Source: Bacteroidales bacterium (GTDB taxonomy: Bacteria > Bacteroidota > Bacteroidia > Bacteroidales > UBA932). Taken from it: a stretch of DNA of 54,952 nucleotides. Positions 1-54,952 of the stretch are shown in pieces. The translations under genes and the position numbers were made by a program. Every line of letters begins with the position of its first letter. The stretch's first letter is position 1. The stretch is from NCBI GenBank assembly GCA_017473705.1, contig JAFUJQ010000023.1, positions 1 through 54,952 of the forward strand, written 5' to 3'. A model generated the notes under the pieces. The model ran no database searches. It had not been told where the DNA came from and saw nothing but the letters and a program-made list of their open reading frames with translations.

Positions 1-1
1 G

Positions 2-43
2 GAGGCCGGTGCAGTTAAATACATTGACCCACGTCACGAATAA
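2..43 (+). CDS. 3' end of an upstream gene (C-terminal 13 residues only)
   Basis: Frame 2 is open from the window edge and ends EAGAVKYIDPRHE-stop at 41-43, only 15 bp before the next start codon. The stop and spacing suggest the last codons of a gene co-transcribed with the GGGtGRT gene. From memory, GGGtGRT genes are often preceded by a NifU-like Fe-S scaffold gene, so that is the best guess. Too little is present to confirm it. Confidence 0.4.
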   Translation, partial: EAGAVKYIDPRHE

Positions 44-58
44 TAAGGAGGAAAGACT

Positions 59-1069
59 ATGATTAGAGAAGTAAAATTCGAAAGCCAGGATCGCCGTATG
101 GCTCAGATCCTCGCAGTGCTCAACGAGAACGGTATCGCTTCCATCGAGGAGGCAAACGCAATCTGCGATCAGTATGGTCTCGATCCTTATATGACATGTG
201 AGGAGACTCAGCCAATCTGCTTCGAGAACGCAAAATGGGCTTATGTAGTAGGATGTGCAATCGCTCTCAAGAAGGGTTGCAAGAACGCAGCTGAGGCAGC
301 AGAGGCAATCGGTCTCGGTCTCCAGGCATTCTGTATCCCTGGTTCAGTTGCTGACGACCGTAAGGTAGGTCTCGGCCACGGTAACCTCGCAGCTATGCTC
401 CTCCGCGAGGAGACTAAGTGCTTCGCATTCCTCGCAGGTCACGAGTCATTCGCAGCAGCAGAGGGTGCTATCAAGATCGCAGCCAAGGCTGACAAGGTTC
501 GCAAGGAGCCTCTCCGCGTGATCCTCAACGGTCTCGGAAAGGATGCAGCTCAGATCATCGCCCGCATCAACGGCTTCACATACGTACAGACTGAGTTCGA
601 CTACTTCACCGGTGAGCTCAAGGAAGTACGCCGCATCGCTTACAGCGACGGTCCACGCGCAAAGGTCAACTGCTATGGTGCAGACGACGTACGCGAGGGT
701 GTAGCAATCATGTGGCACGAGGGTGTTGACGTATCTATCACAGGTAACTCGACAAACCCTACACGTTTCCAGCATCCTACAGCAGGTACTTACAAGAAGG
801 AGCGCGTGCTCGCAGGCAAGCCATACTTCTCAGTAGCATCAGGTGGTGGTACAGGCCGTACACTTCACCCAGACAACATGGCAGCAGGTCCGGCATCATA
901 CGGTATGACCGACACCATGGGCCGTATGCACTCTGACGCACAGTTCGCAGGATCATCATCAGTTCCAGCACACGTTGAGATGATGGGATTCCTCGGCATC
1001 GGTAACAACCCAATGGTAGGTTGTACAGTTGCATGCGCTGTTGACGTTGCTACTGCGCTTAACAAGTAA
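59..1069 (+). CDS. GGGtGRT family protein
   Basis: A 336-residue protein with the family's name motif GGGTGRT at about residues 261-267, followed by HPDNMAAGPASYGMTDTMGR and a Cys-containing C-terminus (NNPMVGCTVACAVD). Cysteines are scattered through the chain (CDQYG, CEETQPIC, KKGCKN). The family's biochemical role is not established to my knowledge; it is usually linked by neighbourhood to Fe-S scaffold proteins. A strong Shine-Dalgarno sequence (AAGGAGG, 45-51) sits 7 bp before the ATG, which is uncommon in Bacteroidota and fixes the start. Codon use is highly biased (GGT, CTC, GAG, AAG), suggesting strong expression. A terminator follows at 1146-1178. The last 60 codons are partly duplicated at 2382-2540. 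Confidence 0.93.
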   Translation: MIREVKFESQDRRMAQILAVLNENGIASIEEANAICDQYGLDPYMTCEETQPICFENAKWAYVVGCAIALKKGCKNAAEAAEAIGLGLQAFCIPGSVADDRKVGLGHGNLAAMLLREETKCFAFLAGHESFAAAEGAIKIAAKADKVRKEPLRVILNGLGKDAAQIIARINGFTYVQTEFDYFTGELKEVRRIAYSDGPRAKVNCYGADDVREGVAIMWHEGVDVSITGNSTNPTRFQHPTAGTYKKERVLAGKPYFSVASGGGTGRTLHPDNMAAGPASYGMTDTMGRMHSDAQFAGSSSVPAHVEMMGFLGIGNNPMVGCTVACAVDVATALNK

Positions 1070-1092
1070 TCTTGGAAATGTCATCGGCCCAC

Positions 1093-1128
1093 TGTCATTT
1101 CGAGCGAACGCAGTGAGTCGAGAAATCT
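1093..1128 (+). repeat. dispersed intergenic repeat (TGTCATTTCGA family), copy 1
   Basis: The element starts TGTCATTTCGAGCG and ends GTCGAGAAATCT, so its ends are partly inverted and could form a hairpin. Related copies lie between genes at 20938-20966 and 53750-53785, with a diverged one at 30094-30131. Here it lies directly after the GGGtGRT stop codon, before the terminator. Confidence 0.7.
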
Positions 1129-1145
1129 GATTACCAAATAGCTAC

Positions 1146-1178
1146 AGAGACATCCTTTCGAGGGTGTCTCTTTTTTTT
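1146..1178 (+). terminator. Rho-independent terminator after GGGtGRT gene
   Basis: The 10-bp stem AGAGACATCC / GGGTGTCTCT (one G-U pair) with a TTTCGA loop is followed by eight T residues. Confidence 0.85.
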
Positions 1179-1186
1179 GTCTGCAA

Positions 1187-1320
1187 ACCACCCGGCCAGA
1201 AATATGCCCCTTATCTTGGCCGGCGACCTCAAAAATACCTTCTCGGCCAGAAAAACAGCCTTTTTTCTGGCCACCGATCTCAAACATAGCTTCCCCTCCA
1301 CGAAAACACCCATTTTCATG
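1187..1320 (-). repeat. array of ~51-bp hairpin repeats, block A
   Basis: Three successive hairpins are seen: GGCCAGAAA...TTATCTTGGCC, GGCCAGAAAA...TTTTCTGGCC and CCACGAAAA...TTTTCATGG. They are separated by linkers of about 23 bp beginning GACCTC or GATCTC. The period is about 51 bp (17 codons), so the minus strand stays open and encodes a recurring peptide of the type QKKGCFSGREGIFEV. Stem sequences differ but keep pairing, so structure is conserved more than sequence. The long ORFs over this region on either strand are by-products of the repeat, not genes. A related block B lies at 2633-2770. Confidence 0.7.
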
Positions 1321-1414
1321 GACAGAACGACTATCCCGCACCCAATGTGCGACCTGTTTCCGAGGGTCGCAGATGGTCACAAAAAAGCCACTCCGAAGAG
1401 TGGCGGATAGTATT

Positions 1415-1627
1415 TCATATAGGAAACTCCTCTTTGAAGAAATCAAAGACATATACTGCACCTTGATAGTAAAGTCCGGTTTGTGGATCCTCAATCTTAG
1501 CAAATGTAGTTGATTTGTAGAGTTTATCCAAGGCCTCATGATCTGTCAGATTATACTCTTTCATAATCATTGGAACGAGGTCTTCGCAAAGAGTCTCTAT
1601 GAGGAATTGTCTTTCTATCTGTGTCAT
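1415..1627 (-). CDS. small protein, third gene of the DUF3791-DUF3990 cassette
   Basis: A 70-residue acidic protein: MTQIERQFLIETLCEDLVPM, then a helical region with EALDKLYKSTTF, then a DPQTGLYYQGAVYVFDFF segment. Its start overlaps the end of the DUF3990 gene by 4 bp (ATGA type), so the three minus-strand genes form one coupled operon. From memory, proteins of this type commonly sit next to DUF3990 genes in Bacteroidales and Firmicutes. Being small and coupled, it could be an antitoxin or immunity partner of the DUF3990 protein; that is inference. Confidence 0.7.
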   Translation of the reverse strand: MTQIERQFLIETLCEDLVPMIMKEYNLTDHEALDKLYKSTTFAKIEDPQTGLYYQGAVYVFDFFKEEFPI

Positions 1628-2093
1628 ATCTTCTTAAGGTATTTGATTGCTTCCTCTGTTCCGAAGAAGTACTGGATGCTGACTTTGCTGTATTTGAGTT
1701 CTTCAAGAAAGGCATCGAATGTTATAAATCCTCTTGAAAGACGACGAATCTGTGTGCCCACACCATCATCTGCAATGGGACCGACAACAATGTCATAATC
1801 ATGAGCAGGCACATCAGAAGTGTTATTCCTATTCAATAATATGAACTCTGCCCATTCCTTGGAATAACCCTCGAATCTCATGACATTCAATACGTTCAAC
1901 GCGGATTCATCAAAGTCAAAAGAAGTCACGGTCGGGACACCGACACCTTCCCTTCTGATAACGGAGGAGCAGAATTCCACAGCCTGCATATAATCAGGAT
2001 TAGCATAGAAACCTTTACCGAAGTCTTTACCTCTCCTTCCACGGGCAAGATCTATTGAATCTATCTCAACATTTGATCATGGTATAGTTTCAT
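1624..2093 (-). pseudogene. DUF3990 protein (ADP-ribosyltransferase-like fold), frameshifted near its start
   Basis: Starting at the ATG at 2093-2091, which overlaps the DUF3791 stop codon as ATGA, the reading is MKLYH and then hits a frame break at about 2078-2080. One base later in frame the sequence continues SNVEIDSIDLARGRRGKDFG, KGFYANPDYMQAVEFC and on to the stop at 1624. Adding one G (CCATGATC to CCATGGATC) restores the family signature LYHGS followed by KDFGKGFY. Repaired, it would be about 156 residues, normal for the family. An annotation starting at the internal ATG at 1989 would hide this. DUF3990 is, as I recall, in the ADP-ribosyl clan and the YHG motif is in its active region. 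The missing base could be real inactivation or an assembly error. Confidence 0.75.
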
Positions 2094-2314
2094 GACAACT
2101 CTCCTCCATGTCGTCTGCATATCTGAAACATATCCTCTACAGCATCATCAATCGAGAGTGTGTGCTCGGATTCATAGCAATCATATATAAAGTCTAATCC
2201 GCAGTATTTTAAGAGATAATTGTATGCAAAAGCATTGCTGATCGAAAATCTCTCAGCAAACGCACCTATACACGCAATATAATAAGCAATCCTATTTTTC
2301 TCTTCTCTACTCAT
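2090..2314 (-). CDS. DUF3791 family small protein
   Basis: A 74-residue protein with the hallmark sequence of DUF3791: ACIGAFAERFSISNAFAYNY, then GLDFIYDCYESEHTLSIDDA and a C-terminal ICRRHGG. It is first in the minus-strand cassette and its stop overlaps the DUF3990 start by 4 bp. A GGAGGAG sequence inside its last codons serves as ribosome binding site for the next gene. DUF3791/DUF3990 pairs are widespread in gut bacteria and look like toxin-antitoxin-type modules, but I know of no demonstrated function. Confidence 0.85.
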   Translation of the reverse strand: MSREEKNRIAYYIACIGAFAERFSISNAFAYNYLLKYCGLDFIYDCYESEHTLSIDDAVEDMFQICRRHGGELS

Positions 2315-2381
2315 ATCAATCGACTTTCCGCAAAGATAACTAATTCATTATGATTTCAAAAGTTGTGCAGAAAAATCTAAT

Positions 2382-2540
2382 ATGACTGCGGATCCTTCTT
2401 CATACGGTATGACCGACACTATGGGCCGTATGCACTCTGACGCTCAGTTTGCAGGAATGATCCTCGGCATCGGTAACAACCCAATGGTAGGTTGTACAGT
2501 TGCTTGCGCGGTTGACGTTGCTACTGCGCTCAACAAATAA
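2382..2540 (+). pseudogene. truncated second copy of the GGGtGRT gene 3' end
   Basis: The fragment reads MTADPSSYGMTDTMGRMHSD, AQFAGMILGIGNNPMVGCTV and ACAVDVATALNK-stop. It is almost identical to the C-terminus of the intact gene at 59-1069 but lacks 11 codons (33 bp, the region of SSSVPAHVEM), and everything before SYGMTD is absent. Silent differences are scattered (GCT for GCA, TTT for TTC), so the duplication is not brand new. It is followed by its own terminator and hairpin array. A 52-residue product is possible but probably meaningless. Confidence 0.88.
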
Positions 2541-2591
2541 ATTTGTTTCGCTTGTAGCAACTATCTTAACCCCAGTCAGCTGACGCTGACA

Positions 2592-2617
2592 GCCCCTGTC
2601 AGGGGCACACCTTTTTT
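2592..2617 (+). terminator. Rho-independent terminator after the GGGtGRT fragment
   Basis: GCCCC/GGGGC stem with a short TGTCA loop, then ACACC and six T residues. It occupies the same relative place as the terminator after the intact gene, although its sequence differs. Confidence 0.65.
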
Positions 2618-2632
2618 GTTTTCACACCCTGT

Positions 2633-2770
2633 CGTCCAAGAAAATGCCCTTTTTCTTGGAAGTTGTCATCAAATTCTCCTTCATATCCAAGAAAATACCC
2701 CTTTTCTTGGAAGTTGGTAAAAATCAACACCTTGTCCACCATGATGGCACCGGTTTCCGTGGACAGGATG
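2633..2770 (-). repeat. array of ~51-bp hairpin repeats, block B
   Basis: The block contains TCCAAGAAAA...TTTTCTTGGA twice, 51 bp apart, followed by a GTCCACCATG...CCGTGGAC hairpin. Architecture, period and linker length match block A at 1187-1320. On the minus strand the repeat encodes peptides of the type FQEKGYFLGYEGEF, matching the QKKGCFSGREGIFE pattern of block A. Confidence 0.65.
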
Positions 2771-2789
2771 ACCTCTAAATTTCAACATT

Positions 2790-3118
2790 ATGAAGAAAAT
2801 CTTTTTTTTGCTGCGATCATTTCGCTCGTTACTGTTCTCTGTGTTTCTGCAACTGTCGCTCAACCCAATGCGCCTGAAAACTATTCGTCTTCTGTGACTG
2901 CCATAGTCGCAGGAATGGATGAGGGGATTGATTTCGACACCAAGACATTCGTGGTCATATACAACCTCATGCCGCAGAGGGTGAAGGACCTGTGCGTCGC
3001 AAGCTACAAGGAGACTGCTCCTTGCCTGGACAGTCACGGCCAGCTCATCAAGATTGTATCTCACCTGGGGGCATATGGTATCGTATACCGGAATGTCTTT
3101 GAGACATCTTTTCTATGA
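2790..3118 (+). pseudogene. small secreted protein, unknown, frame broken at a poly-T run
   Basis: The ATG at 2790 gives MKKIFF, but the run of eight T (2802-2809) puts the next codons out of frame. With nine T the product would be MKKIFFFAAIISLVTVLCVS, a textbook signal peptide, then ATVAQPNAPENYSSS and MDEGIDFDTKTFVVIYNLMP on to a stop at 3116-3118. The downstream frame is also open upstream of 2790, but that part runs through hairpin repeats and is not plausible protein. I do not recognise the mature domain (about 85 residues, ending YRNVFETSFL). It ends 7 bp before the receptor gene, so the two are probably co-transcribed. The indel may be a real mutation, slippage or a sequencing error. 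Confidence 0.5.
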
Positions 3119-3125
3119 TTACAAG

Positions 3126-5483
3126 ATGATTAAATACATACGGATTATATTTCTTGCGCTGCTGATCATCCCGGTACAGGCCTATGCACAACAAGCGAGG
3201 TGTACAGTTTCCGGACGAGTAATCGACGGGATGAGCTCCCCAGTAGCATATGCATCTGTTGCCGTCTATAAGGATAATTCTCCATTGACCGGAACCATCG
3301 CAGATCATGAAGGAAAATTTTCGCTCAAGGTTGCTCAAGGCACAGATTCTTGTCAGCTAGTGGTTGAATTCATCGGTTACAGCAAGGTTTCTCAAGAGTT
3401 CGTTTCCGATAAATCCCAGCTGAATCTGGGTGCGATTGTTCTGAAGGAGGATGCCATTTCTCTTGAAGGAGCAACGGTCTCTGCGAAGGAGGTTGTTCAG
3501 AAGTCAACTGTCGAACATACCACCATCAACGCTTCGTCGAATATCTCTTCAGGCAAAGGAACAGCCATCGACATTCTCCGTTCAGCTTCTTCTGTAAGCG
3601 TTGCCGACAACGGAATATTGATCCGAGGCAACTCAAATATACTTGTCCTAATGGATGGAGTGCCTACAACTGCAAGTGACCTTTCTACCATACCTGCCGG
3701 CAACATCAAAAGCATCGAGGTCATAACGAATCCGGATGCTTCACATGACGCCTCAGGTACCGGCGGAATCATCAATATCATTTCCAAGAAGACTTCAGCT
3801 CAGGGATTCAGTGGAATTGTCGCTGCAAATTACGGTTTCAATCATTTCGTCACTGCAAATGCAGCCTTTGCTTATAACAAGTCAAAAGCTTCATACAGAT
3901 TCAGTTACAATACGAAATATGAAGATGATGTGGTGAACACCAGCCTTCAGCGAAACATAAAGGCAACCGGTTACAATGTGTTTCAGCAGATGGAGGCGAC
4001 AAGGTATACCTATAACAACAACATCACTCTAGGAGCGGATTTCCGAATCGATCAGCGTAACCGGCTCAGCGTCGACACCAAATGTATCCTCCCTCGCATA
4101 AACATCAGGCAGGATCTCCATAATACATTCACCGACAATTCTGTCGCTACTGACGAGGCAAGACATAATGACGTAACATGGAACCGTGAAAATATTGAAG
4201 GTTCGATTACCTATACACATGTGATCAGACCGGATGTGTCCGATATTTCCGTCAAAGGTTCTGTATCCAAGATATGGGGACACAGACCGTCATATTATTT
4301 CGTGGACGATGAAAAGACCAACTATTCCAACTCCGGGGGAAGTCCTTTCATTTCCGCTTTGCAGGCAGACTATAAGCATAAATTCAAATCCGGAACCCTT
4401 TCTGCAGGAGCGAAGCTTACCTATAGAACGAACGATATTTACCATGAGTTCTATAATTTAAGCAATGGAGCCTGGGAATATTCTGAAGCATTGAGCAACG
4501 ATTTGATACACACGGAGACGGTTCCTGCACTTTATGCAATGTTCGGTTCGCGTATCGGAAAGAAATTCACGTATAAGGCAGGTCTTCGCGGAGAGATGAG
4601 CCGTGTTACATTGGACAGCCGACACGATAATATCTCGCAGACAGACTACACTTTTTTCCTCGCTCCAAGCCTTTCCGGAATATATGACGTCGCTGACGGA
4701 CATGAACTTTCCCTTGCTGTTTCCCGTCGTATAGGACGTCCGACATATCCGCAGCTCAATCCATATATGAGCATGGTTGACGCGACAACATATGAGAAAG
4801 GAAACATGCATCTGCAACCTGAGAAATCAACCAAGCTTGACTTGGGATATAGTCTCAGCCACGGATCATTCAATCTTTTCCTCAATGGATATGTGAATCA
4901 TACCTCCGACTACATCTCGCAAATCACGGTCATCGATTCGCAAAGACTGATCACGACGTATGTGAATGCTGCTTCCGACCTCAAATCTGGTGTAGATTTC
5001 ACTCTTCGCGTCAATCCAGTGAAATGGATGAATGTATCGCTTGCCGCTAACACATATTATGTGGCTACATCTGGTGAGTATGAAGGAGCAGAGATATCCA
5101 ACAAAGGTGTGACAAACAATAGCAATGTACTCTTTGATTTCCTTCCATGGAAAGGTGCAGATATCCAGTGTCAATACTTTGTCTCTACCCCACAATATTT
5201 CCCGCAGCTGACCACTTCCCTCACTCATGAGATGAATGTCGGCTTCAAGCAGAGGTTCCTGAAAGGTGCGATGACTGCATCGATCCTTCTGACTGACGTT
5301 TTCAAGACAGCAAAATGGGAGGTTTCATCGCACAATAACATCTTTGACCTTACTGATATCGCCGCAACAAGAGCCGTATGCTCTGGTTTGGATTTTCATA
5401 TAACTTCAATTCCTTCAAGCAGAAGGCAGACCAGAAGACAGAGTCAGACAGATCACTTATCCGACTCGGACTCTGACAGCTAG
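3126..5483 (+). CDS. TonB-receptor-like outer membrane beta-barrel (OMP_b-brl_3 type), C-terminal frameshift
   Basis: The start MIKYIRIIFLALLIIPVQAY AQ is a signal peptide and is preferred over the ATG at 3054, which lies in the upstream gene. Residues about 25-105 are a CarboxypepD_reg-like domain (CTVSGRVIDGMSSPVAYASV, GTIADHEGKFSL). A plug-like region follows (ILRSASSVSVADNGILIRGN, ASGTGGIINIISKK), then a long barrel. The last residues, from about codon 750, are out of frame. One frame over, 5378-5476 reads SRMLWFGFSYNFNSFKQK then RSLIRLGL-stop, the normal C-terminus of this family with its terminal aromatic strand. The lesion lies near 5350-5375. Loss of the last strand would be expected to harm barrel assembly. 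The substrate is unknown; no SusD partner is adjacent. Confidence 0.85.
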   Translation: MIKYIRIIFLALLIIPVQAYAQQARCTVSGRVIDGMSSPVAYASVAVYKDNSPLTGTIADHEGKFSLKVAQGTDSCQLVVEFIGYSKVSQEFVSDKSQLNLGAIVLKEDAISLEGATVSAKEVVQKSTVEHTTINASSNISSGKGTAIDILRSASSVSVADNGILIRGNSNILVLMDGVPTTASDLSTIPAGNIKSIEVITNPDASHDASGTGGIINIISKKTSAQGFSGIVAANYGFNHFVTANAAFAYNKSKASYRFSYNTKYEDDVVNTSLQRNIKATGYNVFQQMEATRYTYNNNITLGADFRIDQRNRLSVDTKCILPRINIRQDLHNTFTDNSVATDEARHNDVTWNRENIEGSITYTHVIRPDVSDISVKGSVSKIWGHRPSYYFVDDEKTNYSNSGGSPFISALQADYKHKFKSGTLSAGAKLTYRTNDIYHEFYNLSNGAWEYSEALSNDLIHTETVPALYAMFGSRIGKKFTYKAGLRGEMSRVTLDSRHDNISQTDYTFFLAPSLSGIYDVADGHELSLAVSRRIGRPTYPQLNPYMSMVDATTYEKGNMHLQPEKSTKLDLGYSLSHGSFNLFLNGYVNHTSDYISQITVIDSQRLITTYVNAASDLKSGVDFTLRVNPVKWMNVSLAANTYYVATSGEYEGAEISNKGVTNNSNVLFDFLPWKGADIQCQYFVSTPQYFPQLTTSLTHEMNVGFKQRFLKGAMTASILLTDVFKTAKWEVSSHNNIFDLTDIAATRAVCSGLDFHITSIPSSRRQTRRQSQTDHLSDSDSDS

Positions 5484-5647
5484 TCGCTCAGATACTGACT
5501 ATTAATGAAAAGACCGTCCTGCAAGACATACTGAATTTATTATCAATTACTTAAACGAGTATCCGTATAAATTCAGTATAAAAATTTGGTTGTTGGCGGA
5601 TATGGAACCTAATACAGATTCTATGCATAGATAGAAAAAACTACGTT

Positions 5648-6439
5648 TTACAACAGCCTTGACAGCTCAAGATACTTGTTTCTTGAAACAGGAACAATCA
5701 GGCCGGGCACATTAAGTTCGGCGGTGTACATGTCGTTGACATCCTTCCGTAGTGCCACGATATGGGTTGGATTGACGAAATACGACCTCTGGCAACGGAA
5801 GAGCCCGAACCTGTCAGCGAGGGGCGTTATGGCCGTCATGCTGGTGCGCAGTGTATAATCCCTGACGGTATCTCCTTCCTTGTAGAAGACCGTGATGTAA
5901 TTCTCATCCGCCTTGATGTAAAGGATCGCATCCTTAAGCAGGACTATACGGACCTGGCCGTTCTTGTCGGTGAACCTGACGGATTCCACCTCCCTGACAG
6001 TAGGACTGTTCAATGATATGATCACAAAAACGCCCGTTATGGCGCCATAAGGGACAATGAGTATGAGGAAGGTGTACTGAAGCGAAAGGGCGAGATTGTA
6101 GAAATATGAGCCAGTTCCACTCATAAGGGTAAGATAAAGGGCTATGAAGAAGGTCATTCCCGCCATTTCGACGACTATCCACCCTATGAACTGCCAGAGA
6201 TTGTTGCACAGGAACTTCCGCAGGGCAAAGAACAATGACCTTGTGATGAGAAGAAAGACCATCATTATGCACATCATGATGGTCACATTGAACACAAAAA
6301 GCGACCTTCCCATATCCAGAGCCTCAGGATTGCCAAACGGACGGTAGACTCCCATTATGACAAAAAACATGGCCGGAGTCAGGAAGATATACCAGAGCTG
6401 TGTCGTATATTTCTTAAATATTTCAGGGAACGTTTTCAT
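5648..6439 (-). CDS. membrane-bound LytTR-family transcriptional regulator
   Basis: A 263-residue protein with about four transmembrane helices in residues 15-150 (LWYIFLTPAMFFVIMGVY, VTIMMCIMMVFLLITRSLFF, FIGWIVVEMAGMTFFIALYL, YTFLILIVPYGAITGVFVII). A LytTR DNA-binding domain fills residues 160-263 (ILYIKADENYITVFYKEGD, FGLFRCQRSYFVNPTHIVAL, VPVSRNKYLELSRLL). There is no receiver domain, so it is not a two-component response regulator; the membrane part may sense a ligand directly. It is transcribed away from the biosynthetic operon at 6590-10764. The shared intergenic region carries direct repeats with the spacing expected for LytTR sites, so it probably controls both itself and the operon. 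Confidence 0.9.
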   Translation of the reverse strand: MKTFPEIFKKYTTQLWYIFLTPAMFFVIMGVYRPFGNPEALDMGRSLFVFNVTIMMCIMMVFLLITRSLFFALRKFLCNNLWQFIGWIVVEMAGMTFFIALYLTLMSGTGSYFYNLALSLQYTFLILIVPYGAITGVFVIISLNSPTVREVESVRFTDKNGQVRIVLLKDAILYIKADENYITVFYKEGDTVRDYTLRTSMTAITPLADRFGLFRCQRSYFVNPTHIVALRKDVNDMYTAELNVPGLIVPVSRNKYLELSRLL

Positions 6440-6467
6440 AACTTGACGAAATTTGGGAGCTCAACAT

Positions 6468-6547
6468 TTTGTCACACACACCTTATCTTTGTCACAAATA
6501 TAGCAATTTTGTCACACTCCTGCATCTATAGTCAAGTTTTTTGTCAC
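6468..6547 (+). promoter_or_regulatory. four TTTGTCAC direct repeats, likely LytTR operator
   Basis: TTTGTCAC occurs at 6468-6475, 6488-6495, 6508-6515 and 6540-6547. The first three are exactly 20 bp apart, two helical turns, leaving 12-bp gaps. LytTR regulators typically bind paired direct repeats of about 9 bp separated by about 12 bp. The array lies between the divergent LytTR gene and the operon and overlaps both predicted promoters. Confidence 0.65.
6495..6502 (-). promoter_or_regulatory. promoter -7 element for the LytTR gene
   Basis: On the minus strand TATATTTG fits the Bacteroidetes -7 consensus TAnnTTTG. Transcription would start near 6488, giving a leader of about 50 nt before the ATG at 6439. 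It sits between repeats 2 and 3 of the TTTGTCAC array. No clear -33 TTTG was found. Confidence 0.5.
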
Positions 6548-6571
6548 CAATATGGCGTTTTCATAAATTTG
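6540..6571 (+). promoter_or_regulatory. promoter of the condensation-adenylation-carrier operon
   Basis: TTTG at 6540-6543 and TAAATTTG at 6564-6571 are separated by 20 bp, matching the Bacteroidetes sigma-AB-type consensus. The -33 element is also the first half of the fourth TTTGTCAC repeat, so a regulator bound there would touch or block RNA polymerase. The leader to the ATG at 6590 would be only about 12 nt. Confidence 0.6.
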
Positions 6572-6589
6572 CAGAAATTTAAGTGCGTT

Positions 6590-7435
6590 ATGAAACTTCT
6601 TTTTACAATGTTGCTGGCGGTCTTGCAATTCGCCTCGGTCGACAACGACTTCAAGTACGGAACAGACTACGGAAAATGCAGGGAGACACTTCAGCAGATG
6701 CTGCCTCATGCACAGCCCGGCAAGGAAAAGGCCGAAGTCCTGTGGCGTCTTTCCCGCATCTGTCTGGTATTGGGAGAAAATCAGGAGAATGTAAGTGCAA
6801 AGCGTTCACTATATAAGGAAGGCATGGAATACGCGGCGGCGGGCATAAAGGAAGACCCGAAAAGCGTGAACTGCTACATGTGGCACTGTGCCAACGTCGG
6901 CAGGGAATGTCAGACCAGATCGCTTATGGAACAGGCGGCGGCCGTGCCGGACATGACGGACGATCTGACGACGATTCTGGACAGACTGGGAGCGACAGAC
7001 TGCTCGGAGGCCTGGCAGGCGCTTTCCGAAATGTATTGGCACCACCCCTTCAAATCCGACGAAAGCGCTATAAACTTCGCAAGGAAGGCGGCGACGTGCA
7101 TACCTTCCGATGAATTGAGGATCTCCACCTATACATATCTTGCGGAACTGCTTTACAAGAGAGGATGGAGCAGTTCGAAGAGAATGTCCGAGGCTAAGTC
7201 CAACGCTTCCAGATTTGGCAAGGAATCGAAGTCGAACATAGAAAGATACGCATACTATGACGGAGCGGGGGAAAAGATGCCGTGGTGCAGTTCGCCGTTC
7301 ACAGCTCTTTCTGACAAGGAGGAAGCCGATGCGCTCATATCATATGCGCAGTCCTTATATTCGAAATGCGGAAATCCAACACCCGTAGACAAGGAAGATT
7401 ACAGAAAACTTACTGAACTTATAAAAAACAAATGA
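6590..7435 (+). CDS. secreted TPR-like helical repeat protein, first gene of the NRPS-like operon
   Basis: The ATG at 6590 follows the predicted promoter and begins a signal-peptide-like MKLLFTMLLAVLQFASVD; an upstream ATG at 6443 would translate the operator region and is rejected. The 281 residues are helical with TPR-like features (KEKAEVLWRLSRICLVLGEN, YKEGMEYAAAGIKEDPKSVN, EAWQALSEMYWHHP, INFARKAATCIPSDELRIST). It ends 7 bp before the condensation-domain gene. No enzyme motif is visible. It may be a periplasmic scaffold or an adaptor for the operon's product; that is inference. Confidence 0.75.
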   Translation: MKLLFTMLLAVLQFASVDNDFKYGTDYGKCRETLQQMLPHAQPGKEKAEVLWRLSRICLVLGENQENVSAKRSLYKEGMEYAAAGIKEDPKSVNCYMWHCANVGRECQTRSLMEQAAAVPDMTDDLTTILDRLGATDCSEAWQALSEMYWHHPFKSDESAINFARKAATCIPSDELRISTYTYLAELLYKRGWSSSKRMSEAKSNASRFGKESKSNIERYAYYDGAGEKMPWCSSPFTALSDKEEADALISYAQSLYSKCGNPTPVDKEDYRKLTELIKNK

Positions 7436-7442
7436 CAGAATC

Positions 7443-8792
7443 ATGAACAAGCCCCTATACAGATTCAACTATTCTCAGGACATCGTCCATCTCCAGACAG
7501 TCTATTCGCTATTCAACAGAGTGTCGAACATCATTTTCTCCGTCACTTTTGACGAAGGATTCGACGACACCCTTATGACCAATGCCATCCAGCTGCTGAT
7601 GGAAAGAAACGACTGTCTACGACTCAAGTTCGTGAAGGAAGGGAAAGAGACAAAACAGTATTTCGAAGCGGAAAGGAACATCGGAGAAATCCCGTCAATC
7701 GCTTTCAGCACCAACTGTCAGATGGACTCATTCATCAGAAGGTTCCGCAGAAAGGCAATAAACGTCAGAAAGGGCGAGACCATGAAGGTAGTCTTTGCAA
7801 CAGACCCGACAGGAAGCAGGATGCTCATGATAAAGATCAGCCACATGGTTGCCGACACATACGGCATCGGAATCCTTGTGAACGACCTGAACGCAATCTA
7901 TCAGGCTTTGAAGAACAGGACCGCACTCCCTGTCGCCCCGGGAAGATTCGAAGACATCCTCATCAACGACAGCACCTACAGGGCAAACGATGCCGCCATC
8001 GAAAAGGACAGGGCATTCTTCATAGAATATTATCAGAAGAGACATCCGGACAGACCGGACTACTGCGGAATCCACGGAAACACCAGCGACCACTGGCTCA
8101 AACTGAAAAGAAAGGGAGCGATTTCTCTTCCGTATTTCTTCGTGAAGTGCGACACAAAAGGCTACAGGTTCGTCATACCGGCCGCTATTACAGAGAAGGC
8201 CGCAGAGTGGTGTACAGCCAACAACGTGACGATGAACTCGTTCTTCTTTTATACATGCGCCATCGCCTGCTCGCTCAGGAACGACAGGGCGAAATATCAG
8301 CTTCCGCTGGAACTCCTCAACTGCAGAGGCACCTTGGCGGACAGGAAGGCTGCAGGAACAAAGGTGCAGAGCCTGAGCGTATATACGACAGTGGATTACG
8401 AGAAGACTTTCAACGAGAACATTCTGGCGCTCGCGGCAGAGCAGAACGAACTGTACAGGCACACCAGACTCACCTATCTTGAGATCCAGGACATCGAGCA
8501 CAAGTTGTGGAACTACTCGATGATGAGCCAGATAACAAACTTCTGCTTCTCGTTCATTCCATTCTCAACTCCTGAAGGACTGCATCTGCAGGTATATTCG
8601 AACGGAAAGGGCGCCCTGCCGGCATACATAGCGCTCATGCTCAACGTAAAGACAAATGAAATATATGTCAATTATGACATCCAGACCCAGATGTGCACAC
8701 CGGAACAACTGATTGAATTCCAGAACATATACCTGAATGTCATCGAGACAGTACTTAAAAACCCTGAAACCCGATTAAACGAAATCCTCTGA
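7443..8792 (+). CDS. stand-alone condensation-domain acyltransferase
   Basis: A 449-residue protein of NRPS condensation domain / alcohol acetyltransferase type. The HxxxD active-site motif is visible as SHMVADTYG with His at about residue 134 and Asp at 138; the usual HHxxxDG is varied at the first His and the Gly. The family's N-terminal half (RNDCLRLKFVKEGKETKQYF) and C-terminal lobe (FSFIPFSTPEGLHLQVYSNG) are both present. Such enzymes join an acyl or aminoacyl group carried on a carrier protein to an amine or hydroxyl acceptor. The ligase gene follows after 2 bp and the carrier comes third, so the three can form a complete split C-A-T module. The acceptor cannot be read from the sequence. 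Confidence 0.85.
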   Translation: MNKPLYRFNYSQDIVHLQTVYSLFNRVSNIIFSVTFDEGFDDTLMTNAIQLLMERNDCLRLKFVKEGKETKQYFEAERNIGEIPSIAFSTNCQMDSFIRRFRRKAINVRKGETMKVVFATDPTGSRMLMIKISHMVADTYGIGILVNDLNAIYQALKNRTALPVAPGRFEDILINDSTYRANDAAIEKDRAFFIEYYQKRHPDRPDYCGIHGNTSDHWLKLKRKGAISLPYFFVKCDTKGYRFVIPAAITEKAAEWCTANNVTMNSFFFYTCAIACSLRNDRAKYQLPLELLNCRGTLADRKAAGTKVQSLSVYTTVDYEKTFNENILALAAEQNELYRHTRLTYLEIQDIEHKLWNYSMMSQITNFCFSFIPFSTPEGLHLQVYSNGKGALPAYIALMLNVKTNEIYVNYDIQTQMCTPEQLIEFQNIYLNVIETVLKNPETRLNEIL

Positions 8793-8794
8793 TC

Positions 8795-10525
8795 ATGAAA
8801 TACCGTACAGAACGTGAAATCCAGTCCAAGAGACTTCTCAAGGACGGAGATTACAGGAGCATCAGGGACATGCTTGAAAGAATCAACAGGCAGATTCCCG
8901 ACACAAGCATCCTTGCAGATCTCGATGCAGAAAACAACATAGTATATCACTCAGCATCAGAAATATACGAAGAAGTGATGAACCTGGGAGACGGCTTGCT
9001 CGCCGCAGGTCTCAATGATGCCCACATAGCCATCATTTCAGAAAATTGCTACAGATACGTGATTGCCGACATCTGCATCTCCAGCGGAGTCGGAGTAGTC
9101 ACCCCGATTGACGCAAACGCACCTGTCCAGCTGATGGCGACCCTTCTGGGAAAATGCGACGCCGACGTGGTGCTTTGCGGAACAGAACAGCTCGAAACCG
9201 TACTGCAGGCGCAGAAGGAATGCCCACGCCTCAAGACCGTCATAACCATAGACAGGAAGTCTGAAGGACTTGCAAGTTACGACGAACTGGTCGAAACCGG
9301 CAGAAAGATGGCCTCAGACAGCATTTTCAGAAAGATTGAACTTGACCTCGAGGCTCCGGCGAAGATCCTCTTCACGAGCGGAACTACAGGAGCAAACAAG
9401 GGCGTCGTACTCACGAACGCCAACCTCGTGGCGAATATGCTCAACTGCATGGACGTGATCACTACCAAAGAAGGCACCACCTCCATGAGCATCCTGCCTA
9501 TGCACCATGCGACAGAGATCAACACGCACATCATGGCAAGAATCGGCTGCGGAAGACTTACCTACATCAGCGGCAACATGCGCAACATGATGAGGAACAT
9601 CAAGATATTCAAGCCGGACATCGTGACCATCGTCCCTATGATCGCAAACGCCTTCTACAGGAACATCATGAACGGAGTGAAGAAAGCCGGAAAGGAAGAG
9701 AAACTCCAGAAGGGCATAAAGATATGTAACCTTCTGAACAAGTTCGGAATCGACATCACACACAAGCTCTTCCCTGACGTATTTGCGCCTTTCGGAGGCA
9801 ATCTCAGCCAGATAGTATGCGGAGGCTCAATGCTCAATCCTGTGACCATAAAGGGCCTCTGCGACCTCGGAATCAAGGTGCAGAACGGATATGGAATCAC
9901 CGAATGCGGACCTCTCGTATCAATGAATGCTGACACGCTCATCGAACATCTGAGCATCGGATTTGCATGCCCGGGACTCAAGGTCAAACTTGCCAACACT
10001 GATGACACAGGAGTGGGAGAACTCTGCGTCAAAGGCAAGAGCGTATTCAAGGAGTATTACAAGGACCCTGAGGCAACAGCAGCCGTATTCGACGAAGAAG
10101 GCTATTTCAATACCGGAGACAGCGCACGCATCGACAAGACAGGAAGGATTTTCCTCGTTGGAAGAAAGAAGAACACAATAGTGTTGGAAAGCGGCAAGAA
10201 CGTATGCCCTGAAGAGGTCGAGAACCTCATCGAGGCCAACATGGACTTTGCAAACGAAATCGTCGTATACCAGGCTGAATTCGTCAGCGGACGCTCATCG
10301 CGCCAGATCATATGCGCAGGTATATATATCAGCGACAAGGCCGTACGTGCCGACAGGGACGCGATAAAGGCATGCATCACAAAAATCAACGGCCAGCTTC
10401 CGGACTATAAGAAGATTGAATACGTAGAACTCCCCGAGACGGAATATGAAAAAACATCCACAAGGAAGATCAAAAGATCGACTCTTCCGGAGAAATGTTC
10501 CGGTGAAGGCATAATTACAATGTAA
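8795..10525 (+). CDS. AMP-dependent acyl/aryl ligase (adenylation enzyme)
   Basis: A 576-residue ANL-superfamily enzyme. Core motifs are in order: P-loop FTSGTTGANKGVV (from residue 193), GYGITECGPLVSMN, YFNTGDSARIDKTGRIFLVG, RKKNTIVLESGKNV and the C-terminal catalytic-Lys region STRKIKRSTL near residue 558. It activates a carboxylic acid with ATP and would load it onto the carrier protein encoded 2 bp downstream. It could be a fatty acyl-AMP ligase or aryl/amino-acid activating; substrate-pocket residues were not decoded. It differs from the acyl-CoA ligase at 24078-25712, which has no carrier gene beside it. Confidence 0.9.
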   Translation: MKYRTEREIQSKRLLKDGDYRSIRDMLERINRQIPDTSILADLDAENNIVYHSASEIYEEVMNLGDGLLAAGLNDAHIAIISENCYRYVIADICISSGVGVVTPIDANAPVQLMATLLGKCDADVVLCGTEQLETVLQAQKECPRLKTVITIDRKSEGLASYDELVETGRKMASDSIFRKIELDLEAPAKILFTSGTTGANKGVVLTNANLVANMLNCMDVITTKEGTTSMSILPMHHATEINTHIMARIGCGRLTYISGNMRNMMRNIKIFKPDIVTIVPMIANAFYRNIMNGVKKAGKEEKLQKGIKICNLLNKFGIDITHKLFPDVFAPFGGNLSQIVCGGSMLNPVTIKGLCDLGIKVQNGYGITECGPLVSMNADTLIEHLSIGFACPGLKVKLANTDDTGVGELCVKGKSVFKEYYKDPEATAAVFDEEGYFNTGDSARIDKTGRIFLVGRKKNTIVLESGKNVCPEEVENLIEANMDFANEIVVYQAEFVSGRSSRQIICAGIYISDKAVRADRDAIKACITKINGQLPDYKKIEYVELPETEYEKTSTRKIKRSTLPEKCSGEGIITM

Positions 10526-10527
10526 AC

Positions 10528-10764
10528 ATGAATGTAAAGACAGACATACTGAACATACTCCAGGACTATATCGAGGCTCCTGTGGACGAAATCGCCACTG
10601 ACATGCCGTTCAAGGCAGTGGCAAGCATCGACTCGTTCATGCTGATAGAACTCATTGCCGCCATCGAAGACCATTTCGGGGTCGCAATATCCAATACTGA
10701 CCTGGGAGGCTTCAAGACCATTGACGACATAGTGGCATATGTCGAAATCAAAAATATGGTATAA
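10528..10764 (+). CDS. acyl/peptidyl carrier protein
   Basis: A 78-residue acidic carrier protein. The phosphopantetheine site is VASIDSFMLIEL with Ser at residue 36 (a D-S-F form of the usual D-S-L), followed by the conserved helix IAAIEDHFGVAI and a C-terminal DIVAYVE helix. Last gene of the operon, starting 2 bp after the ligase stop. It carries the acyl group between the ligase and the condensation enzyme. The operon has no phosphopantetheinyl transferase, so modification must come from a housekeeping enzyme elsewhere. A bidirectional terminator follows. Confidence 0.92.
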   Translation: MNVKTDILNILQDYIEAPVDEIATDMPFKAVASIDSFMLIELIAAIEDHFGVAISNTDLGGFKTIDDIVAYVEIKNMV

Positions 10765-10814
10765 AGCCAGACACATACATCCTTAAATGCGGTAATAATC
10801 GGTCGCAAAAAACG

Positions 10815-10863
10815 CGAAAAACGCTCCTGATCCCCTCAATTTTGGGTAATCAGGAGCATTTTT
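10815..10863. terminator. bidirectional terminator after the carrier protein gene
   Basis: A GCTCCTGAT/ATCAGGAGC stem (10823-10831 and 10849-10857) has a T run downstream on the plus strand and an A run upstream (T run on the minus strand). It can serve both the biosynthetic operon and whatever once pointed leftward from the remnant region beyond. Confidence 0.85.
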
Positions 10864-10867
10864 GCCT

Positions 10868-10927
10868 TATTTTGACACCGTAACCTTACGGTCTTCCGGA
10901 TGGATAAAATCTGAAGGGTTTATCATA
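10868..10927 (-). other. short ORF, possible N-terminal gene fragment
   Basis: On the minus strand a 19-codon ORF reads MINPSDFIHPEDRKVTVSK. The FIHPED motif recalls the N-terminus of some Bacteroidales M48-type metallopeptidases, so it may be what is left of a lost gene next to the transposase remnant. Support is weak. Otherwise 10928-11086 holds nothing I recognise. Confidence 0.25.
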
Positions 10928-11086
10928 ATCAGGCAACTAATTTCTATGGTTTACAATAGATTTATAAGTTCGTTCGTTATATCCTCCTTGAACTTTAGTT
11001 TTAGGCTTATGATATCAGTGTATACACGCCAGTAATGTTTTACTTTATTCATATTACTTATAAAAGCTTCGGTCTGAGGATGTGAA

Positions 11087-11577
11087 TTACGTTCCGTTTA
11101 GATGCATCCTGTACAGAGCTTCATAGTCCACGTAGGCCTTATCCATCGTATAGATAGCCCATTTGTAGGGTTCATATACATCAAGGAAATTACTGTCGTG
11201 CCACCTGCTGTCCGTGATATAGATACTATCCGGTATGCTTCCACGCAAGTCCAAGACCGTATGCATCTTGACTCCTCCTTTGGAGTACTTGCCCAAAGCC
11301 CATTCAGCCAGCTTGATGCTGCAAGGGATTGTTGTAGAATAAATTGCAAATATCTCCCATCCGGGAAGATATACATCAGGAACGTTTTCATTGGCGTACA
11401 TCGGACGAACCCTGCGGATGAGCCACATACCAAGTTCTTCGAAGATTCTGTAATTACTGGACTCGTTTGCCTTGGATAGTGAGGATGAATCTACAACCAC
11501 AGGAATACCAAGATGATAAGCGGCCTTATTGACAGACCTGGTGATTATGTTCCGTCCACAAAATCTACTCTTTTCAT
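11087..11577 (-). pseudogene. IS4-type transposase remnant
   Basis: The minus strand encodes NKAAYHLGIPVVVDSSSLSK, ANESSNYRIFEELGMWLIRR, KYSKGGVKMHTVLDLRGSIP and MDKAYVDYEALYRMH, clearly the middle of an IS4-family DDE transposase of the Bacteroides kind (family versions read SKANE.RDYRIFEEL and KLHTLLDLRGNIP). The N-terminal third and the whole C-terminus are missing, the DST motif is altered to IYSTT, and the stop after RMHLNGT is premature. No terminal inverted repeats were identified. It marks the boundary between the biosynthetic operon and the metabolic genes to the right. Confidence 0.82.
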
Positions 11578-11643
11578 ATAAGGAATGGCGAACTCAAAGA
11601 TAAATTCATTAAATTTGAGAGCAATAATTCAGGAGGACTTGCT

Positions 11644-12669
11644 ATGAAGATACTTATCATCGGTGGAACAGGCACGATCAGCAGTGCCATCACAAGACAA
11701 CTTGCAGCGGAAGGACATGAACTATGGCTGCTTAATCGTGGTAACCGTAATGCGGAAGTGCCGCAGAACTTGAGACTGATCACGGGGGATATCAACGAGC
11801 ATCCGGAGGAGGTCGCGGCGAAGCTCGGCGACGAGACCTTCGATGCGGTGTGTGAGTTCATAGGATTCGTGCCGGAGCAGGTGGCCCGTGACATCAGGAT
11901 GTTCTCCGGCCGCACAAGACAGTATGTATATATCAGTTCTGCGTCGGCATATAATAAGCCGGCCCGCCAGCATGTCATCACGGAGGGCACGACTCTCGCC
12001 AATCCATACTGGGAGTATTCCCGCAACAAGATTGCATGTGAGGAACTGCTTATGAAGGAATACCGTGAACATGGCTTCCCAGTGACCATAGTCCGTCCGA
12101 GCCATACCTACTGCGAGCGCAGCGTTCCTGTAGGAGTGCATGGAAGCAAAGGCAGCTGGCAGGTCCTCAGGCGTATGATGGAGGGCAAGCCGGTCATAGT
12201 CCATGGAGACGGCAGTTCCCTTTGGACCATGACCTGGAACGAAGACTTTGCCAAAGGGTTCATCGGCCTGCTGGGCAATCCTCATGCAATAGGGGAGGCA
12301 TATCAGATAATGTCCGACGAATCACTCACATGGAATCAGATTTATCAGAGCATAGCAGACGCCCTTGGCGTGGAATACAAGCCATATTATGTGGCCTCTG
12401 ACTACCTTGCGGCAGTCGCACCACCTGCATATGACCTCAGAGGCGGACTCTTGGGCGACAAGGCCGTCTCCGTGGTCTTCGACTGCAGCAAGCTCAAGCG
12501 CGCGGTGCCCGGCTTCTGTGCGACAACCCGCCTCGATCAAGGTGTCCGCAAGGCTGTAGCCTATATCATGAGCCACCCGCAGCTGCAGACCGAAGACCCG
12601 GAATTCGATGCATGGTGCGACCGCGTGATCGAAGCGATGGAGAATGCTAAAAACCTATTCGACAGATAA
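11644..12669 (+). CDS. NAD(P)-dependent epimerase/dehydratase (extended SDR)
   Basis: A 341-residue protein with the N-terminal Rossmann motif IIGGTGTISSAI (GxxGxxx type), an active-site YSRNK (YxxxK, about residue 145) after the conserved Ser region YVYISSASAY, and a VRPSHTY segment. The extended-SDR architecture is that of nucleotide-sugar or sugar oxidoreductases. A strong Shine-Dalgarno AGGAGG (11631-11636) precedes the ATG. The GH9 gene starts 2 bp after its stop, suggesting a two- or three-gene operon handling carbohydrate. The substrate is unknown. Confidence 0.87.
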   Translation: MKILIIGGTGTISSAITRQLAAEGHELWLLNRGNRNAEVPQNLRLITGDINEHPEEVAAKLGDETFDAVCEFIGFVPEQVARDIRMFSGRTRQYVYISSASAYNKPARQHVITEGTTLANPYWEYSRNKIACEELLMKEYREHGFPVTIVRPSHTYCERSVPVGVHGSKGSWQVLRRMMEGKPVIVHGDGSSLWTMTWNEDFAKGFIGLLGNPHAIGEAYQIMSDESLTWNQIYQSIADALGVEYKPYYVASDYLAAVAPPAYDLRGGLLGDKAVSVVFDCSKLKRAVPGFCATTRLDQGVRKAVAYIMSHPQLQTEDPEFDAWCDRVIEAMENAKNLFDR

Positions 12670-12671
12670 TT

Positions 12672-14984
12672 ATGAGACGACTTCTGACCTTTGCTGCGGT
12701 ACTTGCCGCTCTCGTGAGCCCGCAGATTATGAATGCCACAAAGCTTGTTGGCATCAAGACTATCGACAAGGACTACATCATGGTGCATTTCCGTGACGGA
12801 GAGGTGAGGTATCGCGACGATGCCACAGGTCCGAGCGCATACCTCGGCCATACCTTCGTCGAGGGTGACGACACCCTCTTCGTTTTCGGCCAGAGGCTGG
12901 ATACGGATGTGGCCGGCAAAGCGGCGAATTGGGTCATCTCATCGAAGGATGACAAGGCTTTCGGGTCCCGCAGCGCTGTCGCGGCGTGGAGGAAGTCAAA
13001 GCCGATGAACACGGACAACACGCTCACCTCGGAGCTTGACCACTGGATCTACATCCAGCTTCCTGAGTCCATGAAGCAGGGTGCTACCTACACTGTGAGC
13101 ATCCCGGAAGGCCTCGGCTCGGACAAGACAGAGGCGGAAGTGACCTTCGACATATGGTCGTCGGTGTCTGAAGCGGTCCATGTCAACATCATAGGGTATT
13201 CCCCTGAAGAGGAGACCAAGGCGGCAGACCTCTATCTGTGGCTTGGCGATGGAGGCCAGAGGGATTATACATCATTCGAGGGTAAGAAGGTGTGGCTCTA
13301 TGACACGGCGACCGGAAAGAAGCGGAAGGTCGGCAAGGTTGCTTTCTGGATGAGTGCGGCCGAGTCCGAGAAGGAAGCGAACCGTAAGAATATGACCGGA
13401 TCGGATGTATGGAACATCGACTTCAAGGATGCGGCCCCCGGACGCTATCGCCTCGTGGTGGAGGACGTCGGATGCAGCATGGACTTCGACATCAGCAATG
13501 ATATATACTTTCAGCCATATCATTATTCGGTAAGGGGATATTACTACATGCGCCTTGGCGAACCGATAGATCCTCGCATCACACCTGTTCCGCGTCAGCC
13601 GCAGTTCATCCCTGGAGAAAACCCGGAAGGACTGGTCATCTACAAGACTGACCTGCACCCATGGCATCCGGACTGGAGAAAGCTCAGGGGAGACGTATGG
13701 GACGAACCGCACTTCAAGATGCCAAAGCAGTCGGCCTTCTGGTTCCACAGACTTCCTGGAAATCCAGTCAATGAGATTGTCCGCGGAGGACATTCGGACG
13801 CCATGGACTGGGACCGTCATCTGGCCCATGTCAGCAACATATATGACCTTCTCCTTCCATACATCCTCACAGGAGGACGCCTCTCGGAAGACAATCTGAG
13901 CATCCGTGAAAGCGGAAACGGCATCCCGGACCTGCTGGATGAGGCTCGCAACGAAGTTGACTTCTTCCTCAGCATCAGAGATGGAGAAGCATATTCCCAG
14001 GGCGTCACAAACCCTTCGGCAGACTGGACCGTCATGTATCAGGCCGGATGCACGACCATGGCTGCATGGGCGAATGCCGCCAACTGCGCGATGCTCGGCG
14101 AGGCGTTCAGGATACATGGAGACGAGGAACTATGCAGATATTATACTGCAGAAGCCATAAAGGCGTTCCGCTTTGCGGAAAAGCAGGAGGTCAGCCAGCT
14201 TGATGACTGGCAGAATATCGGCACCTCAAGCATGAGAGGACGTGATTTCAAGCAGATGGCTGCTGCATTCATATATAACCTGACAGGAGACAGACAGTGG
14301 GAGGATATCATGGTTGAGGAAAGTGTAGCCAAAGCCGGAGTCGCCCCGCTGTTCTCAAAGGAACGTCGCAATAATTATTACCAGATATGGGGAGCGGCTG
14401 CATATCTTGCATGTCCTCAGGAGAGGCATTATCCGGAGTTTTATGACAACCTCGTCAAGAGCGTGAACAAGCAGGCTGATGAGAACAATGTATGCCATAT
14501 GGCGACCCGCCCTTCACGCCGAACGGCGAATGACCCTCGCTGGCAGACATCGGAGAACCTTCAGCTGGTGCTTCTTGCCCACTATGTGGCTGATGACGAC
14601 CAGAGAAGAGAACAGCTCGAGCAGGCCATGTACATCGAAGCGGGATGGGGACTTGGAAGAAATCCGTCCAACACAGTCGAGATGACCGGACTGGGAGAAC
14701 GTCACATCATCGACTGCTATACTACCGGCCGCAACGACGGTGTTCCGGGCTCGCACCCTGGCCAGACTCCATTCAATGGCACGGAGACCTGGTCTCCAGG
14801 AAACGGCGGAGACGCAAGAATCATCCTGAACAGATGCTATCCGGACTGGTACACCGGCGGCTGGCCGCATCAGGAGTCATTCTTCAACATCCGATACATG
14901 TGGGTGAACGGAGAGTTCACACCTCGTGAAACAATGCGCGGCAAGATGGCCCTTCTTGCCTACCTTTATGGCATCAGAAAATAA
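12672..14984 (+). CDS. glycoside hydrolase family 9-like protein, secreted
   Basis: A 770-residue protein with signal peptide MRRLLTFAAVLAALVSPQIM. An N-terminal Ig-like CelD_N-type region spans about residues 25-300, followed by an (alpha/alpha)6 catalytic domain. The family motif carrying the nucleophile/base Asp appears as GGHSDAMDWDRH (Asp about 376; the usual form is DAGD), then GNGIPDLLDEARNEVDFFL and QAGCTTMAAWANA. A conserved late region reads GVPGSHPGQTPFNG and GWPHQESFFNIRYMW. The altered motif makes the exact catalytic residues uncertain, so it may act on something other than cellulose. It follows an epimerase by 2 bp and precedes a secreted TPR gene by 9 bp. Confidence 0.85.
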   Translation: MRRLLTFAAVLAALVSPQIMNATKLVGIKTIDKDYIMVHFRDGEVRYRDDATGPSAYLGHTFVEGDDTLFVFGQRLDTDVAGKAANWVISSKDDKAFGSRSAVAAWRKSKPMNTDNTLTSELDHWIYIQLPESMKQGATYTVSIPEGLGSDKTEAEVTFDIWSSVSEAVHVNIIGYSPEEETKAADLYLWLGDGGQRDYTSFEGKKVWLYDTATGKKRKVGKVAFWMSAAESEKEANRKNMTGSDVWNIDFKDAAPGRYRLVVEDVGCSMDFDISNDIYFQPYHYSVRGYYYMRLGEPIDPRITPVPRQPQFIPGENPEGLVIYKTDLHPWHPDWRKLRGDVWDEPHFKMPKQSAFWFHRLPGNPVNEIVRGGHSDAMDWDRHLAHVSNIYDLLLPYILTGGRLSEDNLSIRESGNGIPDLLDEARNEVDFFLSIRDGEAYSQGVTNPSADWTVMYQAGCTTMAAWANAANCAMLGEAFRIHGDEELCRYYTAEAIKAFRFAEKQEVSQLDDWQNIGTSSMRGRDFKQMAAAFIYNLTGDRQWEDIMVEESVAKAGVAPLFSKERRNNYYQIWGAAAYLACPQERHYPEFYDNLVKSVNKQADENNVCHMATRPSRRTANDPRWQTSENLQLVLLAHYVADDDQRREQLEQAMYIEAGWGLGRNPSNTVEMTGLGERHIIDCYTTGRNDGVPGSHPGQTPFNGTETWSPGNGGDARIILNRCYPDWYTGGWPHQESFFNIRYMWVNGEFTPRETMRGKMALLAYLYGIRK

Positions 14985-14993
14985 TTAATCCAT

Positions 14994-15902
14994 ATGATCA
15001 TGAAACGGACCTTGATATTCTTGATAACCGTCGTGGCATCAATGGTGACCTCGTACGGTCAGGACCACTCGCGATATGATGAGGCGGTCGCCTTGCTGGA
15101 TGCCTTTGAGACAGACTCACTGAAGACTTATCTTGAACAGTGGGAGGCAGAGGAGCCTGGAAATGCCGAGGTATATGCATTATGGCTGAACTATTATTAC
15201 TTTACGGCTTTGGAGGAGGTGGTGGAAATCGTGCCGGAGTTCCCGGAGGGCGAAAGCGCATTTGCCCTCGTGGATTCGACGGGCAACAATGCGGGATATA
15301 TCGTCAGTAAGGTTGTCCTGCATGGTGATGTGCTGAAACTTGGATATGAGAAGATTGACAGGGGAATGGCATTGAACCCGGACCGTCTTGACTTGTATTT
15401 TGGCAAAGCCCATCTTCTGTTGAATGCGTCAGCGGACTATGAAGGGTTCATATCGCTTATCATGAAGACTTTCGAAAGGAACAAGGCGAACGGAGGTGCA
15501 TGGACGTGGACTTTCAATGAACCGATGAATGACAACGGAGAGTCATTCATAAATTCGATTCAGGATTATTTCGTCGCCCTGTATTCCATCGATGACAAGG
15601 AATATGCATCAAGACTTGTAGACATGGCTCTGGAGACATATCCGGATAACGTGATGTTCCTGTCAGACAGGGCGGTCCTCGCTTTCGTGGCAGGAGATCT
15701 GCATAGCGCGCTGGAGCAATATCTCAAGGTGCTTGAAATCGCACCGGACGACTGGCTTGTGATGGCCAACATAGCCAACATTCATCGGGATCTGAACAAC
15801 ATCGATGAGGCAGTGAAGTACTACACCATGCTCAAAGAATCAGACGACCCGGAGTTTGCGCAGTTAGCTGTTCAGGCCTTGGAAGAATTGGAAAATCAAT
15901 AA
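14994..15902 (+). CDS. secreted tetratricopeptide-repeat protein
   Basis: The signal peptide MKRTLIFLITVVASMVTSYG Q begins at the second ATG (15000); either ATG is possible. The 300-residue mature part has TPR helices, clearest near the C-terminus: FVAGDLHSALEQYLKVLEIA, PDDWLVMANIANIHRDLNN and IDEAVKYYTMLKES. It lies 9 bp after the GH9-like gene and 7 bp before bcp, all on the same strand. No catalytic motif; probably protein-protein interaction in the periplasm. Confidence 0.8.
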   Translation: MIMKRTLIFLITVVASMVTSYGQDHSRYDEAVALLDAFETDSLKTYLEQWEAEEPGNAEVYALWLNYYYFTALEEVVEIVPEFPEGESAFALVDSTGNNAGYIVSKVVLHGDVLKLGYEKIDRGMALNPDRLDLYFGKAHLLLNASADYEGFISLIMKTFERNKANGGAWTWTFNEPMNDNGESFINSIQDYFVALYSIDDKEYASRLVDMALETYPDNVMFLSDRAVLAFVAGDLHSALEQYLKVLEIAPDDWLVMANIANIHRDLNNIDEAVKYYTMLKESDDPEFAQLAVQALEELENQ

Positions 15903-15909
15903 TTGAACT

Positions 15910-16359
15910 ATGTTGAAGATTGGTGACAGGATGCCTGATTTCGAAGTTATGGATCAGGATGGCAACAGGGTCTCCTCCAGGGACCTCACAGGTAAAAGGA
16001 CAATCATATATTTCTATCCGAAGGATAATACAAGCGGCTGTACTGCAGAGGCTTGCAATCTTCGTGACAATTATGCCGCCCTGGTGGCTCAGGGCTATAA
16101 TGTCATAGGCGTGAGCAAGGACAGCGTGGCATCGCACAGGAAGTTTGCAGACAAGTATGAACTGCCGTTCACGCTTCTGTCGGACACATCAACTCAGATG
16201 CTCCAGGCTTTCGGAGCATGGGGAGAGAAGAAAATGTACGGAAAGACAGTGCTTGGCACGATAAGAAGGACATTCGTCTTCGACGAGAACGGCATCCTTG
16301 AAAGGATAATCGAGAAAGTGGATACAAAGAATCACGCATCGCAGATACTGCAGCAGTGA
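15910..16359 (+). CDS. bcp: thioredoxin-dependent thiol peroxidase (Bcp/PrxQ)
   Basis: A 149-residue peroxiredoxin with the PrxQ pattern FYPKDNTSGCTAEACNLRD: peroxidatic Cys44 and resolving Cys49 five residues apart, plus GVSKDS and TFVFDENG motifs. It reduces hydrogen and organic peroxides in the cytoplasm using thioredoxin. Length is normal. Its stop codon directly abuts the ATG of the GNAT gene, so the two are translated together. Confidence 0.95.
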   Translation: MLKIGDRMPDFEVMDQDGNRVSSRDLTGKRTIIYFYPKDNTSGCTAEACNLRDNYAALVAQGYNVIGVSKDSVASHRKFADKYELPFTLLSDTSTQMLQAFGAWGEKKMYGKTVLGTIRRTFVFDENGILERIIEKVDTKNHASQILQQ

Positions 16360-16842
16360 ATGATCAGGAAGGCGACATATGATGATGTCCCCGTGCTGAT
16401 GGATATTTTCCGGAAGGCGCGGGGTATCATGCGTTCAAGCGGAAACCTGCATCAGTGGAATGACGGGTATCCGTCGGAGGAAGTTGTCAGGAAGGATATT
16501 GACAACGGCCATTGCGTCGTGCTGTGCGAAGGCGGGGAGGTGCTGGCCACCATGGCGTTCATCCCCGGACCTGACCCGACATATGCGGAAATATATGATG
16601 GCTGCTGGCTGAGCGACGTCCCATATCATGTCATCCACAGGATAGCTGTCGCGGAGCCAGGCCATAATGCCGCCAAGGCATTGCTGGACTGGGGATTCGC
16701 GCGGGCAAAATCCATACGCATAGACACTCACAAGGACAATGTCATCATGCATCACGTGCTGTCAGGATATGGCTTTAAGCACTGCGGGATGATACTTCTT
16801 GCAAACGGAGACCCGCGTGAGGCATACCAGAAAGACCTATAG
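16360..16842 (+). CDS. GNAT-family N-acetyltransferase
   Basis: A 160-residue protein that begins MIRKATYDDVPVLMDIFRKA, the usual GNAT N-terminus. It continues with a central YHVIHRIAVAEPGHNAAKAL strand-helix (acetyl-CoA binding region, with a less canonical version of the QxxGxG/A loop), then SIRIDTHKDNVIMHHVLSGY and GFKHCGMI at the end. It abuts bcp with no gap. Its 3' end overlaps the convergent gene at 16837-17301 by 6 bp. The substrate is unknown. Confidence 0.88.
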   Translation: MIRKATYDDVPVLMDIFRKARGIMRSSGNLHQWNDGYPSEEVVRKDIDNGHCVVLCEGGEVLATMAFIPGPDPTYAEIYDGCWLSDVPYHVIHRIAVAEPGHNAAKALLDWGFARAKSIRIDTHKDNVIMHHVLSGYGFKHCGMILLANGDPREAYQKDL

Positions 16843-17301
16843 ACCATCTTGGTAGACCTGGATCAGCTTCTCGGCGCTAAGCTCTCCCCGGAGGCTGTTT
16901 ACGGAATATATGACGGGATTGTAGATGACCAGTTCGCCTACGATCCCGTCACTTGACCTGTCAATATATATGTCCACGATACCCTTCGGGGCGTCGGCCT
17001 TCCCATAGTACTCATATGATTTCAACGCCGCCAGAAGGTCTTCCTCGAAATGCTTGATGTCAGCTTCGGATGCGTTCTGCATCTTCAGCACCTCCAGCAC
17101 TTCCACTTCCGGTGCGATGCACGCAAGGGGAGTCTTGCGGATAAGGCTTCGCGCAAGCGTCATGCCGGGCCCGGAGGCGATGAAGTCCTTGGAACCTTTG
17201 ACAGTAGAATATTTGCTGATTACATCCTCTACCGGTGTCTGTGCATAGGCCGCGCCGGCAACAATCAGTATACAAATGACAGTAAAAACATATCGTATCA
17301 T
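16837..17301 (-). CDS. small secreted protein (DUF6108-like)
   Basis: A 154-residue protein with signal peptide MIRYVFTVICILIVAGAAYA Q. The mature part reads DVISKYSTVKGSKDFIASGP, LEVLKMQNASEADIKHF, LLAALKSYEYYGKAD and VGELVIYNPVIYSVNSLRGE. From memory this matches a Bacteroidales periplasmic family annotated DUF6108; some features also recall DUF4252. The function is unknown. It ends tail to tail with the GNAT gene, overlapping by 6 bp. Confidence 0.7.
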   Translation of the reverse strand: MIRYVFTVICILIVAGAAYAQTPVEDVISKYSTVKGSKDFIASGPGMTLARSLIRKTPLACIAPEVEVLEVLKMQNASEADIKHFEEDLLAALKSYEYYGKADAPKGIVDIYIDRSSDGIVGELVIYNPVIYSVNSLRGELSAEKLIQVYQDGL

Positions 17302-17342
17302 AGCTTCCCGATCAAAATCAATCGGGCAAGTCTATGCGATAG

Positions 17343-17756
17343 TTATGCCATTTGAAGAATCCTGTCTATTATCGGATATATTTCCTCTTCCGTTTCATAT
17401 GGATGTATGTGGAAGTATGGATCGCCGGTCAGCATCGCAGAGAGCTGGGTCTTGGTGCGGTCATAGAAGATGTGGCATGGAATGCCTCTGCTTTCTGCAT
17501 ATGCCAGTTCATATCCCACTCCGAGCGAAGGGCAGGTGCATTCGCCGATAAGGACATCGCTCTCGCGCAGCCACGCGGTATCCTGGTCGTATATGTCCTT
17601 GTCACGCTTGCTCTGCTCCATGAGGTTGAGGTGCGGACTTCCGACATGCTCGGTGAGGACTACTGCAGTCTTCTGCATGTGCTCTATAATTCTTTTATAT
17701 AGGTCTGCGTCCACCCGGCCACCTCGGATAGACCCTGCGAAATATACTTTCTTCAT
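17343..17756 (-). CDS. 2'-deoxynucleoside 5'-phosphate N-hydrolase (DNPH1/Rcl-like)
   Basis: The product MKKVYFAGSIRGGRVDADLY has the GSIRGG nucleotide-binding motif of the DNPH1/Rcl branch of the nucleoside deoxyribosyltransferase family. It also has VLTEHVGSPHL, a DTAWLRESDVLIGE segment carrying the catalytic-type acidic residues, and PSLGVGYELAYAE. The enzyme cleaves the N-glycosidic bond of deoxynucleotide monophosphates, and in characterised homologues removes modified ones such as 5-hydroxymethyl-dUMP. I start at the ATG 1 nt after the HD gene stop; an alternative ATG five codons upstream overlaps that gene. The pairing with an HD hydrolase fits nucleotide-pool cleaning. Confidence 0.87.
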   Translation of the reverse strand: MKKVYFAGSIRGGRVDADLYKRIIEHMQKTAVVLTEHVGSPHLNLMEQSKRDKDIYDQDTAWLRESDVLIGECTCPSLGVGYELAYAESRGIPCHIFYDRTKTQLSAMLTGDPYFHIHPYETEEEIYPIIDRILQMA

Positions 17757-17757
17757 A

Positions 17758-18426
17758 TTATAATGAGTCATAGATTCGTTCCACTTCCATTTTCAGAGCC
17801 TCCGAGTCTGCAATCAGGTCCTGAAGAGCGTCGAGACGCGCGGCATTGCTGCTCCACGGAATCCACAGCCTCAGATAACCGCCTCGTCCGTATTTCTCCA
17901 CAAGATGCTCTTCCGCACGCTGCAGCTGGCCCTCCCGGCATAAGTCAGGATAATGTTTCAGACCGAACTGGATGGTGCGTCTTATGATGGTTTCCTGGTC
18001 GATGACCCTGTCAGCCTCAGCTATCAGCATGCCGTAGATGCTGCGGGGAGCGCCCTTGCCGGAAGCCCTGTGGTCTTCCGCCGCCTGTGCGATCACTTCG
18101 ATCTGCTCCTCGGTGAACCATTCCCTCAGCCTCTGGTCTGCACGGATGATGATACCCGAGTCCAGATGATGTCTGTCTCTTCCGTTCACAAGTCCCAGGT
18201 CATGGCATGCTGCGGCAGTCAGCAGCATGGCGCGGTCGACGGCCGTGAGCCATAAAGGCTCCACGCCCGCCTGCGCCGCCGCCCAGCTGTCCCTGCTGTC
18301 GAGCAGCTCCATGGCCTGTCTGATCACTGTGAGAGCGTGGTCTTCCTTATGCGCGGCATCAAACGATGCATATCTTGGCACGACCTCTTCATAGATGTAT
18401 TTCTCGAGTGTTGAGTTGATGTCCAT
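17758..18426 (-). CDS. HD-domain phosphohydrolase
   Basis: A 222-residue protein with the metal-binding pattern of HD domains: His in DAAHKEDH near residues 26-30, His75-Asp76 in AAACHDLGLVNG, and a further DRHHLDSG and EDHRASGKGAPRS with His and Asp. The fold and length fit YfbR/YedJ-like nucleotide or metabolite phosphohydrolases rather than a (p)ppGpp synthetase. It is first in a two-gene minus-strand operon with the DNPH1-like gene, whose ATG lies 1 nt after its stop. The substrate is inferred to be a nucleotide. Confidence 0.87.
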   Translation of the reverse strand: MDINSTLEKYIYEEVVPRYASFDAAHKEDHALTVIRQAMELLDSRDSWAAAQAGVEPLWLTAVDRAMLLTAAACHDLGLVNGRDRHHLDSGIIIRADQRLREWFTEEQIEVIAQAAEDHRASGKGAPRSIYGMLIAEADRVIDQETIIRRTIQFGLKHYPDLCREGQLQRAEEHLVEKYGRGGYLRLWIPWSSNAARLDALQDLIADSEALKMEVERIYDSL

Positions 18427-18516
18427 TTCGTAAAATTAAAAAATTTTTACTGAAAAAGTCACAAAATACACCAAATTTGTATAGGGCGTTTTATGACACA
18501 TTAAATTTTAGTGGTT

Positions 18517-19755
18517 ATGAAACGTCTGAATTTATTTTTGGGAGCTGCGGCTCTTATCGCTGTCTCATTGACAGCATCTCCTGCCGTGATGGCACAGGAG
18601 AATGGAAACAGGGACGAAAACGGTAAGATCGTCCGCGGTCCTTATGAGACCAACCGTTTCGGCGACAACTGGTTCATCGGTGTTGCCGGTGGTGTAAATC
18701 TTTTCTGGAACGAAGGCCTGGATGCCGACAATCTCAAGATTGCTCCGAGCATTGACGCCAACTTCGGTAAATGGTTCACTCCGTCAGTCGGAATGAGAGT
18801 GGGTTATCAGGGACTCAACTCCCAGGTGTGGTCAGAGACTGCAACTTTACTCGGTCCTACACTCGACAAGGACAAGAACATGTATCAGGAGAAATTCGGA
18901 TATATGTACGTGCACGGCGATTTCCTATGGAACATTTCAAATGCGCTCAGCGGCTACAAGGAGACACGCTTCTGGAACTTTGTCCCATATCTCCACGCCG
19001 GTTTCTTCCGTTCGTATGGTCTTGACAATGTGGACTTTGCAGACAATGAACTTGCATTGGGAGCAGGTCTGCTCCACAATCTCCGTCTTGTCGACAGACT
19101 TGACCTCATCATCGATATGAGGGCGACAGTCGTCAATGGCAGGGTGCGTGCATCCGACGGTGTGGCAGTGCTTCCTTCAGTGACTATGGGACTCGCTGTC
19201 GATCTCGGCTGGCCGAACTTCGTGAGGACGTCTACAGTCCTCGATGAGTATGCATCTGTAGCTGCAGACCAGATAGTCGCTCTTGAGGCGGCAGCTGCGG
19301 CACTTGAGGTCGCCAACCTCGCCCTTGAACAGGAAAACGCATCGTTGTCGGCAGCAAATGGCAAGCTCACCAAGGAGAACAAGCAGCTGAAGTCTGTGAC
19401 TCCATTCTCGGCAGCGGACTTCTTCGCTGAGATGGAACCTGCGACAGTCTACTTCAACATCGGCCAGACCGTTCTTGATGAAAAGGAGATGGCTCACATG
19501 GAGTACATCGCTCAGAACATCCTCTCCAAGGTAGACCAGGAGACCAAGGTCTACATCACCCTCTCTGGAAAGGCTGACAGCACAACCGGCACTGTCAAGC
19601 GCAATGAATACCTCAGCAAGGCTCGTGGCGAATACATCTGCAACCTCCTCGTGGAGAAGTATGGCATCGACAAGGACCGTCTCGTCCTCCAGTCTGAGGT
19701 CATCACCTCTCCGGCCGATCCTGAGATGAGCAGAGCCGTGACGATCATCTTCTGA
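18517..19755 (+). CDS. OmpA-family outer membrane protein
   Basis: The ATG at 18517 (MKRLNLFLGAAALIAVSLTA) begins a signal peptide; the GTG two codons earlier is unlikely. Residues about 35-240 form an eight-strand-type barrel (WFIGVAGGVNLFWNEG, MRVGYQGLN, FGYMYVHGDFLWN, LHAGFFRSYGLD). A coiled-coil linker follows (AAALEVANLALEQENASLSA ANGKL), then an OmpA-like peptidoglycan-binding domain from about 300 to the end (TVYFNIGQTVLDEKE, ITLSGKADSTTGT, YLSKARGEYICNLLVEKYGI). It anchors the outer membrane to the cell wall. A strong inverted repeat follows the stop. Confidence 0.92.
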   Translation: MKRLNLFLGAAALIAVSLTASPAVMAQENGNRDENGKIVRGPYETNRFGDNWFIGVAGGVNLFWNEGLDADNLKIAPSIDANFGKWFTPSVGMRVGYQGLNSQVWSETATLLGPTLDKDKNMYQEKFGYMYVHGDFLWNISNALSGYKETRFWNFVPYLHAGFFRSYGLDNVDFADNELALGAGLLHNLRLVDRLDLIIDMRATVVNGRVRASDGVAVLPSVTMGLAVDLGWPNFVRTSTVLDEYASVAADQIVALEAAAAALEVANLALEQENASLSAANGKLTKENKQLKSVTPFSAADFFAEMEPATVYFNIGQTVLDEKEMAHMEYIAQNILSKVDQETKVYITLSGKADSTTGTVKRNEYLSKARGEYICNLLVEKYGIDKDRLVLQSEVITSPADPEMSRAVTIIF

Positions 19756-19779
19756 TACGCTTTCTCATAAATATTACGC

Positions 19780-19815
19780 GAACCCCGAAAGTCAGTCCGA
19801 AAACTTTCGGGGTTC
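19780..19815. terminator. inverted repeat / terminator after ompA gene
   Basis: A perfect 13-bp stem GAACCCCGAAAGT / ACTTTCGGGGTTC with a 10-nt loop. There is no T run directly after it on the plus strand, so it may act as an mRNA stabiliser or processing hairpin as much as a terminator. Confidence 0.65.
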
Positions 19816-19825
19816 ATGCCGTAAC

Positions 19826-19858
19826 ATTGGGGCGTCTTCTTTATTTTTATTATATTTG
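19826..19858 (+). promoter_or_regulatory. promoter of the aguA gene
   Basis: ATTG at 19826-19829 and TATATTTG at 19851-19858 with a 21-bp gap fit the Bacteroidetes -33/-7 pattern. The leader would be about 25 nt to the ATG at 19890. Confidence 0.6.
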
Positions 19859-19889
19859 CGTTTTATATAACACTTAACCGATCGAAGAT

Positions 19890-20933
19890 ATGAGCAGACT
19901 GCCCGCAGAATGGGAGCACCAGAGTGGAGTGCAGCTAACATGGCCGCATTGCGACACCGAGTGGTATGAATTGGAAAAGGTTCTTGAATGCTATGTGGAC
20001 ATAGCATCAAACATTCTTAAATATGAGCCTCTTATGATCGTTACACGCGACATCGAGGAGTGCAAGGCCGACATCGCAAGGATAACAGAGCGCAAGGGGA
20101 TTGCTCTTGACGTGGATTCCATCCGTTTCTATGAGTCTCCGCTCAACGATACATGGGCACGTGACCATGGCGGCATAAGCGTCTTCGGCGACGGTGGCCA
20201 GAAATATCTTTACGACTTCGTCTTCAACGGATGGGGCCTCAAGTTTGCTTCCGACCTTGACAACCAGCTTACAAAGAACATATTCAGCCAGGGAGCGTTC
20301 GAGGATGACGTCATGGGCGTGGACATGCGTCCATATGTCCTTGAAGGCGGCAGCATAGACAGCGACGGCTGCGGCACGATGCTCACGACCACAGAGTGCC
20401 TCTGCTCCGTCAACCGCAACGAATACCTCAGTCAGGAGGAGATCGAGGAGGAACTCTGCGGAGCATTCGGCCTTGAGAGGATCTTATGGCTCGATCACGG
20501 AACCATAATCGGCGACGACACCGACAGTCATGTGGACATCCTTGCCCGCTTCTGCTCTCCGGACACGATAGCATACATGCAGTGCACAGATCCCGAGGAT
20601 CCGCACTATGAGCCGCTCGCGGCCATGGAGAAGCAGCTCCGAGGCTTCAAGATGCTTGACGGCAAGCCGTACAACCTCATCCCGCTTCCGCTTCCGGAGC
20701 CTCTTTATCTTGACGACTACAGACTTCCTGCCTCATATGCCAACTTCTTGATAATCAACGGTGCCGTACTTCTCCCGGGAGCAGGCTCTCCGCTTGACGA
20801 AGTCGCTCGCAAGAGACTCCAGGAGGCATTCCCGGACAGGGAAGTGATAGTGATCGACTGCAGGGCCCTGCTTTCCGGACATGGCTCTCTCCACTGTGTG
20901 ACAATGCAGTTCCCGGAAGGATATCTTCGCTGA
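19890..20933 (+). CDS. aguA: agmatine deiminase
   Basis: A 347-residue member of the peptidylarginine-deiminase-like family that hydrolyses agmatine to N-carbamoylputrescine and ammonia. Motifs: MSRLPAEWEHQSGVQLTWPH at the start, NDTWARDHGGI (substrate Asp), LWLDHGTIIGDDTDSHVD (catalytic His/Asp) and GHGSLHCVTMQFP at the end with the catalytic Cys at about residue 336. The next gene encodes the following enzyme of the pathway. Confidence 0.96.
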   Translation: MSRLPAEWEHQSGVQLTWPHCDTEWYELEKVLECYVDIASNILKYEPLMIVTRDIEECKADIARITERKGIALDVDSIRFYESPLNDTWARDHGGISVFGDGGQKYLYDFVFNGWGLKFASDLDNQLTKNIFSQGAFEDDVMGVDMRPYVLEGGSIDSDGCGTMLTTTECLCSVNRNEYLSQEEIEEELCGAFGLERILWLDHGTIIGDDTDSHVDILARFCSPDTIAYMQCTDPEDPHYEPLAAMEKQLRGFKMLDGKPYNLIPLPLPEPLYLDDYRLPASYANFLIINGAVLLPGAGSPLDEVARKRLQEAFPDREVIVIDCRALLSGHGSLHCVTMQFPEGYLR

Positions 20934-20937
20934 TGCC

Positions 20938-20966
20938 TGTCATTTCGAGCGAAGTCGAAAGAACCA
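20938..20966 (+). repeat. dispersed TGTCATTTCGA repeat, copy 2
   Basis: TGTCATTTCGAGCGAAGTCG lies between aguA and aguB, within the presumed operon. It is a shortened copy of the element at 1093-1128. Confidence 0.65.
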
Positions 20967-20987
20967 TGTAATTTATAAGTTTAAGCC

Positions 20988-21875
20988 ATGAATATATTAA
21001 AGGTAGGAATGGTGCAGCAGAGCTGCGGTAACGACATTCCGGCAAACATCGAGAAACTGAAGTCAAACATCAGGAAATGTGCGGAGCAGGGCGCTCAGCT
21101 CGTGGTCCTTCAGGAACTGCACAATTCAGTGTACTTCTGTCAGCACGAAGAAGCTGCCCTCTGCGACCTTGCAGAGCCGATCCCAGGTCCCTCTACAGAG
21201 ACCTATGGCGCTCTCGCGAAGGAGCTCGGCATCGTCCTCGTCCTCTCTCTCTTCGAGCGCAGGACAGCAGGCATATATCATAATACGGCAGTTGTCATCG
21301 AGAAGGACGGAAGCATAGCAGGCAAATACCGCAAGATGCACATTCCGGACGATCCATGCTACTATGAGAAGTTCTACTTCACTCCAGGTGACATGGGATT
21401 CCAGCCTATAGAGACCTCTGTCGGAACTCTCGGAGTGCTCGTGTGCTGGGACCAGTGGTATCCGGAGGCAGCACGCTGCATGGCTCTCAACGGAGCCCAG
21501 ATGCTCATTTATCCTACAGCGATCGGAGGCGTATATACAGACCCTGTAGAGGAGCAGAAGGTGCAGAGTGACGCATGGCAGCTTGTGCAGAGGGGTCATT
21601 CAGTAGCCAACGGCCTTCCAGTGATCACAGTAAACCGCACAGGACAGGAGGATGACCCTACAGGAAACACCAAGGGCATCAAGTTCTGGGGACGTTCATT
21701 CGCAACAGGCCCTCAGGGTGAGCTCCTTGCAGAGTTCGGAAACGACGAGGAAGGCGTAAAGGTGGTCGAGATCGACCTTGACAGGACAGAGTATGTCCGT
21801 CGCGGATGGCCTTTCTTCCGTGACCGCCGCATCGATGCTTATGGCGATACTATCCTTAAACGTTATGGAAAATAA
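20988..21875 (+). CDS. aguB: N-carbamoylputrescine amidase
   Basis: A 295-residue nitrilase-superfamily protein with the Glu-Lys-Cys triad visible in VVLQELHNSVYF (Glu), KYRKMHIPDDP (Lys) and LGVLVCWDQWYPEAAR (Cys). The YYEKFYFTPGD and FWGRSFATGPQGELLAE segments are typical of plant-type AguB. It converts N-carbamoylputrescine to putrescine, CO2 and ammonia, completing the route begun by AguA. purT follows after 9 bp. Confidence 0.95.
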   Translation: MNILKVGMVQQSCGNDIPANIEKLKSNIRKCAEQGAQLVVLQELHNSVYFCQHEEAALCDLAEPIPGPSTETYGALAKELGIVLVLSLFERRTAGIYHNTAVVIEKDGSIAGKYRKMHIPDDPCYYEKFYFTPGDMGFQPIETSVGTLGVLVCWDQWYPEAARCMALNGAQMLIYPTAIGGVYTDPVEEQKVQSDAWQLVQRGHSVANGLPVITVNRTGQEDDPTGNTKGIKFWGRSFATGPQGELLAEFGNDEEGVKVVEIDLDRTEYVRRGWPFFRDRRIDAYGDTILKRYGK

Positions 21876-21884
21876 TTCAATCTT

Positions 21885-23069
21885 ATGGCACAGATAGGTA
21901 CTACATTCACAAAGTCGGGCAAGAAGGCCGTCCTCTGCGGATCAGGCGAGCTCGGAAAGGAAGTCGCTCTGGAGCTTCAGCGCTACGGAGTGGAGGTCGT
22001 TGCTCTTGACAAGTATGCAAACGCTCCTGCAATGCACGTCGCTCACAGCAATCATGTTCTCTCTATGCTCGACGGAGATGCTCTCGAGGCTGTGATCAGA
22101 GAAGAGAAGCCGGATTACATCATCCCTGAAATCGAAGCCATCGCGACAGACAGACTCGTTAAGCTTGAGGAGGAAGGCTTCAATGTCATTCCGACAGCCA
22201 AGGCTACACGCCTGACCATGAACCGCGAAGGCATCCGAAGGCTCGCAGCCGAGACACTCGGTCTGCCGACCTCCCTATATCGCTTTGCAGAAACCCGCGA
22301 GGAGTTTGACAATGCGGTCAAGGAAGTGGGCATCCCATGTGTCGTAAAGCCTGTGATGAGTTCTTCAGGACACGGTCAGAGCACCATCAGGGAAGCGTCC
22401 CAGATCGATGATGCATGGCGCATTTCGCAGGAAGGCGGCCGTGCCGGCAGCGGAAAGGTGATCGTCGAGGGCTTTGTGACTTTCGACTATGAGATCACTC
22501 TTCTCACAGTCCGTCACTGCGCAGGAACCACATTCCTCAAGCCGGTAGGACATCATCAGGTGGATGGAGACTATCGCGAGTCATGGCAGCCGCAGGCGAT
22601 GTCGCAGGAGGCGATAGAGAAGGCCGAGGCGATAGCGAAGGCCATCACGGACGCTCTCGGCGGATATGGCATCTTCGGAGTCGAGCTCTTCGTCAAGGGT
22701 GACGAGGTCATCTTCAGCGAAGTGTCTCCAAGACCGCATGACACAGGCATGGTGACAATGATCTCCCAGGACCTTTCGGAGTTTGCGCTTCACGCACGCG
22801 CGATCCTCGGCCTGCCGATTCCTGACGTCAGGTTCTATGGCCCGTCAGCTTCTAAGGCTATCGTGGTTGAGGGCAACACCAAGGAATATGAGTTCTGCGA
22901 CCTGGAGAAAGTTCTCGAGGAACCGGGCGTTCAGGTCCGCTTCTTCGGCAAGCCGGAGATAGCCGGCCACAGAAGAGTGGGAGTCATACTCGCGACCGAC
23001 GAGTCGGTAGTGGCAGCCCTCGCCAAGGCAGAAAGGGCATATGACAAGCTTAAAGTCATAGTCAAATAA
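21885..23069 (+). CDS. purT: formate-dependent phosphoribosylglycinamide formyltransferase
   Basis: A 394-residue ATP-grasp enzyme. N-terminal PurK/PurT-type region: [20 protein letters not shown] and [13 protein letters not shown]-grasp body: [50 protein letters not shown] and [11 protein letters not shown]. It makes formyl-GAR from GAR, formate and ATP in purine synthesis and does not need formyl-folate. It is co-directional with aguAB and followed by a bidirectional terminator. Confidence 0.96.
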
Positions 23070-23070
23070 A

Positions 23071-23107
23071 AAGAATTCCCGGGATCATCTCTCGGGAATT
23101 CTTTTTA
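23071..23107. terminator. bidirectional terminator between purT and the HAD gene
   Basis: AAGAATTCCCG / CGGGAATTCTT is an 11-bp stem flanked by A and T runs on both sides. It serves the convergent purT and HAD genes. Confidence 0.9.
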
Positions 23108-23944
23108 TCTGGACTTTGCCAGCTTCGCCAGCTCGAAGTCGATCTTGATCTTGTCGATGATGGTGCAGACCAGATGGTAGGTCCTGCTGTCCTTGGTGTA
23201 GTCGGCCGGAGTGATGAAATTCACTCTCTGCTGCCTGAGAAGCTTCTTCGCCACATTGACCTTCTTCTTGATCTCCGGATTATAGACACCTATCGAGTGT
23301 CCTCCGAACATCTTGACTATCTTCATGCACGGCACGTCAGTCTCTCCGTCTCCGAAATAGATCATATGCGGGAAAGGGATTCTCTTGATGTCCTCAGCCT
23401 GGCTTTCATTGACCTTCTTGTTGTCCCTGATGCTGAGGATGCCCTTGTTGATCTTGAAGAGGAACTGAGTCTTTGCTGTGTAGTCCACTGCGACTCCCGG
23501 CCATTCCGCTTCTCCTTCCTTGTTATATATGAATGAGCATGCGAAGATGCGCTTGAACTCCTTGGCGATGTCTGTGCCTTCGATCATCTCGGCAAGTCCT
23601 GACGAGTTGATGTAATGCTCGATCTTCACGCCATGCTTCTTGCCGTATGCATTGATGAGCCCGAACCATTCCCTCACTCCGTCAAACAGCTCCACCGATG
23701 CTCCGAATCTCTTGAAGTCCTCCCTGCGGAGCTTGATGCCTGCCTTGCGCGCCTCCTCGAACATGAGCTTCATGTAGCTGAGGATATTGCTCGCGTCCTG
23801 GCCCACTGCGATGTCGTCGCTCTCCTGCCAGAACTCCTGCGGCTTCTTTCCTATGGCCTGGATGAAACCGAACTCCTGCATGTTGCCCGGCGACAGAGTG
23901 CCGTCGAAGTCGTAGATAAGTGCTACAATTGGTCTGCTTCTCAT
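23105..23944 (-). CDS. HAD-superfamily hydrolase
   Basis: A 279-residue HAD phosphatase with the nucleophile motif IYDFDGTLSPGNMQEFGF near the N-terminus, a cap region in the middle, and the metal-binding motif MIYFGDGETDVPCMKIV near residue 205. The C-terminal Lys-rich region includes KKKVNVAKKLLRQQ. It dephosphorylates an unknown small phosphorylated substrate. Confidence 0.9.
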   Translation of the reverse strand: MRSRPIVALIYDFDGTLSPGNMQEFGFIQAIGKKPQEFWQESDDIAVGQDASNILSYMKLMFEEARKAGIKLRREDFKRFGASVELFDGVREWFGLINAYGKKHGVKIEHYINSSGLAEMIEGTDIAKEFKRIFACSFIYNKEGEAEWPGVAVDYTAKTQFLFKINKGILSIRDNKKVNESQAEDIKRIPFPHMIYFGDGETDVPCMKIVKMFGGHSIGVYNPEIKKKVNVAKKLLRQQRVNFITPADYTKDSRTYHLVCTIIDKIKIDFELAKLAKSR

Positions 23945-24035
23945 TTTATCCCTTTTTTATGGTGCAAAATCACCACATTAACATGTGTTTCGCCACAAAT
24001 ATAATGAATTATACGCGCGTGCAAGCATATTTTTC

Positions 24036-24043
24036 TACTTTTG
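24036..24043 (+). promoter_or_regulatory. promoter -7 element for the acyl-CoA ligase gene
   Basis: TACTTTTG fits the Bacteroidetes TAnnTTTG -7 consensus, about 35 bp before the ATG. No clear -33 TTTG was found at the right distance. Confidence 0.5.
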
Positions 24044-24077
24044 CGCCCTGTAATACTAAAATCTATACTGAAACAAG

Positions 24078-25712
24078 ATGAAACATTATTTCACAAGACT
24101 TGAAGAGGCTGTCAAGGCTAATTGGGAGCGCCCGGCTCTCGGAAATTACCGTGGCGAACTGTTCACATTCGGCGAACTCGCAACACAGATTGCAAAGTTC
24201 CATGTGTTCTTTGAAGCAATAGGACTCAAGAAGGGTGACAAGGTTGCCCTCTGTGCCAAGAACTCTGCACGCTGGGGCGTGACATTCTTCGCGGCCAACA
24301 CCTACGAGGCTGTCCTCGTTCCTATCCTCGCCGACTTCCATCCGGACAGCGTCAACTCTCTTGTGTACCACTCGGAGAGCACACTCCTTCTCACTGACTC
24401 AGACATCTGGGCAAAGCTCGACATCGCCAAGATGCCGACAGTGAAGGCGGTAATATCTTCAAGCGACTTCTCGCTTCTCTATGCTGCAACTCCTGAGATC
24501 CAGGCAGCCAGTGACAACGTGGATGCTCTCTTTGCGGAGAAATATCCGAACGGCTTCACAGCAGCTGACGTGGCTTACCCTACAGACAACGACAAGGAAC
24601 TTGCAATCATCAACTATACATCAGGAACTACAAGTGCTCCTAAGGGCGTGATGCTACGTTATGAGTGCATCTCGGCAAATGTTACATTCGGTCAGAAGAG
24701 ACTGCCTTCATATCCTGAGGACAAGATCGTGTCAATGCTCCCAATGGCGCATATGTACGGCATGATGTTCGAGCTCATATACCCGCTCTGCGGCGGTTCG
24801 TCTATCTACTACCTCGGCAAGACTCCGACTCCTGCGCTCCTGCTCGGAGCCATGAAGGAGGTGAAGCCATACCTCGTCATCACAGTTCCCCTCGTGATGG
24901 AGAAGATCTTCAAGAGCAAGGTCGCTCCGATCGTCAACAAGCCTGTGATGAAGGTGCTCTGCGCCATCCCTGGTGTCAACCAGCTCATCTTCAAGAAGGT
25001 CCGCAACACTCTCCTCAACGCGTTCGGAGGCAATGTACGTGAGATCGTTATGGGCGGCGCAGCCCTCAATCCTGACGTGGAGAAGTGGTTCAGGAGATTC
25101 AAGCTTCCTTTCACTGTGGGTTACGGTATGACAGAGGCCGCTCCTCTCATGGCATATGAGGACTGGTGGGAGTTCGCGTCTAAGTCTTGCGGCAAGCCTA
25201 TCGACACAGTTGAGGTCCGCATCGACTCTGAGGATCCATACACCAAGGTCGGAGAGATCCAGGCAAGAGGTATGAACATCATGAGCGGTTACTATAAGAA
25301 CGAAGAGGCTACGAAGGCGGCATTCACAGAGGACGGATGGATGCGTACAGGTGACCTCGGACTCCTCGACAAGAAGGGCAACATCTTCATCAAGGGCCGC
25401 AGCAAGAACATGATCCTTTCTGCAAACGGACAGAACATCTACCCTGAGGAGATCGAGGCTGTACTCAACAACCAGCCATACGTGATCGAGTCAGTGGTAG
25501 TCGACAGAGGAGCAAAGCTCGTGGCACTCGTATATATGGACAAAGACTCGCTGAAAGAGGCTCAGATAGACCTTGAGATGTATAAGACAACCCTCATCGC
25601 AGAGGTCAACAAGTCAATGCCTGCATACAGCAAGATCGGTCTCATAGAGGTCATGGCAGAGCCTTTCGAGAAGACTCCGAAGATGAGTATCAAGAGATTC
25701 ATGTACAAATAA
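24078..25712 (+). CDS. long-chain acyl-CoA ligase (AMP-binding)
   Basis: A 544-residue ANL enzyme. Motifs: INYTSGTTSAPKGVML (P-loop), SMLPMAHMYGMMFEL, VGYGMTEAAPLMAYE, WMRTGDLGLLDKKGNIFIKG, RSKNMILSANGQNIYPEEIE and C-terminal KTPKMSIKRFMYK containing the catalytic Lys. It activates fatty acids to acyl-CoA. It stands alone, with its own promoter and a terminator at 25734-25759. It may supply acyl groups to other pathways in the cell, but there is no direct link to the carrier-protein operon at 6.6-10.8 kb. Confidence 0.92.
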   Translation: MKHYFTRLEEAVKANWERPALGNYRGELFTFGELATQIAKFHVFFEAIGLKKGDKVALCAKNSARWGVTFFAANTYEAVLVPILADFHPDSVNSLVYHSESTLLLTDSDIWAKLDIAKMPTVKAVISSSDFSLLYAATPEIQAASDNVDALFAEKYPNGFTAADVAYPTDNDKELAIINYTSGTTSAPKGVMLRYECISANVTFGQKRLPSYPEDKIVSMLPMAHMYGMMFELIYPLCGGSSIYYLGKTPTPALLLGAMKEVKPYLVITVPLVMEKIFKSKVAPIVNKPVMKVLCAIPGVNQLIFKKVRNTLLNAFGGNVREIVMGGAALNPDVEKWFRRFKLPFTVGYGMTEAAPLMAYEDWWEFASKSCGKPIDTVEVRIDSEDPYTKVGEIQARGMNIMSGYYKNEEATKAAFTEDGWMRTGDLGLLDKKGNIFIKGRSKNMILSANGQNIYPEEIEAVLNNQPYVIESVVVDRGAKLVALVYMDKDSLKEAQIDLEMYKTTLIAEVNKSMPAYSKIGLIEVMAEPFEKTPKMSIKRFMYK

Positions 25713-25733
25713 CAGCCTCTCTTTTCAGTATAC

Positions 25734-25759
25734 GGCCGCAGCAATGCGGCCATTTTTGT
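25734..25759 (+). terminator. Rho-independent terminator after the acyl-CoA ligase
   Basis: GGCCGCA / TGCGGCC stem with a GCAA tetraloop followed by ATTTTTG. It overlaps the upstream part of the longest ORF of the next gene, which is one reason to start that gene at 25825. Confidence 0.88.
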
Positions 25760-25824
25760 TATGCGGGATGCAACATGCAGAGGCTGATGTGCATCTAATG
25801 AACCGGACTTACAACAAAGACATT

Positions 25825-26421
25825 ATGAAGAAACTTTCCATTCTTTTAGGCTTGATGCTTCTCCTGCAGCCAGCCGTTTCTGCTCAGGAAAAGGATGATG
25901 CCTTTCCCCGACACGGATTCAAAGTCGGAGTGGCAGGGGTTCCTGTCATTGAGGGACTGATGTTCGGACGATTCGGCGAGAAGTTCCCCATACCTTCTGA
26001 CAATCCTTCCTATATATATAGTGACTATGAGGGCCCCCGTTACATGCTGGGCCATCTGACTGCTGAATACAGCTACAATTGCAGCCGGAAGTTCACATTA
26101 GCTGCAGTGGCATATATGTCGGGCATGTGGAAGAATGTCTATGATTATAAAGGCAACAGGAGAGGAAGAGAATCTTCAGTCTCAGTGCATATTCTCCCGA
26201 CAGCCCGTTTCAAGTATATGGACCGTCCGGCATGCACCTTATATGGATCTGTCGGCATCGGAGCATGGATGTCATATGACGATAACGAATTTATGGCCAT
26301 GCCTTCTGTGCAGGTGGTGCCCCTGGGTGTCACTTTCGGCCGAAAGCTCTACGGCTTTGCCGAATCAGGTTTCGGAATGGCGTTCATAGGTTGGAGTGTA
26401 GGCGTCGGATATAGGTTCTAA
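25825..26421 (+). CDS. outer membrane beta-barrel protein, barrel 1 of three barrel-lipoprotein pairs
   Basis: The start MKKLSILLGLMLLLQPAVSA Q is a signal peptide. The 198-residue product has a small-barrel pattern: HGFKVGVAGVPVIEGLMFG, YMLGHLTAEYSYNCSRKFTL, VSVHILPTARFKYMD, LYGSVGIGAWMSYDDNEF, VQVVPLGVTFGRKLYGFAES and the terminal GVGYRF with the C-terminal Phe needed for Bam insertion. It is closely parallel to the products at 27166 and 28487 (PTARFKYM / PYARFYWV / PSARFYWA; G.T.GR...F.E; GYRF). The lipoprotein gene follows after 11 bp. The function is unknown. Confidence 0.85.
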   Translation: MKKLSILLGLMLLLQPAVSAQEKDDAFPRHGFKVGVAGVPVIEGLMFGRFGEKFPIPSDNPSYIYSDYEGPRYMLGHLTAEYSYNCSRKFTLAAVAYMSGMWKNVYDYKGNRRGRESSVSVHILPTARFKYMDRPACTLYGSVGIGAWMSYDDNEFMAMPSVQVVPLGVTFGRKLYGFAESGFGMAFIGWSVGVGYRF

Positions 26422-26432
26422 ATCAGAGTGTT

Positions 26433-27152
26433 ATGAAAAAGTGTATATTGATTTTGATGCTCTGCATCCCTGTTATAAGTGCCTGTAGGCTGGATTCCGG
26501 TGAGAGTTCCAACTACAGCAGCCTTAATCTTCAGAACTATGCCCGGACAGAAGTCAATTCCAAGGTGATTTTCCCTGTGATCCTGGCGGAGACCGCCATG
26601 TCGGTTGAAGCATATGATAAGATGTCTGCAGAAGAGAAGATGCAGATGGGGTATATCTACAGGACCTTGATAAAGGTGGACGACACCCACTACAAAATGC
26701 AGGACTTCTACACCTTCACATTGAGCACAGGCGGCAGGTCCATCTCCGAGCCAGGTGCGCTGTGGGTGATGACTTCCGGCAAGGACAGATATGAACTTGT
26801 GCATATGCCTGAGGATTCCAACTATGAATACAGGATTTGCTGTTGTTTCCATGATGGTGACTCGCATGTCGTTGATTTCAACTCGGTCGAAGACGAATAC
26901 GCCTATTACAGCTGGGAGATCGTGACCGACTGCATGTGCAGATCGCATACGGGTTATGAGGTGCAGGTCGTCACAGACGGGCCGCTGATCAGGAAAGTCT
27001 ACAGGGGGAATCCTTCATATGTGATGATGGACGGAACCGTGACAGTCAGGATCTCCGGAGATTACGATAAGAATGGCTCCATGGAGGAACTTGACGTTGT
27101 CAAGTGCGGGTATGACGGCTCGGAGGTGAGGAACGACGTTTATGATTTCTGA
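26433..27152 (+). CDS. lipoprotein, partner of barrel 1
   Basis: A 239-residue product with a lipoprotein signal: MKKCILILMLCIPVISACRL, lipobox ISAC. The mature protein is beta-rich with LNLQNYARTEVNSKVIFPVI, AYDKMSAEEKMQMGYIYRTL and GGRSISEPGALWVM. These segments line up with the lipoprotein at 29168 (LQSYSKKVMSETVAMPVEAV, LSDLEKESDYRF, GLSIREEGVTWKLY), so the two are paralogues. No known domain is recognised. It lies between barrels 1 and 2 with gaps of 11 and 13 bp. Confidence 0.8.
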   Translation: MKKCILILMLCIPVISACRLDSGESSNYSSLNLQNYARTEVNSKVIFPVILAETAMSVEAYDKMSAEEKMQMGYIYRTLIKVDDTHYKMQDFYTFTLSTGGRSISEPGALWVMTSGKDRYELVHMPEDSNYEYRICCCFHDGDSHVVDFNSVEDEYAYYSWEIVTDCMCRSHTGYEVQVVTDGPLIRKVYRGNPSYVMMDGTVTVRISGDYDKNGSMEELDVVKCGYDGSEVRNDVYDF

Positions 27153-27165
27153 TAAATGACAGGCT

Positions 27166-27771
27166 ATGAACAGATTCGTTGTAATATTGTCGTTGCTGCT
27201 GGCTTTTGCGTCAGTCTTCGGTGCGCAGGCGGATGAAAAGAGGGACAGACTGCCTTTCAAGCATGAGATCAGGCTCGGCTGGTGCGGCTATCCGTCGATA
27301 GATGCCATGAATTTTACAGGATATGGCAATCTCGGACATTATGAATATACTCCGGTTCAGGACATCTTCATGTCCGATTTCGGCAAGACCTATATGACGG
27401 GAAATATCGTAGCGGAGATTGACTTCCATATCAGGAAATGGTTCACATTTGCCGTCAGTGCGGCAGTCAATCCGATATGGAAGCCTGCGACCGAAGTGTC
27501 GCAGAGGGAAAACGGATATGTCCTGACACTCATGCCGTATGCAAGGTTCTATTGGGTCAACCGCGAAATGGTGAGGATGTATTCTTCGTTGGGCGTCGGC
27601 GTGACTGCAGGACAGATGAAAGGAACATATGACACGATTTCCGAATCCTATCTGTCAGCCCAGCTGGTCCCTATAGGCATAACCGTCGGCCGCAAGGTCT
27701 TCGGATTCGCGGAAGTGGGCTATGGCTCAGTGTATATAGGTGGAATGATAGGTATAGGTTATAGATTCTGA
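27166..27771 (+). CDS. outer membrane beta-barrel protein, barrel 2
   Basis: A 201-residue product with signal peptide MNRFVVILSLLLAFASVFGA. The mature barrel contains HEIRLGWCGYPSIDAMNFTG, TYMTGNIVAEIDFHIRKWFT, VLTLMPYARFYWVNREMVRM, YSSLGVGVTAGQ and AQLVPIGITVGRKVFGFAEV, ending GIGYRF. The GYP-D-MNF and GYxxMDEINF segments of barrels 2 and 3 match. Its lipoprotein partner begins 4 bp downstream. The function is unknown. Confidence 0.85.
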   Translation: MNRFVVILSLLLAFASVFGAQADEKRDRLPFKHEIRLGWCGYPSIDAMNFTGYGNLGHYEYTPVQDIFMSDFGKTYMTGNIVAEIDFHIRKWFTFAVSAAVNPIWKPATEVSQRENGYVLTLMPYARFYWVNREMVRMYSSLGVGVTAGQMKGTYDTISESYLSAQLVPIGITVGRKVFGFAEVGYGSVYIGGMIGIGYRF

Positions 27772-27775
27772 TGAT

Positions 27776-28471
27776 ATGAGAAAGACGGTTATACTTTTAT
27801 TGTCACTCCTTGCAGCAGTTTCATGCAAGGTGTCGGACCTGTCAGATCTTGACGATACGACCAACGACAGAATGACGCGTTTCTGCGCCCAGATCTTCTC
27901 CAAAAATGTGGAACGTTATCTGAAGACTTTCTATGAGGCATACTACATAGCCCGTTTCCTTGAAGCGGATCCCGAAGTGAAGGTGTCGGAGGAATATGAT
28001 CTGGTAAGAACGGAACTCAGGACGGGGAAGGGGACTCATGTCTATAATAACAATGAATTTGCCTATACCGTAGCCGGATTCTTCTCTCTCAAAGGAGGTT
28101 GTGACATAAATATGTCATACAATGACGATGTGGCTGTGAGAATGGTTTCGAAGGACTGCTGGGAGATGCAGGTCAAGGATGCAGACATCTGGCTTGAGGT
28201 GAGGCTCCTTGAAGAAGGGACAGAAGGGATGCACTTGTCGGTGTCGGCATCCGGAACATGCACTGAGAACTCTCCATACAGCGCATCATATGCCATGGAG
28301 GATATGGATGTGAAATTTGATCATCAGAAGAAGATGCTGATCGTTTCAACTTCATATACCGGCCTCATGACGGTGGAGTTCTTCCGCCAGTCGGAGCTGC
28401 TGAGGACCTGCCGCATGACATATTCCGGCCATGCATATCCTCGCTACGAAATAACTGACCATGAGAAATAA
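27776..28471 (+). CDS. lipoprotein, partner of barrel 2
   Basis: A 231-residue product with lipoprotein signal MRKTVILLLSLLAAVSCKVS, lipobox AVSC. The mature N-terminus is helical (FCAQIFSKNVERYLKTFYEA YY), then beta-rich (NEFAYTVAGFFSLKGGCDIN, AVRMVSKDCWEMQVKDADIW). It is the most divergent of the three lipoproteins; size and position match the others but sequence similarity is weak by eye. Unknown function. Confidence 0.78.
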   Translation: MRKTVILLLSLLAAVSCKVSDLSDLDDTTNDRMTRFCAQIFSKNVERYLKTFYEAYYIARFLEADPEVKVSEEYDLVRTELRTGKGTHVYNNNEFAYTVAGFFSLKGGCDINMSYNDDVAVRMVSKDCWEMQVKDADIWLEVRLLEEGTEGMHLSVSASGTCTENSPYSASYAMEDMDVKFDHQKKMLIVSTSYTGLMTVEFFRQSELLRTCRMTYSGHAYPRYEITDHEK

Positions 28472-28486
28472 ACCGAACTTATCGAT

Positions 28487-29155
28487 ATGAAAAGGATTCT
28501 TATTTTGCTGTCGCTCTGCGTAATCATTCCGTTGAACGCACAGGAGAAGCTCAGCGACCGGATCGCACGGGACAAGAAGGAAAACCGTCAGCGTGAACTC
28601 AAGTTCTGGGAGGAATGGCCGTATAAGTTCGAGGCACGCCTCGGATATGGCGGCTATGCCATGATGGATGAGATAAACTTCATCCACGACTGGAATGAGA
28701 ATATTTATGGCCCTGGCTATGATCGTCCTTCCGGACTTGAAGGCCTGTATGCTCCTCAGGATGGTCCTGTGTATATGACAGGGCAGATCTTCGGAGAGTT
28801 CTCATGGCATGCCAAGAGGCGTTTCACCCTGTCGGCCGGACTCTATTTCAATGGTTTCTACGGCTCTCTTGTCGATCCTGACACGGAGCAGCTCATAAGG
28901 AAGAAGCGCGGCGTCTCCGCTACCATCATCCCTTCTGCCCGGTTCTATTGGGCAAATTTCAATTATTGCAGATTATATTCAGATGTCGGCATGGGACTTA
29001 CTGTATGCACATATGACGGAGAGACGGAATTGGCTCCGGCATTCCAGATGACGGCACTCGGAATTACTGCGGGCAGGGAAGTGTTTTTCTTCGTAGAATA
29101 TTCTGCCGGAACTTTGTGCATGGGTGGTAAAATAGGTCTCGGATACCGTTTCTAA
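28487..29155 (+). CDS. outer membrane beta-barrel protein, barrel 3
   Basis: A 222-residue product with signal peptide MKRILILLSLCVIIPLNAQ. It carries an extra charged N-terminal helix (KLSDRIARDKKENRQRELKF) not seen in barrels 1 and 2. The barrel includes FEARLGYGGYAMMDEINF, VYMTGQIFGEFSWHAKRRFT, ATIIPSARFYWANFNYCRLY, SDVGMGLTVCTYDGE and FQMTALGITAGREVFFFVEY, ending GLGYRF. The lipoprotein gene follows after 12 bp. Confidence 0.85.
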   Translation: MKRILILLSLCVIIPLNAQEKLSDRIARDKKENRQRELKFWEEWPYKFEARLGYGGYAMMDEINFIHDWNENIYGPGYDRPSGLEGLYAPQDGPVYMTGQIFGEFSWHAKRRFTLSAGLYFNGFYGSLVDPDTEQLIRKKRGVSATIIPSARFYWANFNYCRLYSDVGMGLTVCTYDGETELAPAFQMTALGITAGREVFFFVEYSAGTLCMGGKIGLGYRF

Positions 29156-29167
29156 ATCATTTTTGTT

Positions 29168-29929
29168 ATGAAGAAGTTATTTGTTTTGATGTCATTCCTG
29201 CCACTGGCGGCAGCCTGCATAGCCGAATATTCGGAGGTGTCTCCGGTTACGGCGCAGAAACTCCAGTCATATTCAAAGAAAGTGATGTCAGAGACAGTGG
29301 CTATGCCTGTCGAGGCTGTCGAATTTGCAATCGCTTTCGATGCATATCTTCAGCTCTCGGACCTGGAGAAAGAGTCTGATTACCGGTTCTTTGGCAACTG
29401 CACGGATATGGGGCAGGGAGTATATGATATTTCTTATCATTCGACAAGAGAGTATCGCCATACATATATGAGGGTTGACACCAAGGGATTGTCCATCCGT
29501 GAGGAAGGTGTGACCTGGAAGCTTTATCTGTTCGAAATGTCAGGCAATGATTTTGACTATTCGCGCCTGGACTTCACCTTCTCGCTTCCGGAGGATTCGG
29601 AAATCACTATGCTCTCGGCTACGGACAGCACCTGGGCTGTAGATATGGGAGAGAAAGGTGTCGCACGAATGAAGATGCATCCCAAGAGGGGAGAGCTGTA
29701 TGAATGGTCTGTCGAGTCGCGAGGAAAGGAAGATACTACCATCGGCATGACTGCAGAGTACGGCACGGTAGGAGGCTTTACGGTACGCGAGAGATATCTT
29801 GAGTCCAAGGAGAAGACCAATGTCTATGACGGAATCTTCAATCTTGACATATATCGCGAAGGTGTTCCTCACGACTACTGCCACATGACATTCACACCAA
29901 ACACAGTGGATGTCAAGACAAGCAGGTAG
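29168..29929 (+). CDS. lipoprotein, partner of barrel 3
   Basis: A 253-residue product with lipoprotein signal MKKLFVLMSFLPLAAACIAE, lipobox AAAC. It is a paralogue of the lipoprotein at 26433: same order of LQ.Y....S..V..PV near the mature N-terminus, the .S..EK segment and a GLSIREEGVTWKLY block. It is last gene of the six-gene array; a terminator follows at 29991. Confidence 0.8.
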   Translation: MKKLFVLMSFLPLAAACIAEYSEVSPVTAQKLQSYSKKVMSETVAMPVEAVEFAIAFDAYLQLSDLEKESDYRFFGNCTDMGQGVYDISYHSTREYRHTYMRVDTKGLSIREEGVTWKLYLFEMSGNDFDYSRLDFTFSLPEDSEITMLSATDSTWAVDMGEKGVARMKMHPKRGELYEWSVESRGKEDTTIGMTAEYGTVGGFTVRERYLESKEKTNVYDGIFNLDIYREGVPHDYCHMTFTPNTVDVKTSR

Positions 29930-29990
29930 AATGGCAGTGCAATATGACTATTTGTCAGTATTTCGGCATTGGAACACAATTTGACTATAT

Positions 29991-30018
29991 GGGGTCGTCC
30001 AGACGGACGGCCCCTTTT
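29991..30018 (+). terminator. terminator of the barrel-lipoprotein operon
   Basis: GGGGTCGTCC / GGACGGCCCC forms a 10-bp stem (with a G-U pair) and is followed by TTTTGTCC. Its 3' arm and T run are the seed of the tandem repeat that follows. Confidence 0.75.
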
Positions 30019-30090
30019 GTCCTCTTGACAGACGGCCCCTTTTGTCCTCTTGACAGACGGCTCCTTTTGTCCTCTTGACAGACGGCCTCT
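30006..30090 (+). repeat. 25-bp tandem repeat, three copies plus a partial
   Basis: The unit GACGGCCCCTTTTGTCCTCT+TGACA occurs at 30006-30030, 30031-30055 and 30056-30080 (one C-to-T change in the third), then breaks off after GACGGCCTC. Each unit repeats the 3' arm and T run of the terminator at 29991-30018. Confidence 0.88.
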
Positions 30091-30093
30091 CGC

Positions 30094-30131
30094 TGTCATC
30101 CTGAGGAGGACGAAGGCCGACGTGAGGATCT
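30094..30131 (+). repeat. dispersed repeat, TGTCATCCTGAG variant
   Basis: TGTCATCCTGAGGAGGACGA...GTGAGGATCT has the same layout as the TGTCATTTCGA elements (fixed start, charged middle, inverted end). It lies between the 25-bp repeats and htpG. Confidence 0.55.
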
Positions 30132-30171
30132 GTCCTTTAAAAATGAATATTAGAATATTAAACAAAATAAA

Positions 30172-32067
30172 ATGGCAACAACAGGAAAAATAGGAGTAAC
30201 CACCGAGAACATCTTCCCGGTGATCAAGAAATTTCTTTATTCTGACCACGAAATCTTCCTCAGGGAGCTCGTGGCGAACGCAGTGGACGCGACACAGAAG
30301 ATGAAGGCCCTTGCCGCCTCCGGCGACTATAAGGGCGAACTCGGAGACCTCGCAGTCCGCATCGAACTCGACGAATCGGCGAAGACCCTCAAGATCGTCG
30401 ATAACGGCATCGGTATGACAGCCGAAGAGGTTGACAGATACATCAACCAGATCGCATTCTCGTCAGCAGGCGAGTTCCTTGAGAAATACAAGGACCAGCT
30501 CGGCAGCATCATCGGCCACTTCGGCCTCGGATTCTACTCCGCATTCATGGTTGCTGAGAAGGTGACCATCGAGACCCTCTCGTGGAAGGAAGGAGCAAAG
30601 GCCGTGAAATGGTCGTGCGACGGCTCTCCGGAGTATGACATGGAAGAGTGCGACAAGGCGGACAGGGGTACTGTCATCACCCTTTACATCGCGGAAGACG
30701 AGAAGGAATTTGCCGAAAAAGGCCGCATCTCAGGACTCCTGAGCAAATATTGCAAGTTCATGCCGGTTCCGGTAATCTTCGGCAAGGAACAGGAGTGGAA
30801 AGACGGCAAGTATGTCGACACAGACAAGGACAACGTTATCAATAAAGTTGAGCCGCTCTGGACCCGCAAGCCGGCTGACCTCAAGGACGAGGACTACAAC
30901 GAGTTCTACAGAGCCCTTTACCCGATGGCGGAGGAACCTCTGTTCCACATCCACCTCAATGTGGACTATCCGTTCAACCTCACAGGTATCCTCTACTTCC
31001 CTAAGATCAAGAACAACGTAGAGATCCAGCGCAACAAGATCCAGCTCTACTGCAACCAGATGTTCGTGACAGACTCTGTCGAGAACATTGTCCCTGAGTT
31101 CCTTACACTCCTTCATGGAGTCATCGACTCACCGGACATCCCTCTCAATGTCTCAAGAAGCTACCTCCAGAGCGATGCCAATGTAAAGAAGATCTCCACA
31201 TATATCACAAAGAAGGTCGCAGACCGTCTTGACGACATCTTCAGGAACGAGCGTCAGCAGCTCGAAGAGAAGTGGGACAACCTCAAGCTTTTCATCGAGT
31301 TCGGCATGCTCTCTGACGAGAAATTCTGCGAGCGTGCGATGAAGTTCGCCCTTCTCAAGACCACAGAAGGCAAATACTTCAGCATCGATGACTACAAGAA
31401 GGCTATAGAAGGGGAGCAGACCGACAAGGACAATAAGACAGTCTTCCTTTATGCGACAGATGTAGACAGCCAGTATGCATTCATCGAGGCTGCAAAGAAC
31501 AAGGGCTACGACGTGCTCCTGATGGACTGTCAGCTTGACAGCCACTATGTCCAGCTTCTTGAAAGCAAGATCGAGAACTCACGCTTCGCACGCGTCGACT
31601 CTGACACAGTTGACAACCTCATCCCTAAGGATGACAAGTCAAAGCCTGAACTCTCAGAGGCCGAGCAGGAAGAACTCTCAGTAATGTTCAAGGCCGTACT
31701 TCCGAAGGAGAATGAATATCATGTCCAGGCGGAGAACCTTGGAGCAGAGGCTGCGCCGATCCTCATCACCCAGAGCGAGTTCATGCGCCGCTACCGCGAA
31801 ATGTCGGCAATGGGCGGAGGAATGAACTTCTACGGCGAGATGCCGATGATGTATAACATCGTCGTGAATATGGAGAACCCTCTCGTGACCAAGATCATCG
31901 CAGCTGCTGCAGAGCACAAGGATGCGCTCGAAGCATTCGCGCTTGACAACGAGATCCTCAAGCAGATTACCGATCTCGCACTCCTGGCCAACGGCATGCT
32001 CAAAGGAAAAGACCTCAGCGACTTCATAGCAAGAAGCGCCAAGGTCGTAGAAGATGCATATCTGTAA
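30172..32067 (+). CDS. htpG: Hsp90-family chaperone HtpG
   Basis: A 631-residue protein with the GHKL ATP site: FLRELVANAVDATQK (catalytic Glu, Asn), KIVDNGIGMTAEEV, IGHFGLGFYSAFMVA and RGTVITLYI. The middle domain has LNVSRSYLQSD with the conserved Arg. The C-terminal dimerisation part is present to the end (KDLSDFIARSAKVVEDAYL). It is slightly shorter than E. coli HtpG but complete. It is cytoplasmic and assists folding under stress. It ends 3 bp from the convergent folE. Confidence 0.96.
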   Translation: MATTGKIGVTTENIFPVIKKFLYSDHEIFLRELVANAVDATQKMKALAASGDYKGELGDLAVRIELDESAKTLKIVDNGIGMTAEEVDRYINQIAFSSAGEFLEKYKDQLGSIIGHFGLGFYSAFMVAEKVTIETLSWKEGAKAVKWSCDGSPEYDMEECDKADRGTVITLYIAEDEKEFAEKGRISGLLSKYCKFMPVPVIFGKEQEWKDGKYVDTDKDNVINKVEPLWTRKPADLKDEDYNEFYRALYPMAEEPLFHIHLNVDYPFNLTGILYFPKIKNNVEIQRNKIQLYCNQMFVTDSVENIVPEFLTLLHGVIDSPDIPLNVSRSYLQSDANVKKISTYITKKVADRLDDIFRNERQQLEEKWDNLKLFIEFGMLSDEKFCERAMKFALLKTTEGKYFSIDDYKKAIEGEQTDKDNKTVFLYATDVDSQYAFIEAAKNKGYDVLLMDCQLDSHYVQLLESKIENSRFARVDSDTVDNLIPKDDKSKPELSEAEQEELSVMFKAVLPKENEYHVQAENLGAEAAPILITQSEFMRRYREMSAMGGGMNFYGEMPMMYNIVVNMENPLVTKIIAAAAEHKDALEAFALDNEILKQITDLALLANGMLKGKDLSDFIARSAKVVEDAYL

Positions 32068-32070
32068 GAT

Positions 32071-32658
32071 CTATCTTATCAGGTTCAGGAACTCATTACG
32101 AGTCCTCTCATCCTTGAGAAAGATACCGCTGAAGGCCGATGTGGTAGTCACCGCATTGGCCTTTTGCACACCCCTGAGCGTCATGCAAGTGTGTGAAGCC
32201 TCGATGACGACAGCCACCCCGAGCGGGTTGAGAGTCTCCTGGATGCAGTCGCGTATCTGAGTCGTCAGCCTCTCCTGCACCTGCAGGCGTCGGGCGAACG
32301 TCTCCACAACGCGCGCGATCTTGCTCAGTCCGGTGATTGTACCATTGGGAATATATGCCACATGCGCCTTGCCGATGAACGGCATCACATGATGCTCGCA
32401 GGTCGAATACAGCTCGATGTCCTTGACCAGGACCATCTGCTGATACTCCTCCTTGAACATCGCGCTCCTCAGGATCTCAGCTCCATCCTGCTGGTTTCCA
32501 TGTGTCAGGAACTGCAGCGCCTTCGCCACTCGCTCCGGAGTCTTTACAAGCCCTTCACGCTCAGGGTCTTCGCCCAGCAGCTTGAGTATTTCCTTATAAT
32601 GGGCAGCGATGGCTGCAGTCGTTGCTTCGTCGTATCGCTCGTCTTTTGTATAGGCCAT
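32071..32658 (-). CDS. folE: GTP cyclohydrolase I
   Basis: A 195-residue protein with the zinc-binding and catalytic motifs of the type I enzyme: [20 protein letters not shown] (Cys, His-His), [20 protein letters not shown] and [15 protein letters not shown] (second zinc Cys). It turns GTP into 7,8-dihydroneopterin triphosphate at the start of folate synthesis. Length is normal. It is transcribed divergently from the DUF2795 gene. Confidence 0.96.
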
Positions 32659-32751
32659 TTTATATGGTTTTTATGTCAAAAAGATGCTTTCTCTCAAGGT
32701 GGTATGGTACTTGCTCCATGGCACCATCGGGAAATTCATATAAATTTTGTG

Positions 32752-32759
32752 CAAAAATA
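32752..32759 (-). promoter_or_regulatory. promoter -7 element for folE
   Basis: On the minus strand TATTTTTG fits TAnnTTTG. The leader to the folE ATG would be about 85 nt. No convincing -33 element was found. Confidence 0.45.
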
Positions 32760-32792
32760 GCAAAAAGAATATCATCATTGATTTTTTTTGTC

Positions 32793-32800
32793 TATATTTG
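32793..32800 (+). promoter_or_regulatory. promoter -7 element for the DUF2795 gene
   Basis: TATATTTG followed by CGCCCCC fits the -7 consensus, about 57 nt of leader before the ATG at 32864. No convincing -33 element was found. Confidence 0.5.
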
Positions 32801-32863
32801 CGCCCCCTTAACAGAGATTGAACGGAAAAACATTGATTATTAATAATTTAAATCTATATAACT

Positions 32864-33085
32864 ATGTATTGGACACTTGAACTTGCATACAGGCTCGAAG
32901 ACGCTCCATGGCCAGCAACCAAGGATGAGCTCATCGACTACGCAACACGCTCGGGAGCACCTCTCGAAGTAGTGGAAAACCTTGAAGAACTTGAAGACGA
33001 CGGCGAGATCTACGAAAGCATCGAAGACATCTGGCCCGACTACCCAACCAAAGACGACTTCTTCTTCAACGAGGAGGAGTATTAA
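32864..33085 (+). CDS. DUF2795 domain protein
   Basis: A 73-residue, strongly acidic protein: YRLEDAPWPATKDELIDYAT, SGAPLEVVENLEELEDDGEI and YESIEDIWPDYPTKDDFFFN. The WPATKxELIxYA start and LEELxDxxEIYESIEDI body are the Bacteroidales form of DUF2795. Its function is unknown. It has its own promoter and a strong terminator at 33121. Confidence 0.9.
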   Translation: MYWTLELAYRLEDAPWPATKDELIDYATRSGAPLEVVENLEELEDDGEIYESIEDIWPDYPTKDDFFFNEEEY

Positions 33086-33120
33086 TAGTTAACTATCTTG
33101 ATTTTCAGATAGATACACTT

Positions 33121-33162
33121 ACCAAGGGCGATTCGGAAGGATCGCCCTTGGTGCGTTTTGAC
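33121..33162 (+). terminator. terminator after DUF2795 gene
   Basis: An 11-bp stem CCAAGGGCGAT / ATCGCCCTTGG with a TCGGAAGG loop; a short TTTT follows at 33156-33159. It marks the left edge of the accessory island. Confidence 0.8.
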
Positions 33163-33301
33163 CGCATCTGGCGGCATTTCGTCGAATTCAGACTTACCAA
33201 GATTTTTACCAAATAGTTACCATTAAATTTGTAACGGTAATAGTTGTATTATGAGTAAGGTGAAAATGTTACTTAAGTTAAATTTTAATAACTTAGCACC
33301 C

Positions 33302-33420
33302 ATGAAAGGAACAAGAAAAAAAGTACGATGCCAAGTTCAAGGCGAGGGTCGCTCTGGAGGTCATCAAGGAATCGACCGTCAAGTACCAAGCAAGCTCTAC
33401 ATTCGTCCGGCAGATTGATT
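33302..33420 (+). pseudogene. IS3-type orfA remnant
   Basis: From ATG 33302 the sequence reads MKGTRKK, then a +1 shift at an A7 run, then in the next frame YDAKFKARVALEVIKESTVK YQ, the unmistakable N-terminus of an IS3-family OrfA. The remaining helix-turn-helix and all of OrfB are absent; past about 33420 the frame runs into a stop without recognisable transposase sequence. The rest of 33163-33488 has no other recognisable feature. Confidence 0.75.
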
Positions 33421-33488
33421 TACTAACAAGACTACGATACCTGTCTAAAAAACGGTAGTAGCATACTTAGGTTATACAATTTTGTGTC

Positions 33489-34769
33489 ATGTATTATCCG
33501 TTATACATCTTTTTCATATTTGCCATATTAGGGGTTGGCATTCGTATAGTCTATAAATGTCTCCAGTTTCGGAGAATTAATAAATCGACACTGGTAGGGT
33601 CCCTGAAGATTGCCGGAAGGGAGCACAACAAGATTGCAATCCGTTCCGGTATCATTACCCTTCTGGTCATCATACGAGCGTATATTTTCTTTGAGCTAAA
33701 CAATCAATACGGAAGCTTAGGTAATCGAATTGTCGGTGTTGTCATACTTTTCGGTTTTATTCCATTAGCTTATTATAGTGTGCAGGCGCTATTCGGAACA
33801 ATTCATTTGGCAAAGGATGTCGTTGACAGTTTACAGCACTTTTCTTTATATCTGCGTCCATTTGAGGCGGATAATAGCCGCGAGTCCAAGTGGCTGGAAA
33901 AGAAGATTTGTAAAACCTTCAACAACTTCTGTAAATTATATGCAATCGGAGATCCAAATGCGATATTGCCTCCGATTGGTGCAGAGACTTTGTATGCGAC
34001 GAACGACTCTTGGAAGGAGTCTGTGCACTTATTGATGATGAGAGCCAAGGTTATAGTCTTGCGTATGGGTGCATCCGAAGGCTCCGTTTGGGAATTGAAT
34101 GATTGCATTGTAAGCCAGTTCCAGTACAAGACCATCTTCATTGCCACCAAAATAGATGAAATATATTCGATCAGGGAAAAGTTGGCTGATGATTCAGAGA
34201 ACCTTAAGAATATAACATCTGTAGATACAGCATATGCCATATATTATAATGCACTTGATAACAAATGGCAATATATGCAAGTTCGTAATTCCCGAGATAT
34301 AAGGGACTTATGTGAGATGTTCAAAAGGTATTGTCCTGAATATAGGGAGCTGTATCATCTTTACAAAGAGCAAAAGAAATCTTTGCTGTATGATCTGAGA
34401 TCAGAAAAGATTCCGGAATCGGTCAAAGAAATTAAATTTGAGTTAGGTTTTGTCATGAATCCGGTGATGTACATGTATGCCAATCATTGGAATTGGAAAT
34501 TCTGGATCATTCCTATGATGATATACATGGCTATCCCTATATTTTATTACACAGGACATACATTATTAAGTTGCGTCTGTGTCATTTTATTCATGTGGCT
34601 AGGAAGATATGCCGCAAGAATATCCTGGTTGTCGAGAATTTGGCCAGACATGCGTACCTATGAAGATGAAAACGCAGGTATCAGACTCCTGATGTTTGAT
34701 TACTTTATAGGGTATTTCATATTTGTGGCTAGCATGACTGCTTTTACTTGGGTGATTGCACATCTATGA
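33489..34769 (+). CDS. membrane protein with a TIR-like cytoplasmic domain
   Basis: A 426-residue protein with about three N-terminal helices (YIFFIFAILGVGIRIVY, SGIITLLVIIRAYIFF, IVGVVILFGFIPLAYYSV), a soluble domain at roughly residues 110-320, and three C-terminal helices (WIIPMMIYMAIPIFYY, LLSCVCVILFMWLG, YFIGYFIFVASMTAFTWVIA). The soluble domain starts SLYLRPFEADN, then AIGDPNAILPPIGAETLYAT, DSWKESVHLLMMRAKVIVLR and GSVWELNDCI. This pattern recalls membrane-anchored TIR/flavodoxin-like domains where LRSFDDD opens and GxxxWEL closes the fold. The AT-rich composition (relative to neighbours) and position in the accessory island suggest a defence or signalling role; that is inference. Confidence 0.7.
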   Translation: MYYPLYIFFIFAILGVGIRIVYKCLQFRRINKSTLVGSLKIAGREHNKIAIRSGIITLLVIIRAYIFFELNNQYGSLGNRIVGVVILFGFIPLAYYSVQALFGTIHLAKDVVDSLQHFSLYLRPFEADNSRESKWLEKKICKTFNNFCKLYAIGDPNAILPPIGAETLYATNDSWKESVHLLMMRAKVIVLRMGASEGSVWELNDCIVSQFQYKTIFIATKIDEIYSIREKLADDSENLKNITSVDTAYAIYYNALDNKWQYMQVRNSRDIRDLCEMFKRYCPEYRELYHLYKEQKKSLLYDLRSEKIPESVKEIKFELGFVMNPVMYMYANHWNWKFWIIPMMIYMAIPIFYYTGHTLLSCVCVILFMWLGRYAARISWLSRIWPDMRTYEDENAGIRLLMFDYFIGYFIFVASMTAFTWVIAHL

Positions 34770-34792
34770 CATTCCGGAGGAAGTTTACATTC

Positions 34793-34905
34793 CTACTCAT
34801 AAACAGTAGCCACAACCCTGTGTGAACCGCCATGGTTGCGGAACTCGCAGAGGTTGATGACGCTGCAATTGAAAAGACAGATACCTTCGAAACGCTGCCT
34901 CTATG
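34793..34905 (-). pseudogene. short C-terminal gene remnant
   Basis: On the minus strand one frame reads RQRFEGICLFNCSVINLCEF and then RNHGGSHRVVATVYE-stop (34793-34795). It looks like the end of a real protein, perhaps a histidine-phosphatase-type C-terminus (NCSV then a beta strand pair), but lacks a start and is cut off at the nuclease gene end. This could be the gene into which the accessory pair inserted. Confidence 0.3.
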
Positions 34906-34909
34906 CGAT

Positions 34910-35416
34910 TTATTGCTTTATATCAACTTCGGCGCAGATATTCAGTCTGAACTTATATTTTTCTCTGAATTCCTGACATGTTTCCTTCATTGAGTAATTG
35001 AACTGCGGATGTGCCTTGTTTGCTGCAGTTGCAACCCTATATCTGAAGTCCTCCAAAACGTGATTCTGCGAGAAAATCTGGATTGTACTCTCCAATTGTG
35101 AGATAGCCTTTTGTCTCCAATTCGCCATCTGATCTTTCAATTCGATGAAATGAATATCCTCCTTTGGAGACTTGTCTGGAGTGTAGATCATGGCATCGCA
35201 CATACTGACATCCTGTCCAAGAGTGTCCTTGACGATAATGTTATGATCTACCGGAACAAATTGCACCAAAACATTTGCAGGATTGCTCACTTCTGCAATA
35301 ATCAGGCTTGGATCATTTGTAGTGAAGGCCATTCTATTATCATCGGACAAGCCAAATGAGGAATCATTTCTTGCCGCTTCTGTGTGATATTTCGGATCAA
35401 AGAAATTTATATCCAT
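34910..35416 (-). CDS. PD-(D/E)XK-like nuclease partner of the ATPase
   Basis: A 168-residue protein with a core CDAMIYTPDKSPKEDIHFIE LK: an Asp followed after about 17 residues by E-L-K, the PD-(D/E)XK nuclease arrangement, then the helix QMANWRQKAISQLESTIQIF. No other domain is visible. Its ATG shares one base with the stop codon of the ATPase gene (TAATG), so translation is coupled. Together they look like a sensor-ATPase plus nuclease defence pair. The nuclease assignment rests on motif spacing and predicted alternation of strands and helices only. Confidence 0.65.
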   Translation of the reverse strand: MDINFFDPKYHTEAARNDSSFGLSDDNRMAFTTNDPSLIIAEVSNPANVLVQFVPVDHNIIVKDTLGQDVSMCDAMIYTPDKSPKEDIHFIELKDQMANWRQKAISQLESTIQIFSQNHVLEDFRYRVATAANKAHPQFNYSMKETCQEFREKYKFRLNICAEVDIKQ

Positions 35417-36612
35417 TACATCTCCTCCACATCAAGCAGATCATTAAACATATCATTTGTCTGAGCCAAAGACATATTCAGATAATTGCTGTCTGACGGT
35501 AATCCTCCTCTCATTGGCAACAGCATCACTTCTCCATCTTCTGTAATCTGATAAATGTTCAGTTTGTCGGCATCAATATACGCATCCTTGCATACGATAT
35601 TAGTCATTGCATTGGCTGTTTCCTCCTTGTTGTTTGAGGCGCTGTATATTGATGACGCTTTGACTGCAAGTGTCAGATAGTCCACAATATATGGACTATG
35701 AGTAGTAAGGAAAAGACGATTGCCCTCCAAACGATTGCACTGAGCTATCAGATAGTACAGAACCTCTTTCTGGCTTGTTGGGAAAAGGTTCTGTTCAACC
35801 TCCTCTACAATGTTTATAAAATATGAGTAACCGTATTTCTTAGAAAGATTGCTTAGCATTGCATCCTTCACTTCTTCTGAAAGATCTTTAGACATAATGC
35901 TTTCAACTTCCTTGCGGAGTTTCTGCTTCTCCTCATTGGTCAGTTGAGTGTCTTTCTTCTCAATGATCAGGTCGGTGAGATATTTCGATACAAGGCACAA
36001 CGGCAGCAATGACTGATATCCGCTTGAAGATTCGGATACTCTTATTCTGAAGTTCTTTCCATTAAGCCATGAAATCTTATTCAACTGGTCATATTCAAAT
36101 GATACCGGACGTGAAGACAGAGGCAGGTTGAATTCCTTTAACTTACCTTTAGCCATTTCATAATCATCAAGGAATGCCAGAAGGTTTTCAGGAAGACCCT
36201 TCAACGCACCAGGCTTTTCGGATGCGCTTAATATGTTTCTCTCAGCAGGAATATACTCGATTTTCGGTACAGTGAAATCAACTCCATTTGTAAATGAAAG
36301 ATTCATTTTCTGGTCCTTGTACTCAAAAGTATAATGCTTGCCTTGATATTTCAGGTATGTATCCTCATGGAAATATGATGAGATCCTATGGAACTCACAA
36401 AACTTCTTGTTTGCGAATTTTCCACGTGTTATCTGAGATTCTGTTAGGTTATGCCTTACCAGACTCTTCTCCAGCCAAGAGAACATTGAAAAAAGTTTTG
36501 CCAATGAACTCTTTCCTGTACCTTGCGCACCGATGACTACAGTGAACTTCCCGATCTCAACATCAGCAGATGAAATCGGACCAAAGTCTTTGATTATAAG
36601 GCGTGTTGTCAT
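35416..36612 (-). CDS. ABC/OLD-type ATPase (AAA_15/AAA_21-like)
   Basis: I start at MTTRLIIKDFGPISSADVEI (36612), just after the promoter at 36632-36663; a longer ORF to 36756 would overlap the fimbrial gene end and the promoter. The 398 residues contain Walker A GAQGTGKSSLAKLF (near residue 30), signature-like SSGYQSLLPL, Walker-B-like INIVEEVEQNLFP and the H-loop LFLTTHSPYIVDYL. This is the SMC/ABC-type head found in OLD, PARIS-type AriA and related defence ATPases, without a fused TOPRIM domain. The coupled downstream nuclease probably acts as the effector. Codon use is more AT-rich than in flanking genes, consistent with acquisition. Confidence 0.87.
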   Translation of the reverse strand: MTTRLIIKDFGPISSADVEIGKFTVVIGAQGTGKSSLAKLFSMFSWLEKSLVRHNLTESQITRGKFANKKFCEFHRISSYFHEDTYLKYQGKHYTFEYKDQKMNLSFTNGVDFTVPKIEYIPAERNILSASEKPGALKGLPENLLAFLDDYEMAKGKLKEFNLPLSSRPVSFEYDQLNKISWLNGKNFRIRVSESSSGYQSLLPLCLVSKYLTDLIIEKKDTQLTNEEKQKLRKEVESIMSKDLSEEVKDAMLSNLSKKYGYSYFINIVEEVEQNLFPTSQKEVLYYLIAQCNRLEGNRLFLTTHSPYIVDYLTLAVKASSIYSASNNKEETANAMTNIVCKDAYIDADKLNIYQITEDGEVMLLPMRGGLPSDSNYLNMSLAQTNDMFNDLLDVEEM

Positions 36613-36631
36613 AAAATGATCAGTTTTATTG

Positions 36632-36663
36632 CAAAAATAGCATTTTTTCTGCAAGTCGGCAAA
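36632..36663 (-). promoter_or_regulatory. promoter of the ATPase-nuclease pair
   Basis: On the minus strand TTTG (36663-36660) and TATTTTTG (36639-36632) are separated by 20 bp, an excellent match to the Bacteroidetes consensus. Transcription would start about 13 nt before the chosen ATG, which supports that start. Confidence 0.68.
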
Positions 36664-36671
36664 AAACGTTA

Positions 36672-39600
36672 TTACTGCAGGGGGTTCCAGTCTTTGACGC
36701 ATCTCAGGCTGGTTGCTGTTGAGGAGATGGTGACGTATTTGTTCTGGAAAAACCACGTGATGCCGTCATCGTAGTACAGGTCTCCTCCGAGGCTTCCGTG
36801 TGAGTAATATGAGCAGCTGAGGATCACATGGCTGCCCCACCATGATCCAGGACAATACAGGGACATCATCGCCGCTTCTCGCACATTTGGCACGCGGTAT
36901 CCCTCAGGACAAGGCGAATTGCCCATCTCTATGTCTCTCTTCAGCGTTGCGTAACCGCTATCATATGTGATGAATGAGTCATCGGTCTCAAATCCGTAGT
37001 ATGTACGGCTGCTCTCTCCGTGTTCGTTGTTAGGGATGAGCTCATGGCTGGTGTAGAAACGGACCGACTTGTAATTCATGTTCGACAGGTCGAATCTGTA
37101 GACGCCGCTTCCGACATTCTCCATGACCATCATCGGAGTCGGCACATTGGCACCCTTGTCCGCGATGGAGCTCTCTGTAGGATCCTCCATGCCCAGGTTT
37201 CTCAGACATCTGACACTGTTAGGAGCCTGCTTCTCCCACTCCTTGCCATATCCGGACACCGACACACCCTCCTCGGCCCAAAGCATGTCAGGCCAATACT
37301 TGTCCACATACTGACCGGCATTTGTGATGGTAGTCTGATTGCTGCATACGATATGGTTGCGCCACTGCCACTTTCCGTCAACTCTCGAGTTAGGCAGTGA
37401 AGCCAGAGCTGTCGGATAAAGCTGTGCATCGCTTTCCATGCCCAGGTCACCCATATAGAGGGCATAGATCTGCTGAAGCGAGCCTATGTACCATCTGACC
37501 TCATCCGGATCGATATATCCATTGCCGTTGTTGTCCCTGTTTCTTGCAAGTACGCCATATCGCATGCACTCCATGCCTTCCTTCAGGAAAGTGTTCTGCC
37601 TGTTGTCGGCCAGATTAGGCTGACTGAAGTCCAGATATGAATCCCATCTTTCTCTCTGCTCCTCGCTCTTGAATACTCCGTTGCTGAACAGATTCCACAG
37701 ACACGCAGTGTTGTAGAGGCCGTTATCCACGGAATTATTGCCGAAATCCACATTCCTGAAGCTGTCGTCATTCTCATAGAACGTGAGTCCGTCCTCCCTG
37801 GTCTCATCCACAACCTCGCATCCGAATGCAGTCTTCAGCCCGGCATTGTCGATGTTGTATGGCGTCTGGATGGAACGCTGCCTGAACGTGAAGATGCTTC
37901 CCGTGACCGAACTCTCGCCGTCTTTGCTTGTCCTCGTGTTGCAGAGAATGTGCATCAGCCTGTTAGGCCTGTTCACAAAATCCTTCCATGAAATCGCGAT
38001 CTGCTCCGTTGGGTGGGTCTCATAGTAATACTCGTTGACAAATGCGGTGACATAGATATAGTAATCGCCGTTGCTGTCCGGCAGGAACCGGCTCCTGTTC
38101 ACCCCGGTGAATCCGTTATCCTTGTATTCCTGATAAAGACTTTTCTCCTTCTTGATGAAATCTATCAGCTCCACGATGTTCATGAGCCTTTCGCTGCTTC
38201 CCTGCTCGATCAGCATCTCGTTTTCGTCTCCCGGATATGTCCTGTTGTCCAGCGAATAGCTTCCGCCCTCCGTCTCATTGACGAGGAAAGACACCCATTT
38301 GTAATCAAGGTCACTGAGGTTATATCCGCCTCCGGTCAGCTCAGGAGTGCCTTCCCTTCCGAAAGGAGTCTTCACATAGAAGGTGATCTGGTCTATGTCG
38401 ACATCTTCCGCCTTGAATCCGAACACCCTCTGTCCATAATGGGCGTCAAAGGTGAAATTGGACTCAATGGCAGAATATACATGTCCGGTCGCTCCGGACT
38501 GGTTCTCCTTCTCTTCCTCCACCTCAACCCTGATATTCTCCACGCCATGGATAGTTATGTTGTATGTGTAGTGCGTGTTCCTCCGTATGTCGTAGTCGTT
38601 CAGGTCCTTGCCGAAGTTGCCCAGATGAATGTAGTACACCACGTCTCCGATAAGCTCCTGCATTCCGGTGTCTTCCGTGTCGACCTTCATGTGAAGCTCG
38701 CCGTGGATCTCGATGTAAGTGGCATCCTCGGGAGCATTGAGCCACATGCCCTGCGCAAGATCATAGCTTCCGTCAGCATCCTTGATGCGCTGGTCCCTGA
38801 GATGATAGGCATTGACCTCATTCTTGAGATTGCCGCTTTCCCTGTTCTCCAGAGTGTAGAACGAACAGGTCGCCCCTGTAATGAATCCCTGAGCATTGGT
38901 GGACTGGGTGTCGAACAGCACCTCGCTGTCATAATATCCGGCATCATCATAGTCTGCATCGTCACTGAGCCTCAGTACGTTACATCCTGCAGGCAGCTTC
39001 CTGATCTTGCATGACTTAGGAATGAAGGCCTTGAGCATCTCGTCGTCCGCAAGCTTCACATTCACAGTGACCTTCGCGTCGAGCCTCTCGAGATATACCG
39101 TGCCACCTTCAACAGCGGAAGCCGTCACCCTCACCCCTGAGAGCTCTCCCACCATAGGGAAGTATCCGTTCCTGGAAGTGGTGTGCTGCATCATTTCCAC
39201 AGTCAGTCCCTCCAGCTCCTCCAGCGTGCCGACAGCGCCCAGACGGTCCGAAGATATGTTGAGCATGTCCTCGTCGAGGTTTGCGACAATATAGAGCGTG
39301 GCGCCGGTGGTCTGCGGAGACTTGATACGGACGGTGCCGGTCGTCTTGCCCGCATCCGTCGTCTTGACATACCAGCAGTTCATGTCTGCCGAAATGACCT
39401 CATTCATGTTGTCCAGACGATTATCCTTGTTGAAATAGTGAGAATATATCCTCTGCCCGTCCGGCGTGAAGATGAACACGAACATATTGAGCACCCTGGA
39501 CTCCTGTGTGATGTCCAGAGTGGCCTTGGTGCTGATGCTCACAGGATCGAAATCGACATGGCCGAAATCCACATTCATCCACACCTCTTCCCCTGACAGA

Positions 39601-39692
39601 GCCTCCTCTTCCCACAGCTCCTCACGAGCGCAGGAAATCAGCGAGGCCGCCAGCAGGACAGCTGTCAATATGTTCAAGATATATCCTTTCAT
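36672..39692 (-). CDS. DUF4906-type fimbrial tip/adhesin lipoprotein
   Basis: The ATG at 39692 gives MKGYILNILTAVLLAASLIS C with lipobox LISC. The 1006-residue product begins with an Mfa2/FimB-like region (TKATLDITQESRVLNMFVFI, ATLYIVANLDEDML, TVYLERLDAKVTVNVKL). It ends with a large C-terminal domain typical of DUF4906 proteins (EVRWYIGSLQQIYALYMGDL, CPEGYRVPNVREAAMMSLY, ATSLRCVKD). It is last and largest gene of the pilus operon, overlapping the preceding gene by 4 bp at the longer start. The CPEGYRVPNxRE block is typical of FISUMP-like carbohydrate- or surface-binding modules. Probably the tip adhesin. Confidence 0.85.
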   Translation of the reverse strand: MKGYILNILTAVLLAASLISCAREELWEEEALSGEEVWMNVDFGHVDFDPVSISTKATLDITQESRVLNMFVFIFTPDGQRIYSHYFNKDNRLDNMNEVISADMNCWYVKTTDAGKTTGTVRIKSPQTTGATLYIVANLDEDMLNISSDRLGAVGTLEELEGLTVEMMQHTTSRNGYFPMVGELSGVRVTASAVEGGTVYLERLDAKVTVNVKLADDEMLKAFIPKSCKIRKLPAGCNVLRLSDDADYDDAGYYDSEVLFDTQSTNAQGFITGATCSFYTLENRESGNLKNEVNAYHLRDQRIKDADGSYDLAQGMWLNAPEDATYIEIHGELHMKVDTEDTGMQELIGDVVYYIHLGNFGKDLNDYDIRRNTHYTYNITIHGVENIRVEVEEEKENQSGATGHVYSAIESNFTFDAHYGQRVFGFKAEDVDIDQITFYVKTPFGREGTPELTGGGYNLSDLDYKWVSFLVNETEGGSYSLDNRTYPGDENEMLIEQGSSERLMNIVELIDFIKKEKSLYQEYKDNGFTGVNRSRFLPDSNGDYYIYVTAFVNEYYYETHPTEQIAISWKDFVNRPNRLMHILCNTRTSKDGESSVTGSIFTFRQRSIQTPYNIDNAGLKTAFGCEVVDETREDGLTFYENDDSFRNVDFGNNSVDNGLYNTACLWNLFSNGVFKSEEQRERWDSYLDFSQPNLADNRQNTFLKEGMECMRYGVLARNRDNNGNGYIDPDEVRWYIGSLQQIYALYMGDLGMESDAQLYPTALASLPNSRVDGKWQWRNHIVCSNQTTITNAGQYVDKYWPDMLWAEEGVSVSGYGKEWEKQAPNSVRCLRNLGMEDPTESSIADKGANVPTPMMVMENVGSGVYRFDLSNMNYKSVRFYTSHELIPNNEHGESSRTYYGFETDDSFITYDSGYATLKRDIEMGNSPCPEGYRVPNVREAAMMSLYCPGSWWGSHVILSCSYYSHGSLGGDLYYDDGITWFFQNKYVTISSTATSLRCVKDWNPLQ

Positions 39693-39700
39693 CTCCGACA

Positions 39701-41311
39701 TCAATTAAAGCTTACATCACCTCCGCCGTTCTCCCAGTCCTTCACCTCAAATGTGAAATGTCCGGTGTTTTCGTTGAATGACGCAGTCACAAGTATATTT
39801 ATGAAGTCATTCCTGTCTATCTCCTCGACATCATACGCCTGACCGTCCTGGTCGCTGATGGTCCTCAGCGCTATGTCATACCTGTCAAGTCCTGCATTCT
39901 CCAGTTCATATAGATAGAACCTTGTGTTGGTTCCCGTCGATCCTGTTCCTGTAACACTGCCGTTGTTGCTTACCTGTAGATACATGTTGTTGTTAGAGGA
40001 AGAAGACCTGATGGACAGGTAGTTGACACTGTCGTATCTGTATTGGTTGAACGTGAATGCATACTTCGCGTCGAGCAGGGAGTTGAGCGATATGCTGTTG
40101 CTGCTGGTCTGGGCCATGTAATACCCGGTCTGATTGGCGCCCTGCAGGATCTCAGGAGTTCCGATGTAATATTGATTTCCCGACAGCCCGGTATTGTCCA
40201 GTGCCCACACATATTCCTTCGATATCTCCGTCCCCACAGCCAGCTGGCTCAAAGTTCCGGACTCCACCTTGCTGCTTCCGGCCTTCAGATACCTGCCCCT
40301 GCGGGCATTATATATCAGATAGTGTCCTTTGCCGATGCCGGAAGGCGAGTTGATCGCCGTGGTGCTCTTCACCTTGAATATGTCCGACTCGCCGTATCCG
40401 AGTCCGAGGGAGTAGCTGTATTGCTCGTCGTCAGCCTCCTTGCGGCTCTCGAGGATATATGCATCGAAGATGACCTCGGTAGACTTGCCGGCAATGACGA
40501 CAGGGGAGGCCTCGGATGCATCGAACGGAGTGATTGCGTGGCTGTGTGCCACATTGATTGAAGTCCTTTCGGACAGCTTGCCCTTGTTGTGGAAAAGATA
40601 TGCCCGGGTCTGCGTGAACAGGTCGCTGAAGTCGAGGCTTCCCACCTTCAGCTCCTCGTCACTCTGGTTCTCGATTGCGATCTTGATGCGCGAATAGGTG
40701 CGGAGCAGCTCGCCCTCGATCACATTGGTTCCCGGATGCAGCTCGATTTCCTTAACGAGAGTAAGAGGCTGAGGCACCTTCGGGCAGAGGCCCTCCTCCG
40801 AGGCCAGGCGGAAATTGAAGAAGCTCTCCGCATAGGTGCTCGTGAAATTCTCCAATACCCCCGAAGTGTTCAATATGTTGCCGACAGTGCTGCTGAACCC
40901 GTCCAGTCCGGCATATGTCTTCACGCCGTTCTCGCCGTCGTCAGCCGTATGCGCCGAGTAGTTCGCCACCACCATCAATGTGTATTTTCCATGCACGAAG
41001 TTTCCGTCAAAGGACATGTATGCCTCCGCCGGCTCATCCTCTCCGCTAAGGTCCAGGTCCTTCACGGCGACCAGGCGGCTGTCCTGCAGCAGGAATGCAG
41101 TCACCCTGTAGAGATACCTTCCGTCCACGGCTCTCTCCCACTGTGACCATTCCTGATAAGGGTCGGAAGCGCTTTTCGTATCCAGGCTTATGGACAGGGT
41201 GGCATCCGGCCCGGACTCCGGCCGTGCCGTGCCGCCTCCGTCTTCTTTCTGGCAGCACAGCAGCAGAAGACCTGCTGCAATCGCAAGGATTATGTTCGTA
41301 AGCCTATTCAT
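39701..41311 (-). CDS. FimB/Mfa2-like fimbrial lipoprotein
   Basis: A 536-residue product with lipoprotein signal MNRLTNIILAIAAGLLLLCC QK. The early part reads DATLSISLDTKSASDPYQEW, YLYRVTAFLLQDSRLVAVKD and GKYTLMVVANYSAHTADDGE, the immunoglobulin-like transthyretin fold of FimB/Mfa2 anchors. A second half includes KGHYLIYNARRGRYLKAGSS and YLSIRSSSSNNNMYLQVSNN, with repeated beta motifs that recall ricin-like or adhesin modules. It starts 8 bp inside the end of the upstream fimbrillin gene. A minor, accessory subunit of the pilus is likely. Confidence 0.78.
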   Translation of the reverse strand: MNRLTNIILAIAAGLLLLCCQKEDGGGTARPESGPDATLSISLDTKSASDPYQEWSQWERAVDGRYLYRVTAFLLQDSRLVAVKDLDLSGEDEPAEAYMSFDGNFVHGKYTLMVVANYSAHTADDGENGVKTYAGLDGFSSTVGNILNTSGVLENFTSTYAESFFNFRLASEEGLCPKVPQPLTLVKEIELHPGTNVIEGELLRTYSRIKIAIENQSDEELKVGSLDFSDLFTQTRAYLFHNKGKLSERTSINVAHSHAITPFDASEASPVVIAGKSTEVIFDAYILESRKEADDEQYSYSLGLGYGESDIFKVKSTTAINSPSGIGKGHYLIYNARRGRYLKAGSSKVESGTLSQLAVGTEISKEYVWALDNTGLSGNQYYIGTPEILQGANQTGYYMAQTSSNSISLNSLLDAKYAFTFNQYRYDSVNYLSIRSSSSNNNMYLQVSNNGSVTGTGSTGTNTRFYLYELENAGLDRYDIALRTISDQDGQAYDVEEIDRNDFINILVTASFNENTGHFTFEVKDWENGGGDVSFN

Positions 41312-42398
41312 TGAAGTCTATATGATGATGCGAATCTCTTTCGTTCCATTCCGCTATGCTGAGCTTCAGGTCTATGCTTGTAGAAGAGATCTTGATGTTG
41401 AACGTATGCCTGTATCCCGGCTTGAGCGAAACCTCCGGCAGGCCCACGCTGAACACCTCTGAGCCTCCGGTCTCTGTCGTGAAGCACAGCTTGAGGGACT
41501 CAGGCCCCTTCAGCGTCTGCGGTATGGTCAGTATCCATCCGTCATTGTCTGTGTATATGTCGCCGTTTCCCGCTGTCGCGGCCGACTTGTATGCTGTAGC
41601 GGCGGCGCCGCTTGTTATTGTCATAGGATTGACCGGTGCCCAGTAGTACATCCTGCTCCCTACAGGATTAGGAGTGCTCTCGGGCCATAGTATAGAACTT
41701 TCATAGTTCAAAGTGCTGCTGGTATAGAAGCCGGTCGCTTCCGCATTCTCCAGCCAGCATGCGGTAAGCCTGTCGCTGACACCGCTTTCCGCGAAGATGT
41801 AGGTGAATCTTATGGCAGCCAGGGTATGGCTGAAAATCAGTTTCACAGGATTTTCGCTGGCCGCCTTCAAGGTCCTTGAAGCAACCATCATGTCATGCTG
41901 GGCCAGCTGCGAGTCATATACGACAAGAAACCTGTCCACGCCGGAACCCGGCTGCAGCGTGACCTTGCTTTTAGGGAAATATGCCCTGAATCTGTAGTCG
42001 GAACCGTCCACCCAGTATTTTCCTTCTCCCTCATAGTTCCAGTAGCTCTGGTCTCCCAGAGGATCATTGAACGGATTGCCGTCCTCTTTCTCCCACCACC
42101 ACAGATCTGCATCCTCGAAGATGTGCTCTGTGGTTCCTTCATATGTATAGGCGCCGAAGACGCCGATCTTCTCAGCACCGTCCTCGTCCTGCGTGCAGGC
42201 ATCCCTTAGGTCGGTATACGTGCCTATGAGAGCCTTGGTGCCTTGAAGGTCTGACGACGATATGTCCCATTGGATGACCGCCTGCTGAGCCGGCAGGGAA
42301 GCCTTGGAGCAGGAAATACAAAGGAGTATCGAGTGCAGCCCGAGGACTGCACCCGCAATTACTCCCTTGACGTCATATGAGATATATCGTTTCAGCAT
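41304..42398 (-). CDS. fimbrillin-family protein, second copy
   Basis: A 364-residue product with a lipobox-like CISC after a long N-terminus (GAVLGLHSILLCISCSKASL). Fimbrillin-like features: EKIGVFGAYTYEGTTEH, YWNYEGEGKYWVDGSDYRFR AY, LIFSHTLAAIRFTYIFAESG and LKPGYRHTFNIKISSTSIDL. It starts with a 1-bp overlap with the upstream fimbrillin stop (TAATG). Probably a minor structural or elongation subunit. Confidence 0.8.
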   Translation of the reverse strand: MLKRYISYDVKGVIAGAVLGLHSILLCISCSKASLPAQQAVIQWDISSSDLQGTKALIGTYTDLRDACTQDEDGAEKIGVFGAYTYEGTTEHIFEDADLWWWEKEDGNPFNDPLGDQSYWNYEGEGKYWVDGSDYRFRAYFPKSKVTLQPGSGVDRFLVVYDSQLAQHDMMVASRTLKAASENPVKLIFSHTLAAIRFTYIFAESGVSDRLTACWLENAEATGFYTSSTLNYESSILWPESTPNPVGSRMYYWAPVNPMTITSGAAATAYKSAATAGNGDIYTDNDGWILTIPQTLKGPESLKLCFTTETGGSEVFSVGLPEVSLKPGYRHTFNIKISSTSIDLKLSIAEWNERDSHHHIDFNE

Positions 42399-43558
42399 TA
42401 GAGTCTGACCTCGATTACGCCACCGTCATACCAGTCCTCTGTGTTCGGACCGAATGAGATGATGTCCTTCTTCTCAGTGTCAGTTGTGTAGTACAGTCTG
42501 TAAGTGTATCTGTATCCGAGCTTCCATTCAGTGACAGGAGTGTCTGCAGGATAAGTGTTGAGCTGTACAGTCTTTGTTTTCACATTTTCGTCAACCTTAT
42601 ACTGGATCTCAGCGACAACATCGTTTGCAAGGGTCTGAGGCATGAGGAGGAGAGCATGTGATACATCACCGTCTGTAGTGCCGTCAGCAGCGGCAAGAGA
42701 TGAAACATACTGAGCCTCGATAGGGAAGAGGATCTCGCCGTTGAAAGAAACATATGAGTCTTCCTTTGAGTCAGCGACTGTCCATGTCGGCTTTACATTG
42801 CCGTTCTCTCCTCTTACATATGCAGAAGCATCAGTTCCTTCATCTATGTTCTCCTTGAAAGTACCCTTGTTCTTCGCACTCTTGAGAGTGATCTTCATGA
42901 GGGTGATGTCCTCAGTCACGCCTACGTCCTTCTTCAATGAGAAATGGATGGAGGTGAGGGCGTGCTGGAAAGTCAATGGAATACCGCTGTATGCGTCAGC
43001 CGTATGGTTCATGTTGGCAGCTGTCTTGTTTGCGGCACGCTGGCTGAACATGAGGTCGAAATGCTTCGCAGGATCAGAAGGCACTGTGAAGTCGGCAATG
43101 GTAAGACCGTCTGCTGCGTATGCAGGGGTTACGGATGCATTGACAGCCTCCATGTCTGAAGGAGACACTGCCGCGAATGACATCTTCACATTGTCAGGCC
43201 AGTAGTAGTATGTATTGTCATCCTTCTTAGGAGCCCATGAGTCGACCATGTTGTCATAAACGAGAGCCTGTCCGTTGAACTCTGTAGCTGTTGCTGAAGC
43301 CCATGATGTGAGGTCTCCTTCGTGCTGTACTGCAAAGATCTTGAAGCTCTCCTCTCTTGGGTAAGAGTAGGTGACCTGACTACCGTAGCTGTAGTCGGTC
43401 ATCTCGCCATAGACATTGGCCTTTGTGTTCACGTTCCTGCTTGTGACAGGCGAGTCAAATGTAACAAGAGTCCTGCCGGTCACGCCGGTCTTTTCCTCTT
43501 TCACACATCCTGTCATTGCGATTACAGCAATGGCAGCCAAGAATAATTTAGTTTTCAT
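42398..43558 (-). CDS. fimbrillin-family protein, probable major subunit
   Basis: A 386-residue product with lipoprotein signal MKTKLFLAAIAVIAMTGCVK, lipobox MTGC. Fimbrillin signatures: VTFDSPVTSRNVNTKANVYG, YYYWPDNVKMSFAAVSPSDM, IPLTFQHALTSIHFSLKKDV and WKLGYRYTYRLYYT, ending PNTEDWYDGGVIEVRL. In type V pili such subunits are trimmed after an Arg and polymerise by donor-strand exchange. Codon use is more biased than in its neighbours (GGT, CTC-rich, few rare codons), as expected for the abundant subunit. It has a 41-bp gap from the upstream DUF5119 gene. Confidence 0.85.
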   Translation of the reverse strand: MKTKLFLAAIAVIAMTGCVKEEKTGVTGRTLVTFDSPVTSRNVNTKANVYGEMTDYSYGSQVTYSYPREESFKIFAVQHEGDLTSWASATATEFNGQALVYDNMVDSWAPKKDDNTYYYWPDNVKMSFAAVSPSDMEAVNASVTPAYAADGLTIADFTVPSDPAKHFDLMFSQRAANKTAANMNHTADAYSGIPLTFQHALTSIHFSLKKDVGVTEDITLMKITLKSAKNKGTFKENIDEGTDASAYVRGENGNVKPTWTVADSKEDSYVSFNGEILFPIEAQYVSSLAAADGTTDGDVSHALLLMPQTLANDVVAEIQYKVDENVKTKTVQLNTYPADTPVTEWKLGYRYTYRLYYTTDTEKKDIISFGPNTEDWYDGGVIEVRL

Positions 43559-43599
43559 TGTTTTGATAAATAAATGGTTGATTATTGATTGTTAAAAGT

Positions 43600-44601
43600 T
43601 TACATTGGTACGTCGCTGATCTCGTCCTTCCATCCGTCCACACCCGGCCTCATTCCTCCGGTGCCGTCCGGCTTCGTGATCTCTATCTCCCGCTCTATCA
43701 GTATCCACTGCTTCTCCTTGACCGTCGGTGTGTCGAACATGTCCGTGATGTCTATCTCCTCTGTCTGATAAGAACCGTCTGTCTTCAGGAAGTCCAGACT
43801 CAGCGTGGTATTCTGCCCGTATATCTTGCCGAACGTGTTGAATGTCGCATACAGCACCGCCGTTGATGCCTCGGGACCGGTGTTTCTCTTCACATTCGCA
43901 GCCTTCATCTGGAAGAACACCTGCACAGGATCCGTCTCCACCATGCCCCCGTGCCTGTTCATCATCGAGGAGCCCGCCATGCCGCTCATCCTCGCCGAGG
44001 CCGATGTCGCCCAGCTGATTCCCTTTATCTTCAGCTGCAGGAAATAGCTCAAAGCGATGCTGCCTGCCCTGAAATGCTCTCCCTTGTCGTTATATAAAGT
44101 GTCTACATGCTGGGAATATCTTACATTCACCACATCGCACATGTCATAGAACATATGGTCCGGCTCTCTCATCGCCACTCCGTCCGCAGGGTCCGTATAA
44201 GCATGCATGCTGCTGTAGTCATACATGTTTCTTATCTTGGTGGAAGGCAGTCCCACCTCGTGGATGACGAGGCTGTACCTGCCCACAGGAGCCGCTATGT
44301 ATCCGTCTATATATCTTCCGCCCTCATCCTGTCCGTTGCCTCGGAGAATGTACTCCATCAGGACCTCTCCCGTCTGAGGGTCTGCCAGCGCCGCGCGGAG
44401 GTTTATCGGAGGGCGGTATTCAGGCCTGTCGTAAGCCTCATTGTATATGCCGCAGGTCACATTCCTTATCTCCTCGTCAAGATATACGCGGATATAATGG
44501 TTGTCCTTAGGGTCTGTCAGGATCCTGTGCTCGCACGACGCAAGTACAGACATCAGGGCAAAAGCCGCAAGCATATGACCGATTGACACTGTCCGCCTCA
44601 T
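43600..44601 (-). CDS. DUF5119 fimbrial lipoprotein
   Basis: A 333-residue product with lipoprotein signal MRRTVSIGHMLAAFALMSVL ASC, then DPKDNHYIRVYLDEEIRNVT and YNEAYDRPEYRPPINLRAAL, the recognisable N-terminus of DUF5119 proteins of Mfa/Fim-type loci. The C-terminal part includes FFQMKAANVKRNTGPEASTA and KEKQWILIEREIEITKP. It is probably the cell-surface anchor or an assembly factor of this pilus. It starts 3 bp after the DUF3575 gene stop. Confidence 0.83.
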   Translation of the reverse strand: MRRTVSIGHMLAAFALMSVLASCEHRILTDPKDNHYIRVYLDEEIRNVTCGIYNEAYDRPEYRPPINLRAALADPQTGEVLMEYILRGNGQDEGGRYIDGYIAAPVGRYSLVIHEVGLPSTKIRNMYDYSSMHAYTDPADGVAMREPDHMFYDMCDVVNVRYSQHVDTLYNDKGEHFRAGSIALSYFLQLKIKGISWATSASARMSGMAGSSMMNRHGGMVETDPVQVFFQMKAANVKRNTGPEASTAVLYATFNTFGKIYGQNTTLSLDFLKTDGSYQTEEIDITDMFDTPTVKEKQWILIEREIEITKPDGTGGMRPGVDGWKDEISDVPM

Positions 44602-44604
44602 GAC

Positions 44605-45900
44605 TTACCTCCCGCTCTTGTATCTCACCGTAATCGGTATCACCAATGATATCTGTGCCTTTGTCGGGCCCCAGTAATGCCATCTTCCGACCTCCGAAGG
44701 ATCTCGCCACAGGATTTCATAATCCTCGCTCGGAACATATCCCCTGAATGCTATCGACGCATATCCTGCTGACACAGAGAACTCCAGATTCAGCTTCTGC
44801 CTCTTGCCTATTGGCATCGCATAGCCATAGCTCAGCCCGGCACTCCAGAACTCTCCCTGGCGGCAGATGGACCTCTTGTGCTCGAAGTCATATTTTCCCG
44901 ACTCTCCGTACACGCCGAGGAAATGCCCCCTCATCTGGGGAGCGGACCATACCCTGGCCTCGGTGCCGATGCTCAGGAAGCGCAGGCAGAATTCATTGTC
45001 CGCCATGCCCCAGGTCCACCACGGTGCCTGGTGATAATACAGGATGGACATCCTCTCCTTGAACAGAGGCACCTCTATCGAGAAGTTCAGCATGGAAACC
45101 ACATCATACAGCATGTTCGTCTTCAATGCAAGGATAAGCTTCTCCTTTTCCAGCACTTCAGGCTCCTGCACGACTTCCGGGAACTCTCTGAATATCGGAG
45201 ACTCTATCGCCGGGGCGCAGGCTGTCATGGTCAGCTGAGGCAGCGGAGCGATCTCCGGCATGTCCTTCTTCAGTTCGATCTTCTGCCACGCCGCAGTCCA
45301 CTTGGCATAGCGCAGATGCGGCAGGATCTCGGTCCTGATGTATTCCCACGGCCTTCCTCCGTTGAACCTTCTCATCCTTGCCTCCCTCTGGTCGTCATTG
45401 ATCCTCCGGTCCTCAAGAATCGAGACCAGCTCCTCCTTGTCCTCGTATGGATAGCTTTCCTTGACCATCTCTATCAGTCCTTCCCAGTTTTCCGGAGTCG
45501 GGTCTATCTTGATCCTGTCCTCGGAGACTCCTTTCCCTGGAGGCAGATGCCTCAGCAGATATTCCCTGGCATTGCGTCCTCGCTCGGCCGCAAGCCTCCT
45601 GTTGATGCGCAGCGGGCCTTCCGGAGAGGCGTATGAATAGATGATTATGCTGTCGATGCGTGGCGAACGCTCCAGATATTCCTTGACCATTGGGAGCACC
45701 CTCGCGTTGCTCATGTAGTCTTCCTCTATGGTGGAGACATTGAGCGGATAGGCTATCCTCAGGTGCACAACTACAGAAGTATCAAGGACTTGTGGCCCTG
45801 GTACCTCATCTGCTTTCAGAGTAAATGCCCAGCTCAGCAGAAATAATGTTCCTATGATCAGGTAGCGGTGCAAACGTTCGGAAATAAAGAAAACGTACAA
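44605..45900 (-). CDS. OmpA-like plus DUF3575 fusion, outer membrane anchor of the pilus locus
   Basis: A 431-residue protein. The N-terminal third (about 45-200) has an OmpA-like fold: VVVHLRIAYPLNVSTIEEDY, IIIYSYASPEGPLRINRRLA and YIRTEILPHLRYAKWTAAWQ. The C-terminal half is DUF3575: ALKTNMLYDVVSMLNFSIEV, YYHQAPWWTWGMADNEFCLR and GEFWSAGLSYGYAMPIGKRQ. It leads the pilus operon. The predicted promoter at 45898-45929 lies so close to this ATG that a TTG start at codon 10 (45873), giving MHRYLIIGTLFLLSWAF as signal peptide, is at least as likely. The same OmpA-like and DUF3575 domains are encoded separately at 51610 and 53799. Confidence 0.85.
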   Translation of the reverse strand: MYVFFISERLHRYLIIGTLFLLSWAFTLKADEVPGPQVLDTSVVVHLRIAYPLNVSTIEEDYMSNARVLPMVKEYLERSPRIDSIIIYSYASPEGPLRINRRLAAERGRNAREYLLRHLPPGKGVSEDRIKIDPTPENWEGLIEMVKESYPYEDKEELVSILEDRRINDDQREARMRRFNGGRPWEYIRTEILPHLRYAKWTAAWQKIELKKDMPEIAPLPQLTMTACAPAIESPIFREFPEVVQEPEVLEKEKLILALKTNMLYDVVSMLNFSIEVPLFKERMSILYYHQAPWWTWGMADNEFCLRFLSIGTEARVWSAPQMRGHFLGVYGESGKYDFEHKRSICRQGEFWSAGLSYGYAMPIGKRQKLNLEFSVSAGYASIAFRGYVPSEDYEILWRDPSEVGRWHYWGPTKAQISLVIPITVRYKSGR

Positions 45901-45929
45901 AATTAGACAATTTTACTCTTATTTACAAT
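45898..45929 (-). promoter_or_regulatory. promoter of the type V pilus operon
   Basis: On the minus strand ATTG (45929-45926) and TAATTTTG (45905-45898) are separated by 20 bp. A start point near 45890 would fall inside the longest reading of the first gene, arguing for a later start codon. No flanking inverted repeats of an invertible promoter were found. Confidence 0.5.
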
Positions 45930-46095
45930 ATAAAATGCACTTGGAACGATGCTGAGATGTAACTTTCCGTCTAATCTGACTCAAGTTTGAAATTCACCCG
46001 AAAATAATCCCCGTTCGCAGAAAAATACGGGTTGTCCGTAGAGTATTATTTTCTATCCAAATGGGGGGGGTAGGATAAAAAACTGATAAATTTCT
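45930..46095. other. intergenic region between divergent envelope clusters, with a G8 tract
   Basis: The region between the two promoters contains no gene. A run of eight G (46063-46070) lies 26 bp upstream of the -33 element of the OmpA gene. Long G tracts are rare in this sequence and can slip during replication. Nothing else stands out. Confidence 0.5.
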
Positions 46096-46126
46096 TTTGA
46101 TGTTTGTATTAAAAAGTCTATATTTG
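46096..46126 (+). promoter_or_regulatory. promoter of the OmpA gene at 46224
   Basis: TTTG (46096-46099) and TATATTTG (46119-46126) are 19 bp apart. A leader of about 90 nt follows before the ATG, long for this genome and possibly a site of post-transcriptional control. Confidence 0.65.
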
Positions 46127-46223
46127 CAGTCGGTAAAAGACCGCTTTTTGCGAAGTAGAGCGCAAGCTTCTGAGTATCAGCGGCATAAGTGTGTGATGTT
46201 TAACAAATTTCTATTATAATTTT

Positions 46224-47426
46224 ATGAGAAAACTGACTATGTTTGTCGTTTCGCTGCTCATGATGAGCGGCGTAGCGTCTGCGCAGCAGCAGAGCAAGAG
46301 CGATGAGACTCTCGAGTTTCGTCCTCATTGGAGCCTCAGGGCTCAGGGCGGTGCCGGTTACACCATCGGTGAGACATCGTTCGGCGAACTCCTCTCTCCG
46401 GCTGCACAGATTTCAGCTGCATACAACTTCCATCCAGCGATGGGAGTTCGTGTAGGCTTAAGCGGTTGGCAGGCTAAGGGAGCGGTTGTGGTTGCAGATG
46501 ACTACAGCTTCAACTACGCTCAGCTCAGCGCCGACTATGTCCTTGACCTTGCAAACCTCATCGGAGGTTTCAAGCACGACAGGATCTGCAGTCCTTACAT
46601 CTTCGCCGGTATTGGAGGTGCTTATACCTTTAATAATAAAGAGGCGGAGCAGATCAAGAACGAGAATCCTGGTTCACTCCTTAACTTCAATGAAACACTC
46701 CCATTCTTTGTTGGTCGCGCCGGTGCAGGTGTTGACTTCTGGGTTGCCAAGAACCTTTCACTTGGTCTTGAGGCAAATGCAAACTGCTACTCAGACAAGT
46801 TCAACTCAAAGAAGGCATTCGACGACATGCTCGCTGACTGGCAGTTCAACGCACTCCTCGGTGTGAAGTATCGTTTCGGTGGCAACACCCGTCCTTCACA
46901 GGCATATGCAGACAAGGTTGCTGCTGAGGAAGCTGCAAGACTCGCAGAGGAAGCTGCAGCAAAGGCTGAGGCAGAAAGACTCGCTGCCGAGAAGGCTGAG
47001 GCAGAGAGACTCGCCGCAGAGAAGGCTGAGGCAGAGAGACTCGCCGCTGAAAAGGCTGCTGCCGAGAAGGCTGCCGCTGAGGCTGCTGCACACGCAGCAA
47101 TGGCCGCTGAGAACTCACAGAACGTATTCTTCTCAATCGGTTCTGCAGTGATCACCAAGGCTGAGGATAAGAAGCTCCAGACTCTTGCAGAGTGGATGAA
47201 GGCAAACCCTGACTTCACAGTAGCTGTGATCGGATACGCTGACAAGGGAACAGGTTCTGCAGGCATCAATGCAAAGATCGCTGACAAGCGTGCAAAGGCA
47301 GTTGCAGACAGACTCGTTAAGCTCGGTGTTCCTGCAGAGCGCGTAGAGGTCGCTTCATATGGTGACACTCAGCAGCCGTTCGAGCAGAATGACAAGAACC
47401 GTGTTGTTATCTGTACACTTGAATAA
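46224..47426 (+). CDS. OmpA-family protein with alanine-rich helical tether
   Basis: A 400-residue protein with signal peptide MRKLTMFVVSLLMMSGVASA. A barrel spans about residues 30-225 (HWSLRAQGGAGYTIGET, MGVRVGLSGWQ, ICSPYIFAGIGGAYTF, NALLGVKYRFGG). A rod of repeated AEAERLAAEKAEAERLAAEK type covers about 235-290. The OmpA C-terminal domain follows (NVFFSIGSAVITKAEDKKLQ, VAVIGYADKGTGSAG, DRLVKLGVPAERVEVASYGD). It links outer membrane and peptidoglycan; the Ala-Glu rod sets the distance. Codons are strongly biased, so it is probably abundant. Confidence 0.93.
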   Translation: MRKLTMFVVSLLMMSGVASAQQQSKSDETLEFRPHWSLRAQGGAGYTIGETSFGELLSPAAQISAAYNFHPAMGVRVGLSGWQAKGAVVVADDYSFNYAQLSADYVLDLANLIGGFKHDRICSPYIFAGIGGAYTFNNKEAEQIKNENPGSLLNFNETLPFFVGRAGAGVDFWVAKNLSLGLEANANCYSDKFNSKKAFDDMLADWQFNALLGVKYRFGGNTRPSQAYADKVAAEEAARLAEEAAAKAEAERLAAEKAEAERLAAEKAEAERLAAEKAAAEKAAAEAAAHAAMAAENSQNVFFSIGSAVITKAEDKKLQTLAEWMKANPDFTVAVIGYADKGTGSAGINAKIADKRAKAVADRLVKLGVPAERVEVASYGDTQQPFEQNDKNRVVICTLE

Positions 47427-47488
47427 CGGGAATATATTAGAGTAGAAAATTATTATTCATTATTTATTTAATTAACTTACACTTTTTT

Positions 47489-50400
47489 ATGAAATCTATT
47501 TTCACTAAACTTAGCGTACTCCTCGCTTGCGGAGTATTTGCTATGGTTGGCTGTACTGATTTCTCAGAGGACATCAAGGGCGTTGACGGAAAGGTTGACG
47601 TTACCAACTCAGAGGTTGCTCAGCTCAAGGATGCTGTAGAGGACCTCGACAAGAAGCTCTCTGAGCAGTACGCTACTAAGGAGGAGGTAGAGGAGCTTGC
47701 TTCTACCATCTCAGACCTTCAGGATGCCCTTGCGGCAGCTGAGAAGGAGCTTCAGGATGCCATCGACGCAAAGGCTGACAAGGCTGTAGTCGAGGAGGCA
47801 ATCAAGAATGCAACTGACGCAATCGCTGGTCTTCAGACAGCTCTCGATCAGGTTGTTACTGACAACGCTGCCCTCCAGGATGCTGTTGCAAAGCTCACAG
47901 AAAGAGTAACTGCAGCTGAGACTGCTCTCGCTGAGGCGCAGGAGGCACTCAAGACTGCTGAGGGTAATATCGAGACACTCATCGCTGACCTCGACTTCGC
48001 ACTTGGCGAAATCAAGCGTCTCCAGAGTGACATCACTGACCTCCAGACAGAGCTTGGAAACTACAAGGCTGAGGTTGACGCAGAGCTCGAGAAGATCAGG
48101 ACAAGCATCTCTGACCTCAACACAAAGCTCAACGCTGAGATTGATGCCCTCAAGGCTGCAATCGCTGACGCTGCAACTAAGGACGATGTTCAGAACCTCC
48201 AGAACCAGATCGACGACATCAACAAGCTCCTCGAGTCTAAGGTAGACCAGCAGGTAGTAAAGGATATCGAGGCTCAGATCGAGGCTATCAAGAAGCAGAT
48301 CGAGGCTATCAACGAGTGCGAGTGCGAGGGTGAGTGCCAGTGCGACCCTTCAGTATTCGAGGCAAAGATCGCTGCTCTCGAGCAGACAGTTGCCGAGCTC
48401 AAGGCGAAGGTAGATAGCCTTGATGGTGAGGAGACTACTCCAGGCACAGACAACGACACCATCTATGATGACGCAGCTCTCAAGGCTACAATCGCAGCTC
48501 TCGAGGCTAAGATCGCAGCCCTCGAGGAGGCAATCAAGAGCCTCAAGGACAGCGACACCATCTACGATGACACATTGCTTAAGGACAAGGTAGCTGACCT
48601 CGAGGAGGCAGTTCAGGATCTTAAGGACAAGCAGCAGGCTGGTTATGACGACCAGGAACTCAGAGACAGGATCGAGGTTCTCGAGGGTATCGTTGCAGGT
48701 CTTAAGGACAACGACACCATCTATGACGATGCAGAGGTTATCGCTAAGCTTGAGGCTCTCGAGCAGGCAATCAAGAACCTCGCAGGTCAGGATAACAGCT
48801 ACGACGACACAGCTCTCAAGGCTGAGCTCCAGAAGCTTGCTGATGCATTCGATGCATTCAAGAACTCACTCCCTGAGGATCAGGACACTAAGTACGATGA
48901 GGAGATTGCTAAGCTCGAGCAGGCAATCAAGAATCTCGTAGACAACGACACAGTATACGACGATGCTACTCTCAAGGCTGCTCTCGAGGAGCTCCAGAAG
49001 GCATTCGAGAACCTCGTTGACAAAGATACAATCTATAACGATGCAGAACTCAAGAAGACAGTAGCAGAGCTTAACAAGGCTCTTGCTGAGGCAACAGCTG
49101 AGTACAAGGCTCTCGCAGCAGGTCTCCAGGAGCAGATCACAGCTCTCGGTGACAGACTCACTTCACTCGAGGGTGCAGTTGAGAACCTCGCACAGGAGCT
49201 CAGAGGCATCGTTATGGTTCCTGAGATCCTCGTAAGCGGAACTCCAGCAGTTGAGTTCAAGTCACTCGCATACGTACCTATGGCAGCTGACAGCGACGTC
49301 TTCGTTGACGCTGAGGAAGCTGCTGAGTATGAGATTATCGGTTCAAACGAGACCGCAGCTTACTACCACTTCAACCCATCTAACTTCGACATCAAGGCTG
49401 CTACATACTCTGTAGTATCAACTAAGGTTGAGACAAGAGCAGCTGCCGAGCCAGTTGCAACTGTAGGTGCAGTTGTAAAGGATGGTGACAAGGTAAAGGT
49501 TACTCTTCTCCGCGACAAGGGTGCTGACAACATGTTCGCTCTTGCTGCAACTCTCAACAACGGTGTTGTTATCTACTCAGACTACGCACTCGTACTTGAC
49601 GATCAGGTTACTGCTAAGGACCTCGTTATCGTTGACAACAACGACGTAGCTCTCTATACTACTCTTGCTGAGACTGAGGCTGCAACAGAGCAGATATCTC
49701 TCACTTCAGAGGATCAGTTCAGCTTCGCTGACTATGTCAAGGCTATCGATCCATTCTACGCTTCATTCGGTCTTGAGTACAAGTACTCACTCGTATACGG
49801 TGACATCGCTGTAGAGGCTGACGGTAAGGCTGACCTCAAGGGTGGCAACGGCGTATCTATCGTAAAGGTAGAGGCTGTTTACGGAACAGACGTTGTTCGC
49901 CGTGCATACGTTAAGATCTATGTGAACTATGTTGAGCCAGTTCTCCCTGGTATCTATTACGATGCATACGCAACAGCATCAGTAGAGGCTAAGCGCATCG
50001 CATTCGAGGTTAAGGACATCTACGTATGGGCTAAGGCACTCAAGGATGAGCCTAACACTATCGAGATTCTCAAGGAGGTTGTATGCATCCTCAACAAGAT
50101 CGGTGAAATCCAGATGAGCGACGATCTCCAGGTTCAGAAGAACTACCTCATCAAGGCTGAAGTAATGAAGGCTTACGAGCTCCTCAACGGTGTTCCAGGC
50201 TTCGTTTACAAGTATAAGGAGTTCTCTGGTGAGGGTCATGCAAGAGTAAAGGTTGAGGTTCTCCCTGAGGTTATGTCAGTAGCAGAGCTTAAGGCTGTCC
50301 TCAACATGATCGAGGAGCAGTATCCGGAGGCTAACATTGTTGATGACTTGGCACAGGCAGTAGAGAAGTTCATTCCAGAGTCTCTCAAGACTAACTTCCT

Positions 50401-50926
50401 TGTCAGCGGCATTCTTAATGCACTTAAGGGCTTCAATCTTGCTGATATCCTTGAGAATGAACTCGTAGTCAACCTCCTTGAGGCAGGACAGGCAGTTGCT
50501 GAGAAGCTCGGCACTTCAATCCTCGACTACGACAAGATCAACGCTTTCCTTGAGAATGTAATCAAGAACACAGTAGGTGAGAACAAGTACGGTGAGGTTG
50601 CAGCTAAGCTTGCAGCTGAGGCTAAGGCAAGAGCAGCAGCAGAGGAAGCTATGAAGGCTAACTTCAACGCAGCTAACGACCAGCTCTTCGCTAACTTCCA
50701 GAACGGTACTTGGGGTCAGATCTATGACTTCCTCAACGTAGACCTCAACCTCGACAACGAGATCGTGGCATCTATCCTTGAGAAGCTCCAGCTCACTGAG
50801 GAGGTTACAATGTTCAAGGAAGTACTCGGCCAGATCACTCAGAAGGCAGAGGACCTCGTGAAGTACACTTATGAGACTGAGGACGTTGTTTACGACGTTA
50901 CAGTTGAAAGAACTGTAGTAGAGTAA
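47489..50926 (+). CDS. giant coiled-coil lipoprotein with Y-D-D repeats
   Basis: A 1145-residue protein with lipoprotein signal MKSIFTKLSVLLACGVFAMV GC. Residues about 25-570 are nearly continuous coiled coil. Within residues 320-520 a motif of the form (N/S)DT(I/V)YDDxxL recurs about eight times, roughly every 20-35 residues, each time interrupting the heptads. A Cys-rich insert ECECEGECQC lies at about 276-286. The C-terminal half (about 585-1145) is globular, beta-rich then helical, with MVPEILVSGTPAVEFKSLAY and VRRAYVKIYVNYVEPVLPGI. Codons are highly biased. It probably forms a long surface or periplasmic fibre between the OmpA and DUF3575 proteins. No family is recognised for the C-terminal part. 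Confidence 0.85.
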   Translation: MKSIFTKLSVLLACGVFAMVGCTDFSEDIKGVDGKVDVTNSEVAQLKDAVEDLDKKLSEQYATKEEVEELASTISDLQDALAAAEKELQDAIDAKADKAVVEEAIKNATDAIAGLQTALDQVVTDNAALQDAVAKLTERVTAAETALAEAQEALKTAEGNIETLIADLDFALGEIKRLQSDITDLQTELGNYKAEVDAELEKIRTSISDLNTKLNAEIDALKAAIADAATKDDVQNLQNQIDDINKLLESKVDQQVVKDIEAQIEAIKKQIEAINECECEGECQCDPSVFEAKIAALEQTVAELKAKVDSLDGEETTPGTDNDTIYDDAALKATIAALEAKIAALEEAIKSLKDSDTIYDDTLLKDKVADLEEAVQDLKDKQQAGYDDQELRDRIEVLEGIVAGLKDNDTIYDDAEVIAKLEALEQAIKNLAGQDNSYDDTALKAELQKLADAFDAFKNSLPEDQDTKYDEEIAKLEQAIKNLVDNDTVYDDATLKAALEELQKAFENLVDKDTIYNDAELKKTVAELNKALAEATAEYKALAAGLQEQITALGDRLTSLEGAVENLAQELRGIVMVPEILVSGTPAVEFKSLAYVPMAADSDVFVDAEEAAEYEIIGSNETAAYYHFNPSNFDIKAATYSVVSTKVETRAAAEPVATVGAVVKDGDKVKVTLLRDKGADNMFALAATLNNGVVIYSDYALVLDDQVTAKDLVIVDNNDVALYTTLAETEAATEQISLTSEDQFSFADYVKAIDPFYASFGLEYKYSLVYGDIAVEADGKADLKGGNGVSIVKVEAVYGTDVVRRAYVKIYVNYVEPVLPGIYYDAYATASVEAKRIAFEVKDIYVWAKALKDEPNTIEILKEVVCILNKIGEIQMSDDLQVQKNYLIKAEVMKAYELLNGVPGFVYKYKEFSGEGHARVKVEVLPEVMSVAELKAVLNMIEEQYPEANIVDDLAQAVEKFIPESLKTNFLVSGILNALKGFNLADILENELVVNLLEAGQAVAEKLGTSILDYDKINAFLENVIKNTVGENKYGEVAAKLAAEAKARAAAEEAMKANFNAANDQLFANFQNGTWGQIYDFLNVDLNLDNEIVASILEKLQLTEEVTMFKEVLGQITQKAEDLVKYTYETEDVVYDVTVERTVVE

Positions 50927-50942
50927 TAACTCTTCTATATTT

Positions 50943-50975
50943 AGTGGGCAGGCAGCAAGCACTGCCTGCCCACTT
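50943..50975 (+). terminator. terminator after the coiled-coil lipoprotein gene
   Basis: AGTGGGCAGGCA / TGCCTGCCCACT is a perfect 12-bp stem with an 8-nt loop, followed by TTTAAATTTATT. Confidence 0.82.
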
Positions 50976-51041
50976 TAAATTTATTATTTGTAGTTAGTGT
51001 TATTTGGTGAGTAGCAAACGTCAATTGTAAAGTCAATCGTA

Positions 51042-51605
51042 GTGAAGGTGTCTGTAAAAATAAAGTTCATAATTGCTGTAATCGTCCTGTTTGCAGCCAA
51101 GACAACAATGAACGCTCAGCGCATCGCCTTGACGAGCAACCTCCTCGAAGATGTTGTTCTCACGCCGAACATAGGTGTGGACGTAGTCATAGCGGACAGA
51201 CAGTCCCTCACGTTCGATACAAGTTTTTCACCATACAAATTATCACCAAAATTTCACAATAAGCGTATGGCCTTCAGAGCAGGCTATAAATACTGGCTCA
51301 ACCAGGCCTTCTACGCTCATTATATTGGTTTTGATGCCTTGGCATCATCATCCGAAGTCGGCATAGGCAAGCACAGCTTCCGCGACGAATATGTCGGCAT
51401 CGGTGTTGGATACGGATACTCATTCATACTCGGAAAGAGGCTGAACATAGTCCCAAGCATTGGAGTGGGAGTCGCCTATGGACAGACCTTCGAGGGATAT
51501 GACCACATGGTCAGGCCGGGAGTCGGAGTCGAAGCGACCGCAACGACAGGCTTCAAGCCGATACTTACAAGACTTGCCGTAACCATACAATATGTATTGA
51601 AATAA
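51042..51605 (+). CDS. DUF3575 family outer membrane protein
   Basis: A 187-residue protein starting at GTG (MKVSVKIKFIIAVIVLFAAK, signal peptide). The body matches the DUF3575 beta-barrel: RIALTSNLLEDVVLTPNIGV, QSLTFDTSFSPYKLSP, MAFRAGYKYWLNQAFYAHYI, VGIGVGYGYSFILGKRLNIV and PSIGVGVAYGQTF. DUF3575 proteins are a regular part of Bacteroidales fimbria-like loci. It is followed after 4 bp by the CarboxypepD-OmpA-TPR gene. Confidence 0.85.
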   Translation: MKVSVKIKFIIAVIVLFAAKTTMNAQRIALTSNLLEDVVLTPNIGVDVVIADRQSLTFDTSFSPYKLSPKFHNKRMAFRAGYKYWLNQAFYAHYIGFDALASSSEVGIGKHSFRDEYVGIGVGYGYSFILGKRLNIVPSIGVGVAYGQTFEGYDHMVRPGVGVEATATTGFKPILTRLAVTIQYVLK

Positions 51606-51609
51606 GTAG

Positions 51610-53718
51610 ATGATTGTACGAGTAAATAAACTGTCTGCTGTTCTTCTCTCAGCGCTTTTCTTTATCTTAGGCTCTGTATTCTTCCAGGCCTTCGGTCAAG
51701 ACAACATCCGCGTGCAGGGTAAGATCACAGATGTGGCTACCGGGGAACCGATCGCTGCTGTCAACGTCATTGACAACGGTTATGTGGTCGCGTATTCTGA
51801 CATCGACGGTAACTACTCCTGCACAGTGTCGCGCAGTGCAGAACTCATCTTCTATTCGGGACAGTACGAGGAACTGACCGTAAAGGTCGACAACCGTCAG
51901 GTCATCAACGTCCAGATGCAGGTCCTCACCATCGAGCTCAACGAGGCAGTCGTCACAGCAAGCTTCAGCAACACCACTGTATACGTCGAGCCGTCAGACC
52001 TCCAGATCGTAGGAGACCACTTCATCCTCAAGACATCTGTCCGCATCCCGAAAAAGCAGTTCGACCTGAACAGCCGCTTCATCTTCCAGCCGTGTCTCTA
52101 CAACGCGACACTCAAGGACACGACATTCTTCCGCCCTGTAGTCATCGACGGTGAGAACTACCACATCAACCAGCAGCGCTACTTCGGCTTCGACGGCTCG
52201 AAGGACAAGCTCGCAGACTATGTGGTCACCAACGAACTCAGCCAGACGGACAACATCTATGCATACAAGGACTCATTATATGTAGCCCCTACAGACCTCG
52301 ACCACGACTACAGGTCAGACTGCTACATAGGCATCAACGGACTTTTCCGAAGAGAAAACCTCCTTTCAGGAAAGGCAGACTACACAGACACCCTCGTCAT
52401 AGCGAAGGGAACAGTCAACCCTCTCCGCTTCCTCGAATACAACATCGAGCCACAGACCCTTACTGACACGACTCTCATCCCTAAGCCGGAGATGAAGCTC
52501 CTCATGGACGCCGGAGTCTCGAAGATCAACTTCGTCCTCGGAAAGGCGAAGGTCGACGAGAAAGACGCAGAGTCAGTTCAGAACATCAACTCCATCAAGG
52601 AAAAGATCCAGGCCATCCTCAACAACGAGTTCGCGACCCTCAAGTCCATAGAGATCGTAGGTTATGCATCCCCTGAGGGATCATACAAGCAGAACCTCTC
52701 CCTCGCAAAGGCGAGAACCGACCTCATCCTCAAGGAGCTCGCGTCAAGCCTCGACCCGTCGATCGCAAAATACGTCACCCTCACATCTAAGTCTGTGGTC
52801 CAGCCATGGAGCGAGGTGGCAAACATGCTCAGGGACGAAGATCCGGAGCTTGCAGCCTACATCGACGACCTTGTATACAAGTACTCCGACACCCACGACA
52901 AGATCATCCCTCACATGAGGAAGCACAGCAAATACCGCAGCTACCTCCTCAAGGAAGTCCTTCCGTCACTCAGAAAGGTGGAGTACACACTCAACTACAG
53001 CGAGTTCCGTAAGCTCAAGGACCATGAGATCTGGGACCGCTACAGAGCCAAGACAGAGGAGATATCGAGATATGAATACTGGCGACTCATAGACACGGCG
53101 CCTGATTCGCTCTCCCGCTACGACCTCATCAACGAGAGCTTGGAGCATTACCCTAACTTCACCTACGTGGCCAACGACCTCGCCGTCCAACTCATCAAGC
53201 AGGACTCGGTCAACCTCGAGATCCTCAAGCCATCGATGCGCAAGGGAATGAAAGTGCCGGATGAAGTGACATACAACCAGGCCCTCATGGCACTCGGAGC
53301 CAGGGAGTCCAAGATGGCGGACTCGCTCGCACGCCGCCTGCCTACCAACGACGCCTCCGCATACCTCAAGGCCATCACGGCCGCACTTGCCGGAGACTAC
53401 AACGCAGCATATCCGCAGATATCCGCGCGAGGCGGACTCAACGAAGTGCTTCTCCTCCTCTGCCTGGAGAGAAACGCCAACGCACTTGCAAAGTGCAACG
53501 AAATGATGACATACCCCGAGTACGCGCAGAACGCCAAGTTCTGGTACATACACGCAGTATGCGCCAACCGTACCGACGACATATTCACGGCGATGATGAG
53601 CCTCGAGACGGCGCTTGCCCTCGACCCGAGCCTCGAAGAGATCGCCCGGCTTGACAGCGACGCAATGGACGTGATAGAACTCATCCGCCCGACCGAAGAA
53701 CCGACAGACCTGGAATGA
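51610..53718 (+). CDS. CarboxypepD_reg-like, OmpA-like and TPR multi-domain envelope protein
   Basis: A 702-residue protein with signal peptide (LSALFFILGSVFFQAFG Q). Residues about 33-115 are a CarboxypepD_reg-like domain (RVQGKITDVATGEPIAAVNV). Residues about 295-470 are OmpA-like (INFVLGKAKVDEKDAESVQN, SIEIVGYASPEGSYKQNLSL, AKARTDLILKEL, EVLPSLRKVEYTLNY). The rest is TPR-like helices (NAKFWYIHAVCANRTDDIFT, MMSLETALALDPSLEEI). The YASPEG and LPxLR...Y/W blocks match the N-terminal domain of the pilus-locus protein at 44605. It probably anchors a surface structure to peptidoglycan. Confidence 0.85.
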   Translation: MIVRVNKLSAVLLSALFFILGSVFFQAFGQDNIRVQGKITDVATGEPIAAVNVIDNGYVVAYSDIDGNYSCTVSRSAELIFYSGQYEELTVKVDNRQVINVQMQVLTIELNEAVVTASFSNTTVYVEPSDLQIVGDHFILKTSVRIPKKQFDLNSRFIFQPCLYNATLKDTTFFRPVVIDGENYHINQQRYFGFDGSKDKLADYVVTNELSQTDNIYAYKDSLYVAPTDLDHDYRSDCYIGINGLFRRENLLSGKADYTDTLVIAKGTVNPLRFLEYNIEPQTLTDTTLIPKPEMKLLMDAGVSKINFVLGKAKVDEKDAESVQNINSIKEKIQAILNNEFATLKSIEIVGYASPEGSYKQNLSLAKARTDLILKELASSLDPSIAKYVTLTSKSVVQPWSEVANMLRDEDPELAAYIDDLVYKYSDTHDKIIPHMRKHSKYRSYLLKEVLPSLRKVEYTLNYSEFRKLKDHEIWDRYRAKTEEISRYEYWRLIDTAPDSLSRYDLINESLEHYPNFTYVANDLAVQLIKQDSVNLEILKPSMRKGMKVPDEVTYNQALMALGARESKMADSLARRLPTNDASAYLKAITAALAGDYNAAYPQISARGGLNEVLLLLCLERNANALAKCNEMMTYPEYAQNAKFWYIHAVCANRTDDIFTAMMSLETALALDPSLEEIARLDSDAMDVIELIRPTEEPTDLE

Positions 53719-53749
53719 CCACTCTGTAAATAAAACAGGCCGATTCCTC

Positions 53750-53785
53750 TGTCATTTCGACCGAACGAAGTGAGTGGAGAAATCC
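53750..53785 (+). repeat. dispersed TGTCATTTCGA repeat, copy 3
   Basis: TGTCATTTCGACCGAACGAA...GAGAAATCC closely resembles the copy at 1093-1128, again in a gap between two genes. Confidence 0.68.
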
Positions 53786-53798
53786 TTAAACCGAAAGA

Positions 53799-54952
53799 AT
53801 GAGACAGACACTACATACAATCATAGTAACGATGGCCCTCCTGGCCACCGCTGTCTCAGCATACGCCCAGAAGCAAGGCACCGACAACGTCGACGAGAAC
53901 ATGCTCCGCTACCGATACATCGACAGCGAAGACAGAACCGTCCGCTTCTCAGGCCCGCGCAGCTTCAGCGAGCGCACATACTTCTTCGCCGGCACCGGCA
54001 TGGAGGGCCTCTACCAGCTCGGCAACCATCCTGAGAGCCCGGGCTACGCCATAGGCAGCCGCCTCGGCATGGGCTACTGGTTCACCCCTCTCCACGGCCT
54101 CGAAGCCTCCCTCAGCTACGGCATGATGCCATACGGCTACTGGGGCGAGAACTTCCTCGGCAACCCTGTCATCGCCAACACCATCATCAAGAACATAGGC
54201 CTCGAGGCAAACTACATATTCAACATCACCAACCACACCCAGCGCCACGACAAGCAGAACACATTCGACTTCCAGTACTCTGCCGGCATCAACCTCGGTG
54301 CAGGTGACAAGTTCCTCTACGGCATCAACACATCCCTCAAGGCAGTCTACAACATAAGCTCCCTTGCAGGACTCTACGTCGAGCCGAAGCTGACCTTCCT
54401 CAACTTCCAGTACATCAGACCGTCCATCTCGGCCGGATTCGTCTTCCGCTTCAAGCCTACAGACAAGGACTTCGAGAAGCCGGTCGACCTCGAGAGGAAG
54501 AAGCTCCTCTTCGCCCTCAAGAGCAACGCGCTCTTCTGGATCGCAGGAGCTCCGAACTTCGGCATAGAATACCCGATCAACAACCGCTGGTCAGTCTGCG
54601 GAGACTATGTCGCCCCTTGGAGCAGCAGCTTCGCGACAGGACTGTACTACCAGCTCATGATGATCAACGCCGAAGCAAGATACTGGTTCGGCAAGAGAGA
54701 CGACAGACCTGTGATGACAGGCTGGTTCGCCGGAGCAAACATCGGAGGCGGATACTACGACTTCATGCTCAACAACAAGAAGAAAGGCCTTCAGGGAGAG
54801 TTCTACATCCTTGCAGGACTCAGCGCAGGATATTCACATTCGATCAGCAGCAACGACAGAGTGCGCCTCGAGTACGCCCTCGGACTGGGATACCTCCAGA
54901 CCCGATACAGGAAATACTACTGGGACGACTTCGACTACGTACTCGAAGCACC
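53799..54952 (+). CDS. DUF3575 domain protein, 3' end beyond the window
   Basis: An open frame runs from ATG 53799 to the window edge (384 codons seen). The signal peptide is MRQTLHTIIVTMALLATAVS AYAQ. The first half is a barrel-like region (YFFAGTGMEGLYQLGNHPES, LGMGYWFTPLHGLEASLSYG, MPYGYWGENFLGNP). The second half is a clear DUF3575 domain: KLLFALKSNALFWIAGAPNF, GIEYPINNRWSVCGDYVAPW, AEARYWFGK and GWFAGANIGGGYYDFML, then AGLSAGYSHSISSNDRVRLE YALGLGYL. It follows the CarboxypepD-OmpA-TPR gene, so in this cluster the anchor functions are split across genes. Confidence 0.88.
   Translation, partial: MRQTLHTIIVTMALLATAVSAYAQKQGTDNVDENMLRYRYIDSEDRTVRFSGPRSFSERTYFFAGTGMEGLYQLGNHPESPGYAIGSRLGMGYWFTPLHGLEASLSYGMMPYGYWGENFLGNPVIANTIIKNIGLEANYIFNITNHTQRHDKQNTFDFQYSAGINLGAGDKFLYGINTSLKAVYNISSLAGLYVEPKLTFLNFQYIRPSISAGFVFRFKPTDKDFEKPVDLERKKLLFALKSNALFWIAGAPNFGIEYPINNRWSVCGDYVAPWSSSFATGLYYQLMMINAEARYWFGKRDDRPVMTGWFAGANIGGGYYDFMLNNKKKGLQGEFYILAGLSAGYSHSISSNDRVRLEYALGLGYLQTRYRKYYWDDFDYVLEA

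Follow-up and report, generated by a model that had tools for sequence, protein, structure and literature searches.

The closest described relatives of this locus are the fatty acid amide (FAA) clusters of gut Clostridia, whose first report PMC13142362 credits to Chang et al. 2021. In the parts of that paper drawn on here, the Oaa cluster of Coprococcus eutactus comprises OaaA, OaaACP and OaaC, with OaaC forming amides; FAAs made by these Clostridia target G-protein-coupled receptors (GPCRs) of the host; and the FAA enzymes carry a (D/H)HxxxD motif, with S, A or G at the next position in 95% of cases and other residues in ~5%. OaaC-type condensation enzymes are further characterized by a homodimer that holo-ACP opens. 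Two reports bear on regulation, each as far as its cited sections go: CoxC is a CO-sensing, membrane-bound one-component LytTR repressor with an MHYT domain (PMC11347149), and Bacteroides promoters carry TATCTTTG (PMC6193735). Here we compare these systems with a five-gene locus in the window, by which we mean the whole 54,952-nucleotide stretch of Bacteroidales DNA that was analyzed. We consider it fairly probable that its operon encodes a fatty acid amide pathway of Bacteroidales with a secreted TPR carrier and a LytTR switch.

Layout and conservation of the locus

A membrane LytTR regulator gene is divergent from four genes encoding a TPR-fold protein, a condensation enzyme (C), an adenylating ligase (A) and an acyl carrier protein (ACP). 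All five frames are open at the positions listed, and the downstream four are separated by gaps of 7, 2 and 2 bp. Coordinates and Pfam matches thus bear out the layout given in the preliminary description.

5648..6439, minus strand: LytTR regulator (Pfam PF04397, E = 3.5e-13), with transmembrane-like segments in the N-terminal half and a C-terminal DNA-binding LytTR domain
6590..7435, plus strand: TPR-fold protein (PF21033 RMD1-3, E = 1.5e-7), with a signal-peptide-like start; putative lipid carrier
7443..8792, plus strand: stand-alone condensation enzyme C, OaaC-like (PF00668, E = 3.1e-22), with an SHMVADT active site
8795..10525, plus strand: A, adenylating acyl ligase of fatty-acyl type (AMP-binding PF00501, E = 3.7e-53)
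10528..10764, plus strand: ACP, acyl carrier protein (PP-binding PF00550, E = 2.1e-13), with phosphopantetheine Ser36

The TPR gene described earlier is present and its product looks secreted, but its start has moved: ATG 6590 is most likely the start, rather than the first TTG at 6443, because it gives a signal-peptide-like N terminus and lies downstream of -33/-7-like elements at 6540 and 6564. The LytTR gene is alone on its own strand and adjoins a TonB-receptor gene (3126-5483), which we rejected as a system part on finding a single weak match among relatives (L018, 25%).

We assembled 29 loci, namely the window and L006-L033, the latter retrieved via C. Neighboring C are TPR in 24/29, A in 25/29, ACP in 26/29 and a divergent LytTR gene in 17/29, and the complete five-gene set is found in 13 loci, one of which (L029) shows A split over two frames. 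The sequences of L015 and L016 stop short of ACP. A is not adjacent in four loci and LytTR in 12, among which L015 has <300 bp upstream; in two loci an AraC gene replaces LytTR. Synteny is therefore kept in most of the 29 loci, contrary to the lack of joint conservation that the preliminary description named as a refuting outcome, and this recurrence in relatives argues that the unit is not a chance assembly. Of 149 genomes in the family, the same five contain orthologues of C, TPR and A. Outside the family (393 genomes at order level and 395 at phylum level, scored on the best few candidates of each), only partial matches besides the window's own were found, nearly all within long frames. Record titles name buffalo, yak, sheep and horse guts as the hosts of relatives. 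Eight plasmid records carry candidate OaaC-like genes, five annotated as NRPS and three without a listed gene.

Among the selection of neighbors read, no family beyond these five recurs in more than 5/29 loci, so that the operon has no linked source of the amine. Extra conserved biosynthetic genes beside the operon were also considered and rejected, as downstream genes in the same selection mostly differ among the 29 loci. The near-copies L007, L009 and L020 have one downstream gene in common. A phosphopantetheinyl transferase (PPTase, PF01648) was not found in this 71%-complete genome. We count the missing amine source, the missing PPTase and the four loci without an adjacent A against an amide pathway.

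The condensation enzyme, ligase and carrier protein

C is a 449-aa single-domain protein accompanied by free-standing A and ACP proteins, a stand-alone set that could in principle form an acylated amine or ester, as had been proposed earlier. Its best solved relative is OaaC (PDB 12KH; E = 7.7e-36 over residues 3-449), the only full-length match to C; the next match, an NRPS, covers the front part only (E = 5.8e-18). Identity between C and OaaC is 23% at most. An insertion around OaaC residues 214-224 is present in 31/31 Bacteroidales C proteins and 0/20 NRPS-type C domains. In a 52-row tree, from which L040, L044 and L049 were removed as too short and L061 was left out, C and OaaC form a clade with support 100/99, obtained with a single OaaC sequence and long branches, and an alternative tree with OaaC outside was not rejected (p-AU 0.136). 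Judged by these sequence comparisons, C is a relative of OaaC. Its structure model has the C-domain fold (pLDDT 90.6).

The HMVAD motif pointed out in the preliminary description corresponds to H134-D138, and H134, A137 and D138 are invariant across 27 aligned C proteins; the catalytic H and D are retained in 31/31. Preceding the catalytic H is S in 27, C in 3 and N in 1 of these 31, so the D/H position of the FAA motif is not matched, and T follows the catalytic D in 28/31. Most members therefore have SHxxxDT, with two positions unlike the FAA pattern. This motif, the 23% identity, the p-AU value and the long branches all weigh against the amide pathway.

The top NCBIfam match of A is PRK06187, a long-chain fatty acyl ligase (E = 6.6e-59, a match that falls short of the model's own cut-off), and its TSGTTG loop and K558 are invariant in 19 aligned homologues. 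A resembles fatty-acyl ligases, and its putative donor is a fatty acid. The genome has a second A-like ligase (G000:C6:18855-20426), with no C or ACP recognized by eye among its neighbors. In ACP, S36 is the serine of the D-S-F motif noted earlier; it does not vary among 21 aligned ACPs, five of which have N just ahead of it. Alignments were built from the loci having each gene (TPR 20, A 19, ACP 21, LytTR 13).

The LytTR regulator and its operator-like repeats

The regulator matches the LytTR domain only, and combines transmembrane-like segments and LytTR in one chain. It departs in this from the Streptococcus-type LRS, which pairs a soluble LytTR protein with a separate inhibitory membrane protein. 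The region between the two transcripts contains the following elements.

6468..6475, plus strand: operator-like repeat 1, TTTGTCAC, exact copy
6488..6495, plus strand: operator-like repeat 2, TTTGTCAC, overlapped by CAAATATA
6495-6502: CAAATATA, which is TATATTTG on the minus strand; possible -7 element of the LytTR gene, picked out by eye
6508..6515, plus strand: operator-like repeat 3, TTTGTCAC
6540..6547, plus strand: operator-like repeat 4, TTTGTCAC, overlapping the -33-like TTTG
6564..6571, plus strand: TAAATTTG, -7-like element (TAnnTTTG), 20 bp past the TTTG at 6540

Repeats 1-3 are separated by 12-bp gaps, and the fourth lies at the -33-like element; its distance from repeat 2, 52 bp, recurs in relatives. 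These TTTGTCAC copies match the geometry of LytTR operators, in which 8-9-bp direct repeats lie 10-13 bp apart near a promoter. No clear -33 partner was seen for the TATATTTG candidate. In the window, 2 repeat pairs with 20-bp spacing were found versus 0.02 expected (<=2 mismatches).

We examined the same spacing in 13/17 LytTR loci and 10/12 others, with near-copies excluded (L009, L019, L020, L027; L016, L017) and expectations taken from first-order Markov shuffles. Repeats with 20-bp spacing occur in 10/13 LytTR loci (1.2 expected) versus 0/10 loci without LytTR, the latter reaching 3/10 at another lag (21); setting aside the window, where the motif was first noticed, leaves 9/12 LytTR loci. 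Two of the ten repeat matches are not of the GTCAC kind, and the pair is absent in three LytTR loci. These predicted operator repeats support control of the operon by LytTR, as the preliminary description had put forward. These exceptions and the 12/29 loci in which LytTR is not adjacent count on the other side.

A candidate amide pathway and competing readings

In the pathway that we favor, A would activate a fatty acid with ATP and load it onto ACP, and C, like OaaC in Coprococcus, would transfer it to an amine that is small and diffuses freely. The resulting lipid amide would meet the secreted TPR-fold carrier in the periplasm, to be shielded or passed to the outer membrane. The membrane LytTR protein would bind the TTTGTCAC repeats, spaced at 20 bp, that lie between the divergent transcripts, and would switch the operon in response to some envelope or membrane signal.

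TPR folds commonly serve as scaffolds for binding proteins, and it is quite possible, though not the reading we prefer, that this TPR protein is an ordinary member of that class unrelated to lipid carriage; the RMD1-3 family matches just 3/20 TPR members. Its fold is nearest PTPIP51, a phospholipid-transfer protein, and also near the sterol-transport protein BstC (structural alignment identities 19% to 7cc7, the PTPIP51 TPR domain, and 17% to 7t1s), from which we infer a lipid-carrier role and a lipid ligand. That fold gives concrete form to the earlier idea that the product acts, or is sensed, at the envelope.

The same lipid- and sterol-binder-like fold, a secreted-looking TPR protein that accompanies C in 5/5 genomes and the two-position departure of C from the FAA pattern would also suit an enzyme whose acyl acceptor is a hydroxyl or a lipid head group, yielding an ester or a structural envelope aminolipid that TPR helps to place in the outer membrane. 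However, the nearest characterized relative, OaaC, makes amides (PMC13142362, sections cited), and no further family is common to more than 5/29 loci; we regard this reading as unlikely.

Also improbable, in our view, is a closed signaling circuit in which the amide is exported with the TPR carrier, is sensed by LytTR and thereby controls its own operon, as quorum or host-lipid sensing. Regulator and synthase are divergent, the regulator is membrane-embedded, operator-like repeats lie between them, and membrane-bound one-component LytTR regulators are known, CoxC being an example in the cited part of PMC11347149. However, 12/29 operons have no LytTR seen beside them, two having AraC instead. 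A more general sensor is suggested by a second membrane LytTR gene in this genome, which has similar repeats but is not near any C gene. More doubtful still is a self-contained lipid-amide signaling module of herbivore-gut Bacteroidales, in which an N-acyl amine would be made and carried by TPR, and LytTR would sense the product, amine or fatty acid; if true, it would parallel synthase-receptor pairs, with a lipid amide as the signal.

The C fold is shared with NRPS, but a broken NRPS megasynthase fragment or an unrelated, degraded papA-like acetyltransferase, the latter a refuting outcome named in the preliminary description, is most improbable, as C is intact, single-domain with SHxxxDT rather than multidomain with HHxxxDG, keeps TPR, A and ACP as neighbors in most of the 29 loci, has the OaaC-type insertion and groups with OaaC in the 52-row tree, and the searched part of the genome has no other condensation domain.

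An amide pathway here would place FAA chemistry in a second phylum and broaden the possible sources of GPCR-active lipids. The set is small, and reconstitution is feasible from three purified proteins; a linked regulator and a candidate carrier come with it.

Compared with known systems, the locus is like Oaa in its discrete A, ACP and stand-alone C, the latter being a full-length homologue that shares the insertion and both catalytic residues, H and D. Unlike the clostridial cluster, it has a Bacteroidales host, a C protein <=23% identical and the SHxxxDT motif, and it adds the TPR gene and a divergent membrane LytTR gene with repeats; the cited sections of PMC13142362 describe Oaa as three proteins, with no linked regulator or carrier described there. 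As in CoxC (PMC11347149, as cited), a transmembrane sensor is fused to LytTR, and 8-bp direct repeats with about two-turn spacing reach the -35/-33 element, but the window protein lacks a match to MHYT and the repeat sequence differs. The LRS-like operons of Bacteroides, in the portion of PMC6193735 used here, likewise have a Bacteroidia LytTR with transmembrane segments and direct repeats upstream of a TATCTTTG promoter, to which we compared the -7-like TAAATTTG; unlike in this locus, their membrane partner is a separate protein (NfeD-like, DUF2154) and their repeats are 11 bp long. In fold, the TPR protein resembles the BstC/TatT/PTPIP51-like lipid binders, a group characterized by a hydrophobic ligand cavity, of which BstC is presented in the cited part of PMC10942540. 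The earlier impression that this is not a described Bacteroidales cluster agrees with our literature search, which found no description of such an operon in Bacteroidales; in gut Clostridia, sets of this kind are already known, and the Bacteroidales form adds LytTR and TPR.

Gene content and conservation

All five genes named in the preliminary description were confirmed in the window, with gaps of 7, 2 and 2 bp separating the four co-directional genes:

5648-6439 (-), membrane LytTR regulator
6590-7435 (+), TPR-fold protein
7443-8792 (+), condensation enzyme (C)
8795-10525 (+), adenylating ligase (A)
10528-10764 (+), carrier protein (ACP)

From the sequence, 6590 is the most likely start of the TPR gene and would give the N-terminus MKLLFTMLLAVLQFAS. 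A hydrophobic stretch lies within the first 35 residues of 18 of 20 aligned TPR homologues, consistent with secretion, and the TPR proteins of three related loci (L028, L030, and L033) carry textbook signal peptides by eye.

We used the C alignment to scan contigs of 84,980 species, which returned 30 loci. Twenty-eight of these (L006-L033) are Bacteroidales or Bacteroidia MAGs with C identities of 47-81%; the remaining two matches have 22% identity. Among the 28, titles that mention a host or sampled organ name rumen, reticulum, omasum, or horse faeces, from buffalo, yak, sheep, and horse. Across 29 loci including the window, C is accompanied by TPR in 24, A in 25, and ACP in 26 (a contig end cuts L015 and L016, two of the three loci without ACP). 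Divergent LytTR is present in 17 of the 29 and the complete five-gene set in 13.

The locus also varies. L008 (7623-10350) and L029 (6767-10350) each have two C genes, whose upstream copies cluster together in the tree (support 100/94) and perhaps serve a different acceptor. In L018 (9001-11224), L019, and L023, C and ACP precede one further gene, from the same family in all three (it has an HD domain in L018); these loci lack adjacent A and TPR genes and retain divergent LytTR. L014 has C alone, and an AraC regulator is divergent in L021 and L030. Just past the LytTR gene of L024, and on the same strand, lies another pair of AMP ligase and ACP genes (5061-7105, -). In L032 (17715-19345, -), a second ACP sits beside a 463-aa acyltransferase-like protein with a PF07247 (alcohol acetyltransferase) match below cut-off; the two form a separate carrier-acyltransferase pair close to the operon.

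Within the window's family, 5 of 149 genomes carry C, and the same five carry TPR and an A match above 1000 bits; four family genomes have weaker A-like matches (346-395 bits), and two of these lack C. None of the ten genomes listed for the window's genus has C, which therefore looks like an accessory trait. Among order-level (393) and phylum-level (395) genomes, the only full-length match was the window's own.

Relationship of the enzymes to OaaC and fatty-acyl ligases

The best solved relative of C, using a 27-member profile, was PDB entry 12KH (E 7.7e-36, residues 3-449), followed by PvdL (E 5.8e-18, residues 39-180). This structure is that of OaaC, the stand-alone condensation enzyme with which Coprococcus eutactus makes oleoyl-aminovaleric acid; the pathway has three free proteins, OaaA, OaaACP, and OaaC, and amide formation was demonstrated in vitro (PMC13142362). 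In a 52-row tree with long branches, the 31 Bacteroidales C proteins grouped with OaaC (100/99) to the exclusion of 20 NRPS-type C domains; an alternative tree that places OaaC outside and joins the Bacteroidales proteins to four of the NRPS-type rows was not rejected (p-AU 0.136). OaaC is reported to carry an insertion of 17 residues, with a helix at 214-224 (PMC13142362). Between OaaC positions 195 and 245 there are 51 residues in OaaC and 50-53 in all 31 Bacteroidales proteins, versus 28-35 in all 20 NRPS-type domains. The Bacteroidales proteins share no more than 23% identity with OaaC. The fatty acid amide (FAA) motif is (D/H)HxxxD(S/A/G) (PMC13142362), whereas the Bacteroidales proteins mostly have S before the catalytic His (27/31; C in three, N in one) and T after the catalytic Asp (28/31). 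The AlphaFold model of C (pLDDT 90.6) has a C-domain fold; 12KH was absent among the 50 structural matches listed from a library extending to 8 April 2026.

A belongs, by sequence, with fatty-acyl ligases: its best NCBIfam match was PRK06187 (E 6.6e-59) versus 2.5e-31 for amino-acid adenylation, both below curated cut-offs. Two features of A are invariant across 19 sequences, its TSGTTG loop and K558 (presumably the catalytic lysine of the C-terminal part), as is the ACP serine across 21. A PPTase was not found in the window's genome, which is 71% complete, and we take its absence to reflect that incompleteness.

Repeats upstream of the operon

Just 5' of the TPR gene, TTTG (6540-6543) and TAAATTTG (6564-6571), spaced by 20 bp, look like a Bacteroidetes promoter. 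TTTGTCAC occurs at 6468, 6488, 6508, and 6540; two 20-bp-spaced pairs were observed in the window versus 0.02 expected. Canonical LytTR sites are 9-bp direct repeats 10-13 bp apart (PMC6193735, PMC11347149), and the membrane-bound LytTR repressor CoxC has 8-bp repeats at 18-21-bp intervals overlapping the -35 (PMC11347149). A lag-20 8-mer pair (matching at 7 or more of the 8 positions) was present in 10 of 13 LytTR loci tested (1.21 expected; 0/200 shuffles), the exceptions being L007, L010, and L023, and in 0 of 10 loci without LytTR. The repeat is GTCAC or close to it in eight of the positive loci and a different sequence in L018 and L025.

Allowing up to 2 mismatches, the paired motif occurs at two further places in the window's genome, contigs C154 and C5; a reversed control pattern does not occur there. 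The C154 pair (TTNGTCAC-type repeats) precedes, by 46 bp, another membrane LytTR gene (L088:5797-6760), which has no C gene nearby and perhaps belongs to a wider sensor family; the C5 pair has no LytTR gene beside it. The repeat at 6540 overlaps the -33-like element, as for a repressor, and those at 6468, 6488, and 6508 lie upstream of it, as for an activator; judged by these operator-like repeats, LytTR could be either.

Proposed pathway and comparison with known systems

A probably uses ATP to convert a fatty acid to acyl-ACP, and C probably uses this to acylate an amine. The resulting amide would probably enter the membrane, to be picked up, again probably, by the TPR protein on the periplasmic side. 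About 9 kb from the operon, PF04371 and CN_hydrolase (carbon-nitrogen hydrolase) genes lie in tandem (19890-21875), probably agmatine deiminase and N-carbamoylputrescine amidase of putrescine synthesis. Putrescine may therefore be present, though nothing ties it to the operon.

Elsewhere in the window, outer-membrane-barrel-like and lipoprotein-like proteins alternate in a tandem gene expansion, by eye (25744-29929). A possible fimbrillin-type cluster occupies 36672-45900 (DUF4906 and sub-threshold FimA matches at 36672-39704, the remainder by eye). A 1145-aa protein (47489-50926) has a signal-peptide-like start, then long coiled-coil-like repeats, and weak Pfam matches, all below cut-off.

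The main text of PMC13142362 contains no word beginning Bacteroid-, and its FAA C-domain set may contain some of these sequences. The preliminary description did not recognise the gene set as a described Bacteroidales cluster. A search of openly licensed papers turned up no Bacteroidales version carrying TPR and LytTR; the chemistry is already known from Clostridia.
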